A stretch of 64,000 nt of DNA from Leuctra nigra (taxonomy: Eukaryota > Arthropoda > Insecta > Plecoptera > Leuctridae), in assembly GCA_934045905.1 (NCBI GenBank), contig OW203769.1:15407705-15471704 (forward strand), read 5' to 3'. The position numbers and the translations under genes are program-made. Positions 1 through 64,000 of the stretch are shown here, piece by piece. Each line of letters begins with the position of its first letter. Position 1 is the first letter of the stretch. The notes under the pieces were generated by a model. That model saw nothing but the letters and a program-made list of their open reading frames with translations. It did not search any database and was not told the DNA's origin.

Positions 1-964
1 TCACTACTTTTCAGTACTGAATTTTTAGATTTCTTCTATTTTTTTATAGTTGAAGAGACTTGGCTGGTATTTTTACACGGAGTGTTTTTTATGGGGTATG
101 AAGTTCTTGTAGTAAGAGGTGATTAAAGTCTAATGCTTCATTTTTGATGACGTCATTTCCGGTTTCGGTAATAGAACATTTCTTTTTTGACTATTGGTAT
201 TTCATATAGATGACCATCTGAATCATTTGGCGCTGGTTTCATTCCGATCGGTCTAGCCGTTTTCGAGATATGACGTCACTTCCGGTTTCAAAATGGCGGC
301 TTCCGATTGGTTTTATAAAAAGGCACCTCAGACGCCAAAAGTGCACATGTGGTAAAAATTTAAGATCGATCGGCTCAGCCTATTAGGCTGTGGCGGTGAC
401 AGCGGTGTTTCCTGATATCATTATCATCATCATCATCATCATCATCATCTAAAGATCAAAGTCCACTAGATCAATTATATACTTACAACAATGAACATAA
501 ATTTGAGTGATGGACAAAATTTATTCAATGTATATAAAAAAAATACATAGATATTGCTTTAATCTAAATCTACATCTATTATATATTGTGGTTTGCCTCA
601 GTCGGGAAACAAATGCTGGGTATGTTCCCTAATAACAGGCCGGGCTGCCTCATTCCCACCATATGGGAATGAGCGTTCCATATTGCTCGCGGAACGCGTG
701 GGTGTGCTCAACGCAACCGTCTTCATCATTATCCTCCTATCATCATCACAATCATTCATCCTTCGCCATTAGCCTATTTGCAGAACAGTGGGACGTTCAC
801 AAATATCACACAATTGAGAAAACATAGTAGATAATAATAATCTAGAATTGTTCTATGCCAATAAATATATAAATCCTTGCAACATGCTCCTTTACGACTG
901 GGTGTGGATCATGAGATAACGCCACTGATAAAGAGCTTAACGAATTATCTGAGTTGTCTTACGC
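1..964. other. Gene-free left edge
   Basis: I see no convincing coding exon here. The stretch holds an ATC microsatellite (about 418-451) and a tRNA-SINE-related fragment (about 565-812, listed separately). The rest is unremarkable AT-rich sequence. Confidence 0.5.
565..812 (-). repeat. SINE-like relic, tail part
   Basis: Read on the minus strand, this shares several blocks with the SINE at 8870-9225: a block around 'cactgttctgca', then 'ggctaatggcgaaggatga', and a block around 'acccagcatttg' next to 'cgactgagg'. The tRNA-like head is not recognisable. The block is a degraded dispersed copy. The same block recurs at about 49608-49662. Confidence 0.55.
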
Positions 965-1004
965 ATGACGGTTTGTCTGATCTCAACGCCTAGACGTTCA
1001 GTCT

Positions 1005-1795
1005 TCTCGCGTCGCTCACGAGATTCAGCTGTCTTCTCTCGTCGCTCACGAGATTCAACAGTCTTCTCTAGTCACTCACGAGATTCAACAGTCTACTCTC
1101 ACCGCTCACGAGATTCAACAGTCTTCTCTCGCTGTTCACGAGATTCAACAGTCTTCTCTAGTCACTCACGAGATTCAACAGTCTTCTCTCGTCGCTCACG
1201 AGATTCAACAGTCTACTCTCACCGCTCACGAGATTCAACTGTCTTCTCTCGTCACTCACGAGATTCAACTCTCTTCTCTCGCCAATCACGAGATTCAACA
1301 GTCTTCTCTCGCTGTTCACGAGATTCAACAGTCTTCTCTAGTCACTCACGAGATTCAACAGTCTGCTCTCGCCAATCACGAGATCCTACAGTCTTCTCGC
1401 GCCACTCACGAGATTCAACAGTCTTCTCTCGTCACTCACGAGATTCAACAGTCTTCTCTCGCCACTCACGAGATTCAACTGTCTTCTCTCGTCACTCACG
1501 AGATTCAAACGGTCTTCTCTCACCGCTCACGAGATTCAAACGGTCTTCTCTCACCGCTCACGAGATTCAACAGTCTTCTCTCGCTGTTCACGAGATTCAA
1601 CAGTCTTCTCTCGCCACTCACGAGATTCAACTGTCTTCTCTCGTCACTCACGAGATTCAACAGTCTACTCTCAGCGCTCACGAGATTCAACAGTCGCTCT
1701 CGTCACTCACGAGATCCTACAGTCTTCTCTCGTCACTCACGAGATTCAACAGTCGCTCTCGCCAATCACGAGATCATACAGTCGAGAACGAAGCA
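1005..1795. repeat. 30-bp minisatellite, about 26 copies
   Basis: Tandem copies with consensus core 'cacgagattcaacagtcttc' repeat every 30 bp. Two 31-bp units near 1500-1560 and some shorter units near 1690-1760 break the periodicity. Because 30 is a multiple of 3, one plus-strand frame stays open for about 300 codons and reads as an SRDSTVF-type repeat. The frame slips where the unit length changes, and no splice or start context supports a gene. I treat it as non-coding satellite DNA. Confidence 0.85.
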
Positions 1796-1870
1796 ACTCG
1801 CCAAGGGTATTGTAACTATCTCAACATGATCTCATTATTGCCTTCACTCTCGTCAATTCAGTTAACTTAA

Positions 1871-2450
1871 AAGTGTTACGTTCTTCTCGCGTTTGCGTTC
1901 GCTGTTCTTCACAGCATCTTTCTGTTCGAGTAACGCACATTTTAAGCTCACTCTACTGAAAAATTCCACACACTGAAAACATTACGACCTCTGAGTTCGA
2001 ACACCTCGGGTTCGAGCCCCAGTTCGGAATATATTTTTCGCTTTATTTATGTTTCACTCTGCTCAAATTATACTTTAAATCCTGTGTTCTCGAATAAAGC
2101 TATAAGTTCTTATACTACGTTTTTGGTTTGGTTTTGCTAAAGTTGAAGTTCCCAACAATATTTTTCGGTGAAAAGTTAGCCATTTTGCGAAATTGAACCG
2201 AAAGTGAAGTATGGGAACTTATAGATTAAGCTGGCCGATTGCCAAGTAAGAATAGCGATCGCTTTCATTTCAAAGGAATAGTTCGTTGGTACATCAGTTT
2301 TAGTGTGTATGTATTTTTCGGATTAGGAGTAACAGATCAGGCCAATTTGCTTACACAAAAGATTTATTACTATCATGTTCGTTTAGAAATTGATTTCTAG
2401 AAAGATGGGTCTCTTGGTTTTACTGGAATATTGAATTACAGTTCCTCTTA
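1871..2450. other. Gene-free, tRNA-like fragment
   Basis: No exon is recognised. Around 1988-2036 there is a B-box-like stretch ('cgggttcgagccccag'), which may be the remnant of a tRNA-derived SINE head. Nothing else stands out. Confidence 0.4.
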
Positions 2451-2822
2451 GGGGCTGTGCATAAAGGACGTCACGCTTCAGGGGGGGAGGGGGGGGGGTG
2501 CACTAGTATAGGACACAGTGTGACAGGGGGGAGGGGGGGGTACTGGAGGCAGTAGGACGTCACGTTTTGATTTAGATATTTTGAAGCATTTTAAATTTCA
2601 GTTGATACGTCGGGACCGAAAATTTCGCTAAAAACGAGAAATTATGATACATTTTACAGTCAAAAATATTCGATTTAAGGGGGGGGGTAGAGATAGATTT
2701 GTGACGTCCTTTTAGGGGGGGGGGGGGTCTCGAAAAGTGTGACACAGCGTGACAGGGGGGAGGGGGGGGGGGGGGTGTCAAAATATCCCATTTTTAGCGT
2801 GACGTCCTTTATGCACAGCCCC
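2451..2822. mobile_element. G-rich MITE with about 27-bp inverted ends
   Basis: The left end starts ggggctgtgcataaaggacg. The right end (about 2796-2822) is its reverse complement ending gtcctttatgcacagcccc. The interior is non-coding and carries several runs of 7-15 G on the plus strand, each next to a 'gtgac' motif. The flanks are tta on the left and ttaa on the right, compatible with a TTAA-type target site with one changed base. Superfamily is not certain. Confidence 0.75.
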
Positions 2823-2899
2823 TTAACTGATGCACAATCTGAAAAAGAAACAGTTGTGCTCTTGCTTTCCAACACTCGCTCATCAACGCTTTCACTAAG

Positions 2900-3722
2900 A
2901 GGAGTCTGTAAACACTCTGTCTAGATCAACACGTGTCTACTAGCACAAGATGGCGTCGTTCCTGAAGAAGGTGTCGGACGCTAAGATCGGCTCCAGACCG
3001 GTGGTCAACACAGTATTACAACACGTGCGTCATTAATAGGAGTCTGTAAACACTCTGTCTAGATCAACAAGTGTCTCGAGCACAATATGGCGTCGTTCCT
3101 GAAGAAGGTGTCGGACGCTAAGATCGGCTCCAGACCGGTGGTCAACACAGTGCTAGAACACGTGCGTCATTAATAGGAGTCTGTAAACACTCTGTCTAGA
3201 TCAACAAGTGTCTCGAGCACAAGATGGCGTCGTTCCTGAAGAAGGTGTCGGACGCTAAGATCGGCTCCAGACCGGTGGTCAACACAGTATTACAACACGT
3301 GCGTCATTAATAGGAGTCTGTAAACACTCTGTCTAGATCAACAAGTGTCTCGAGCACAAGATGGCGTCGTTCCTGAAGAAGGTGTCGGACGCTAAGATCG
3401 GCTCCAGACCGGTGGTCAACACAGTGCTAGAACACGTGCGTCATTAATAGGAGTCTGTAAACACTCTGTCTAGATCAACAAGTGTCTCGAGCACAAGATG
3501 GCGTCGTTCCTGAAGAAGGTGTCGGACGCTAAGATCGGCTCCAGACCGGTGGTCAACACAGTGCTAGAACACGTGCGTCATTAATAGGAGTCTGTAAACA
3601 CTCTGTCTAGATCAACAAGTGTCTCGAGCACAAGATGGCGTCGTTCCTGAAGAAGGTGTCGGACGCTAAGATCGGCTCCAGACCGGTGGTCAACACAGTA
3701 TTACAACACGTGCCAGGCGCCA
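2900..3722 (+). repeat. Six tandem copies of leader plus first coding exon
   Basis: A 137-138 bp unit starting aggagtctgtaaacactc begins at 2900, 3038, 3175, 3312, 3449 and 3586. Each unit contains about 50 bp of leader, an ATG (2950, 3087, 3224, 3361, 3498, 3635) and the beginning of the ankyrin-protein coding exon. Copies 1-5 end with GTGCGTCATTAATAG, so each encodes the same 28-residue start and then a TAA stop. Only copy 6 runs on into the rest of the exon and a splice donor at 3758. Copies 1, 3 and 6 read ...VLQH and copies 2, 4 and 5 read ...VLEH, which suggests that some duplications involved two units at once. Confidence 0.9.
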
Positions 3723-4988
3723 AGGACAAGGCTCATGCGCTGCACAAGAGTCTGCAGGTACGACACTCAAAACTGTCAAATTACATCTATTAAATTACTT
3801 GTGAACTTTGAAACTTGTGAAATATTTCAAAATTTCATCAGGCCAATGTCTACGACTTTTCTTCAAACAACTGAAAGATTATTTGCAAATTGTGGGCACT
3901 AGAATAATATCTTTGGCACTATATAGTCCGTATCGCATCCTGATAGAAATGTCATTTGCAGTTGAGATACTTCCGGTGTAGTGATTGGTTGGATGCTTGA
4001 AGCTAACATTCGAGTTTATTATTAACACGAAATGTATTGCAAAAATTACTATAAATCACTTTTTTTTTTTTTTTCAATTGAACAACCCCTGGTTTCAAAC
4101 ATTTTAGTCGGGGGTAGGGGGGGGGGGGGGGCGAGGCGGTGAGGGGATAGAGTTTTCCACATACATTGTCCATACTAACTAGGGCTAATGTCTTCACCGG
4201 CTAGCCGATAAAAATATCTTCAATATCTTCTTCCTCCTAATACTTTCTTCCCCCTCCAGCGTCATAATTAAACCATTCCATATGTCGCTATGCTCCAACC
4301 ACCGGCCCTTCTCAACCATCTTCCAGTCTTCCCCTCTTGAATTTACATCCAATCATCATACTCTTCCACACTACTCTGGCCATCCAATATCAATTCTCAT
4401 TATGTTACCAAGGGTGCGATCACATAAAATGATAACTTTCTTGTCACGGTGACAAGAAAGTCATCATTTTATGTGATCTCACCCCAAACCTTAGAGGAAT
4501 TAGTGGAATTCCTCTAAGCCCAAACCACTTCAATCTCTTTCTCCCCAACTTGACAGCCAATTCCTTCCTAATCTTTGAACTTCAAATTCTATCGAACTCC
4601 GTCACTCGCACTGCTTAGAAATGTCATCTGTGAAGCTTGTAATGTCCATCCTCTATCTGTATGACGTCACGTGTGCCCACAGGACGACCAGCCCGCCATC
4701 TACTCGGAGCTGAAGCGCGGCAACGCCGATGTGGTGACCCTGATGATCCAATCCGGTGCTGACGTCACAGTTCGCGACCAGCAGGGCAAGTCTTGGCTGA
4801 TGCACGCCGCCCAGGCAGGTCACTTATCAGTCGTCCAGGCCCTCCTGGACTCCTTCAGCAGCGACGCCGCCAAGGTCGAGTATGTCAACGCCGTGGACAA
4901 GGATGGAGGGTGTGCCTTGTCGGAGGCGGTGAAGGGAGGGCATGACGAGGTCGTGCAGCTGCTGGTCAAGGCGGGTGCGTGTCAGTGA
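3635..4988 (+). CDS. Small ankyrin-repeat protein, two coding exons
   Basis: Exon 1 is 3635-3757 (41 codons, donor CAG|gtacga) and exon 2 is 4683-4988 (acceptor cccacag|). Both are phase 0, giving 141 aa. The N-terminus (MASFLKKVSDAKIGSRPVVN...) matches no family I recognise. Residues about 45-140 read as ankyrin-type helices: ELKRGNADVVTLMIQSGADV, then WLMHAAQAGHLSVVQALL, then LSEAVKGGHDEVVQLLVKAG. This means roughly three repeats, the last ending right at the C-terminus. There is no signal peptide or TM segment, so it is probably a cytosolic protein-binding module, similar in size to myotrophin but not clearly its orthologue. I chose the ATG at 3635 because it is the only one of six duplicated ATGs whose frame continues to the donor. 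A polyadenylation signal cluster (AATAAA overlapping) lies near 5376-5386. Confidence 0.8.
4412..4484. mobile_element. Perfect-looking hairpin MITE in ankyrin intron
   Basis: A palindrome of about 73 bp lies in the intron. The left arm gatcacataaaatgataact and the right arm ending agtcatcattttatgtgatc pair around a 'gtcacggtgac' centre. It looks like a minimal MITE made only of its two inverted ends. A second small hairpin follows at about 4490-4520 (cttagaggaatt / aattcctctaag). Confidence 0.6.
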
Positions 4989-5375
4989 GGAGGTGGAGGT
5001 GCCAGGTCTAGCTTGAGGCTATCATATGTTGTACCATCTATCTTGTCAATACATTCATATTGATCTTTATGTGCGGGCCTCTTTTTAACATTTCGTAAAC
5101 CTTTTCATTCGATTTTTGGGCCTTGTTTGTTGTCTCATCTGTTGTGCTGGGACATGCATTTGGTTATTATGGCTTTTATGTCGATTTACCAATAACCATC
5201 AAAAAGCGGACTCCTGTTCTTACAGACTTCTTTGAGTTTCCAGTTCTTTATTTCGACTTCAACATGATGTGTAAATTTAATATTTGTGTTGTTATTTATT
5301 GACGTAGCAGTACTAATTTAAAATACTACAGTGTGTGAATATCTTGGTTAAAATCAATAATTGTTTTCTGTACTA

Positions 5376-5386
5376 AATAAAATAAA
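5376..5386 (+). other. Polyadenylation signal of ankyrin gene
   Basis: Overlapping AATAAA motifs ('actaaataaaataaatc') lie about 390 bp after the stop codon, in the expected orientation. Confidence 0.6.
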
Positions 5387-5546
5387 TCTACTTGAATCGC
5401 TTACTTGACTATCTATCCCTCGTATGTTATTAAATCACTGGGACTTCCTTCATCTTGCCGATCAGAATAGAAGTTGTTTGCATCAGGAAGATGCAGTGGC
5501 GTGCGGTGGGGCTCAGACCTGGACCGCACGCCCCTGGGAAGATGAG

Positions 5547-8500
5547 TTAGACGCTGGAGGTGACTTCGGACTGCACCATGATGATCAAGTAGACCGTGAT
5601 GGCGCCGATCATCTGCACAATCAGTTCAATCAGACAGTCACAGTGGGCTGTAAATACTTTAATGTTACAATAATTTGTAGCATTTAATTTGTAAAATATT
5701 TAATTTATTAAATACCAATTGTAGATTGAAAAGATTTCCCAACTGTGGGATTCGTACCCACGACCCTGAGTTGCCTGTCCAGTGCTCTAATCAATAAGTT
5801 AAGCTGGTATTCTGATCTAATCTGCAGAAGCTGTGTTCCACATCAACTATTTCTATGATGAAGAGGTCAGAATACCGTGGGCTTTTCTCATAGAATTATT
5901 TAGTTCAAAGAGCTTAAATCGCGTTTATATAAAATAAAAATTATACTTATGAGACGCTCTCCCCTCACCTCAACCTAATGATCTATAATGGTTAGAGTTG
6001 TATTACATTGTTCCATTGTTTTACAGACATTTATGGGTGTAAATCTCATATCAATACATTTTTTAAACTAAAAATGAGTACTGGGGCCACCCTCCATGGC
6101 GTGCCCTACATTCCATTCCAGTACTCTACTTACCGAGTATAGGAGGTCCAAATCTACAGAAAAGAGCCCAGCAGCCGAAAATCGAATCTTCTTTCCAATC
6201 AGCATCAACGAGAACGTCTTCAACTAAAACACAAATAAAAAATCCTACGAAGTTAAATAATATATAATATGTAGTGTGTGATACAATGTAAATTCATACC
6301 TCATCTTTGGCGGCGAAGTCCGATGTTTTCAGGATGATCTTGTTCACTTCGTCTCTGGTCCTCTCACTCTGGAAGATTCATCAAACATGTCACAATAAAG
6401 TGACTGTGCCCAGAGCCGTCAGGCAAAGTTAATATTTGGTGGGCCCGGTTATAATTACAGCCCCACGCCACAATCTTTTGGAAATACGTGTGTAAACGAA
6501 TAGCTTGGGGGTCTGGGGGAGGAGCCCCTGGGAAAACGCGGGTCCGGGCCACGTAAACCCGGGAAATGTTTGAATTTCTTATTTATAGATTTGGATCATT
6601 CACGTTTCGGACAAGACAAATGCGAAGTATTTCTAAACTTTCGCGTATTAGACAGGGAAGATTTGTGCAAATACTCATGTAAAAGATTAAGCAAATATGG
6701 ATTCCTAATCTTGAACGTTTGAGCCGGGTCCACATATTATAACCGTTGCGTTTTGTGTTTTCCGCTTTTTTCTATTGACGCAATCACAAGTCTGCCGTGA
6801 GCGAATTCTCGACTTGTGATTGGTCGTAAGAAAAAAAACGTAAAAACTATTACTATTTCATAGTGTGTGAAATATTCATCAAAATTCATCAAACTTTTAC
6901 ACTCAAATAATCTGAATCTTTTGCACGAATAATGGCGTGTATATTTTTTTATTTATTTATAAGCGTGTTTTCCAATAACTATATCTGATATAATTTTCAA
7001 AACAGAACCTCGTCAGGAACGGTTCACGCGTAGAGATATCACACGCTCGACCTTGAGGGAGCGCCCGGGCAGAAACGTCTTCCTTAGTTCATGTAGTTGC
7101 GCTGGCAACTGTTGTGGTCTATCCACGATGAAGAAAAAGGACCGCCATCTTTAAAATATAAGGTGGAAACTCTTCGCTGAATCACCATTGTAAACTTTGA
7201 ATACGAATTACGGGTAGAAGTTGATGCATAAATAACACCGCCGCGTATAAATCACTAGCGCTTTCTTGAGGAACTAAAGTATTCAAGGTCTATCGGTTGA
7301 CTAGATTTATTGATTAAAGAATGTTTTAAGAATGTTATAATAATGTTTTAAGAATGTTTTGAATGTTTAAAGAGTGTTTTAAGACGGCTGGGTAGTGAGT
7401 TTGACCTTGAAGAGTTTTTTAATCGATTTTTATCAATATCTTTTTCCAGTGCAATTGTTAACAAAATAGGGCTATGGACGTGAATTCAGAACAGTTTAAT
7501 GAAAATAATTTCATAGTTTGGAATAAGTTATTAGTTCTTTTTTGTCCAGCAGGTGTTTAGAACCCGAAAATTTAGTAATTTTCGGGTTCTAAACACCTGC
7601 TGGACACAATAAAACTAATAGCTTATTCCAAACCATGAAATTATTTTCATTGAACTGTTCTGAATTCACGTCCATAGCCCTATTTTGTTAACAATTGCAC
7701 TGGGAAAAGATATTGATAAAAATCGATTAAAAAAACTCTTCAAGGTCAAACTCTCTACGTTTTAGAATGCGTCGATGGTTAGAAAAGTGTTACGCGATGG
7801 GCACCTACAGACCTTGATATTCGGGCTATTGGAACTGATATCGCGGAAAGACTCGAAGAATTTCCACCTTACATTTTAAAGATGGCGTTCCTTTTTCTAC
7901 ATCGTGGTCTTACTCGCCTCCGTCACTGCCACGTCACAGACCACACAGAGCATGACAGCTCGGAGTGACGTCATCACGAAGAAGCAGAGAAGCAAGAACA
8001 GGAGGCCGTCTGTCTGATACAGGAGACACTTGACGATCAGGTAGAGGTTGGTGATGACATTGACGAAGTAGGTGACGATGACGAGGAGAAGAGGCAGCGA
8101 GTAGAAGCCGTCGACGAGTGTCGCGACGTCGCAGAGGGCGTCGTGGACCGACGCCGACGCGCGCACCACGACGGCGTCCATCAGGTGACCTTTAACACAA
8201 TGCCTCAAAGGTAGAAGGTTTGATGTCATGTCAATGATTCTTGAGGTGGGCTCGTAAACAGTAATTCTGCCTTCATCCAATCATATTTGTAACGGTGACA
8301 TGAGTCATTGTGTAAGACAGTGGTACTCAACCTTTTTGAATTGCGGGCCAATAATACGAATTTGCTTTTGTTGGCGGGCCGCATGTTCAAAAAAGTACAA
8401 TAATGCTCACGTGATCAGGTAGTTTCAGGCTTTCAGGTTCATTTCCGTCGCGTAGGAACTACTTTTATCATGGGGGGAGTGCTAAGTTTTGGCCCCGCAG

Positions 8501-11500
8501 GGCTTTCTTTTAGATTTTAATATTTTTAAAGTGATTCTGAGGCTCTAAAATGCACGAACTGAAGCAAAGTTCCCTCCAAATGTTGCCCCGCAGGGCGTTT
8601 TTTTAGAATTTAAGCAATTTATAAGTGATTCTGGGATGCTAAACTTAATTTTGTGAAATAAGTATTATAATAATTATTTTTTATTATTTTTTATTATTTT
8701 CACAGTGGACACATTTTGTGAATAAGTATGTATTTGAAACATCAACTGGGGGGCACAAAAATTAGTCCCGCGGGCCGCAGGTTGAGTACCACTGGTGTAA
8801 GAGAATACTTCAATATATCTGTATTTGTTGACATCTGTCATATGACAATTTATATGGCCTGATTACACTTTTTTGTCTGGGGCTTAACGTCGCACTGTTC
8901 TGCAGCGAGGCTAATGGCGACGGATGAATGATTATGAGGATGATTGGGAGATGATGGTGAAGAGTAGGTAATGATGGAAGGTGGGAGGGATGCGGTCGAG
9001 CCTATTAGTAGGGTACCTTCCCAGCATTTGCCTGTCGACTGAGGGAATACCACGAAAAAAACCCAGTCAGGAAGGACGGCCGCGGGAATGGAACCCGGGC
9101 CTCCGGAATACAAGTTCAGAGCGTTAATCACTCACCCAACCTGTTCCGTTAAACACTAGGAATACGCTCTGTGTAACGCGTTGATGAGGGAGCATGGATA
9201 CGCAAAACACCTCGAACTGAAATTTTGATAACCTTGCAAAGTTTTAAATTCATCGATTGAACAGTTCTGATTGAACGGTTCCTTGATATTTTTCAAAAAA
9301 TCACAGGATCTCATTAAAAAATATACCTGGGACCACTCATATGATATAAGTGTGTGTACATTAATATCAGATTGATCTGTTGAACGGTAATTATGAGTTT
9401 CATATGCGTTTGAAAGTTTCTACCGTTTCTACTCTAACTACCTTGGAACTATGAAAAGTCGAAGTTGCCGTGATCAATCATTTTCGAGAAATTTGACATC
9501 CAACACGTAAAATATCCGTAAAAACCAATAACTTATGGATTTAAGCACAGATAAATTTGAAAATTATCAAAAATACAGATAATGTTGGTCCCAATGACCA
9601 CGCAAAGTTTTAAATTGATTGATGAGTTTAAATTTCAAAAATCAGTGGAAAGATGGTGTTAAATTTAAACCAATGGATTTGGCTGAAACTTTGTAAGATA
9701 GGGGACAATATTGGTCGTAATGACTTGTCAAAATTTAAAATTGATCGGAACAACCAATCGAAAGATAATTTTTAATAATTTGAACCAATCACAGGATCCC
9801 TTTCAAAAACGATCCAGGGACAGCATAGATTACGTTAGTATATGTGCAAAATTTCAGATCGATTGGTTGTGCGGTCTGACCTGGGCAGTGAACACACAAA
9901 AAAAATCACCAGAGAAATTGCCATAAGAGTACCGTGGTGACGCTCGCTTCGCTCGCTCAACTAAAATAAATTAAATTGTAAAAACACGGAATGACTAAAA
10001 ATTTAAAAATTAAAAGTGTCAACTGAATTTGAAAATAAAATGAACAAAATAATGCGATACTCACTATAAAAATCACAACAAAATTTAAAATTCAAAAAAG
10101 ATAGAAAGTCAATGTGATGACAGGGCGTCAGAAATGGATCAAAAGCCCAACAACAATAGGAACATTTGGTCAATCAACATTTTTCTACTCATGTGTACCA
10201 CGTCCACATGTGCACATGTGCAGAACCAAGTTGATGAACCAAACGCTGCAAGTGTGGATCGGGATCTAGATGTCCTAAAGAAATGCAACGTGAGGTGTGT
10301 GACCTTGAGCCTGGAGGTGCTCGTTGAGGAGTCTGAACCGCTGGCGCAGAGCGCTGACGCAGCACACGTACTGCGCCTCGGCGATGTGCAGCACGATGCG
10401 TGGCACGTAGAGACCGACCCAGTGCAGCAGCGAGACCTCCGTCTTGGTCGCCAAGTTGACCAGCAGCACCAGCAGCACGCCCAGGAGGTTCAGCAGCACG
10501 AACCAGATCACGAACCTGACAAGACAATAGCATAAATAATATTACTAAAGGTGGTGCAAGCACTCGGCCGTTTTAGCGAATTGAGAGAGAAAAATTGTTT
10601 CATAAGTGGGAGTAACTTTGATGGGATGTTCACATGATCAGTCTGATTGTATATCAGTAGCTTTTTGAATTTTTGGTTCATGTCGTGTTTATTAGGTGCC
10701 GGTTATTCAACAAAACCGCTAAAACTATGAAATTTCCGATACGATTGAAGACCGAAACCGATAACCAATTGAACTCAAATTTTAATCATGATTAGATAAA
10801 AGACAAACTTAGGGTTATGAAATGGCAAATTGTTTAAATAACATTTCATACGGCACCCCAGCGAGACAAGAAAATATACAATTTTTTACCAAAAACAAAC
10901 TAACCAAATCAAAAAATTAAAAATGTCTACCAAGTGATAACCTTAAGTTTGTATTTTATCAAATCATGATTACAATTTCAAATCATTTCGTCAACCCATT
11001 TTGTCTCCAATCGTATCCAAAAAAGTGCCTTCAACAAGCGGTAAAATCGCTCGCGCTTGCACCATCTTAAGAGGCAAACGGAAGCGAACGGGAATCGCAC
11101 GGTTTGTCAGAGCTTTTTTTTAAATGTTGTCTTCCCACTAAATAATTTTAAAAAATCAGATAGTAACGACCCATAACAGCCTAATAGACTAAATAATGCC
11201 GCACACTGGAGTTCATTATGACCTCTGGTACGACCTCAAAGTGTTAAATACGATGATTTTACCATAAAAATCGTATTTAACACTTTGAGGTCATACAAGA
11301 GGTCATAAAGTTCTCCAGTGTGTGGCATTATTTAGTCTTGCATAACGCATGCATAACGAAGGCTCGCTTATCAACGCGTTACACAGATTAATTGCTTTGC
11401 GCAAGACCTTCTGTTCTTCGTGTGCGGGACTTGAACATCGATGACTCTCAGCGACCTGTCGACATCGTCCAGACGTGTGAAGTAGGCGATGCACATCTTC

Positions 11501-12739
11501 TGTCGCAGTCCATTCGTCACCATGACTACGGTCAAAAGGAACGGCGATTCGAACCGGAACATCGTGGACGCCTGCGCAATGAGCGAGGCTGCCCGATAGA
11601 ATGGCTCGGCTGTTAGGAACAAGAACAACGTCCATCCCAAGTAGGCGGTTGCCAGGGCAACGAGGATGCTGTACGCGGCTCCTGGACGTGATGGAGTGAA
11701 TCTGCCGTGGCTGGTGGTGAAACTGATGAGACCGACGAGCTTGGAGACGAGGAGAAGGGGCAGGGCGCTGGTGTTCACGTCCAACACTTGTTGATTGTAG
11801 AGTGTTACAGATCCCAGCTTCTTCTGATCCTAAATGATGGAACAATGTCTTGATGTAGCGGTAGGACATATCTACTATTCTGGACATCACCGGAACATTA
11901 CCCCTCTTTGGAAAGTATCAAAACTAGTAGAATTAGTTGGTAGAATTTTACCACTGCTAGAAATCACACCGAAATTTAATTTGTAAAAGTTTTAAACATT
12001 TGTGTTGATTAGGAAAAAAGTGAGAAATGATTGAAGTTAAAGTTGAAGAAACTTAATAAGCGATATAAATGGACTTATTTGAAGATTTGATTTGAAGTTC
12101 TTTAGTGGGAATTAGGTGACATTTATGTTGTTTGGTCCACCATTTTCCTTGTGGACTATGCGCAAACGATGTTTCCATTGTAATATAGATTTCTGAATCT
12201 GTGATACCGAAATTAGTGGCCACGAATCTTTTAATTTTGTTTTCAGTGCTGTTAAGAATCACTCTGCGAAGCGATCTCCAACACCCGCGCCAACGGCCAT
12301 GAACGCCAGCTCCACACCTCGGCCAATTAATGTTCTTTTAAAGTTTTATAATCCTGGTATAAACCGTTATTCTACATCATAATTCAAATATTATGTAACA
12401 TGTTTCTCATTTATATAAAAAAAATCAGAAAATGGCACACTTTTTATTTTCATATTATGTTTTCAACAGTGTGTGAAAGTTTTAGCTCCATATCAATATA
12501 GTACTGTCGGCGTGACCTCTCAAACAGTTTTTTTTTTTTTACCCACCCGACCCTTTTAATCTGTCCTTCACCTGTTGCCGGGCCGGAGAAGAGGGTGTTG
12601 CGGATCCAAGCTCAACAGTGATGTGCTCCTGCCTTCCCATCGAATACACCTTGTTAGTTGCCCCGAACATGCTTCGTTCAAACTCCATCGCCAAATGCTG
12701 ATTCCAAGCGAGAGTGTATACAGCTAACTCAAGTGTCAT
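5547..12739 (-). CDS. Gustatory receptor (7TM), 6-7 exons
   Basis: The exons, in gene order, are: probable exon 1 12739-12572 (56 aa, least certain, donor CAG|gtgaag), 11829-11408, 10515-10304, 8189-7918, 6368-6300, 6223-6134 and 5612-5547. Phases agree throughout, giving about 376 aa without exon 1 or about 432 aa with it. Hydrophobic spans include AAYSILVALATAYLGWTLFL, FVIWFVLLNLLGVLLVLLV and YSLPLLLVIVTYFVNVI. The C-terminal exons read ELKTFSLMLIG..FSAAGLFSVDLDLLYS then MIGAITVYLIIMVQ, matching the family's TM7 region, and the last introns are all phase 0 as is usual in insect GRs. Members are taste ligand-gated channels of sensory neuron membranes; the ligand cannot be predicted. Two donors are GTC-type (AAG|gtcttg, CAAG|gtcaca). 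The exon 4 donor fits the frame only as a GC donor (GAG|gcgagt). It looks intact if that reading is right. Confidence 0.8.
5735..5825 (-). repeat. tRNA-derived SINE head
   Basis: Read on the minus strand, this has a tRNA-like order: an A-box-like stretch (agcttaacttattgattaga), then gagcactggacaggc, and a B-box-like gggtacgaatccc. The acceptor stem does not pair, so it is not a tRNA gene. Confidence 0.55.
7379..7760. mobile_element. Fold-back element, copy 1 (GR intron)
   Basis: The element is almost wholly palindromic. The arm 7383-7572 (gacggctgggtagtgagttt... to ...cccgaaaatttagtaa) is repeated as its reverse complement in 7575-7755. The left edge carries TTAA (7379-7382). The right outermost 15-20 bp are degraded. 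A second copy at 20283-20672 confirms it as a transposable family. There is no coding capacity, so it is a TTAA-type non-autonomous element whose transcript would form a long hairpin. Confidence 0.8.
8310..8802. mobile_element. hAT MITE, SPIN-like ends, 8-bp TSD
   Basis: The element is 8318-8794 (477 bp). It begins cagtggtactcaaccttttt and ends aggttgagtaccactg, with gtgtaaga perfectly duplicated on both sides (8310-8317 and 8795-8802). The CAGTGGTnCTCAACC terminus and the GC-rich sub-terminal 'gcgggccgc' are typical of SPIN/Charlie-group hAT non-autonomous elements. The interior contains two copies of a 'ccccgcagggc' motif. It sits inside a GR intron. A second, longer member is at 37218-38214. 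Confidence 0.9.
8870..9225 (-). repeat. tRNA-derived SINE
   Basis: On the minus strand a tRNA-like head (ggttgggtgagtgattaacg, then the B box gggttccattcccgc) lies around 9150-9060. It is followed by a body reading cagcatttg...ggctaatggcgac. The adjoining block 9153-9225 (gtgtaacgcgttgatga...acacctcgaactgaaatt) also occurs next to the SINE at 38808-39050, so it is part of the family or a companion repeat. Confidence 0.65.
9235..9950. repeat. Unclassified dispersed repeat block
   Basis: The block is a series of degenerate, internally repetitive segments of the form 'caaagttttaaattgattgat', roughly every 100-150 bp, ending with gctcgcttcgctcgctcaa. No ORF is convincing. It looks like decayed transposon 3' ends. 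I cannot name the family. Confidence 0.35.
10553..11065. mobile_element. About 510-bp MITE family, copy 1
   Basis: It begins gcaagcactcggccgtttta and ends aaaatcgctcgcgcttgc, so the ends are imperfect inverted repeats. The interior includes 'ttgagagagaaaaattgttt' and 'ttcacatgatcagtctg'. Two more copies are recognisable at 47330-47845 (same orientation) and 56105-56604 (opposite orientation). All three are non-coding. Confidence 0.75.
11186..11338. mobile_element. Hairpin MITE in GR intron
   Basis: Arms actaaataatgccgcacact and agtgtgtggcattatttagt bracket a second inner inverted pair (cctcaaagtgttaaatacga and its complement). The whole 153 bp can fold into one hairpin with a short loop at about 11255-11265. 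Confidence 0.7.
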
Positions 12740-13685
12740 CGGAAAGTAATTCGGCTAAGTGAACGCTCGATAATTCAATTACCTTATCGTTTCATAATTA
12801 GTATAGAATATTTTGAAAATTACAGGGGAAGAATGACTCGAGCCCAGTTTTGGGGGAAATGAGTTAGAGTGACATCTGGATGGTGTTTGTGTGAGCTTTC
12901 AAAATATTCTCTAGGTTCGTTAAATATTGTTACATTTCCTTAAAATAAACATTTTAACTTGGGCTTTCATGACATAAACACGTCTTCCCTACGCGTTTGC
13001 CTTGATGATCGCCTTTTCGTTCTTCCCCTGTAGTCTTCATTTAAACAAAATAGAAATTAATCGATCAAAAACTGTCAGTTAATTGGCATCAAGTGCCATC
13101 TAAATATAGGTACAATAGAAAACAAACATCCCTTTCGACTTAGTTTAAAGTCCTTACTGTCTTACCTTCCAGATCAAGTTATTTTTAGAAGATGAAGTCG
13201 ATTGGTCGATGAAGTAGAAATTTCATATCGATCTGCGACTTCTATTGCTCTAGCTAGCAGCAAAAAAACATAGGTCCGTGTCAAAAGAGTTATAAGGAGT
13301 CGCTTGCTTCACTCGCTCAATAATTCAGAGTAAGCTCTTGCTTCGTGCGTGAGACCTCGAAATCAAAACATCTCATTCATTGTTCAGTGAAAAGACATTC
13401 TTCTTGCAATTGGCTTATTGGCTTGCTGCGTATTCGGTATACTATGTATAAGTCCATTTTACCAAATTGTATCTCTGTTATCAACATATCGACGACATGC
13501 TGACCGAATTGAAAACTGAATTATTAACGACTGCTTACAAATATCTGAATAGAACGGAGACAGAACTATCTATGTCCGATGTCGAGTACAATACAACTGG
13601 GAAGCCCTGTGTTCTTGAACTCTGAGTGTTGCCTGCTGCAGGTGTGTTAACAACCAGCGACATTGTATTCGTGACGTCAGCAGCC
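12740..13685. other. Spacer between GR and OR-A (diverging genes)
   Basis: No exon is recognised. It should contain the promoters of the GR (minus) and OR-A (plus). There is no clear TATA box or known motif. About 13160-13345 resembles the dispersed block at 9240-9950, including a 'cgcttgcttcactcgctcaa' end. Confidence 0.4.
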
Positions 13686-16600
13686 ATGGATACACGTCGT
13701 GATTATCGCATCATGCAGCCGGCCTTTAAGGTCTTGACGCAACTAGGTAAGCAGCTCTAACTCTCAGATTCATTTGCATGTGAAAAGAAATGTCGCGGCG
13801 GCCATTTTGTCAACATAACTCAGCAGAACAACTCTGTTAGGCTTGAATCACTCATTTTATAGAAAGCAATAGGGCACTAGCCAAACTATCTCCCGCTAGG
13901 GTGCTGCCATCGGTTTTGTGACAAGTGTGAAGTAAGCTGTTCGTGCCACTCAAAATTAAAACTCGCGAAACTTTATTTTGACATGCGTAAGAAGATGTAC
14001 TCACTGTTTAGATACATAGATTTTTTACTCTAGTATAATTAAATGTGTAAAAATAAGAAGATAGTGCAATATATAAAGCAAATTCTATTTCAATCTGAAG
14101 CGACACCCTCTCAATTGTTTTAATTGGAAGTTACAAAATTCCATTAAGCAGTGAGTCAGTTCAAGAGAGCACTAGAAACAAAAATAATTCTGTGAGCTGT
14201 CCATATATGATCAAAATATCATTATTACACTACCATTTCTAATAATTATCCACTATTTCGTTAAATAACCAAATATCAACATTAATTATTATAATATAAC
14301 ATGAAAATACGGACTGTGGAGTAAGAAATGCGTTGATTTGAAAAGCACAGCCTCGACGCTAGCGCCGAAGTGGCCGATCCCGTCGTCCTAGCTTGGCATC
14401 GCCCCATCGATTAACCACAATTGATCAGTAAAATCGGACCTGACAGTGACACCTATGTCAACAAAATGGCCACCGAACTACTAGAAAATAAAATGTATTT
14501 CATTGTATGTAAAAAAAAATTATAATAGCTCGTGCACGCAATTATTTCATAAATCCGGAAATTATCTACAGGTGACCTTGGAATTGAACACAATTTATCA
14601 GGTAGTTTGATTCTCCATAATTAATTGGCGTTTTAATATACCACATAATAGATATGGAAAACCAATCGGCTAGTACCTAAAAATTTAAGAAACAAGAGAC
14701 CACCTGAATTTGTACGGATTGATATTTTTTAAATTCTTCTAATTCGCTGAAATTCTCCATTATATACTCTGTTAGGAATGACGTCATACAACGTGGAAGT
14801 TAACCAGAGCTTCAAGAGTCGCCTGAGATATTATCTACCTCGCGTTGTCGTCGCCGAACAATGCTTCGAGGCGTTCCTCAATCGCTGGGCGTATTTCCTC
14901 GTCAACCTCCAGCTCATTCCGTTCAGAGAACTCCCGAAGTTCGCCTGCATCTTGTCCTTCGCTCTTCTCCACGCCGTCTCGTTGCTGAACTTCTACACTC
15001 ACCCCGACCAGCTACGTCACATTCTGACGTCACTTGAGGAGATGCACGACAAGTACGCGTCTGAGAGAAGACATCGGATGATGGCGCGGAGAGACACGAA
15101 GATGGACGATGTTTTGATGAAGTTCATCGCGTATGTGAACCTGCCTTGTACAGTTATAGTTGGAATCACCGTCTGCATTAACTTCTTCTTGACGGACGAG
15201 ATTTTGGCAATGGGGTAAGTTGGCGTTAACTCCGCCACAGAAGATGTCGTTGAAGTCGTTCTAAATTACATAATTCAATAAAAAATACAATTTATTTACA
15301 GATATTATTTCCCGTACGATGCTTCTTCATCACCTAACAAAGAATTGACGGTACTTTTCTTGATGACAATGTGGTGTTCTGCAGTATTCTACTTTTCCAC
15401 TTTGCAATGCGTTTTGTTGACCATTCTCATTCACATGATCAGCCTGTTCCGAGTCCTGCACTACAAGTTGTTGAATATCCGAGCTGATAGTCTCGAGCAC
15501 ATCAAGGCCAAGCGTCGCCAGATGACTGAGAACAGTCGAACACCAGCTGAGCGTGGTGTGATGGAGTTAAGTCAAGGAGGAGCCGACAGTCTCGAGCACA
15601 TCATGGCCAAGCGTCGCCAGAAGACCGAGAACAGTCGAACACCAGCTGAGCGCGGTGTGATGGAGTTAAGTCAAGGAGGAGCCGACAGTCTCGAGCACAT
15701 CATGGCCAAGCGTCGCCAGAAGACTGAGAACAGTCGAGCACCAGCTGAGCGAGGTGTGATAGAGTTAAGTCAAGGAGGAGCCGACAGTCTCGAGCACATC
15801 ATGGCCAAGCGTCACCAGAAGACTGAGAACAGTCGAACACCAGCTGAGCGCGGTGTGATGGAGTTAAGTCAAGGAGGAGCCGACAGTCTCGAGCACATCA
15901 TGGCTAAGCGTCGCCAGAAGACTGAGAACAGTCGAACACCAGCTGAGCGAGGTGTGAGGGAGTTAAGTCAAGGAGGAGCTGACAGTCTCGAGCACATCAT
16001 GGCCAAGCGTCGCCAGAAGACTGAGAACAGTCGAACACCAGCTGAGCGAGGTGTGATGGAGTTAAGTCAAGAAGGAGCTGACAGTCTCGAGCACATCATG
16101 GCCAAGCGTCACCAGAAGACTGAGAACAGTCAAACACCAGCTGAGCGAGGTGTGATGGAGTTAAGTCAAGGAGGAGCCGACAGTCTCGAGCACATCATGG
16201 CCAAGCGTCGCCAGAAGACTGAGAACAGTCGAACACCAGCTGAGCGAGGTGTGATGGAGTTAAGTCAAGGAGGAGCTGACAGTCTCGAGCACATCAGGGC
16301 CAAGCGTCGCCAGAAGACTGAGAACAGTCGAACACCAGCTGAGCGAGGTGTGATGGAGTTAAGTCAAGGAAGAGCTGACAGTCTCGAGCACATCATGGCC
16401 AAGCGTCACCAGAAGACTGAGAACAGTCGAACACCAGCTGAGCGAGGTGTGATGGAGTTAAGTCAAGGAGAAGCTGACAGTCTCGAGCACATCATGGCCA
16501 AGCGTCGCCAGAAGACTGAGAACAGTCGAACACCAGCTGAGCGAGGTGTGATGGAGTTAAGTCAAGGAGGAGCTGACAGTCTCGAGCACATCGTGGCCAA

Positions 16601-18169
16601 GCGTCGCCAGAAGACTGAGAAAAGTCGAACACCAGCTGAGCGAGGTTTAATGGGGTTAAGTCAAGGAGGAGCATCAGACTTGGTATTAGGGATCCAGGAA
16701 TTGAAGGAGGTTGTGAATCGGGATATCAAGAACTCAGTTGAAGAAGAGAATAGACTCGAACTTGATTTGGAGATGCAGAAACGTCTGGTGGAATGCATTG
16801 ATTTGCACCGGGAATTATTAATGTGAATACAGTTTGTATAATACCAATCGCACGACATAATTTTAAACTGTTTAATGATATTTGAAAATGTGTGTACATA
16901 TGCCAATAAAATAGGGGTATGACTTCATGCTTCACATTACACGTTTGACTTATTATGCTGATCAACATGTCTAAAATTCTCTTAGAAAACCATTGACATT
17001 TTTGTATGGTATTAATAATAACTGAGTATATGCATACCTGCACACTCGCGGTTTTAAAATAAGTGATAGTTCTTCAGTGTCTTATCGCCTTACACAATTT
17101 GCTAAATTTATAATTCGGTATAATTCAAATTTGAAATTGATTTTATTATACTTTATCATTTTAGGACATTTAAAAATGCTCTCATTACAATGCAACCGAA
17201 TATAATGAGTGGCATTATTCTTCACGCTTTCTACTCATCTGTGACTGCTATGTACTTAATTATGGTAAGTATAATGCCCTAAATGGACATCATGAAAACT
17301 GAAATTCCAACTAACTATTCTCTTTTACCTCACCACAGGCACCAGCGTACGACGTCGTAGCCAAAATGTTTATGATCATATTTCTCGCTGCATCAATTTT
17401 TATCGCCTTCTATTGTTATCTGGGTGACCAGCTCACTGAGGAGGTAATTACCTTGCATTTATCTTTCCCTATGTTGGGCGCCATTTGTAACAACCGCGCT
17501 GCCTTGCTATAGTGAGGGAGGCTGTCTACGGTTGTGATTGCTTCGAAGCGTCGGAGAGCTTCAAGCGATCAATGCGGATCATGATGTAAATGGCTAATCA
17601 ACTTGTTGTCCCGTGTTACAGAGCTCGCTAGTGAGGGAGGCTGTCTACAATTGTGATTGGTTCGAAGCGTCGGACAGCTTCAAGCGATCAATGCGTATCA
17701 TGATTTCGATGGCCAATCAACCTGTTGCCATCAGGGTAGCTGGTTTAGTTCCCTTAACTCTGGAGACTTTTCAAACCGTAAGTGTTTCTTTACTAAGTAC
17801 CTAGTTTATAGTTTCGGTTTTCTCAAAAATATTTCGATATACTATTTTCTAGAATATAGTACACTGCCAGTCTATTCTCGGGAATGAGTCGATAAAGTTA
17901 TCAAAAAGGCATCCAGGTTTATCGTCCAGATATTACGAATCTGACTATTGTTGTTTGATCATGATACTCTTGACGACGACCGCGGTTATAATCAATAGAT
18001 TTATAAGTATCTTAGCAGTTGTCTAAAGATTACTTCTCTTTCTGATAATCTGAAAGTGTGTGTACGCTTCAGTTCTGCATTGTACCAATTGTTTTGTCTC
18101 CTGTTCTAGATGCTAAGGACTTCGTATGGATATTATTCTGTACTTGCCAAGGTCATCGCAAAGAAGTAA
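13686..18169 (+). CDS. Odorant receptor OR-A with giant loop repeat
   Basis: There are seven exons: 13686-13746, 14776-15214, 15302-16822, 17165-17264, 17339-17443, 17622-17777 and 18110-18169. Splice phases match throughout, giving 813 aa, about twice the usual 400 of an insect OR. Order: short N-terminal exon (MDTRRDYRIMQPAFKVL), TM1-TM3 in exon 2, TM4 early in exon 3 (AVFYFSTLQCVLLTILIHMI), the repeat array, then TM5-TM6 in exons 4-5, and the family-typical tail in exons 6-7 (REAVYNCDWFEASDSFKRSM, then TSYGYYSVLAKV). By the inverted OR topology the array lies in the cytosolic loop between TM4 and TM5. Family role: ligand-tuned subunit of an Orco-containing cation channel in olfactory neurons. 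No lesion is seen. A polyadenylation signal lies at about 18421. Confidence 0.88.
15483..16670 (+). repeat. 12 x 99-bp coding repeat in OR-A exon 3
   Basis: Twelve direct copies of a 99-bp unit encode a 33-residue repeat starting ADSLEHIMAKRRQKTENSR and ending TPAERGVMELSQGG. No copy has a stop or frame slip. Amino-acid changes are few (M/K/R/V at position 8, R/H at 12, R/Q at 19), and many silent differences are C/T at the GCC/GCT alanine codon. The unit is rich in Lys/Arg and Glu and likely helical. It replaces or extends the ordinary TM4-TM5 intracellular loop. Confidence 0.95.
17509..17621 (+). pseudogene. Dead duplicate of OR-A exon 6
   Basis: Just before true exon 6 lies a copy reading agtgagggaggctgtctacg through atggctaatcaa, offset by 119 bp from the real exon. 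It lacks a good acceptor AG at its start and has TAA where the real exon has TCG (ATGATG-TAA-ATG). The acceptor of the real exon ('cccgtgttacag') lies directly after the copy, so the copy now serves as the polypyrimidine-poor end of intron 5. Confidence 0.8.
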
Positions 18170-20041
18170 TCTATCACGGCCTTCAGTTGGCATTCGACAG
18201 TTTTAATTCCATATGTGGTAGATTAGTACCTTACTTGCAACAATACTCAATTATATGAGCAAGGAAGATTATTTTCTTGTACAATGAGAATTCTATTTTA
18301 TTGAGCTGTAATGCTAATTCTTCGAGAACTTGATTGAAACGATTTTTCATTCTTTAAGAATTCTATATTTTGTGTGATTTAGAGAATTTTCCCTGATGAT
18401 CTTTATTTTATAAGCACTGTCAATAAAATATAGTTAGCTTAGATCATGTGTACAATTAATATGAACTGAAATGATGTATTTTAATAATTTCATTTGAGTT
18501 GACTGCGTTGGTAAGAGTTATCGCTATGAACAGTTACGAAATTAATGTTCACGATGAAATTTATTAAGAGATCCTGATAAAGGCCGTTCAATTGAAGATG
18601 CATTCTTCACCTGAAGATGTCAGTAATAGAGTTAGCCGAAACGGCGTGACAATAACACATTCGAGGGTCTTGGAGACTAAATCGTAAATCGTATACATAT
18701 CAGAGTTCAATCGATAATAATGTATTATGTGCTGCTGGGATATCTCGTACCTAAGCTAATGTAAATGAATCGATGCAATGATAACAGTTTTATTGCTTGA
18801 ATTTCTGTGATATTTGGTTCTTTTCGCATTACGGGTCAAACGAAGAAACGGACAAAGATTAATATTCAAAACAAACATCCTATAGGCAGCGTGTTTAGAT
18901 TACAGATAGCGCTGCGAAAAGTTAACAGACAGAGCCACCTAAGCTGTGGGAAGGAAGCTTACCTTTGGCAAGGCGTCAAAGTCGCTGCAGTTTTACGTTA
19001 TGTTGCTGCACATATTACGCATTTATCACTTCTTAAAATTTTCACAAGTTTATCAAATTTTTATTCGCCAACAAAATATTAATAATAATAAAGTTTTCAT
19101 TATTTCACTGAATCAGGCTATCAGCTATATTTGTTGACATATGATCAGTTCATATTTGCTACTGCCAATGAGAAATAAAACAGTTGAAGATCATCTCCCA
19201 TAAATGTTGATTATTTCTTTCACTCGTGGCGCTAGACCTATCGAGATCGTATCATCCGATATCAAGAGTAGTCTTTTGGTTTCACATAAATATTGATTAA
19301 TAGTTCTTTACGTCAGAGGTAGAATGGTGGAAGTCAATTTCATGATTCTTGAGATGAGCTCAAATGCCATTAGTAGTTCTGCCTTCATCTAACCATTTTT
19401 GTTATGGTGACGTAATGACAAATGTCAGTTGATAGAGCTTGGTTACATAATTCCAAAAGTGTGCACCAAAAAATCGAGAAAATGGGTTACCACCATTCTA
19501 CTTTATTTTATTTTATTATCCGCCTGTCCGATTGATAATCTGATAATCCCCCCCCCCCCCCCCCCTAACACACACACAAACAACTCGAAACAAATACACA
19601 GTATATAGTGCTGGTCAAATTAACTAACGTTTGAGATGATTATTTTTTGAGCGGGCAAATGATTGATACAAATTAACAGATTTCTTTTGTTTCAAGTATG
19701 TCAGTGTTATTCAATATGTGATAATTTGCACATTTTTCTCTGAAAATGATATTCTTCATATGTCAAATTGACTTGATGGCCACTTATTATTAACGTAATT
19801 GCACTTTCAGTTTATAAGCAGTTTAGGGGAAAAGAAACCTAAACTCCAATTGAAGGGCATTCATTCTTCGATGAGTAATCAAAAGTTTTATTTTCCAACG
19901 ACAAATGTCAAAACATAATCATTAGGGACAATTTCACGAAACAAAATAAAACTTGATAAATTAGTTTGGGTTCGACTAGTGAATGTATAGATATTCGTTC
20001 GTCCTGGGTATTGGAAGTATTTGGAAGTTCTGACGCCAGCA
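18170..20041. other. Spacer between OR-A and OR-B
   Basis: No exon is recognised. Points of note: a block at 19345-19425 resembling 8210-8300 in the GR gene (dispersed repeat), a C18 tract near 19547-19565 followed by (CA)n, and a short sequence at 18600-18650 of the cctgaagatgtc...cgaaacg type often left by retroelement 3' ends. The promoter of OR-B should be near 19900-20041. Confidence 0.4.
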
Positions 20042-20282
20042 ATGTCGCGAACCGAGCACGACATGTTTAAACAAGTCCACAAGGTCATGCACAACCGCGG
20101 TATGTATGTGTTCCATGGTGATTGGTTTATATACCAACCACCATGATATGTTACTTCTAGCAGAGCAGGAGTCGGCAACCTGCGCCTCCTGTGGTTCTTG
20201 AATGGCTCTTTATAATTTAAACTAAAAGCGAAAAATTAGAAAATTAGCAAAATGAATAAAAACGCCTTGCGAGGTTGATTGA

Positions 20283-20672
20283 TTAAGATGGCTGAGTAGT
20301 GAGCGTGGCCTTGAAGAGTTTTTAATCGATTTTTATCAATATCTTTTACCAATGTAATTGTTAACAAAATAAGGCTTTGTACGCGTCTTCAGAACTGTTC
20401 AATGAAAATAATTTCATAGCTTGGAATAAGTTATTAGTTTTATTTTGTCCAACAGATGTTTAGTGCCATCATTTTACTAATTTTCGGGCACTAAACATCT
20501 GTAGGACAAAATAAATCTAATAAATCATTCCAAGCTATGAAATTATTTTCATTGAACAGTTCTGAAGACGCGTACAAAGCTTTATTTTGTTAACAATTCC
20601 ATTGGTAAAAGATATTGATAAAAATCGATTAAAAAACTCTTCAAGGTCAAACTCACTACCCAGCCGTCTTAA
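20283..20672. mobile_element. Fold-back element, copy 2 (OR-B intron 1)
   Basis: This is the same family as 7379-7760 and better preserved. TTAA is present at both edges (20283-20286 and 20669-20672). The ends gatggctgagtagtgag and ctcactacccagccgtc are inverted, and the two arms (about 190 bp each) are complementary nearly to the centre at about 20478. Confidence 0.88.
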
Positions 20673-21374
20673 GTTTGCCAATGTAATTGTCAACCAACCA
20701 TCTTCAACCATCTTCAATCAACTTTAAATTTTTGAAATTAAAAATAAAAAAAATGTCCTGGGGGGCAACAATTGGAAGGTTATTTGATTCAGTTTGTTCA
20801 TTTTAGAGCCCTGAATCAATTTCAAAATGTCGATATTCTAAAAAAAGCGCCTTTGTGGGGGGGGGGGGGGGGGGGGGGCGTTAAATATAAAAATAAACTA
20901 GCTATGCAATTTATTGAGCGAGCGAAGCGTAAGCGAGAATGTGATATGTGATATTGAATATTCCAAACAAATTTTTTTCACCAGAAGTAGTGTTTTCAGC
21001 GTCCAAAATTTGTTTCTACGAACAGATTAAAATATCCGAAAATCGCCCTGCGTGGCAGGGCTTTTTTTTAACCTAACACTACTATCATGAAAATTATGTG
21101 CCAACCCTAAATAGTGTTCGCCGCTCACTGCCCACCCTATCAAAACTTCCCGGCGCCGTCCCTGATAACGATTGTCCCCAGGAATGACGTCACAGGTCCG
21201 CGACGACGCGACAAGCTTCACGAGTCGTCTGCGATATTATCTGCCTCGGGTCGTCGTCGCCGAACTCTGTCTGGAGGTCCTCCTCCTGCGCTGGGTGTTC
21301 TTCATCGTCCACTGGGGCGCCGTCCCTCTACACACCCTGCCTCGGATCATGTACCTGTTCACCCAGGCCATCAG

Positions 21375-22096
21375 GTAATAGGACAGGTTACCGAGGGACA
21401 GATTCCGACGGACACATTACCGACAAACATGGGGGCACTTTACCGACGGACAGATTAACGAAATCTACCAGGACACTTAACCGAGATTTTTTTGCCAAAA
21501 TTTTGCCAAAATTTTATAAAAAAATTTAAAATATCTTTTTACAAATATTTTTTTTAAGATTAAAAAAAAGTGAAATCACTATTTCTACATTTTGCCAAAA
21601 TTGTCAAAATTTTAAAATTAACGATTCATCAAAATCAAAATTGATGATTCATGAAAATAGAAGTCAAAATTCACATAAAATGAACAAATATTTTAATATT
21701 TTGAAAGTATCTATATTTTTATTTTTTATAAAACAGTGATTTAACTTTCTTTTAATTTTTTTTAAAATCTTCAAAAATAGTAAAAAATGTATAAAACTTT
21801 GTCAAATTTTGGAAAAAAATATTTGTGAAAATTTTATAAAATTTTAACAAATTTTTGGAAAAATCTTTGTGAAAATTTTATAAAATTCTATTTTGAAAAA
21901 AATATTTGTAAAATTTTTATAAAATTTTGACAAAATAAAAAAAAATGTATAATGTAAAAAAAAAATTAAAAATTTCGGTAAAGTGTCCGGGTAGATTTCG
22001 GTAATCTGTCCGTTGGTAAAGTGCCCCCCATGTTTTTCGGTAATGTGTCCGTCGGTAATCTGCCCTCGGTAAACTACCCTACAACCAGGCCGTCAG
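21375..22096 (+). mobile_element. Long-TIR MITE in OR-B exon 2, intron-like
   Basis: The element is 21375-22082. Its ends are about 100-bp inverted repeats built from short 'taccgacggacagatt' motifs, and its centre is extremely AT-rich. The flanks acccaggccatcag (21361-21374) and aaccaggccgtcag (22083-22096) look like a 14-bp target duplication with two mismatches. The element starts GTAATA directly after CAG, and the right flank ends in CAG. A GT-AG intron 21375-22096 would therefore remove exactly element plus duplicate and read ...FTQAIS-IATHLGNF in frame. Confidence 0.75.
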
Positions 22097-22914
22097 CATC
22101 GCCACGCATCTCGGCAACTTCTACCTACGTCCCGACGACATACGTCACTTGCTGGCGTCGGTGGAGGCGATCAGCGCCGGACACGCGACGCGTAGGAGAC
22201 ATCACGTGATCGTCGGGAGAACGACGAGGATCACGGACTTCGTCATGGAATACGTCACGACTCTTACCTACAGATCCGTATTCCTTCTTTACGTCTTTGC
22301 AGCTATCTTTACTATAATCTACAATGAGTCCTTTGCAACGGGGTGAGTGATTTTGGATGTTGCTTTCTTATTCCGTTGGCCATTCGTTGAATGTTGGGTT
22401 CTCCCCACGAACAAACTGCGTGCCTAATATCTAATATACATCACCACGCCCTCCTTTTTTCGAAAAGAATTGATAAGTCTGGCTTAGACCTATGTCAATT
22501 CCACTCCTCTCTTTTTCTGCAATTTTACACACACTCACGCACACCCACAAAGAATTACAAACGGTCACGTTTTCATCCCCAATTGTAAGAATTCAATATC
22601 AAGTTCAATGTTTTTTGTATTTTACACGAACATTTTAATGGGTTTTTAAAAGGATTCTCATATAAAGTTGCAAAGCCGGAGCAAAGATAACTGGTATAAT
22701 ATTTGCAAAATAACTCACAGTTTTAATTTTCAGAGTGTATTTCCCATACAACACTAAAATATCGCCAAATCGTGAAATTACAATATTAATTTACTTCGCA
22801 ATATGGACATCCTCAAGAGTTTTATTCGCCGACGCTCAATGCGTAACGTACACAATTATCTTGCACATTACTTGTCAATTCAAAGTCCTGTGCGACAAGT
22901 TGTTGAATATCCGA

Positions 22915-23373
22915 GCTGACAGTCTCGAGCACATCATGGCCAAGCGTCGCCAGAAGACTGAGAACAGTCGAACACCAGCTGAGCGAGGTGTATTGAAGTT
23001 AAGTCAAGGAGGAGCTGACAGTCTCGAGCACATCATGACCAAGCGTCGCCAGAAGACTGAGAACAGTCGAACACCAGCTGAGCGAGGTGTGATGGAGTTA
23101 AGTCAAGGAGGAGCCGACAGTCTCGAGCACATCATAGCCAAGCGTCGCCAGAAGACTGAGCACAGTCGAACACCAGCTGAGCGAATTGTGTTGGAGTTAA
23201 GTCAAGGAGGAGCTGACAGTCTCGAGCACATCGTGGCCAAGCGTCGCCAGAAGGCTAAGAACAGTCGAACACCAGCTGAGCGAGGTGTGATGGAGTTAAG
23301 TCAAGGAGGAGCCGACAGTCTCGAGCACATCATGGCCAAGCGTCGCCTGAAGGCTGAGAACAGTCGAACACCA
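22915..23373 (+). repeat. 5-copy 99-bp repeat in OR-B exon 3
   Basis: There are four full copies and one shortened copy of the same 33-residue repeat as OR-A. They are more divergent from the consensus than most OR-A copies (VLKLSQ, EHSRTP, ERIVLEL, KAKNSR, RLKAENSR), consistent with relaxed constraint or less recent homogenisation. Confidence 0.92.
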
Positions 23374-24476
23374 GCCGTGTTGGAGTAAAGTCAAGTAGGA
23401 ACACAACTTACTCTCAAGGTACTGTCAGACTTGGAAGAGGGAATGCAGGAAACGAAGGAGTTTTTAAATTATGAAATCCAGAGCAAGACTGAACAAGATA
23501 TGAATCGTGAACTTGACTTGGAGATGGAGAGACGTCTGAAGGAATGCATCCAGCATCATCAGGAACTTATTAGGTAGGAATTCCCCTCACAACATGAGAG
23601 ACTGTTCTGTCATCATTCCTTTATTCCTGATTTTCATTTGGATGTGTTTTCATATTTCCAGGGTTCATGGCAACTTTGTCCTGAAGCTTCAACCGAACAT
23701 GACGAGTTTGATTTGTATTTTCTTAGTGAACTCTTCTCTGGCAGTGTTGACCTTGTCCTTGGTATGATGATAATTTTATTAATATTAGAGATGTAAAAAC
23801 ATCTAAAAATAAACTCAGCTTAACCCGGATATGCTATAAACCTATAGTTAATCGATAGGTGTGGATATAAACATAAAATATATGCTGTTATATCCCAATC
23901 AACCGTACTTCAAAAGTTACTCAAATAAAAAAAAATCCAAATGATCTATGTTTATTAATAAACATTATTAATAAAACTTGATATAATATAATCATACTTT
24001 TTCATCCCTTATAGATAACTGGATTTAATTTGAATGCTTACATCATATTTTTTGTTTTCACCATTGAATCGGTCTTCATTGCGCTCTACTCCTATCTCTT
24101 CGATCAGTTGACGGAGCAGGTAAGAATATTGAGATGAAGTCTTTCGTTGGGCGCCATTTGTAACAGTCCAGGCATTCCGTGTTACAGAGTGAAGCAGTGA
24201 GGGAGGCTGTCTACGGTTGTGATTGGTTCGAAGCGTCGGACAGCTTCAAGCGATCAATGCGGATCATGATGTCGATGGCTAATCAACCTGTTATCATGAA
24301 AGTGGCAGGCTTTGTGCCCTTTACATTGGAATCATTCCGGACGGTTGGTTCAGATTGTGGTACGCTCTACGTCAAGTGATAGCGACTTCGTAAACATTTA
24401 CTTCCTTTATTTTCAGATCGTGAGAACTTCGTATGGTTTTTACTCCGTCCTTACGAAAGTGGTCACTACGCATTGA

Positions 24477-25165
24477 CCTGTTCAAATTCTACAATTTTGT
24501 AACAATTTATTTCTTCGGATAAATTGAAGGCTCACTTCATACTTTACCGGGCTTTTTGGTTGTGTAGTTCTTGTTCTGTAATTGCAGTTTTTGGTTAAAT
24601 CTTGAAATCTGTGCGTATTTCCTAGTCATTTGAAGCAATTTGAAGATAACTTATTACTGAGATCAATAAATCGGTCCAAAAGACCGGATGAAATTTTGAG
24701 TATCCGATTCTGAAATGCTAGAATCCGATTCAGCGCAATGTTATATCTGGCCCTAAATCGGATGCGGGACGAATCGGAAATTTTAAATCTACATAAAAGG
24801 GCATTAAGATACGTAAGCAAGGAGATGACTTATCGACGTTGGTCCAGAGCTTGCGTGTAATTTTACAATTTGGCCATTGATTGCACTAAAATACCGCGCA
24901 TTTATATGATGAGTGGACTGTTAATAACAATTAGTAAATTTTTGCGTGCTTAAACTGGAATCAGCATTATTGGCATTTCATAAGAGATATGAAATCAACT
25001 ATGGTTGACAGAAATCAACGTTCATTTGGAAAAAAGATTCTCTATCGCCTTACATTTACTAACTCTTTTCATATTTCGATGTCTCATAAACTCAAATTTA
25101 ATTTTCAAATAATTCACCGACAATTCATTTTCCGAGAAAAGTGAAATTATAAACAGTTACTATTA
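24477..25165. other. OR-B 3' flank to hAT border
   Basis: There is no gene. A candidate polyadenylation signal AATAAA is near 24664, and a small hairpin 'ggtccaaaagacc' near 24673. The rest is AT-rich with no recognisable repeat. Confidence 0.4.
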
Positions 25166-25711
25166 TACATAGGCAGAGTTGGGTAAGTTACTTGTAAAAA
25201 GGAACTAGTTACTCTGTAAGTTACCTGATCTCAAAAGTAACTAAGTTACTTGGTAAGTTACTTGATTTGAAAAGTAACTGAGTAGTTACCAAAAAATTGA
25301 AGTTACTTTTAAGTTACTTTAAAGTTACTTTTCGGATATTTTTTCGACAAAAAACAAACGTGATCGAACTCCGCCGAGGGTGGAATTTGTTCGTCTAATT
25401 GCTGTGCAAAGCAATTTTATTATTTGTATTTACTCACAGTAATCAAGTTCACAGGCAAAATACAAATTACTTTCAGTGGGAAAATGGATAGGAAGTAATT
25501 AATGATATTCTGGATCTGATTATTCTACATTTGAATCAATCGGTTGGTACAAAAGGAAATGGGATTTGGAAAACGAACGTTTAAATCTCAAAAGCCGCCA
25601 ATAATACTAAACCAAAATATGTTGCATTGAAAGTCCTTCCTCAGAAGAAATTTATTAATATTTTGAACTTACAAATTTAGTCAATGTATTGCCTCATTAT
25701 TATTATTATTA

Positions 25712-28700
25712 TTATTTATTTTTTTCAAAGTTCTTGTCGCTCATCCTTCCTCGTCTTTCACTGAAAATCAACCCTCCAGCACTAAATATACGTTCTACAC
25801 CAGCGCTTGATGGAATGGGGGTATTGAACCTCAAAAACAATTTCTTTAAGATGGGAAATGTTTGTAAGACATGCACATTGGAAGAAGGTGCAGTCAGAAA
25901 TTTGCTAACTTCTTCTTCGCCTGACATTAATGATGAAGGCCGTGTCGAGCCGAAGTCAAACAAGTCGTCCTCTTCCACCTCGGCTTCTTCTTCATCGGCA
26001 GTAGCATCTTCCATCCTCAATGGAGCAGGTCCTCGACTCGCCTTCCTCACCTCCTCCCGCAACCAGATCTTCGCACGCTCCTCGAGATGGTCGTCCTTGA
26101 TCCACGAAAAGCGGAACTGAGGATGTAGTGCAGCTGCAATCACGAGGTCCCGGCGAAACCACTTTTCCGCGAACCTGTTGTCTAGGCCCTCAATGATTGC
26201 TGATGCAAGAGGCTCACATATTTCGAGTTCCCCGCTCTCCCTGAATGCAACCATCCTTCTCCGCAGGCAGTGTAGAGTTGGAAGCAGGATGGCCATGTAC
26301 GCAGTCGCCTCTCCTTGAAGACGGTCCAGGGCACAGGCAAGGGGCTTCATGACCTTTTCGATAAAATAAAAAAAACATTTTGTTATAAATAAATCAATTT
26401 GAAATTTTAGCATCAAGCACACTTTTGAGCATACTATGCTCAAATACTATGCTCATTTGAGCATACTAGGTCTCGAATGTTATCTTGATTTGGGTAGGTA
26501 ATTAAAATCAAAATGATGAAAATCACTAATCATTTCCAAAATGATCGAAATATGTTTCCCTAATAATGATGATTGGCAGCAGCTCACAATTATTTTTGTG
26601 TGATTTGTTTCCCATTGAATATAGGTACAGTGTGGATTTGAAATGAATACTATCAGAGATTAGAATTTCCTATTTTGGGAATATTAAGACATTGAACACA
26701 ATTGAAAAATAAAATTTACCTTGCAATATTCCGAAATGAAGATCTCGTCGCTTTGGCGAAATCTCAGGAGTCCGAGTTTGTCGCAAACTTGATTAACCAT
26801 CTCGCGGTCTCTTTGCAGGCATTTGTTCAGGCACACAAGAGAGTCGTACACCGAGTTCCAGCGTGTAGCATTTGGGGTAATCAAATAAATGCCCAGACAT
26901 TCTTTTACAACATCGGCATGTAGGGAAGAGGCATTTTGTTTGTTCCATAATCCCTGGGCCATTCCAAGAGTCGACCGGGACTTTCTCTTGTATATACTGT
27001 TGTTGTCTGCCGCCTTCTCAGCGTCCTTGGTGGCAACCAAGTTCAGCGTATGAGCTGCACATCGCTCGTGCTGCGGCAAGTGAATGCTTGGGATCCCGTC
27101 GTCTTCGTTGAGTGTATGTCCAATGTCTAGGAACTCGACGTCGTCGGCCTCGTCATTGTCCAAGTCGTCCTGTTTTGGCTGTCCATAAACACTGGAGAAC
27201 AAAAAATAAAAAATTATTAAAATTATTCCACAAGATTTAGAAAATAGGAACTTCCTACTTATGGTCCGTGTCACACGGAATTGTCCGCTAAGATATTTTG
27301 AATACCCCTTGTCCGAGAGAAAGGGATGGTCTCGGAAGACTGCGCGATCGCACACAGCGACTGAGGGATGGACAAAAAACCTATTATTTGCAACATTAGG
27401 GGCCAAGTCTGGCGGACAACTCCGTGCGACACGGACCATAGGTACTCTAACAGGACCCAGGATACTTACCGAAAAGCTTTAACAAAATTCGACCCATTGT
27501 CGGTAGTGGTGGATTGAATTTTGTTGTGAATTGAAAATTCTTTGTTTATATCTGCCAGTAGTTGGCCCAGGACATCATAGGTTTGGGAGCCAATGACTCG
27601 GCGACATGCGAGGACTGTAGTCTTCCGGGCCAGAGATTCCGGGTCAATCCAATGACACGTAACTCCCATGTAGCTTCTAAAACATTTGAAAAAATAAGGT
27701 ATGAGTGACATTAAAGTTGACAGTATATTTGCTATCATAATGTAATATTTAAATTTGTATTAATTTTTTTTCAATTTGAAACATGAATGTGACTGTCTAA
27801 GGTATTAACTAAGTACCTGAGTACATCTGAGTAGGTATTCATTCAATTAATTACCTATACACTGTAATTACTGCCTTCATTAGAATTGTTTTGTAACAAT
27901 AGGAAATGACCTCCCTCACCTGTTGAATGTTTTCCAGCTGTCTGCAGTTGTGGCAACGTACTCAATATTATCAAGTATTTTACTCAATTCCTCTTTTTGT
28001 CCTACAGCTGCTTCATTGATCCTTTTCATGAGAGTTTTTCTTGTCATTACAGTCCTTCCAGGTGCAACACCTTTCATCAAAGCCAAAAATCCACTTTCTT
28101 CAACGATTGAAAAGGGGTGAATACCTTTCACCACAAAATCAATTAGCAGTCTGTCCAGCTCCTTCTGTGAGCATACACGATTATGACCTTCTTTGTATGC
28201 ATCCAGCTTCATTTGTTTCAGGGGCTTTTGAGCATCAAGTAATTCATCCTCTCCATCAATGTCCCTGCTCCTCTTCTGCCTTGTGTCATCCACTTTTGCC
28301 AAGTGGGATGCATGTGCATTCTGCAAGTAAAATTTCATTACATTGAATCATAATTATACAAATATGCAGACTTAATCATGATCACTTTTATAACCTAAAT
28401 ACCAATTCTATTTTTGCATACAATATCAACCAATAGTAAGGTCTTTGTGTAGCGGCGCAAACGGGGGTGGAAATTAGGGGTAGTGCGCCACCAACCATAC
28501 CGTGGAGGACATGGTATGGGTTTAGATGTGATAATTGATAATAAAAAGGTAGAATTGTTGGAGGTGTGGGAGATAATCTAAATGTTATCTGGTCAAGTCA
28601 TGGAAAAGATAGCGTGGGTGGTTTACGATGAATGAAGAAGATCATTTATGATGATAGCGAACAATGAATACGATGTTTATTAGTTACCGTGGAAATATAA

Positions 28701-31700
28701 CATGATTGAGAATAGCGAGCGAATAACACGTTGAAGCGTAATATTATTGATAATAATATTATTGATTTAATAATATTGATAATTGAAAGTGAAAGATAAA
28801 AGATAAATGGACACAAGTTATGACTGAAGTTATGATTGAATTGGTGAACAGATTTGACATAGTTGGATTGTAAATAATCTTGAATAAGACAGAGAAAATT
28901 ATTGTTACGGTAATTATGAGCGAAGACAAGAGACAGAGATTCACAGAGAGACACTTGTTACAATTGTATCGATGATTATCACAGACTTACCGGCGAAGTC
29001 CAGCGTTTCTGACCATGGGGCAAAGCCCATGGTCAGAGTGAAACTCTACAAGCCAAACGTCTAGAGTTCCAAGTTGTTGGAACCAGACTAGATATTTAGA
29101 CTTGGTAGTACAAGGAGAGATAATGTTCAGAGTTCCAAGTTGTTGGAACCAGGCTGAGCTTTATCTTCCATGGTGGTGAGTTAGATGTTAACTGATTTGT
29201 CTAGTTGAAGACGGCTCTTTATATAGTCAGTTCTTAACAGTAAATAGAAAGTGTGTTACTTTGTAGAAAAGGCGGAAAGATTCGAATGGAAGTGAAGTTG
29301 TTGTTTTGACTTTAGTTAGAATGATGTTGTTGATGGAATATTACAATAATAGTGTGAAGTTACATTAGAGAAGTTATATAATAATATTTACTTCCATTCC
29401 TTTCCTTATGTTGGTGTTTGTGTGCATTGAAGATGTTAAAAGAGGTAAGATTGAAGAGCTGTCATTATGACGTTGATTTGACACATGAACATCGACTTGA
29501 TTTGACTTAGGTTTATAAACAATATGGCGTCTTGCCGTGACATGGTTTAGAAGGTTCTCTAGACCTGAGATTACATTGATGGTTGTCGTTTGATAATTAA
29601 TACCTACTGTGTTGTTTAGGTGAAGCAGCCATTGAATAATTATATAATTTAGAATCAGTAAAGGGTAATTCCTTTACAGTCTCTCCTGCTTCGGGGATTT
29701 TCGTACTACTCCTGACGGAGTAGTCGAAAATAAACTTTAAACAATTGATGAATGTCTTTGTTTGCTTGATGTTGAGTACTTGATTCGAAATACACATTTT
29801 ACACTTTGATTGACACTTGATCACTGCACTGGGGAACTTGCGTTGTGTAGGCGACGAAGGTGGAGTGTCGTGATGGTTGCGTGATGTGTGTGATGCGAGC
29901 ACGAAAATTAAGCCGTTGACGTTGAAGTTGAGGGGATGAGTTTGTACGTTTGTTTGATGATGTAAGGATTGTTTGTCTGTTCTTGATGTTGTGATGATTT
30001 ATGATAATTGATTGTTCGCTTGACGTTGTGATGAGTGATTTTCTTTTCTTTTCTTGAAAGTGTGAGGATTGTTTGCTTTTTTTCTTTGGTTGTGGGGATT
30101 GATTGAGGAATTTGTTCATTTTAAATTGTTAGGATGGTTGATTAAGTCGTTCAGTTGATGTTTTTGGAGGATTTTAAGAATAAGTCGTTAGCATTAAAGT
30201 CGATATGATTGGGCGTTGAGAAGAATGGAAGGCGTCGAGAAGATTGGACGGCGTGTCGAGAAGATTGGATATCGTGTCTGGTGACACTGGCGTCGAGAAG
30301 AATGGAAGGCGTTGAGAAGAATGGACGGCGTGTCCGTTGACAGTGGAGTCGAGAAGAATGGACAGCGTGTCCGATGACACTATGGCGTCGAGAAGAATGG
30401 ACGGTGTGTCGAGAAGAATGGACAACAAGTCCGATGACACTGGCGTCAAGAAGATTAGATGGTGTGTCGAGAAGAATGGATGGCGTGTCCGGTGACACTG
30501 GCGTCGGGAAGAATGGATGATGAAGACGTTGTCACTTAAGTCCAGATGATTCCGATGTTCTACTGAATCTTGGCGGAAACTGGATTCTGCGTTGACTTTC
30601 AGTTTCACTCTGGCTTGTTGATGATGATTGACGACTGGTCACAAGTGTTCGAGTGACTGATGACTTTCGCTTGATGACTTTCGCTTTTGTTGAAAGAATG
30701 TGTACATCAATAACAAGAGTGAACTCGTGAATAATCTCTGATTATATGAATTTGTCTCTGTATATCTAACAATTGCCGCGAGAACGATGTGCGAAAAGAA
30801 TATGCCTTGTCTAAAACTAGGAACATAGAAAATAACGATGGATTTCTTATGCATGGCGGAACATCACATACAGAAACGAGAGAATGTCTTATGCAGGGCG
30901 GTACATGCCATAAGGTTGACTTAAGACTAAGAGATTGCAAAGTGCTTTGCGAAGGCAATACTTAACACACGTGAAAAGAGAGGCAATGAAATTTAAAGTG
31001 AGACGAGATAAATAACCCGAGATAATCCAACTGAATTTGGAGACGAATAAACGGTGTTGCGTGACGACTGGCGAACTATAGTAAATGAGAGATTTTAATG
31101 AAGTAATTTTCCAGACTGTCGGAATAGCATTTCGGAAGAACTAGAAGGGATTCATTCAATCGAATGACCCGGATTTAGTAGCTATTTGACAGAAGGAGAA
31201 AATTGATGATCGATGACGAGATTGCGATGAGAGAGAGAGAAAATATAACGTGAACATAGATATGCAAGTTGAGTTTGAACGTACAGTTGAGAACGTGAAC
31301 CTGTGTATTTTTTTGAGGTCAATAGACTATCCTGGAAGTTGATTCTTTGAGGTTCAAAAAAATGAATAGACGTAGGAGATTACGTGATTATAAAATTTTT
31401 GCATTCCTGAAGAATTGTAATATCAAGGAGACACGGTAATTGAATGAACAATTAGAACTGTTGTGCGTATTAATTGAACTTTGATCATGACACGAAATCG
31501 AGGTAATTAGTGTCCGAGAAGAACGACGCGACGAAATGATGGAAATAGAACGACTTAACGACATGATTGAATGATGAATACGAATTGATTAGAAGATAAA
31601 TGATCCGAAAAATTGTTACGAGCTTGACGTGGATGACTTGACATAGGTTTGATAACAGGTGAAAAAGGGGGGTTTCGAGCAATTCCTTGACCACTTTTGT

Positions 31701-34700
31701 AACAGAGTCTGGTTGCTAAAGATAACAACAACAAAAAAATTGTGGGGTTAGGGGGGGGGGGGGGGGTCGAAAAATGTGGGGGTTTATTTCTAGCAAATCC
31801 CTGAGCCACCACTTTTGTAGCAATAGAGTTGCTCGAGTAAAAAAAAACTTTTTTTGAAAAAATATTTTTTTTGAGAAAAATATTTTTTGTGGGGTTGAAA
31901 AAGGGGAGTTCCTGCAGCAAAATCCCACCGCTGGTACCACTTTTGTAGCGGCGCAAACGGGGGTGGAAATTAGGGGTAGTGCGCCACCAACCATACCGTG
32001 GAGGACATGGTATGGGTTTAGATGTGATAATTGATAATAAAAAGGTAGAATTGTTGGAGGTGTGGGAGATAATCTAAATGTTATCTGGTCAAGTCATGGA
32101 AAAGGTAGCGTGGGTGGTTTACGATGAATGAAGAAGATCATTTATGATGATAGCGAACAATGAATACGATGTTTATTAGTTACCGTGGAAATATAACATG
32201 ATTGAGAATAGCGAGCGAATAACACGTTGAAGCGTAATATTATTGATAATAATATTATTGATTTAATAATATTGATAATTGAAAGTGAAAGATAAAAGAT
32301 AAATGGACACAAGTTATGACTGAAGTTATGATTGAATTGGTGAACAGATTTGACATAGTTGGATTGTAAATAATCTTGAATAAGACAGAGAAAATTATTG
32401 TTACGGTAATTATGAGCGAAGACAAGAGACAGAGATTCACAGAGAGACACTTGTTACAATTGTATCGATGATTATCACAGACTTACCGGCGAAGTCCAGC
32501 GTTTCTGACCATGGGGCAAAGCCCATGGTCAGAGTGAAACTCTACAAGCCAAACGTCTAGAGTTCCAAGTTGTTGGAACCAGACTAGATATTTAGACTTG
32601 GTAGTACAAGGAGAGATAATGTTCAGAGTTCCAAGTTGTTGGAACCAGGCTGAGCTTTATCTTCCATGGTGGTGAGTTAGATGTTAACTGATTTGTCTAG
32701 TTGAAGACGGCTCTTTATATAGTCAGTTCTTAACAGTAAATAGAAAGTGTGTTACTTTGTAGAAAAGGCGGAAAGATTCGAATGGAAGTGAAGTTGTTGT
32801 TTTGACTTTAGTTAGAATGATGTTGTTGATGGAATATTACAATAATAGTGTGAAGTTACATTAGAGAAGTTATATAATAATATTTACTTCCATTCCTTTC
32901 CTTATGTTGGTGTTTGTGTGCATTGAAGATGTTAAAAGAGGTAAGATTGAAGAGCTGTCATTATGACGTTGATTTGACACATGAACATCGACTTGATTTG
33001 ACTTAGGTTTATAAACAATATGGCGTCTTGCCGTGACATGGTTTAGAAGGTTCTCTAGACCTGAGATTACATTGATGGTTGTCGTTTGATAATTAATACC
33101 TACTGTGTTGTTTAGGTGAAGCAGCCATTGAATAATTATATAATTTAGAATCAGTAAAGGGTAATTCCTTTACAGTCTCTCCTGCTTCGGGGATTTTCGT
33201 ACTACTCCTGACGGAGTAGTCGAAAATAAACTTTAAACAATTGATGAATGTCTTTGTTTGCTTGATGTTGAGTACTTGATTCGAAATACACATTTTACAC
33301 TTTGATTGACACTTGATCACTGCACTGGGGAACTTGCGTTGTGTAGGCGACGAAGGTGGAGTGTCGTGATGGTTGCGTGATGTGTGTGATGCGAGCACGA
33401 AAATTAAGCCGTTGACGTTGAAGTTGAGGGGATGAGTTTGTACGTTTGTTTGATGATGTAAGGATTGTTTGTCTGTTCTTGATGTTGTGATGATTTATGA
33501 TAATTGATTGTTCGCTTGACGTTGTGATGAGTGATTTTCTTTTCTTTTCTTGAAAGTGTGAGGATTGTTTGCTTTTTTTCTTTGGTTGTGGGGATTGATT
33601 GAGGAATTTGTTCATTTTAAATTGTTAGGATGGTTGATTAAGTCGTTCAGTTGATGTTTTTGGAGGATTTTAAGAATAAGTCGTTAGCATTAAAGTCGAT
33701 ATGATTGGGCGTTGAGAAGAATGGAAGGCGTCGAGAAGATTGGACGGCGTGTCGAGAAGATTGGATATCGTGTCTGGTGACACTGGCGTCGAGAAGAATG
33801 GAAGGCGTTGAGAAGAATGGACGGCGTGTCCGTTGACAGTGGAGTCGAGAAGAATGGACAGCGTGTCCGATGACACTATGGCGTCGAGAAGAATGGACGG
33901 TGTGTCGAGAAGAATGGACAACAAGTCCGATGACACTGGCGTCAAGAAGATTAGATGGTGTGTCGAGAAGAATGGATGGCGTGTCCGGTGACACTGGCGT
34001 CGGGAAGAATGGATGATGAAGACGTTGTCACTTAAGTCCAGATGATTCCGATGTTCTACTGAATCTTGGCGGAAACTGGATTCTGCGTTGACTTTCAGTT
34101 TCACTCTGGCTTGTTGATGATGATTGACGACTGGTCACAAGTGTTCGAGTGACTGATGACTTTCGCTTGATGACTTTCGCTTTTGTTGAAAGAATGTGTA
34201 CATCAATAACAAGAGTGAACTCGTGAATAATCTCTGATTATATGAATTTGTCTCTGTATATCTAACAATTGCCGCGAGAACGATGTGCGAAAAGAATATG
34301 CCTTGTCTAAAACTAGGAACATAGAAAATAACGATGGATTTCTTATGCATGGCGGAACATCACATACAGAAACGAGAGAATGTCTTATGCAGGGCGGTAC
34401 ATGCCATAAGGTTGACTTAAGACTAAGAGATTGCAAAGTGCTTTGCGAAGGCAATACTTAACACACGTGAAAAGAGAGGCAATGAAATTTAAAGTGAGAC
34501 GAGATAAATAACCCGAGATAATCCAACTGAATTTGGAGACGAATAAACGGTGTTGCGTGACGACTGGCGAACTATAGTAAATGAGAGATTTTAATGAAGT
34601 AATTTTCCAGACTGTCGGAATAGCATTTCGGAAGAACTAGAAGGGATTCATTCAATCGAATGACCCGGATTTAGTAGCTATTTGACAGAAGGAGAAAATT

Positions 34701-37700
34701 GATGATCGATGACGAGATTGCGATGAGAGAGAGAGAAAATATAACGTGAACATAGATATGCAAGTTGAGTTTGAACGTACAGTTGAGAACGTGAACCTGT
34801 GTATTTTTTTGAGGTCAATAGACTATCCTGGAAGTTGATTCTTTGAGGTTCAAAAAAATGAATAGACGTAGGAGATTACGTGATTATAAAATTTTTGCAT
34901 TCCTGAAGAATTGTAATATCAAGGAGACACGGTAATTGAATGAACAATTAGAACTGTTGTGCGTATTAATTGAACTTTGATCATGACACGAAATCGAGGT
35001 AATTAGTGTCCGAGAAGAACGACGCGACGAAATGATGGAAATAGAACGACTTAACGACATGATTGAATGATGAATACGAATTGATTAGAAGATAAATGAT
35101 CCGAAAAATTGTTACGAGCTTGACGTGGATGACTTGACATAGGTTTGATAACAGGTGAAAAAGGGGGGTTTCGAGCAATTCCTTGACCACTTTTGTAACA
35201 GAGTCTGGTTGCTAAAGATAACAACAACAAAAAAATTGTGGGGTTAGGGGGGGGGGGGTCGAAAAATGTGGGGGTTTATTTCTAGCAAATCCCTGAGCCA
35301 CCACTTTTGTAGCAATAGAGTTGCTCGAGTAAAAAAAAACTTTTTTTGAAAAAATATTTTTTTTGAGAAAAATATTTTTTGTGGGGTTGAAAAAGGGGAG
35401 TTCCTGCAGCAAAATCCCACCGCTGGTACCACTTTTGTAGCGGCGCAAACGGGGGTGGAAATTAGGGGTAGTGCGCCACCAACCATACCGTGGAGGACAT
35501 GGTATGGGTTTAGATGTGATAATTGATAATAAAAAGGTAGAATTGTTGGAGGTGTGGGAGATAATCTAAATGTTATCTGGTCAAGTCATGGAAAAGGTAG
35601 CGTGGGTGGTTTACGATGAATGAAGAAGATCATTTATGATGATAGCGAACAATGAATACGATGTTTATTAGTTACCGTGGAAATATAACATGATTGAGAA
35701 TAGCGAGCGAATAACACGTTGAAGCGTAATATTATTGATAATAATATTATTGATTTAATAATATTGATAATTGAAAGTGAAAGATAAAAGATAAATGGAC
35801 ACAAGTTATGACTGAAGTTATGATTGAATTGGTGAACAGATTTGACATAGTTGGATTGTAAATAATCTTGAATAAGACAGAGAAAATTATTGTTACGGTA
35901 ATTATGAGCGAAGACAAGAGACAGAGATTCACAGAGAGACACTTGTTACAATTGTATCGATGATTATCACAGACTTACCGGCGAAGTCCAGCGTTTCTGA
36001 CCATGGGGCAAAGCCCATGGTCAGAGTGAAACTCTACAAGCCAAACGTCTAGAGTTCCAAGTTGTTGGAACCAGACTAGATATTTAGACTTGGTAGTACA
36101 AGGAGAGATAATGTTCAGAGTTCCAAGTTGTTGGAACCAGGCTGAGCTTTATCTTCCATGGTGGTGAGTTAGATGTTAACTGATTTGTCTAGTTGAAGAC
36201 GGCTCTTTATATAGTCAGTTCTTAACAGTAAATAGAAAGTGTGTTACTTTGTAGAAAAGGCGGAAAGATTCGAATGGAAGTGAAGTTGTTGTTTTGACTT
36301 TAGTTAGAATGATGTTGTTGATGGAATATTACAATAATAGTGTGAAGTTACATTAGAGAAGTTATATAATAATATTTACTTCCATTCCTTTCCTTATGTT
36401 GGTGTTTGTGTGCATTGAAGATGTTAAAAGAGGTAAGATTGAAGAGCTGTCATTATGACGTTGATTTGACACATGAACATCGACTTGATTTGACTTAGGT
36501 TTATAAACAATATGGCGTCTTGCCGTGACATGGTTTAGAAGGTTCTCTAGACCTGAGATTACATTGATGGTTGTCGTTTGATAATTAATACCTACTGTGT
36601 TGTTTAGGTGAAGCAGCCATTGAATAATTATATAATTTAGAATCAGTAAAGGGTAATTCCTTTACATTTGACAATATGTTACACCCACACTCTCACTGAC
36701 ACTAGAACAGTAGAATTGAATCAGAACAGTTTTAGGATTGTTATTAATTAGTCCCATCACTATACTGATTTATAACCTCTCGGTAGGTACACTCAGCCAA
36801 ACATAAAGTGATCGTGATGAAAAGTTAGAGTATCATCTCTTGTCTATTAATTTTCCGATTGCCTGTACAAACCGGTCAGACCTCTCACTCTAGCTGCTAT
36901 CTCTCTCTGTGCTCGAGTAATAACAAGGGATGGGGGAGATATTGACGTCAAATAGAAACAGGTAATTTCTCAATCGCATCAGCCTAAGCATGTCGAATCA
37001 TCATTCGAATATTGCTCCTGGCTAACCCGATCGTGGTCTACCGAGATTTCGGCTCACATTTTCTCAATAAGTGCAATCTATATTATGTTTCAGATTCATA
37101 ATTTTAAAAATATTTATTATGATGTTTTGCTTTTGCTAATTTTAAATTTCATTTGCAAACAATCCGGTGTATGTGCAGTTAATCAATTCATAGCACAAAG
37201 AATACGTCTGTCTATATCAGTGGCACTCAACCTGCGGCCCGCGGGCCGCATGCGGCCCGTGGAACTAATTTTTGTGGCCCCCCAGTTGATGTTTCCAATA
37301 CCTACTCGTACTTATTCACACAATCAAAATCAACTGTGCAAATAATATAAAAAAATAACAAATAACAAAATGTTTCATTGAACACATTATTTGAAAAATG
37401 TGAAATGTTTTATTATTTTATATGATTTGGTTTTTTAAAGTTTAGTTTTGTCCTGAAGAAGGTCCAAACATATTGATCGAAACTGTTAACATTACATAGA
37501 AATAAACTAACAGGATGAAATATCCATATGAAGAAGATTTTAACAATTTCTTGTTTGCACTTGAGAGGAATTTTGAGAGTTGTCATGTTAGGATCCACGC
37601 AACAGGCTGTAAATGCGACGAAAACTTCTTAAATGTAACGTCATACTTGTTAAAACGAAAATGAAGCCATTCACCAATTCCGAAAATTGTGAAATAGTGT

Positions 37701-40700
37701 ATTGTTTTGGCGTGTGATACTTTGTTCAATTCGTTCCCTAATAAACAAAATACACTGAATTAACCAGACACATAAGAAGGGGTTGGGGGATGGGGGATTA
37801 ACCCCCCAACCCGAGCAGACTGACCCCCCATTGACCATACAAAAATAAGTGCATCCCAGAACCACTTATAAATAGCTTAAATTCTAAAAAAAACGACTTG
37901 CGAGGCAACAATTGGAGGGTAGTTTGATTCAGTTCGGGCATTTTAGAGCACCAGAAATTGAATCACTTTTATATTGTAAAATTTTTAAATGACGCCCTGC
38001 GGGGCTAAAATTTACATGCTTCGCTCCTTAGACCCCCCTTCCGGGTGTCGAAATACCCCCCTCCCCCCTCTCAAGATAAAAGTAGTTCCTACGCGCATGG
38101 ATGAACCGACCTGAACACGTGAGCATTATTGTACTTTTTTTTAAAAAATGCGGGCCGCCAACAAAAGCAAATTCGTATTATTAGCCCGCAAGTCAAAAAG
38201 GTTGAGTACCACTGGTCTATATAAATGATTGGGTTTACATCCTACGTTGACTTTAAATTAATTTGAAGAAAAACTAAATTTCAAAATAACACTCACATTA
38301 TAGTTTTTCTTTTGTCTATACAAAAAAAAATTACCTATTGCCAATATTATGACAGTTACGCCTTTTCATTGGAATTTATTTCAAAACCGACTTTAATATT
38401 ACTTTACTCATAACTCAAAATATAACAATTTTCATTAATAAATATCAATTTGAATTTACGTAAATATCTTTGAGGGACTTTAACACTATGTTGAAAATCA
38501 GTGTGATGTAATATTTATCAAACAACAATGATGTTGCTATAGCAACAATAAAATTATGACAGAACATGGCATTAATGTCTTTGTCCCGCCACAATGTTCA
38601 CTGACATTAAATTTCATATTTATGAAGGACATTATTTTCTATTGAAGATCCTGACAAAATTCATCTTGTTGTTTTGAATAATTATAATCCAACTTATTTT
38701 AAAATTGATGGATATTCCCTAACAATTTTTTGTATGGATACCTACTGTAGGGGATGCAGTTAAATAAATGGCAGCATTTAGCTTGCATTTTAAGCGCCAA
38801 GCCTAATTTATGCATCATGTTTAATTTTACTGGAGCAAGTTGGGTCAGGCAGTAACGCCCTAAGCTTGTTTCCCGGAAGTCCTGACTTCGATTCCCGCGA
38901 CCGACCTACTTGACTGAGGTGCGTCGTGGTGTTCCTCAGTCGAGAGTCAATGCTATGATTGTCACTAATAACTAGGAAAACGCCCAGTGTAACGCGTTGA
39001 TGATCGAGCACCGAAACGGGCAACACCTCGAAGTCGAACTGAAATTCCCTTTACAGAAAATATAAGACAGATTATGAAAAGCATTAACACGAACGACAAA
39101 TGAACGTTATCCATTATTCAGATTGTTATGAAGGGATGTGCGTTGTTAAAATATCCTATCGAACCGAGGCACGAGCCCGGGACCTCTCACTTGCCGGGCG
39201 AGAGCTCTACCAATTGAGCTACCCGGTCGGACAGACGGACATTAGACACAACGCACTGATGAGGGTTAGAGATCTCCGAGGAGAATGGAATGAAGGTAGA
39301 GAATGCTCACTACGAACTGTGATATCACCGGTGACGATGCTGTCACCATGTCTCTTTGCACTTGTGTGCGCAAACCTCTTACACTCGACTTTAACGAGTT
39401 GCTTGAGTCTGAATGACTCCATGGAAATGCATTTCCACTTTAAACGATAAACACTCTGGAGTCTGGAGGTATTTAAGATGAAACTAATACAAATCTTTTA
39501 GAAATCATCAAGTCCTCAATCAGGATAGTAATTAATGTGTTGTGAATAAATTGGCCTAATCCGTTATTCCGTTTGACCTGAAATAGATCAAGAACAACAA
39601 ACAGACAAAAAATCAGAGATTCGAGCTATAAGTTTCAGATAAAGACGCTTGCTTTATTCGCTTGATAAGCCACGAGCGCCTCCTTCCCACCTTCCACCGG
39701 CAACCCTTTATCATCCATCAAGTGGACTCTAACTGCAACATCCCCGGTGTAAAGAAACTACCGCTCTCCAAGAACAATTAGTTAAGATGCATTAGAACGG
39801 TAATAATATCAGAAAATGTTACCGCATTCAATTACTCACAATATTTCTTCACTAAAAAAGGTAATTAATAAACGAGCTAAATCTTATGTCCAAAACTAAA
39901 TTTTCTGCTCTCACTAAATAAATACACAAAATGTATCATGCTTTGACTGAATATTAATTACGCACACACGGCAACAAGGCTGGTGAGTTTATTTAACGAC
40001 GCACACTTAACAAAGATAAGATCATTGTTACATTCATTGTTTTATAAAATGCAATGCATGCAGTTTATGGTAACAACGTCACTTTTATATTAAGGGCGCA
40101 GACTTTTCAACTAAAATTTTCCTTTGATTCATACTTACGAATACCCTAAATAGTGGGCGTAGATTAATTTTGTCAGGATACTCAATAGCCCAAATTTCCC
40201 TCCGTCAATATGAATATTATTTCAGTGCACATTATTGCGGGACAAAGAATTAACGTCATGTGCTGTCCTAGTTTTATTGTTGCCATGGCAACATCATTGT
40301 TGGTTGATAAATATAACATCACACTGATTTTCAACATACTGAATAATATTTACGGAATTTCAAATTGATATTTATTAATGAAAATTTACATATTTTTTGT
40401 TATGAATAAAGGAATATTAAAGTCAGGTTTGAAATAAATTCAAAAATAAATCGTAACTGTCCTATTGGCAATTTGTAATTTTTTTGTATAGACTAATATT
40501 GTATGAATCAATGATAGAGTAACTTTGAAATTTACGTTTTCTCATAAAATTAATTAAAAGAGCCTATGTAATTTTAGCCCAATCCATTATATAGACGTAG
40601 GTATACTTTGTTCCATTGATTAACTGCACTTAGATCGGATTGTTTGCAAATGAAATTATACATTAGGAAAAGCATAAGATCATATTATACACTTTTAAAA

Positions 40701-42340
40701 TTATGAATCTGAAACATAATATAGATTGCACTTATTGAGAAAACTTGAGCCGAAATCTAGGTAGACCACGATCGGGTTAGCCAGGAGCAAGATTCGAATG
40801 AAGCTTCGACCTTCTAGGCTGATGGGATAGATAAATTACCTGTTTCTATTTGACGTCAATATCTCCCCCATCCCTTGTTTTACTCGAGCACCGAGAGAGA
40901 TAACAACTAGAGTGAGAGGTCTGACCGGTTTGTACAGGCAATCGGAAAATTAATAGACAAGAGATGCTTCCCTACCTTTTCATCACGATCATTTTATGTT
41001 TGGTTGAGTGTACCTACTCTTTAATTTGATCAAAGACTTTACTAACCTTACATTACATAATGAATTGTACATAATGAACAACTGACAGTAAAATCAAAAG
41101 CACTGTCACAGTCTCACAGACACGCAGTGTCGCCAATCTATTTCGTAAACTGCTCAAAATTAAATTTCTATTTGTCACGTTTGTCACCGGCTAGGGACAT
41201 TTTAGTTTGCGTAAGAGAAAATCATATTTATTGTGACGGCTTTCCAACATACATGGTTGATCATTCAGGTCTAGCGTACTAATCAATAAAATTTACAATT
41301 GTATAATAATAGTATGACTAAGAAGATATGATATACAAATATTTTATATTTTTGCAGTTTGTGTTTCCTATGTTTGATCCCTCACCAGAATGCGCTGATA
41401 GGCAGTTTTTCTGCTAGGCCGAGAAAGACTTCATTGCGCGCTCATCTTGCAATGACGTCTTTCTCGGCCTAGCAGAGTAAGTAAGTGACGGTGGCTCCAC
41501 CTGGTGAGAGTTCAAACATAGGAAACACTATGATCGATGCATCGATTAAATCGATCTGAAAAATTCGATACGATTTAATCGATAATCGGAAGAAAAAATC
41601 GATTAATCGAATCGTAAAATGTCGGTCTTGAAAAATCGATCCACCGGTTAATCATAACGCTCATCGATCAAAAAATCAATTAAATCGAAAGCAAAAAATG
41701 GATGTTCAAGAAAATCGAATCGAATCGCCTGTCACTAATTTTATGATGCAATCTTTGTGTAAACTAAATATAAATATTAAATAAATACTGCTAAAATAAT
41801 ACGAAATGAAAATCTTGCGCAACAATAAATAATGTGTACAAACTAAAATATTTAAGTACTAAACTAGCTACGGAGGAATTAATGATTGATTGATTATTGC
41901 TCCTCAATTCTATAATTCTAAAATGGTAAATAAATATATACATAAATGGGCTCCATTTTTATGGCATTCAATACATTTTAAGATGATTTGATTGAGTTGT
42001 CCAAAATCTAATTTCGAAGAAAAGAAAGCTCTATTATATTTTGTCAGTGGACTTTTGTCTTTGACAACAGAAGGACTGCATAATGCAATAATTAATTGAA
42101 TTAGGTATAGGTACTAGCAGGTACTACTTACTAGGTAATGTTTTCAGTTTTACTAACCTTCATGTGTTTGCGCAAGTTGGAGGTAGAACTTCTTGATGCA
42201 CTTATCATTTTCGTGAATGGCACACATAATAGACACTTAGCAGACAAATTATTCCCATTAATCCCTTTTTCATTCAAGGTGAAATAAGGTTTGAAATGTG
42301 GCCAGGGAAGCAAATTTTCTTCAGTGTTTTCTTTCTCCAT
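25712..42340 (-). CDS. hAT transposase, five exons, apparently intact
   Basis: The exons, in gene order, are 42340-42158, 28320-27920, 27676-27470, 27191-26720 and 26353-25712. Phases all agree, giving 634 aa with no stop. Exon 1 carries the BED zinc finger (AKCLLCVP...), whose histidine pair is completed only by splicing: ...LRKHMK joined to NAHASHL gives H-x4-H. The core has [13 protein letters not shown] (first catalytic-type Asp) and [12 protein letters not shown]...[10 protein letters not shown], a typical hAT signature. The C-terminal dimerisation region reads [27 protein letters not shown]-type and ends soon after NFEKNK, slightly short for the family. It should bind the element ends and catalyse cut-and-paste transposition in the nucleus. 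The first intron is 13.8 kb because of nested insertions, which may impair expression. Confidence 0.9.
27258..27441. mobile_element. Small MITE in hAT transposase intron
   Basis: The inverted ends tggtccgtgtcacacggaat and its partner gtgcgacacggacca lie at 27261-27280 and 27426-27440, flanked by TA on each side. This is consistent with a TA-inserting (mariner-type) non-autonomous element. It lies between transposase exons 3 and 4 and does not touch the splice sites. Confidence 0.75.
28448..29678 (-). repeat. LTR copy 1
   Basis: Outer LTR, 1231 bp, bounded by TTTG target duplicate on its left. It contains the inverted pair gaccatggggcaaagcccatggtc near 29012-29035, which could form a stem-loop. 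Confidence 0.88.
30200..30530 (-). repeat. Minisatellite inside LTR element
   Basis: Degenerate tandem units of 'gcgtcgagaagaatggacgg' with 'tgtccgatgacact' recur about every 20-60 bp. The second internal region carries the same array at about 33696-34026. Short ORFs across it (reading ILLDTPS repeats) are by-products. Confidence 0.75.
31944..33174 (-). repeat. LTR copy 2 (shared central LTR)
   Basis: Central LTR, 1231 bp, serving both internal regions. The plus-strand sequence just before it, ctggtaccacttt, is the putative primer-binding site when read on the minus strand. Confidence 0.88.
35436..36666 (-). repeat. LTR copy 3
   Basis: Outer right LTR, 1231 bp, followed by TTTG (36667-36670). 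In minus-strand transcription order this is the 5' LTR. Confidence 0.88.
37210..38222. mobile_element. SPIN-like hAT MITE, second copy, 8-bp TSD
   Basis: The element is 37218-38214 (997 bp), starting cagtggcactcaacctgcgg and ending aaaggttgagtaccactg. The duplication gtctatat is perfect (37210-37217 and 38215-38222). It is in the opposite orientation to the 8310 copy and about twice as long, with an extra middle containing cctgaagaaggtcc...atcgaaac. It interrupts the left arm of the inverted-repeat element, so it is younger. Confidence 0.9.
38808..39050 (+). repeat. tRNA-derived SINE
   Basis: An A-box-like gttgggtcaggcagtaacg and a B-box-like gacttcgattcccgcg are followed by a body with 'cgactgaggtgcgtcgtggt' and 'gtgtaacgcgttgatga', the last also present at 9165-9185. 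It belongs to the same family as 8870-9225. Confidence 0.65.
39148..39235 (-). repeat. tRNA-like sequence (SINE head or tRNA relic)
   Basis: On the minus strand: gggtagctcaattggtagag, then a possible anticodon stem around cccggcaa (GGC in the anticodon position), then ggtcccgggctcgtgcc. D- and anticodon-arm features are good, but the T arm and acceptor stem are poor, so a functional tRNA is unlikely. Confidence 0.55.
41360..41532. mobile_element. Hairpin MITE
   Basis: The outer inverted ends gtgtttcctatgtttga and tcaaacataggaaacac enclose a second pair, ctgctaggccgagaaaga and tctttctcggcctagcag. Confidence 0.75.
41534..41735. repeat. Degenerate atcgattaaatcg-type repeat
   Basis: A run of about 200 bp of overlapping near-palindromic 'atcgattaaatcgat' words, with decaying periodicity. 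Non-coding. Confidence 0.6.
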
Positions 42341-43047
42341 GTTTAACTCTTATAACAATTTAAAATAAACTTCTTTGTCCGTGTGATCACTTATAACTAT
42401 GTTGGTAACTAATAATTATTAATTAAACAAATAAACGTAATTACTCTAGAACTAAACAAAATTGCACTCGCGGTAACTGGTAAATATTATTGCACGCACC
42501 TCTTCTCTTCACTTCACTTCTTTAAATGGTACATCCATGTGACTATATCGCCTTGATTTGTGAAAGATTGCATCTGATTGGTTATCCATTTTATGTAAAA
42601 GCGACCCTTATTGGCTAGTAATGAATGACGTCATACTTGTTTTCACTTTGGATAGGTATGATTCTCAGAAAAAGCATCCCCCAGCCCAAATACCTGAAGC
42701 AGCTAATGACTTGTGGAAGGAAATAGATCAGTGGGATGGGAAGGAAGGACACACATTTCATTTCCTGTGATTTGTTGTCTGGGTTTTGTGATTTTCTCTC
42801 AAGAGATAGATAGGGAGTTCGAGTTTGTAGACTTTGAAAATATGATATTTTTGTCAGATTATTTCACCTGAAAGTAACTTTAAAAGTAACGAAAATAAGT
42901 TACAAGTTACTGTAAAATTGTAACTTAGTTACTCACAAAGTTACTGAGGATGAAAAGTAACTAGTTACCCCAAAAGTTACCTAAAAAGTAACTAGTTACC
43001 AGTAACTAGTTACTTTCGTTAAGTTACTACCCAACTCTGTACATAGG

Positions 43048-44240
<1,193 letters not shown>

Positions 44241-47200
44241 ATGACGGCTGTGATATCGGTTGCATTGCTACTGCTGGCCGTCATACGTCCCAGCGCATGC
44301 GCCTGCTCCGCCATCTACATCCCAGTAGCAGGTCAGAACCTGACGTCACAGATGGCGCCACGCGGCAGAGACCACGCTGGCATGGCGGAGATGTGCAACT
44401 CGGATCCGCTCTACACGCTGCTCGCCAGTACCGCGATCACGCCGCCGATGGCAGCACTCTGCAGCGGTCTCGTGCCGCTGGCGCTGCGCAAGCGCGGCGG
44501 TGACGTCACGTGGAGCGCGCCGTGGGACGAGGTCAAGGTCAGGACTACTTCTCTGTGTTCTAAACTAGATGACCTGCCCGGCGTTGCTCGTGCTGGCGGG
44601 GAGGGGTGCATGTGATTTAGGTAACCCGCATTACACCTATGTGAAACGGATTGCCTATATTGCTCGGCGGAGAAACCCTGTCCATAGAGTTCCATGTACT
44701 AGGCCTAAAGAGGAAGCATTTTCCTGACGACCGGAATAAACTACAATAAACTAACTAACCAACTGTGAGATATGCAACAGAAATTACTTCAAAGTAATAG
44801 TGTTTCCGTAAAGTAATTCTTGGAATGTGTGTACATGACTTGTCTAGCCGAGTCGAGTCAAAGGTGGCTGAATCGCTATTTCTAGCGTAAGCAGATTTGA
44901 AAACTTGCAAAACAATTCGCACGCACTCGTCTATGCAGAACAATAAATTGAATTTTCTATTAGGGGTGGTTTTTTTTTCAATTAGGGGTGGTTTGCGAAA
45001 TTGGGTAAGACCCCTAAGATGTGCGCAGCACCCCATGTAAACTCCATACCAAATTTGGTTGAGATGGGTCAAAGGGTATAGGAGTATGAAGAACATACAG
45101 TCATACCTACAGACAGACAGACAGAGTTATTCTACTTTATAGATTGATAGATAGAAGATAGATAGATAGATAATATTGCCTTCATGCACATGATTACTTG
45201 TCAGTAATCACTCTAAATATGAGGAACTTTAGATTGCATCTGGCAGAATTTCTTATTCCCTTTAACTTTATATAGGAGATAACTATGGCAACCTTTTCTT
45301 ATACAAAAAGCCTACCGGCTCTGTGAGGCAACAACTTGGCAGGTTGTTTGATACCGTTCGTGCATTTCAGACCCCGAGAATCACTTTGAAATTGTTGAAA
45401 TCATAAAATCTACCTGGGGGGCCTGGGGGACCCCACACCCACCAACCCCTCATGACCACCACTAGCTTGACCACTGTGCTTGCAGGTAGTGAACAGTACC
45501 GACCTCTCAACGAGCACACTGGACGGAAGAGGTACCGTGGGTGCCATCGACGTCACCACCGGCAAATGGCGCCTAGTCGACGAGAGCTACAAGTTCACCT
45601 GCGCCATCTGTGAGTTGGCGCCACAACGTCGACTCCAGGACACAGCGCATCTCATGGCCAGTCGACCGAACTACACGTTCACAATTGCTGGGAAGAACAC
45701 AGACGAGATAGAAGAATGTGCTTTTGATATCACAAGTAATAACACAATTGCCCCCCTATTCTCTAACGAAAACGAAATTATTTCGTCCTGAAATCAATAT
45801 GCCATTTAAGAAAGTAAAGAGCCATCTGTTGGTGAGGTGGGGTGCTTATCTTGTCAGACTTTAACGCATGCGCGCATCCCTATTTTTGGTGTCGTGACGT
45901 CACCCCACCCACAGCCTTCTCGAACACACGTACATTTATGACAGACATCAAACATACACTGTTTGACACACTATAGACAGCTGTGGACCTGTCCGGCTTT
46001 ATCGCAGCGCACTGATTGCCTTTTCACGGTAATAAGGCTAACATGGATCTGAAATGACTTCAGAGCAGACCTATTTGATTGCATTTTCGTTACAGAATAA
46101 GGGTCCAAACGGTTATTCAAGGTTTAAACATACCGGTGTCGCCTCAGCAACAGATACATACGCGAAGTCCGACACCAGGCTTTATCGTATTTGAGGTCAT
46201 TACAAAATAAGGGTCTGGTAGCTTGTGAGAGGATCGGTGTTTCTGATAGAGTGTGTCCATCTCAAAGCAAATGTCACACAGAAAACATATTCGTGATCAA
46301 GTAGTAGTATAATGGTGTTAAACGGCGCGTCGACAGCGAGGTTAATTTGCAAACATTATGTTTTATTTTTGGTTGATCTTATATGGAGGTCAAGTGGAGG
46401 GGGTCGACCAAATGGCCTCGGTTTGGGGCCAGAGAGTCTGACAATGGTGGGAAGGCCACTTTCGAGAGATCGCATGGCTAGGTCGACCCTGGCTGCTCTT
46501 TGTCTTGGCCCCACCACTGGTCCATTACACATGTTCGTGATCAATTTGCAGATAATTTGGCCCAGCGGCTGTCGTTGGACCCGGTCCAAGTTGTGTGTCC
46601 CGATGTCGACGCCTTCGCTCTGCCGCTGCGAGGACATTGTGTGGTGTTCACGTCGACGTCGCTCGCCGCCGACCTCGACGCGGCGGGCGCCGTGACGCTG
46701 GGCGACGGATGGGACGGCTCATGCACGGCGACGGTGTCCCACGACGTCGTCGTGTCGAGCTGCGAGTTTGATTCGACATCGGAAGGCGGTGACGTGTTCT
46801 TGTGGGAGGCGACAAACCAGGGTAACGAACAAGTCTCACGTTGAATGTAAACGTTTCAAGTAACATACCGTGTTATATTTTATATCATTAGAAAACTCAC
46901 GTGGACGTCTTTGCAGATTAGACCTTATGCTCTAAAAACCGCCAGTGGAATTAAAGAGTATGAGAAGTGAAGGATGTAGAGTAAATATTATGAAATAAAG
47001 GTAATTACCTCGAAATGAAACTGTGCTTTAGCAGCGTCGAGCTAACGCCCAACTAGACCTATTCGGCAAAGTTAAAGACGAACATCAATCAATAATGTGT
47101 ATCAAACCGTAAGCGGTAAAGATGTTATGCTAGGTGGCATTGTTTATTTATTGACATAAACAATAAATAATCTAAGCACCATGGCTGGAACTGTAGATCC

Positions 47201-49002
47201 TAAAAAGTGATGCCCACTTTTGCATTTTATTTTGGGTTCAACCTTTTGTCTTCCTTTTCTCCCGGTTATTGAGAGACTACCTGAGTGCTTCAAAACACTT
47301 TGAAATTCGTCTGCAAGTGAAAACCAAATACAAGCGCTCGGCCGTTTTAGAAAATTGAGAGAGAAAAATTGTTTCATAAGTGGGTCTAACATTAATAGGA
47401 TGTTCACATGATCAGTCTGCTTATATAATAGTAACACTTTTTCATTTTTGCTTCTTGCATTGTTAATTAGGCGCCGCTTATTCAACAAAACCGCTCAAAA
47501 CTATGACATTTCCGATACGATCTGAGACCATACCCGTGAACCAATTGATCTCAAACTATAATCATGATTAGATCAAAGACAAAGTTAGGGTTATCTCTTG
47601 GCACATTTTTAAAACTATATATCATACGGCACCCAATGGGACAAGAAAATATAAAAATGTTCACCAAAAATCCACTAATTATTACTAATTAAAAAGCAAA
47701 AAATTAAAAATGTACTAATTGATAACCCTAAGTTTGTCTTTTATCTAATCATGAATAAAATTTGAAATCATTTCGTTAACCCATTTAGTCTCCAATCGTA
47801 TCCAAATAAGTGCTTGCAACACGCGGCAAAATCGCTCGCGCTTGACCTTATAACACACCTCTTCCTCACCAGGTTCCGTGGCACAACAGGGCAGTCTTCT
47901 GTCACCCGAAGTAGCGTCCAGAGAATGCACCGCCACTCCGTCGGGACAAGCCATGTGGTCCGACGTCTTGCGCTGGCATGCAGTCTGGCAACCCTGCGAC
48001 CGAGATACCATCTCTACCATGAGCCTCGACGCGCGCAGGTCGGCGGCAACCGCCCTCGTCACGTATTGCAAGGACGTGCTAGAACCAATCACACTCGACA
48101 ACACGGCGTTTGTCGACTACGCAGGGTTGGTCAACCAGTTCGTGGAGCTACATGCCGAGTCCGATGAAGACATGCGATCCCTTCTAAATGCAATCTCTAC
48201 CAGTTACTTCTTTTACTCTGGTGTAACTCCGACGGTCGTCGCCGAGCTGTCCAGCGTCTTGTTCGCCATCACAGTGCTCACAAATGAGACATTTACCCTA
48301 GTATCAAACACCTTAAACATCACCCTTGTCGGTGATGACGGGGAAAAACACCAGCCTGAAGGAAACCGCCCGGAATTAACAAGCATACTTCTAACTGTCC
48401 CGAAAATTATCTTCGAAGAGAATCTTCAATTCTCCGTGATAGCAATCAACGACACATCCGCAGCATTCTATCCGTTTAACGAAACCGCTGAAAATGCGAT
48501 TTTCTTATCACTGCTTTTCACTAACAACATCGACGTTACACTGATCGAGAGGAATGTATCCGAAGAAGTGATTCCGCCCAACTCGTCCCTGAGGTTACGT
48601 GTAGGTAAACTCAACTCGTCGCCACATTGGGAATGTTTCTACTGGGACTTGGCGGGAAACCCGAGCGTCCCGTGCGAGGAACACGACGGCGAGCTCCTGT
48701 GCCGCAATGCTTCAAGTGGTTACTACCTGCTGCGCGAGGTGGAAGCGCACGAACGAGTGACGTCATGGAAGATGTGGCACGTCTGGATCATTGTGGCGGT
48801 GCTTTTGGTCTGTGTGGCCGTGCGGACGGCGATGAAGATCAGATCCTGTGGCAAGAGGAAGGCAAGGATGTTCAAGAACAGGGCGATGGCGAGATATACT
48901 CCGGACGAGGGATTCGTTGACCAGGAGGTGGCTCCCAATGTAGACGAGGGGGTTTTACCTGCAGAAGTTGTTGTTACCGTCCGTTCGTACGCGGTCCTTT
49001 AG
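44241..49002 (+). CDS. Single-pass receptor with GAIN/GPS-like region
   Basis: There are four exons: 44241-44537, 45486-45735, 46552-46821 and 47873-49002. Phases match, giving 648 aa. Residues 1-22 are a signal peptide (MTAVISVALLLLAVIRPSAC). A segment ending exon 2 (TTGKWRLVDESYKFTCAICE) resembles the end of a C-type lectin fold, only weakly. Exon 4 has a hormone-receptor-like cysteine stretch, a helical region (LVNQFVELHAESDEDMRSLL), then beta-rich sequence with several N-glycosylation sites and a GPS-like CFYWDLAGN...PCEEHDGELLCRN. One TM segment follows (MWHVWIIVAVLLVCVAV), then a 57-residue basic-start tail. Adhesion GPCRs have this ectodomain followed by seven TMs; here only one remains. 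So it looks like a cell-surface, possibly self-cleaving ectodomain anchor of unknown ligand. Its GPS lacks the clear HL-T/S cleavage triad. The exon 1 donor is AAG|gtcagg. ATTAAA is at about 49026. Confidence 0.7.
44545..45185. repeat. Dispersed repeat fragments in intron 1
   Basis: Around 44568-44600 is 'gatgacctgcccggcgttgc', a motif common in insect dispersed repeats. At 45030-45180 a block ending in (gacagaca)n and (gata)n looks like a retroposon 3' tail. Confidence 0.4.
45225..45430. repeat. Dispersed repeat shared with 20755 and 37900
   Basis: The 'gaggcaacaattgg...ttgattcagttcg...ttttagagc' block is seen at about 20755-20830, 37900-37970 and here. It is close to but not inside the splice acceptor at 45485. 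A related upstream block (actcaaaatatgag...actatggcaaccttttct) recurs at 62365-62460. Confidence 0.45.
47330..47845. mobile_element. About 510-bp MITE family, copy 2
   Basis: Same orientation as 10553-11065, starting caagcgctcggccgtttta and ending atcgctcgcgcttg. It ends about 27 bp before the acceptor of the receptor gene's exon 4. Confidence 0.75.
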
Positions 49003-50162
49003 TGTTCTGCTTTGCCTGCACAAGTATTAAAGTTTAAGCGTTCATAGTTTATTGTTCATTGGTTAATTCGTCACACTGTGGTCAGAAAGTGATGTAAGTC
49101 ACGACATCAATTAAAAATAATATTAGAATAACAACTGATACAGTCAAGATATTATACAAACGCAGGATTACTACACTGTATGTGTAAAAACATTTGTCAA
49201 TTAGATACTGTTTTAAAATCTAATTCTTAAAGTACACTGTGATCAGCAAGTTACGCACTTTATATTTTTTATTTCGTCTGGCAGAGCATTAACAAATAGC
49301 GCAACACCGTATTGAATTCTAGACTGAAAGTGGGAAAAATAAACTAGCTTATAGCTCGAGCTCTTGGCCACAAATCACTATAGATACGATCTGCGCTTAG
49401 GAATAGGTAAGTGGGATCCTTTAAGGGACTTGCTTGCCCGTCAGAAGATGGTCAGATGACTTTAGGTCTAGAGGTCTTAAAGAATGGAAACTGTGTTTGT
49501 TTTTCATATTGATTATGTCTATTCTGTATTATTTTGTTAGAATAAAAAGAAATTCGTTCTCATTTACTTCTTGTAAATTGTCAACCCAATGCTTCATATC
49601 ATTCCGTCGCCATTAGCCTCGCTGCAGAACAGTACGACGTTAAGCCCCAAACAAAAAAATGCTTCATATCATTGGTTTAGGATAGTTCTGACTTCAAAGG
49701 TGAAATTACTAAATTAGGTTTCCCGTTGTAATGATGACTCCTGGTTTATCCTTAGGACGTAAACCAATGGCTGGTGATTGGATACAATCGGTTCTCGTCA
49801 GATCAGCCAGTTGCTGCAGTTGGACCAGAGAGACTGGGGTGATTAGGGGGTTAGTGTGACGACCTCCATCCTCCTGTTATCAGTCTCTCGACGGCGCGGG
49901 TTGTGGAGGCCCTTGCTGTGAATGATTCACCATCTTTCGGATGCCGTTACCGGGTTTTCTCTCCTCCCTTCTCTATTTTATATCCTTACTAGTGGAGCCT
50001 CAGCTCAGCTCTGTTGAAAATATAGGATGACAATCAAAAATAAAATGGAACCCATACTGGATAAGTCAATGAAGTACGAGATTTTTACCAGTGTATTTTA
50101 CTGGTAGAATTTTACACAAGTAAATTTTCTATAGATTCTGGGTCAAGACTGGGCTATTTATT
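49003..50162. other. Spacer between converging receptor gene and OR-C
   Basis: It holds the receptor gene's ATTAAA near 49026 and a SINE fragment at 49608-49662 (gccattagcctcgctgcaga). No exon is recognised. The OR-C polyadenylation signal (AATAAA on minus) overlaps the region's right edge at about 50153-50160, only a few bases past the stop. Confidence 0.45.
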
Positions 50163-53100
50163 TCATCTTGCAACCACGGATGAGAGAAGTGAGTAGTAAC
50201 CATATGAAGTCTTCAACATCTGTACAAGAGAAATATATGCAATGATTAGTTCTTTTATAATACGCAAGAGAAAAACAAGGTCACAAATACGCACAATTCT
50301 TAAAGTCACAAAAGTTAGCGGAACGAAACCAGCGCCCTTCAAGACCACTGGTTGATTAGCCATCGACATCATGATCCGCATTGATCGCTTGAAGCTTTCC
50401 GACGCTTCGAACCAATCACAACCGTAGAGAGCCTCCCTCACTGCTTCACTCTGTAACGGGACAACAGGTTGATTAGCCATCGACATCAAGAACCGTATGA
50501 TCATCGTACCCGAGCGAGACTTATTTGCTGGAACCGCACCAGCCATATTCGTTGGCACCTACAGAGAAACCTTGCCCCGACTCTTGCCTCCTGTAGTCAG
50601 TGTTTCTCAGCCTTTTGAGACACCTCTAACTTTCTCTGTAGTAGGTACATTTCGGTACATATTGTAATATAATGTAATAGTTATACTCAAGGACTTACTC
50701 CAATGAAAAACAAGTTTGGGTAAGAAAACACATTTGTGCTCGAATCCTTAGGCAGGGCCACACAGGCCACACATGTGGGTCCGCCGGGCCGCTCAGGTCG
50801 GGAACATTTTGAAATTCGAAAGATTTTTTTCCCATTTTAATTCGTTCTAGACAATAATTTTCGTCGATTTCATTTTATTACGTCACAGAGAATATGTTTA
50901 CACATTTTGTATTTGTGGTAGCAATTCCGCCTCCTCTCAACCCCGCCGGTAGAGAACCACTGCTTTAAATAATCAAGTTCGATCATACTTCGATTGGTTT
51001 GTAAGTTTCCTCACAACCTTAGAGAGTCTCTTCACTGCATCACAATGACATAAACATATGAATGTTTTCCTGGCCATTTCCTGGATATTTCTGCGCTTGA
51101 TAATCCCCCAGCGACCACCCGTTCACGCACCGAGGCTAGGCGAGGTGGTGGGGATCGTCAAGCGCAGCAATTGTGCCATCAAAGTAGTTGTATCTCTAGG
51201 AAAACATTGTTAAACTCTGGTCAACCTCATTACCAACAGAGTCCAACTCTATTTGTCAATCCCTCAAGGTCTTACCTCAGCCGAGAGTTGATCGAATAGG
51301 AGACAGTACACGGAGATGATGAATGTGCCTAAGACATGCAATGGCATAATCATCAAAGTGATCGCATCTATAGTGCGTACCTGCGGAGGAAAATAGATTG
51401 ATTAGGTTGTTAGTTGCCAAGAAAAATATCTAAGTATAATGAATTTACAAAGTGATCGCATTAATTGTGCGTACCTCCGGAGGAAAAGAGATACATTAGG
51501 CAGTTAGAATGTCTAAGTGTAGATAATGGATTTTACCTGGAATAAGTATACAGCTACAACAGAAGTAGACACAAGGTAGAAAATAATTCCAGCCATAATA
51601 TTCGGTTGCAGGAAGGCAAGCATGCCATTGAAACATCTGAAAAAGTTTGAAGCATGAGAATGATAATGCGAAATTTAATACAAAATCTAGAGATAAAGCA
51701 AGACACGCTGTTTGCGACCCTATACAAACTTATATTGTAGGGTTTTGGGGTTTGTTTCCCTACCTTAAGAGTGCCTGGTGGTGCTGGACACATTCAACCA
51801 ATAGACTTTGCATTTCCAACTTAAGGTCATCGCTCGTCTCATCAACTTTGTCCATGATTGACTGATTAACAATCTCTTTCAATTTCTGGATTCCCTCTTC
51901 CAAGTCTGAAAGGACATTAGGAGATGGTGGTGCTCCTTCTTGTCTTAAATCCTTCACACCTCGCTCAGCTGGTATTCGACTGATCTCAGTCTTCTGGCAA
52001 CGCTTGGCCATGATATTGTACTCGAGACTGTCAGCTCCTCCTTGACTTAACTCCACCACACCTCGCTCAGCTGGTGTTCGACTGTTCTCAGTCTTCTGGC
52101 GACGCTTGGCCATGATGTGCTCGAGACTGTCAGCTCCTCCTTGACTTAACTCCACCACACCTCGCTCAGCTGGTGTTCGACTGTTCTCAGTCTTCTGGCG
52201 ACGCTTGGCCATGATGTGCTCGAGACTGTCAGCTCCTCCTTGACTTAACTCCATCACACCTCGCTCAGCTGGTGTTCGACTGTTCTCAGTCTTCTGGCGA
52301 CGCTTGGCCATGATGTGCTCGAGACTGTCAGCTCCTCCTTGACTTAACTCCATCACACCTCGCTCAGCTGGTGTTTGACTGTTCTCAGTCTTCTGGTGAC
52401 GCTTGGCCATGATGTGCTCGAGACTGTCAGCTCCTCCTTGACTTAACTCCATCACACCTCGCTCAGCTGGTGTTTGACTGTTCTCAGTCTTCTGGCGACG
52501 CTTGGCCATGATGTGCTCGAGACTGTCAGCTCCTCCTTGACTTAAGGTGGCTCATCCAATCGGGCATGGTCTCAGATTTTCATAATTTTTTGTCTACTTA
52601 TTGATAATCATGCCATACACAATCCCTGAAAAAATTAAACACTTCTCGTGTCTAGTTTTTGAGATAAATTGAGTTTTCTTCCCCATGTTATCTTATGGCA
52701 GACAAGTAAAATCGTGTCACATTTAGGCTAATAATGAAGATCTAATTTTTATGTAGTCCCAACTTTGATCAAAAAACTTTTTTTCTGGTAGATATATGGA
52801 TATCCTATTAGAGAAAAAATTGAAAACAATACCAACGTGTGCTATTTTAGAAGTTATAAGTCAAAAACGCAATGATTTTCCTATACCTCCTGTGTTAAAG
52901 TTTTCTTCATTCTCGGAAGGCAATAATTTTAAACCTCGCTGTAAGACAGGAATTGCAAGTTAAATGACATTTTATTATTTGTTTATACTTAAATAGAGTT
53001 CAAATGTTGGAAAAAGTAATTCATGATGGTAATTTCAAAAAATAATTATTTTGGCATGTTCGATCGGTTGAGCCACGTTAACTCCATCACACCTCGCTCA

Positions 53101-55913
53101 GCTGGTGTTCGACTGTTCTCAGTCTTCTGGCGACGCTTGGCCATGATGTGCTCGAGACTGTCAGCTCCTCCATGACTTAACTCCATCACACCTCGCTCAG
53201 CTGGTGTTCGACTGTTCTCAGTCTTCTGGCGACGCTTGGCCACGATGTGCTCGAGACTGTCAGCTCCTCCTTGACTTAACTCCATCACACCTCGCTCAGC
53301 TGGTGTTCGACTGTTCTCAGTCTTCTGGCGACGCGTGGCCTTGATGTGCTCGAGACTGTCAGCTCCTCCTTGACTCAACTCCATCACACCTCGCTCAGCT
53401 GGTGTTCGACTGTTCTCAGTCTTCTGGCGACACTTGGACATGATGTGCTCGAGACTGTCAGCTCCTCCTTGACTAAACTCCATCACACCTCGCTCAGCTG
53501 GTGTTCGACTGTTCTCAGTCTTCTGGCGACACTTGGCCATGATGTGCTCGAGACTGTCAGCTCCTCCATGACTTAACTCCATCACACCTCGCTCAGCTGG
53601 TGTTCGACTGTTCTCAGTCTTCTGGCGACGCTTGGCCATGATGTGCTCGAGACTGTCAGCTCCTTCTTGACTTAACTCCATCACACCTCGCTCAGCTGGT
53701 GTTCGACTGTTCTCAGTCTTCTGGCAACGCTTGGCCATGATGTTCTTGAAACTCTCAGCTCGGATGTTCAACAAGTTGTCACACATAACTCGGAATTGAC
53801 AAGTGATGTGCAATGTTAATGTGAACAAGACGTATTGTGGAACTCCGAAGATGAATATTGCTGCTGACCAAATCACAACTAGGAGCAACGCAGTGATTTC
53901 TCTGTTTGGTGACTGCAATACGTTGTATGGATAGTGGTACCTGAAAATTATGCCTGCTGTTATCAAACGAAAAATACGAGATATGAAAAATACGAGATAT
54001 AGAATAGGGCCCCAGGGGTGCTATTTTCGAGATCGTTCGAGCGCTCGCATAATCGAGCGTGACGTCAAAGTGACGTCCGTCCGAAGGAAATAGCATCCAA
54101 TAAGCCAAATCAGTTTATAGTTTTGTTTTGTCTGACGTCATATCAGCTCGTACCCGTATGATATTTTACTCGAACGATCTCGAAAATAGCCCCCCAGGGC
54201 TCTAGTAACTCTCACTGCCATTAAGATAGCATTACTCCGAAACGAAGGCGGCCGCGACGAGATCAAAAAATATATAAAAAAGGCCCCCAGAGTCATGTTC
54301 TTTCGGAACTTTTTTTTTTTACTCATAATTCAATTGCATTAAATTATGTACTGTACTTTTTATTTAATCTATTAATTGAGTATGAGTTTCAATCGTATTT
54401 TTTCAGCGCAAAATTATTTTTATATAAATTTACCCAATTATCTAAGATAAAATACAACAATTAATTCGTTAGGGTTGTTCCCATTTGTTTTCTAAAACAT
54501 TGTCCATAGATTTTTTTTCACAAATCTATGAAATAATGAATATTTATATTCATTTATCTGGGCAGCCATACTGTCTTTTAACGAAATTTTTCTCTAAAAC
54601 TGACAGAAGTGTTCTAATATTTGAATGAATTGTTAGGAAGATAGACTCTTCATAAAGGTAAATAAAGTACAATTATTACCCAATTTATAAATTACATTCT
54701 TACCCAGCTGTGTTCAGTTCATCGGTGAATAATAAAAACACGAACGATGCAATCGACAGCGGAAAAATTATCGAAAAATGAACAGTCTGGACGTATTTCA
54801 TCATAGCATCTGTTTTTCTCTTAGTTCTATTGACAATCAAGAGATTGCGCGATCTGCTCCTTGAGAACTTCGCATTGACCTCCTCCATAGCTACAAGCAA
54901 GTGACGTAGTTTGCCTGGACTCGAGTAGAAGTTGCAGAGTGACACAGCGAAGAGAGAACTCAAGTTTAACAAATAGACTAGCTTCGGCAGCGCTCGGAAA
55001 GTGATTTCGCTAGAGTTGATGTAGAAATAAAACCAGCGGTTGAACATCGCTTCGAAACATTGTTCTGCCACAACAAGTCGCGGCAGAAAATATCTCAGAC
55101 CATTTGTAAAGCTCTTCTTAACATTGGAGGAGTAAGGACGAATTCCTGAAAATTGAAATATATTTTTATCAGATTTGATAACATTAGTTTTTAAGCTGAC
55201 ATTTTCAAATGAGTATACTGGGCATAGGGTAAGGTAGCCGATAATGGAAAGTTCCATTTAATGGACAGGGAAACACATTTCTCATGTGATGTCTTGGATA
55301 GGGTTTTAGATGTAAGAATGTATTTTTAACCAAACGTTGTACGTTAAGGATCAAACGCATGAAAACAAGGACGCATCAAACGCAAAATATCTCTACGGCA
55401 CTTTATCCACGAGTCACGACATATCTCAAAGAAATATAATTCCTGGTCCATTTAAGACGCGAGTCCATTAACCTTGCTCTAATATTTGTTTTATATTAGT
55501 AACAAAAAACTCGAGTTTTCCTATAAGTTTTTGAATACGAAATTTTTAAATGCTCACTAAAGTTGAACACAAACTCAGAACTGAGAAAGAGTTATTAAAC
55601 AAGGCAAGGAAAACAATTTTCGCGAGAATAAGGGGGTTGAATGGGACGCCCCCTCCTCCAGCCCCGCATGGCTTTTTTTGGTGTTTGGACACTTTCAAAT
55701 TAATTTTTTAGTATTTTTTTCTTACGAAATGAAACTATACATAACACAACAAAGAACGTTTAAGTTTTCGTGATATTCAGGGGGGGGGGGCAAATACCTT
55801 CTCTTGCCCTCACCCCCCTATACGTCAATACACGCACCTAAGCTGTCCAACACACTGACTGACGCCTTGAAGATGTGATCCTCGTCAGCCTCTTCAGGAG
55901 ATACCCGAGACAT
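50163..55913 (-). CDS. Odorant receptor OR-C, exon 3 split by a MITE
   Basis: The exons, in gene order, are 55913-55838, 55145-54704, 53940-53077 plus 52540-51764 (exon 3 split by an insert), 51636-51537, 51380-51276, 50450-50295 and 50219-50163. Phases and lengths follow OR-A (exons 4-6 are 100, 105, 156 bp). If the insert is spliced out the product is 858 aa. N-terminus MSRVSPEEADEDHIFKASVS, the shared LRYFLPRLVVAEQCFEAMFN motif in exon 2, YHYPYNVLQSPNREIT opening exon 3, 13 loop repeats, and SEAVREALYGCDWFEASESF plus TSYGYYSLLSSVVAR at the end. Without splicing of the insert the ORF stops inside it at MELTWLNRSNMPK. Role as for OR-A. It lies on the opposite strand and is separated from OR-A/B by the hAT element and the receptor gene. 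Integrity depends on that one splicing event. Confidence 0.82.
50452..50530 (-). pseudogene. Remnant of a duplicated OR-C exon 6
   Basis: Directly upstream (gene sense) of exon 6 the minus strand reads gatgtcgatggctaatcaac before the acceptor cccgttacag. This is the same word found inside exon 6 and in the dead exon copy of OR-A. The 5' part of this copy is lost or scrambled. Confidence 0.65.
51355..51520 (-). repeat. Duplicated acceptor and start of OR-C exon 5
   Basis: Two direct copies about 86 bp apart carry 'gtgatcgcat', 'agtgcgtacct' and 'cggaggaaaa'. The copy at about 51450-51490 would act as an extra acceptor (cctccggag|GTACGCACAAT) but meets TAA after nine codons and has no donor. 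The real acceptor is at 51381-51382. Confidence 0.7.
51935..53760 (-). repeat. 13-copy 99-bp repeat in OR-C exon 3, MITE-split
   Basis: Copies 1-7 (first half of 7) lie at 53760-53078, and the rest, 7-13, at 52541-51935. The repeat is the same 33-residue motif as OR-A. The first copy is divergent (AESFKNIMAKRCQ) and the last also (ADSLEYNIMAKRCQ, one extra codon), while middle copies are near-identical to OR-A copies. This edge-divergent, centre-uniform pattern fits ongoing unequal exchange. Confidence 0.93.
52541..53081 (-). mobile_element. TTAA MITE inside OR-C repeat, intron-like
   Basis: The element is 52546-53077 (532 bp) with TTAA at 52542-52545 and 53078-53081. The ends ggtggctcatccaatcgggc and gcatgttcgatcggttgagc are inverted. 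On the minus strand, the gene reads GAGTTAAC|GTGGCT at entry and CACCTTAAG|TCAAGG at exit. A GT-AG intron of 536 bp (53076-52541) equals the net inserted length (532 + 4) and changes only one codon (AGT to ACT). The acceptor has no clear polypyrimidine tract, so use in vivo is unproven. Confidence 0.85.
54006..54203. mobile_element. MITE in OR-C intron 2
   Basis: The inverted ends gggccccaggggtgctattttcg and its partner ending ctatccccc-like 'aaaatagccccccagggctc' are TA-flanked. The sub-terminal words 'cgagatcgttcgagcg' and 'ctcgaacgatctcg' pair. The interior has several 'tgacgtca' words. Confidence 0.7.
55630..55835. repeat. Dispersed G/C-tract repeat in OR-C intron 1
   Basis: A 'ccagccccgcatggctttttttggtgtttggacactttcaaat' type block, related to 63480-63560 and 63630-63690. 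Non-coding. Confidence 0.45.
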
Positions 55914-56104
55914 CACTGCTGACGTCAGAGGCGATGAAGAACAGAGATACAAGAGAGTTGACTGGATTCTCTGACGCGAACCTTCAGACAAACCGTCGAC
56001 GGGTAGGGAAATGTTATTGATATTATTGTGTGGATATCGACGAGCGTTGAAGCCGCCTTTCCGTGACGGCGTGTTTTAAGATTTTGCGTTGCTACTCTTA
56101 AAAC

Positions 56105-56604
56105 ACGAATTTTGCCGCGTGTTTCAGGCACTTTTTTGGATACGATTGGAGACAAAATGGGTTGAGGAAATTATTTGAAATTTTTATCATGATTAGATTT
56201 AAGACAAACTTATATGGTTATACCTTGGTACATTTTAAACTTTTGCTTCGTTAATTGGTTGATTTTTTGTGAAAAATTGTCTATTTTCTTGTCCCGCTGG
56301 GTGCCGTATGGAATTTAATTTCAATAATGTGCCAAGTGATAACCCTAAGTTTGTCTTTTATCCAAACATGATGAAAATTTTAGATCAATTGGTTAACGTG
56401 TTTGGTCTCCAATCGTATAGGAAATTTCATAGTTTTGAGCGGTTTTGTCCAATAACCGGCGCCTAATTAACAAGGCAAGAAGCAAAAATTATAAAGTGCT
56501 GCTAATATACAATCAGACTGATCATGTGAACATCCTATCAAAGTTACACCCACTTATGAAACAATTTTTCTCTCTCAATTTCTAAAACTGCCGAGCACTT
56601 GTAT
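56105..56604. mobile_element. About 510-bp MITE family, copy 3 (inverted)
   Basis: Reverse orientation relative to 10553-11065. It ends 'tctctctcaatttctaaaactgccgagcacttg', matching the complement of the left end of copy 1. Confidence 0.72.
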
Positions 56605-57896
56605 ACCTTAACATATTAATGAATGATGGCTAGGAGCATTTTTCCAAGAATCTGATGAAGTTACTAAGCTGATTGCCCTCCCCCCTCCCTGCCACCCCGG
56701 GTATGCCAGGAATCATCACTGATTGGTAAACTGAGGTTCATGCCCTGCAGGCTGTCGTTTGGATTATTATCAATAGAAACGAAATTGGGGTAATTTCGAT
56801 GTGGGGTGTACATATTATTATATTGTGTACAGTGTAGGTATAATAAACACAGCACATGACTCATGGTGGAAATGCTATAGGTACACTCAACAAAAGATAA
56901 AATGGATTCGAAAGAAATTGATTGGCTGAAAAGATTTGATGGCATCTTCCGATGAGGTCTATGCTAACTTGTCATCAACTCCAGTAGGTGAGCTCTGATT
57001 TCATTAATAATAAGGATGAATTGATTGTCAAGAAACCTGACCATCAGAGAATCCGTTTAGTTAAATTACTCTTTTGTCTTCGTTTTCAACATAAAAACGC
57101 GCAAGCGCCGAATGACGCAGTCATGGAAAGGCAGCTTGACCTTCGCGTTTTGGATTGGGTTACTTCAGTCTTGCATTATTGATATTATTGATTATTCTTC
57201 AATTCAAAATATAAAATGAGATCTCTTTCAATGTTTGAATTGGGTGGATTTTGGGGTTATTTTTTAACCTGTGACAAGGACGAATGTACCACAAAAAGTA
57301 ATATTAATTCCTCTAATTTTAATCATTTTATCTAAACAAAACTATAAATATTGTTTGAATGAAATCCATTTATTTTGTATTATTATTAAGTGGGGTTTCT
57401 ACAGAAACTATGGCCGTTTCCCACATTCAAGATGCCACCTCTTCCTATCCACACAGTCATCATCTTTTAGCCCTTTTGCCTCCATGTCCGACCTGACCTG
57501 CCACTTCCACTAATCCCTTTAGGTCGTCCTCTCTTTCTTCTACCTGGAGGCGGTTATATCTATCTCCCCCCTCCCCCCAAAAAAAATCATACAATTCATT
57601 TATCATAATCAATAAATTAATGATTTATCATAATATTTATCGTAGTCAAGATGGCAAAAATTAGTGCGTTTAGTGAAACAAACATGAACATCGGTTCACA
57701 CAAATTTGGTTATGAGAATTCAAAAATGTATGGCTATAAGCTGAATAATTATCAGCATAATTAGCATAAAATTAATAAAAGAAATTTAACACTTGATCAT
57801 ATTTTATAAATGGTCTTCATGGGTACCTACCTTATCACTAATTGTCTTAATTTTGTGTTTTTTGATGATTATCATAATTAATTATACAGAATTAAT

Positions 57897-57975
57897 TATT
57901 AGAGCATCTATCAGTTGATAATGCATCTGACTGGATATCGGAAGATCGTGGGTTCGAGTCCAACTCGAGGAAAAT
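57897..57975 (+). repeat. tRNA-like SINE head
   Basis: An A-box-like region tagagcatctatcagttgat, the centre gcatctgactggatatcgga and a strong B box gggttcgagtccaac are present. The 5' and 3' flanks do not pair into an acceptor stem, so I call it a SINE head rather than a tRNA gene. Confidence 0.55.
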
Positions 57976-58559
57976 CTTTGCATATTGTAGTTGGTATTTA
58001 TTAAGGATTAATTATGTTAAATTCACATTTTGGTAATAATTTTAGTTGTTTCTTATCAAACAGGATATTTAATGTCACAAATACTTCTCTAATGTGATTT
58101 CATTGCATAACATAATACATTGTTTTGATAATTCTTTAATTCCAATAAATAACACAAAATATTTATGAATATTGTATAGGATAACATCCTATACCTAGTA
58201 GAATGTAATTATAGTTAAATACAAGTAATATGGGAAATTCATCATTCAGGCAAAGGGACAAAAGTGCTTATTGATCACTTTATGAAAACTATATAATCTT
58301 ACAAAGGTCAGTCAGAGGCTGTTGCCATCGGATTATACCGAGTATCATCAGTTTCTGCAAAGGTCACAGTTGATTTTAATATCCAGAAAGCCGAAAATGC
58401 CATGTTGTTGCTTACAGTAAAAGTGTTTGGTCTGCTCCTTAGTTTATTAGGTAGTAACGGTATGTTGAGTGACTGTGAGGGTACAGTACGACTTGGCTGG
58501 GTGGTGCGACCGCTCCACTTAATTAAAATTAGCGAGCGAAGAGCGACTCATTAAAAACT

Positions 58560-59457
58560 CGAAACAACTCTTGGAACTACACCAGTACTGCGTTAAAATA
58601 ATTAAAATAAACTGCCCAATATTTCGCGAGTGCTTCGACTCGCTTCGTCCGGTGCCTACTGAATAATGATGAGCTCACTCTTACGCCCCTAGTCAACTCA
58701 ACCGTCAAAACAACATCCCCAGCACGACACAACTAGCACTATCTGTGGGTTTAGTAAACAATTAAATACAAACGCCCTCTATCAAGCAACCCACAAACCA
58801 AGCCAGTCAATGCCCCTATGCATTCTGCTGGATGCATTTGACCGATGACGACAACAAGGAACGCCACGATTCATAAAAAAAGCAACTGCTCTGGCTAATA
58901 ACACTATTCCCACACGCGATGAAAGCCGCCTCAATAAACCTACGTTTTTTAGTATCCTCTTCATTGTACATTTTTCTGGCCGCATCCCATTGAAAATTAT
59001 GACACTGTGTCCAAGCGTGCTCAGCAACTAATGAAGTACGAATTTTGTGGTTTTTTACATTCTTTTTATGCTCCTCTATCCGAATAGATAACGGTCTACC
59101 TGTCTCGCCAATGTAAACATCTCCACACTGACAAGGCAACGAATAAATAGCATTTCTTGAGCTTTGAATTTTATCACGTGGTTTAGTAGAACACAACATA
59201 CTTCTCAAAGAGTCAGAGGATTTCAAAACCGTTCTAATGTTAAAAGAGTTAAGAATGCGCCTAATATTTTCCGAAAAACCTGGAATATAATCAAAAGTAA
59301 TAGTTTTTATGCACTGAGGTAATGATTGACGCATTGAAGAGCGACTCATTTTGACAACGCCTTCTTTTGACACAGGCTGTTGGTTCAAGGAATCTGATTG
59401 CGAAACTGAATCTGCAATGCTGTCGACGCACTCAGTAAAATCCATAGCGATGTCCAA
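58560..59457 (-). mobile_element. 5'-truncated Penelope-like element (GIY-YIG end)
   Basis: A 213-aa open frame (59457-58816) contains YIPGFSENIRRILNSFNI and LKSSDSLRSMLCSTKPRDKI, then YSLPCQCGDVYIGETGRPLS, the GIY-YIG endonuclease signature, then IRIEEHKKNVKNH. This matches the C-terminal part of Penelope-like retroelements: the end of the reverse transcriptase linker and the endonuclease. The polymerase domain is missing. The non-coding tail toward 58560 includes gaagcgagtcgaagcactcg on the minus strand. It ends about 25 bp from the last exon of the transporter gene. Confidence 0.82.
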
Positions 59458-59481
59458 CAGATGAATTTGTTCATGAATTGT

Positions 59482-62400
59482 TCACTTGTTTAACTCGTCC
59501 ACACTCGCGCTTTCGTTCAAGATTGTGAACACTTTGACAGAGGGTCGTTGCGCGTGGTCGTTCCACCACTGCAGCTGCGCACTGCCGAACAGGATGTAAA
59601 ACGTCCCCGCGCAGACGTAGAAGCCTGCAGCGATGAAGAACACGATCCGCCACTGATCAGCCGAGGTCTGCCGGAAACACACGAACAATATTAGTAGATG
59701 TAGAAGCCAGCAGCGATGAAGAACACGATCCGCCACTGATCAGCCGAGGTCTGCCGGAAACACACGAACAATATTAGTAGATGTAGAAGCCAGCAGCGAT
59801 GAAGAACACGATCCGCCACTGCTCGGCCGAAGTCTGCCGGAAACACACGAACAATATTAGTAGATGTAGAAGCCAGCAGCGATGAAGAACACGATCCGCC
59901 ACTGATCAGCCGAGGTCTGCCGGAAACACACGAACAATATTAGAAGACGTAGAACCCTGCAGCGATGAAGAACACGATCCGCCACTGATCAGCCGAGGTC
60001 TGCCGGAAACACACGAACAATATTAGTAGATGTAGAAGCCAGCAGCGATGAAGAACACGATCCGCCACTGATCAGCCGAGGTCTGCCGGAAACACACGAA
60101 CAATATTAGAAGATGTAGAAGCCAGCAGCGATGAAGAACACGATCCGCCACTGCTCGGCCGAAGTCTGCCGGAAACACACGAACAATATTAGTAGATGTA
60201 GAAGCCAGCAGCGATGAAGAACACGATCCGCCACTGATCAGCCGAGGTCTGCCGGAAACACACGAACAATATTAGTGGATGTAGAAGCCAGCAGCGATGA
60301 AGAACACGATCCGCCACTGATCTGCCGAAGTCTGCCGGAAACACACGAACAACATTAGTAGATGTAGATGCCTGCAGCGATGAAGATCACGATCCGCTCT
60401 GCTCGGCCGAGGTCTGCCGGAAACACACGAACAATGTTAGTAGATGTAGAAGCCAGCAGCGATGAAGAACACGATCCGCTCTGCTCGGCCGAGGTCTGCC
60501 GGAAACACACGAACAACAGGCGTATTAGAAGAAGATAAGAACACAACAGAAAAACAAGTTTTACAAATGTTTATCTGGAATATAATGAACGAATCTTGGA
60601 GAAGCTAAACAAGTCAGCTTGGAATAGCAGCTCAGCATTTATCAAAAGGTTTTTAAAAACAATTGCGTAAGACGATAGAGCACTGGCCAAACTTTCTCCC
60701 GCTAGAGTGGTGCAGCGCTTCCATCGCGTTAGGGATAAGTGTGATGTAAGCTGTGGTGATAAAAATGGAAATTTGCCATTTCCAATTTGCCATCTTTAGA
60801 ATTTGCCACCATTTTAGAAAAAATTAAAGCCAACAAAGTCCATCCACAGTCTTCGAATGCATCGAACGCAGCGCCTGGTGACCTACTGTCACCTACTGTA
60901 CTGTGTACACTACTGTACACTACTGTACTGTGTAGCTTTCCATCGTCCTATCAGCAAAAAATATTCTTGAAAGAAGAAAACATTTTAAATTACGACCGAT
61001 TGTAAAAAAATCCAGGCATTAACTATCCAAGTCCATTAACCCTTGAATCGTCAATCCATGGAGTTATAAATATATAGTACATAACTCCATTGTCAATCTC
61101 CCTCTGTAGTGACTTAGATTGCTTGTCTTCAAAAAGGCCCATGCGGTGGTAAACAACATCTGACTGTGACTGTACTCACGCTGTCAGACACGACGACGCC
61201 GACGACGAGGGGCCCCACGACCCCCATGACGTTGGTCAGGGAGTTGGCGATGCCGACCATGGTGCCGGTGAAGTTGGCGAGGGATAACATGTACTCACGC
61301 TGTCTGTGACGACGACGCCGACGACGAGGGGCCCCACGATCCCCATGACGTTGGCGAGGGAGTTGGCGATGCCGACCATGGTGCCGGTGTAGTTGGCGAG
61401 GGATAACATGTACTCACGATGACAGTGACGACGACGCCGACGACGAGGGGCCCCACGATCCCCATGACGTTGGCGAGGGAGTTGGCGATGCCGACCATGG
61501 TGCCGGTGTAGTTGGCGAGGGATAACATGTACTCACGATGACAGTGACGAGGACGCCGACGACGAGGGGCCCCACGATCCCCATGACATTGGCCATGGAG
61601 TTGGCGATGCCGACCATGGTGCCGGTGAAGTTGGCGAGGGATAACATGTACTCACGCTATCTGTAACGACGACGCCGACGACGAGGGGCCCCACGATCCC
61701 CATGACATTGGCCATGGAGTTGGCGATGCCGACCATGGTGCCGGTGAAGTTGGCGAGGGATAACATGTACTCACGCTGTCTGTGACGACGACGCCGACGA
61801 CGAGGGGCTTCACGACTCCCATGACATTGGCGAGGGAGTTGGCGATGCCGACCATGGTGCCGGTGTAGTTGGGCGAGGGATAACATGTACTCACGCTGTC
61901 TGTGACGACGACGCCGACGACGAGGGGCCCCACGATCCCCATGACGTTGGCGAGGGAGTTGGCGATGCCGACCATGGTGCCCGTGAAGTTAGGCGAGAGG
62001 TCGATGTGGTTGACGAAGAACCCCACATAGGCGGCGCTGTTCGCACCGACGGCCACGGTCAGGAGTGCGATGGAGAGAGTCTTGTCGGTGGAGTAACCGA
62101 GACCGAGCAACATCGCAGCAGGTGTGAACATGCCTGCAGGAAACACGAGGACGCGTTGATCAGCGAGCATTCGTATAGGAATCCTGCTCGTGACGTCACA
62201 GTGGTAGAAAAATGGAGGCTGCTATGGTAGGGGAAATGTGTCAAAGCTATAAATTATAGCTATAAATCATATTTATCAGATGAATATTTAACTTGAACAT
62301 GTGTAAAGATAAATATTGCGTATTATTATTAGCTTGTACTTACTTAAATATCTTTCTTTCACAAGTAATCACTCAAAATATGAGATTTGGATTGCCGCTG

Positions 62401-64000
62401 TCAGATTTGTTTTTCCCTATACTTTTGTATAGGTTACTATGGCAACCTTTTCTCACGCAGGATGCCTATTGCATGCGATTTTACGCGTTTGCAAGTATCT
62501 GCTCTACAGACCAATTATAAAGAGCCGAAACGAAATGGTAAAAAATAAGTGATACACATCTGATTTCAATCAAGATTTTGACACAATCAAATAAAACTAT
62601 TGAGACTTTTCACAAACTATTTTTTAACTACCATGTCCTACCAGCGGTCTCTAGTATTGTTTTTGAACAAAATCTTCTAATCGGTTGAAATGTAGAAACA
62701 AGAACTGTGTCTAATCCAATTATTTTTGCATGCGGTCAATGGCATCAACATTTTGAGACACTTTGCCAATTTTCAGACACATTGGTCATAACTGCAACGG
62801 TTAGGAGTGGGTCAACGACCCCCCATTGTCCTAGTCAAGACCTCGACGAAGACAATGGGGATAGGGGAAATTTGGAGCATTTTATTCGTATTACCGGTAT
62901 CTTTCTTTTGATTTTGAAAGCCAAGACTATTCCTTCTTATATGCAATGTTGTTGAACTTATTGATCTCGGAATAAACTTGGCGAGCAACTAATTAAGATA
63001 TCCCTGAAGAGTGGGCGTTTGAGGGCAAATCCTCCGAGGAAATTGTCTGTAACAGACATATGTTTTTGTACAATTTTGAGGCACATTACGTCCAGTATTC
63101 AAGAAATCCTTTCAATCCCAATTAATGAAATCCCACATATGCCACCATTTGTAAAAGAGATGCAATTTCTCATTTCTTTTCCGGAGCTTGCTTCTTCTTC
63201 CCGTGTGTAGAAAATTTATTTCCAGCTAGCTGTATGCTTCTTCTGGTATGTTTTATTGTAACCGTGCCTATTTACAGACAAAGATGGCGGTCTGGATCAG
63301 GGAACGCCGAACGCCGCAGTTTGCCCGGGCCTGATCTAGAGAGTAGTCCTGATGCATTTCATTAGGTTGGTTCACAGGATGTTTCAAACGCTCATGGGCG
63401 TCCGCACGATTTCTGCCAGGGGGGGACAAGGCAAGGACAAATATTTTCCACGTGTTAGTTAAGGGGGGAGGGGGGGGGGGGGGGGGGCGAGGCCACCACC
63501 CAGCCCCGCAGGGCGTTGTTTGGACACTCTGAAATCAATTTTGTGAATTTATGAGTTGTATTTTGTTTAAATATTCCATTTTCTTTATAATTTGACACTT
63601 TGTGGTGGTGGAAGGCATGTCCCCTCCCAGCCCCCCAGGGCATTTTTAAGATTTTCTACAGCTTGAAATGAATTTTGAGGCGTTATGTTTTGTTGAAATA
63701 ATAAATATTTCTTAAAATTTGACACTTATAAATATTAATTAATATTATTAAAATTAATATTTTTGAGTTTTTAGTTTACAAGATGAAACTATTTACGTAA
63801 ATCACCACTCAAATTCTATGTTTTCTTGACATCCAGGAGGGGGAACCCTCCCCCATGTGGAAGCCCATGATAACGCTTATACACGCTTCTGTACTGTTCA
63901 GTTTAGATTGAAATATATCTCACCTAAACTATTGAACACTTTTCGTGCGACGGTCTTCGTGAGAATATCGTTGTTGGTGACGTAATCCGAGATTCTACTG
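59482..64000 (-). CDS. SLC17-type anion transporter, 3' part (partial)
   Basis: The exons, in gene order, are 64000-63924 (cut by the window edge), 62133-61895 and 59667-59482. Phases 1 and 0 match. The joined protein reads ISDYVTNNDILTKTVARKVF, then MLLGLGYSTDKTLSIALLTV...NFTGTMVGIANSLANVMGIV, then QWRIVFFIAAGFYVCAGTFY and a soluble tail ending VDELNK. This is the last four or so of 12 TMs of an SLC17 (sialin / inorganic phosphate / vesicular glutamate) major-facilitator transporter. Insect members move organic anions across plasma or lysosomal membranes; substrate cannot be told here. Upstream exons lie beyond 64000. The intron between the last two exons is bracketed by two splice-site arrays (listed separately). 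The 5'-most donor (61894) and 3'-most acceptor (59668) give the canonical protein. Confidence 0.87.
59585..60508 (-). repeat. 11 tandem 3' splice-site modules
   Basis: The 82-83 bp unit has acceptor junctions just above 59667, 59750, 59833, 59916, 59999, 60082, 60165, 60248, 60331, 60413 and 60495. Each unit on the minus strand contains tactaat (branch-point-like), attgttcgtgtgtttccggcag and the first about 50 bases of the last exon (ACCTCGGCTGATCAGTGGCG, or AGCAG variants). In all but the 59667 copy the exon part runs into TAA after GFYIY, so only the last acceptor gives the full C-terminus. Confidence 0.93.
60509..61167 (-). other. Unique core of the bracketed intron
   Basis: Single-copy sequence between the donor and acceptor arrays. 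At 60665-60755 a block similar to 13855-13940 (ctggccaaactttctcccgc) marks a dispersed repeat. Near 60890-60935 there is a small cluster of ctactgtactgtgtaca repeats. No exon. Confidence 0.6.
61168..61998 (-). repeat. 7 tandem 5' splice-site modules
   Basis: Units of 119-120 bp each contain the exon text for TGTMVGIANSLANVMGIVGP through VVVTDS and a donor GTGAGTACATG. Donor G positions are 61894, 61774, 61655, 61536, 61417, 61298 and 61179. The first spacing is 120 bp (in frame), the remaining five are 119 bp (frame-shifting). After the last donor normal intron sequence follows. Confidence 0.93.
62134..63923 (-). other. Intron of the SLC17 gene
   Basis: No exon is recognised. Dispersed blocks occur at 62290-62470 (similar to 45170-45310). 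Two related 'ccccgcagggcgttgtttgg' segments with G runs lie at about 63440-63570 and 63610-63700. Confidence 0.55.

What the first reader, a model, noticed from the sequence alone, without database searches (positions are those of the whole stretch)
59482..61998. One intron flanked by 7 tandem donors and 11 tandem acceptors
The two last exons of an SLC17-type gene face each other across a roughly 0.7-kb intron. The edge of the upstream exon with its GTGAGT donor is repeated seven times (119-120 bp). The edge of the downstream exon with branch-point-like TACTAAT and cggcag acceptor is repeated eleven times (82-83 bp). Two independent arrays have grown on the two sides of the same intron, with the splice signals kept in essentially every unit. 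Possible readings are a splice-choice device, selection to keep signals strong during minisatellite growth, or a mechanistic link between splicing signals and tandem duplication. The 77 possible donor-acceptor pairs are a prediction, not an observation.
Basis: partly seen in the sequence, partly recalled or inferred. Interest (0 to 1): 0.9.

Follow-up and report, generated by a model that had tools for sequence, protein, structure and literature searches.

The report
Tandem repeats at an intron's edges
In this genome, most probably an insect's, stretches of DNA that cross the border between exon and intron have multiplied into tandem arrays, giving one intron seven start signals and eleven end signals; most of the possible combinations would truncate the protein, so the extra copies are probably ballast that is spliced out, and the same has happened in related genes.

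Summary
On the minus strand, the last two exons of an SLC17-family gene flank an intron with 7 GTGAGT donors (119-120 bp units) and 11 CGGCAG acceptors (82-83 bp units). The "splice-choice" reading is not supported: 2 of 77 donor-acceptor pairs reach the C-terminus, and 59 of 62 homologues spanning the junction match the outermost pair without a large gap. Within arrays the signals vary as much as the exon copies around them: acceptors 13/180 vs 45/744 variable columns, P=0.61; donors 4/48 vs 65/735, P=1.

[quoted passage not shown] This genome is most probably an insect's. The gene has two more donor arrays beyond the window, of 3 and 14 donors. Eight of 20 SLC17 last-exon acceptors seen have 2-35 copies, with units of 71-147 bp. 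In 20 SLC17 stretches 19 of 32 arrays cross an exon edge, against 4.5 expected; a cruder test gives P=0.016. Four chaperonin loci show none. Best explanation: exon-edge minisatellites survive because extra copies fall into the intron. Splicing was not observed.

The parts
63924..64000 (-). SLC17 exon N-2 (3' part; runs past the window end)
   Evidence: continues in L027
61895..62133 (-). SLC17 exon N-1, likely working copy, ends at donor 1
61171..61997 (-). Donor array, 119-120 bp units, 7 GTGAGTACA donors (last exonic base 61895, 61775, 61656, 61537, 61418, 61299, 61180)
60517..61170 (-). Unrepeated core of the intron between the two arrays, 39% GC
59613..60516 (-). Acceptor array, 82-83 bp units, 11 CGGCAG acceptors (first exonic base 60495, 60413, 60331, 60248, 60165, 60082, 59999, 59916, 59833, 59750, 59667)
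59482..59667 (-). SLC17 last exon, likely working copy (61 codons and TGA)
17510..17727 (+). Odorant-receptor gene OR1: 119-bp duplication across the exon-5 acceptor; the upstream copy carries a stop
   Evidence: OR family:
50343..50498 (-). Odorant-receptor gene OR2: partial upstream copy of exon 5 just before its acceptor
51354..51507 (-). Odorant-receptor gene OR2: 94-bp duplication across the exon-4 acceptor; the upstream copy carries a stop
24188..24343 (+). Odorant-receptor gene OR3 exon 5, single copy: the unduplicated state for comparison

Best explanation
These are exon-boundary minisatellites of the kind called 'mirages' in amphioxus. A short tandem duplication crosses a splice junction (shown: the unit is exon edge plus intron edge). 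The outermost exon copy stays continuous with the rest of its exon and remains the working one (inferred from reading frame and homology); the extra copies fall between the working donor and acceptor and are removed with the intron (inferred, RNA not seen). The array is therefore nearly neutral (inferred), can grow and shrink by unequal exchange (inferred), and keeps its splice signals because units are young and homogenised rather than because they are selected. Arrays seeded wholly inside an exon would enter the protein and would mostly be purged (inferred), which leaves those at exon edges. In this genome it has happened repeatedly in one gene family and also in odorant receptors.
For: 2 of 77 pairs give the full C-terminus, the outermost pair among them. 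62 of 63 homologues span the junction and 59 of those 62 have at most 3 extra residues there. Acceptor unit 7 equals the outermost unit 11 but for one base, acceptors 5-6-7 match 9-10-11 with 0, 1 and 1 differences, and donor unit 6 equals unit 1 but for one base in 90: copies of the working edge lie deep in the arrays. Variable sites in acceptor exon copies (units 3-11) fall on third codon positions in 5 of 6 cases, P=0.018; donors 7 of 16, P=0.26; pooled P=0.033. Other paralogues have 35, 6, 5, 2, 2, 5 and 8 copies of the last-exon acceptor. 19 of 32 arrays in 20 SLC17 stretches cross an exon edge, expected 4.5. OR3 shows the single-copy state next to duplicated OR1 and OR2. The same kind is published for amphioxus, where RT-PCR results are said to suggest undisturbed regular splicing.
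Against: No transcript, read or population data were available. Upstream acceptors with the same last 20 intronic bases, each with a branch-point-like motif, sit in front of the working one, and nothing in the site sequences explains why they would be skipped. Two paralogue arrays (L021 147 bp, L022 162 bp) are open in frame, so using inner sites there would insert residues rather than truncate. Odorant receptors keep in-frame arrays inside an exon, so interior arrays are not always purged. A cruder placement test gives 19 against 13.1 expected, P=0.016. The block-order test is not significant once all lags are allowed for (P=0.15). Six of the 19 arrays are one 143-bp donor type shared between paralogues and two are a shared 71-bp acceptor type, so they are not 19 independent origins.
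Confidence: 0.84

Rival explanations
1. A splice-choice device: the array offers alternative donors and acceptors that are used to make different proteins or to tune the share of productive mRNA (unproductive splicing).
For: All 7 donors and 11 acceptors are intact. Donor 2 with acceptor 11 is in frame and adds 40 residues. Donors 4-7 put a stop 115-472 nt before the junction, the kind of transcript usually sent to decay (the decay rule is recalled).
Against: 75 of 77 pairs lose the C-terminus. The number and unit length of copies differ between paralogues. Signals are not kept better than the rest of the unit. One donor unit against one acceptor unit pairs no better as RNA than shuffled sequence (-44.7 against a mean of -50.1).
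Confidence: 0.06
2. Splicing or transcription itself makes the duplications, for example by repair at exon-intron junctions in R-loops, so that exon edges are mutation hot spots and not only places of survival.
For: Exon edges are strongly over-represented among arrays in SLC17 stretches. Edge units are GC-rich (mean 0.57 over 19, against 0.45 for 19 other TRF rows).
Against: Survival alone explains why exon-touching arrays cross edges. Four chaperonin loci with 26 matched exons show no array on a matched exon. Odorant receptors carry arrays inside an exon, so edges are not the only place of birth.
Confidence: 0.08
3. The gene, or its 3' end, is decaying and the arrays mark a pseudogene with relaxed constraint.
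For: Large arrays at four edges of one gene.
Against: The exons seen in the window are open and up to 53% identical to insect proteins. In the seven other array paralogues the outermost last-exon copy reads 40-90 codons to its stop.
Confidence: 0.05

Closest known systems
Amphioxus 'mirage' minisatellites (globin BflGb6 and BflGb9, Adh3, troponin C, PGBD5; PMC3087553, PMC3902484)
   Same: Tandem repeats that span an exon-intron boundary, at 5' or 3' edges, with AG/GT kept in many units; PGBD5 has arrays of 60 and 108 bp on neighbouring exons (passages and sections seen).
   Different: Most probably an insect, not a cephalochordate. Up to 35 copies (figures seen in those passages: 2-7). Four arrays in one gene; a donor and an acceptor array on the same intron in the window gene and in L012; arrays at the same edge of paralogues with different unit lengths.
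[quoted passage not shown] Drosophila novel introns in PMC2891723)
   Same: Duplication of sequence holding splice signals; in potato it crosses an intron-exon boundary, in fission yeast a 24-bp exonic segment is repeated several times; exon-derived sequence becomes intronic (passages seen).
   Different: No new intron is shown here; the existing intron is extended at its ends by repeated copies.

Membership tests
Mirage minisatellites | Tandem repeat unit spans an exon-intron boundary | tested here: met
   Window donor and acceptor units; 19 of 19 exon-touching arrays in SLC17 stretches, edges read from the printed sequences
Mirage minisatellites | Splice signals present in many repeat units | tested here: met
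   7 of 7 donors and 11 of 11 acceptors in the window; in L009 AG at 32 of 35 assumed positions and 35 motif anchors
Mirage minisatellites | Length instability between haplotypes or in somatic cells | not testable with these tools
   One assembly only; copy number does differ between paralogues
Mirage minisatellites | Normal mRNA is not disturbed | not testable with these tools
   No RNA data; frame and homology favour the outermost pair
Mirage minisatellites | Concerted evolution inside the array, array edges excluded | tested here: inconclusive
   Identical non-adjacent acceptor units 5=9 and 6=8, and inner edge units 1-2 most diverged; but donor edge unit 7 is no more diverged in its exon part than units 2 and 4
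Intron gain by tandem duplication | A new intron is created inside a former exon | tested here: not met
   The intron lies between the same two exons; no additional intron is needed to read the protein there
SLC17 transporters | Sequence homology to solved SLC17 members | tested here: met
   VGLUT2, VGLUT3 and sialin, best E=3e-26

The most novel reading that the evidence does not exclude
In this animal, junction-crossing tandem duplication is a continuing engine of intron-end turnover. Arrays arise at exon edges, hand the working splice site to the outermost copy, rebuild the branch point partly from exon sequence (CTAAT at the unit junction), collapse again and leave decayed exon copies in the intron end. 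This would run across gene families and reshape splice sites without changing the protein.
Probability: 0.3. Interest if true: 0.82.

Novelty: new member of a known kind. Interest (0 to 1): 0.62.

Why it matters
It extends a kind of repeat that my paper searches showed by that name only in amphioxus to what is most probably an insect, with more copies and at the same edge of several related genes. It offers natural test constructs: up to 35 nearly identical acceptors in a row of which, if the reading is right, the last gives the full protein. That makes 'how does the spliceosome pick one of many identical sites' and 'how do intron ends and branch points get replaced' directly testable with long-read cDNA. 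It also warns gene predictors, which could call such copies as extra exons.

Tried and rejected
Amphioxus as source: expected from the mirage literature, rejected when odorant-receptor genes were seen (Pfam 7tm_6 E=1.6e-36 for the joined OR1 exons; that this family is insect-specific is recalled). Species: the SLC17 search, the CCT-delta search (the best-scoring match, Ladona fulva, is 73% identical) and a text search for the genome size (0 papers) did not name it. RNA pairing between one unit of each array: no signal. Selection on signals: no signal. BLASTN self-comparison returned 0 near-tandem rows, so I wrote an offset scan instead. The joined odorant-receptor protein found no homologue in the large protein set. 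Other gene families (PF00067, PF00083, PF00135, PF00115) could not be searched because the machine was busy, so generality rests on SLC17, three odorant receptors and the CCT control only.

The 'single-copy' label for paralogues was too simple: of 11 tested, L013 and L016 hold a decayed exon copy just before the acceptor (0 of 300 shuffles reach their scores), L018 and L023 are marginal and 7 show nothing; the first L015 gene was not tested. In L019 two copies of the 143-bp donor unit are seen by eye but not by TRF, and are not in the counts. Enrichment in the window alone depends on the null: 5 of 13 repeats with period 60 or more contain one of 36 splice sites that I placed by hand, P 0.018-0.032; 5 of 17 with period 30 or more, P 0.05-0.08.

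Full report
What is there. On the minus strand the 3' end of an SLC17-family gene lies at 59482-64000. Exon N-1 (62133-61895) ends in a tandem array with seven identical donors AGC or ATC|GTGAGTACA, and the last exon (59667-59482) begins in a tandem array with eleven acceptors CCGGCAG|AC. The two arrays face each other across 0.65 kb of unrepeated intron. The donor array is 62% GC, the acceptor array 52%, the intron core 39% and the window 40%. The encoded piece matches VGLUT2, VGLUT3 and sialin in the PDB (8 sequences, best E=3e-26) and 63 proteins in the large protein set; 9 are unnamed, and 52 of the 54 named ones are insect proteins, mostly called inorganic phosphate cotransporters.

Which pair works. 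I joined every donor to every acceptor and translated. Two of 77 pairs reach the C-terminus: donor 1 with acceptor 11, and donor 2 with acceptor 11, which adds 40 residues because the first unit alone is 120 bp. With donors 1-2, acceptors 3-10 stop at the in-frame TAA of the branch-point motif; acceptors 1 and 2 also fail. Donor 3 is out of frame. Donors 4-7 stop inside the donor array, 115-472 nt before the junction. Of 63 homologues 62 span the junction, and 59 of 62 have at most 3 extra residues there; three have 11, 21 and 22. The outermost pair is therefore the likely working one. This is inference from frame and homology; no RNA was seen.

Are the signals kept by selection? No sign of it. 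In the window's acceptor array (units 2-11) 4 of 29 intronic and 11 of 55 exonic columns vary (P=0.56), although the 20 columns next to the AG do not vary at all. Over nine acceptor arrays the last 20 intronic nt vary in 13 of 180 columns and the exon parts in 45 of 744 (P=0.61). Over eight donor arrays the figures are 4 of 48 and 65 of 735 (P=1). The units were found by matching part of the signal, and units more than 15% from the consensus were dropped (for example 32 of 35 kept in L009, 9 of 11 in the window), which biases towards finding conservation, yet none appears. Copies of the working edge sit deep in the arrays (acceptor 7 against 11; donor 6 against 1; one difference each), and variable sites in acceptor exon copies favour third codon positions (5 of 6, P=0.018; donors 7 of 16, P=0.26; pooled P=0.033; acceptor units 1-2 left out because of a one-base deletion). 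This fits repeated copying from the working exon into the array.

It is not a single oddity. The window's own genome answered one search with the array (536,196,549 bases, 144 contigs; window = C8:15407705-15471704). 401 bases of the acceptor array gave 49 matches. I fetched 18 further stretches covering the places in that list and the upstream part of the window gene. Counting the window, 20 SLC17 last-exon acceptors were seen, two of them in L015. Eight of 20 have more than one copy: window 11 (82-83 bp), L009 35 (95 bp), L010 6 (71 bp), L011 5 (71 bp), L012 2 (92 bp), L014 2 (95 bp), L021 5 (147 bp), L026 8 (142 bp). Exon N-1 has acceptor arrays in L010 (138 bp, 6) and L022 (162 bp, 6) and a donor array in L012 (85 bp, 6 donors), so L012 repeats the window's arrangement of donor and acceptor arrays on one intron. 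A 143-bp array that I first took for a satellite is a donor array of another SLC17 exon, found by TRF in L014, L017, L020, L021, L025 and L027. L027 is the window gene itself: it carries 14 donors there and 3 donors in a 71-bp array further upstream. The window gene thus has four arrays: 3, 14 and 7 donors and 11 acceptors.

How unusual. In the 20 stretches (196 kb, 99 exons by tblastn) TRF finds 32 arrays of period 40-400 after merging; 19 touch an exon, and reading the sequences all 19 cross an edge (10 acceptor, 9 donor). If the first unit of each array were seeded at random, 4.5 would contain an edge; 0 of 200,000 simulations reached 17. A cruder test that places whole arrays at random gives 13.1 expected, P=0.016. 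The stretches were chosen through an SLC17 query, only SLC17 exons were known, and the shared 143-bp and 71-bp types are not independent. As a control, the 57 chaperonin (PF00118) matches show no exon listed twice in tandem, and in four chaperonin loci (22 kb, 26 matched exons, L028-L031) none of the three TRF arrays overlaps a matched exon (two of them are two-copy arrays of 185 and 141 bp, 185 and 174 bases from the nearest match, not traced further). No random sample of the genome could be had.

Other genes in the window. An offset scan for near-tandem repeats outside the larger TRF arrays put three at the top, all over acceptors of odorant-receptor genes: OR1 exon 5 (also in TRF), OR2 exon 4 and OR2 exon 5. 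OR1's joined exons match Pfam 7tm_6 with E=1.6e-36. OR3 has the same exon 5 in single copy, and alignment to it shows two copies in OR1 and a 41-nt partial copy in OR2. The upstream copies in OR1 exon 5 and OR2 exon 4 contain stops. A permutation over the window is borderline.

Life cycle, inferred. In window, L009, L010 and L011 units a CTAAT motif lies where exon-derived and intron-derived sequence meet, and in OR1 and OR2 exon-derived GCTAATC stands before the acceptor. So the branch point in front of the working acceptor may be partly made of exon sequence. Of 11 single-copy last-exon acceptors tested, L013 and L016 carry a decayed exon copy just upstream (score above all 300 shuffles), L018 and L023 are marginal and 7 are negative. 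Arrays therefore seem to arise, collapse and leave traces.

What is known. PMC3087553 (abstract and passages seen) describes 'mirages' in amphioxus globin genes, both boundaries, 6 and 3 units in two haplotypes, with RT-PCR results said to suggest regular splicing. PMC3902484 (passages, sections 16 and 17 read) adds PGBD5 with arrays on neighbouring exons, and cites Adh and troponin C. The original Adh paper (2002) was not held and is known here only through those citations. Tandem duplication across an intron-exon boundary with a new intron is reported in potato, and repeated 24-bp exonic segments with introns in fission yeasts are cited there (PMC4974935, passages); tandem duplication is proposed for some novel Drosophila introns (PMC2891723, passages). 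In the listings no other title or abstract start reports such arrays in insects; apart from PMC3087553 and PMC2891723 I did not open the papers listed there, and the library lacks most subscription journals.

Verdict. It is a new, unusually large and recurrent case of a known kind, most probably in an insect: the named SLC17 relatives are nearly all insect and the best-scoring named chaperonin relatives mostly so, and odorant receptors of the 7tm_6 family are present, but the species and order are not determined. Interest stays above average because the scale and the recurrence at homologous edges make site choice and intron-end turnover testable.

Noticed in passing
window 15481-16672, 22913-23375, 51932-52545, 53078-53761: A 99-bp, in-frame 33-residue repeat (ADSLEHIMAKRRQKTENSRTPAERGVMELSQGG) in arrays of 12.0, 4.7, 6.2 and 6.9 copies inside one exon of three odorant-receptor genes; in OR2 the array lies in two parts.
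   Followed up: partly
window 2892-3713: A 137-bp unit repeated 6 times covers what looks like the 5' end of a gene with its ATG; the upstream copies encode a short MASFLKKVSDAKIGSRPVVNTV... peptide ending in a stop (read by eye).
   Followed up: no
window 58816-59481 (minus): A 221-aa open frame begins directly after the SLC17 stop codon and looks like the GIY-YIG endonuclease of a Penelope-like element (motif recalled; the Pfam scan gave no such match).
   Followed up: no
window about 29000-36150: A stretch with the same small repeats occurs two to three times at about 3.5-kb spacing, with identical open frames such as 29597-29998 and 33093-33494.
   Followed up: no
window 11371-11829 (minus): Open frame with a weak gustatory-receptor match (PF08395, E=6.8e-05, below the curated cut-off).
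   Followed up: no
L012 2123-4192 (gene-oriented): A 61-bp unit repeated 34 times fills much of the intron between the donor array and the acceptor array.
   Followed up: no
L033 (C10:25468100-25469950): An intronless, open CCT-delta gene of 538 aa, possibly a retrocopy; the best-scoring match is 73% identical.
   Followed up: partly
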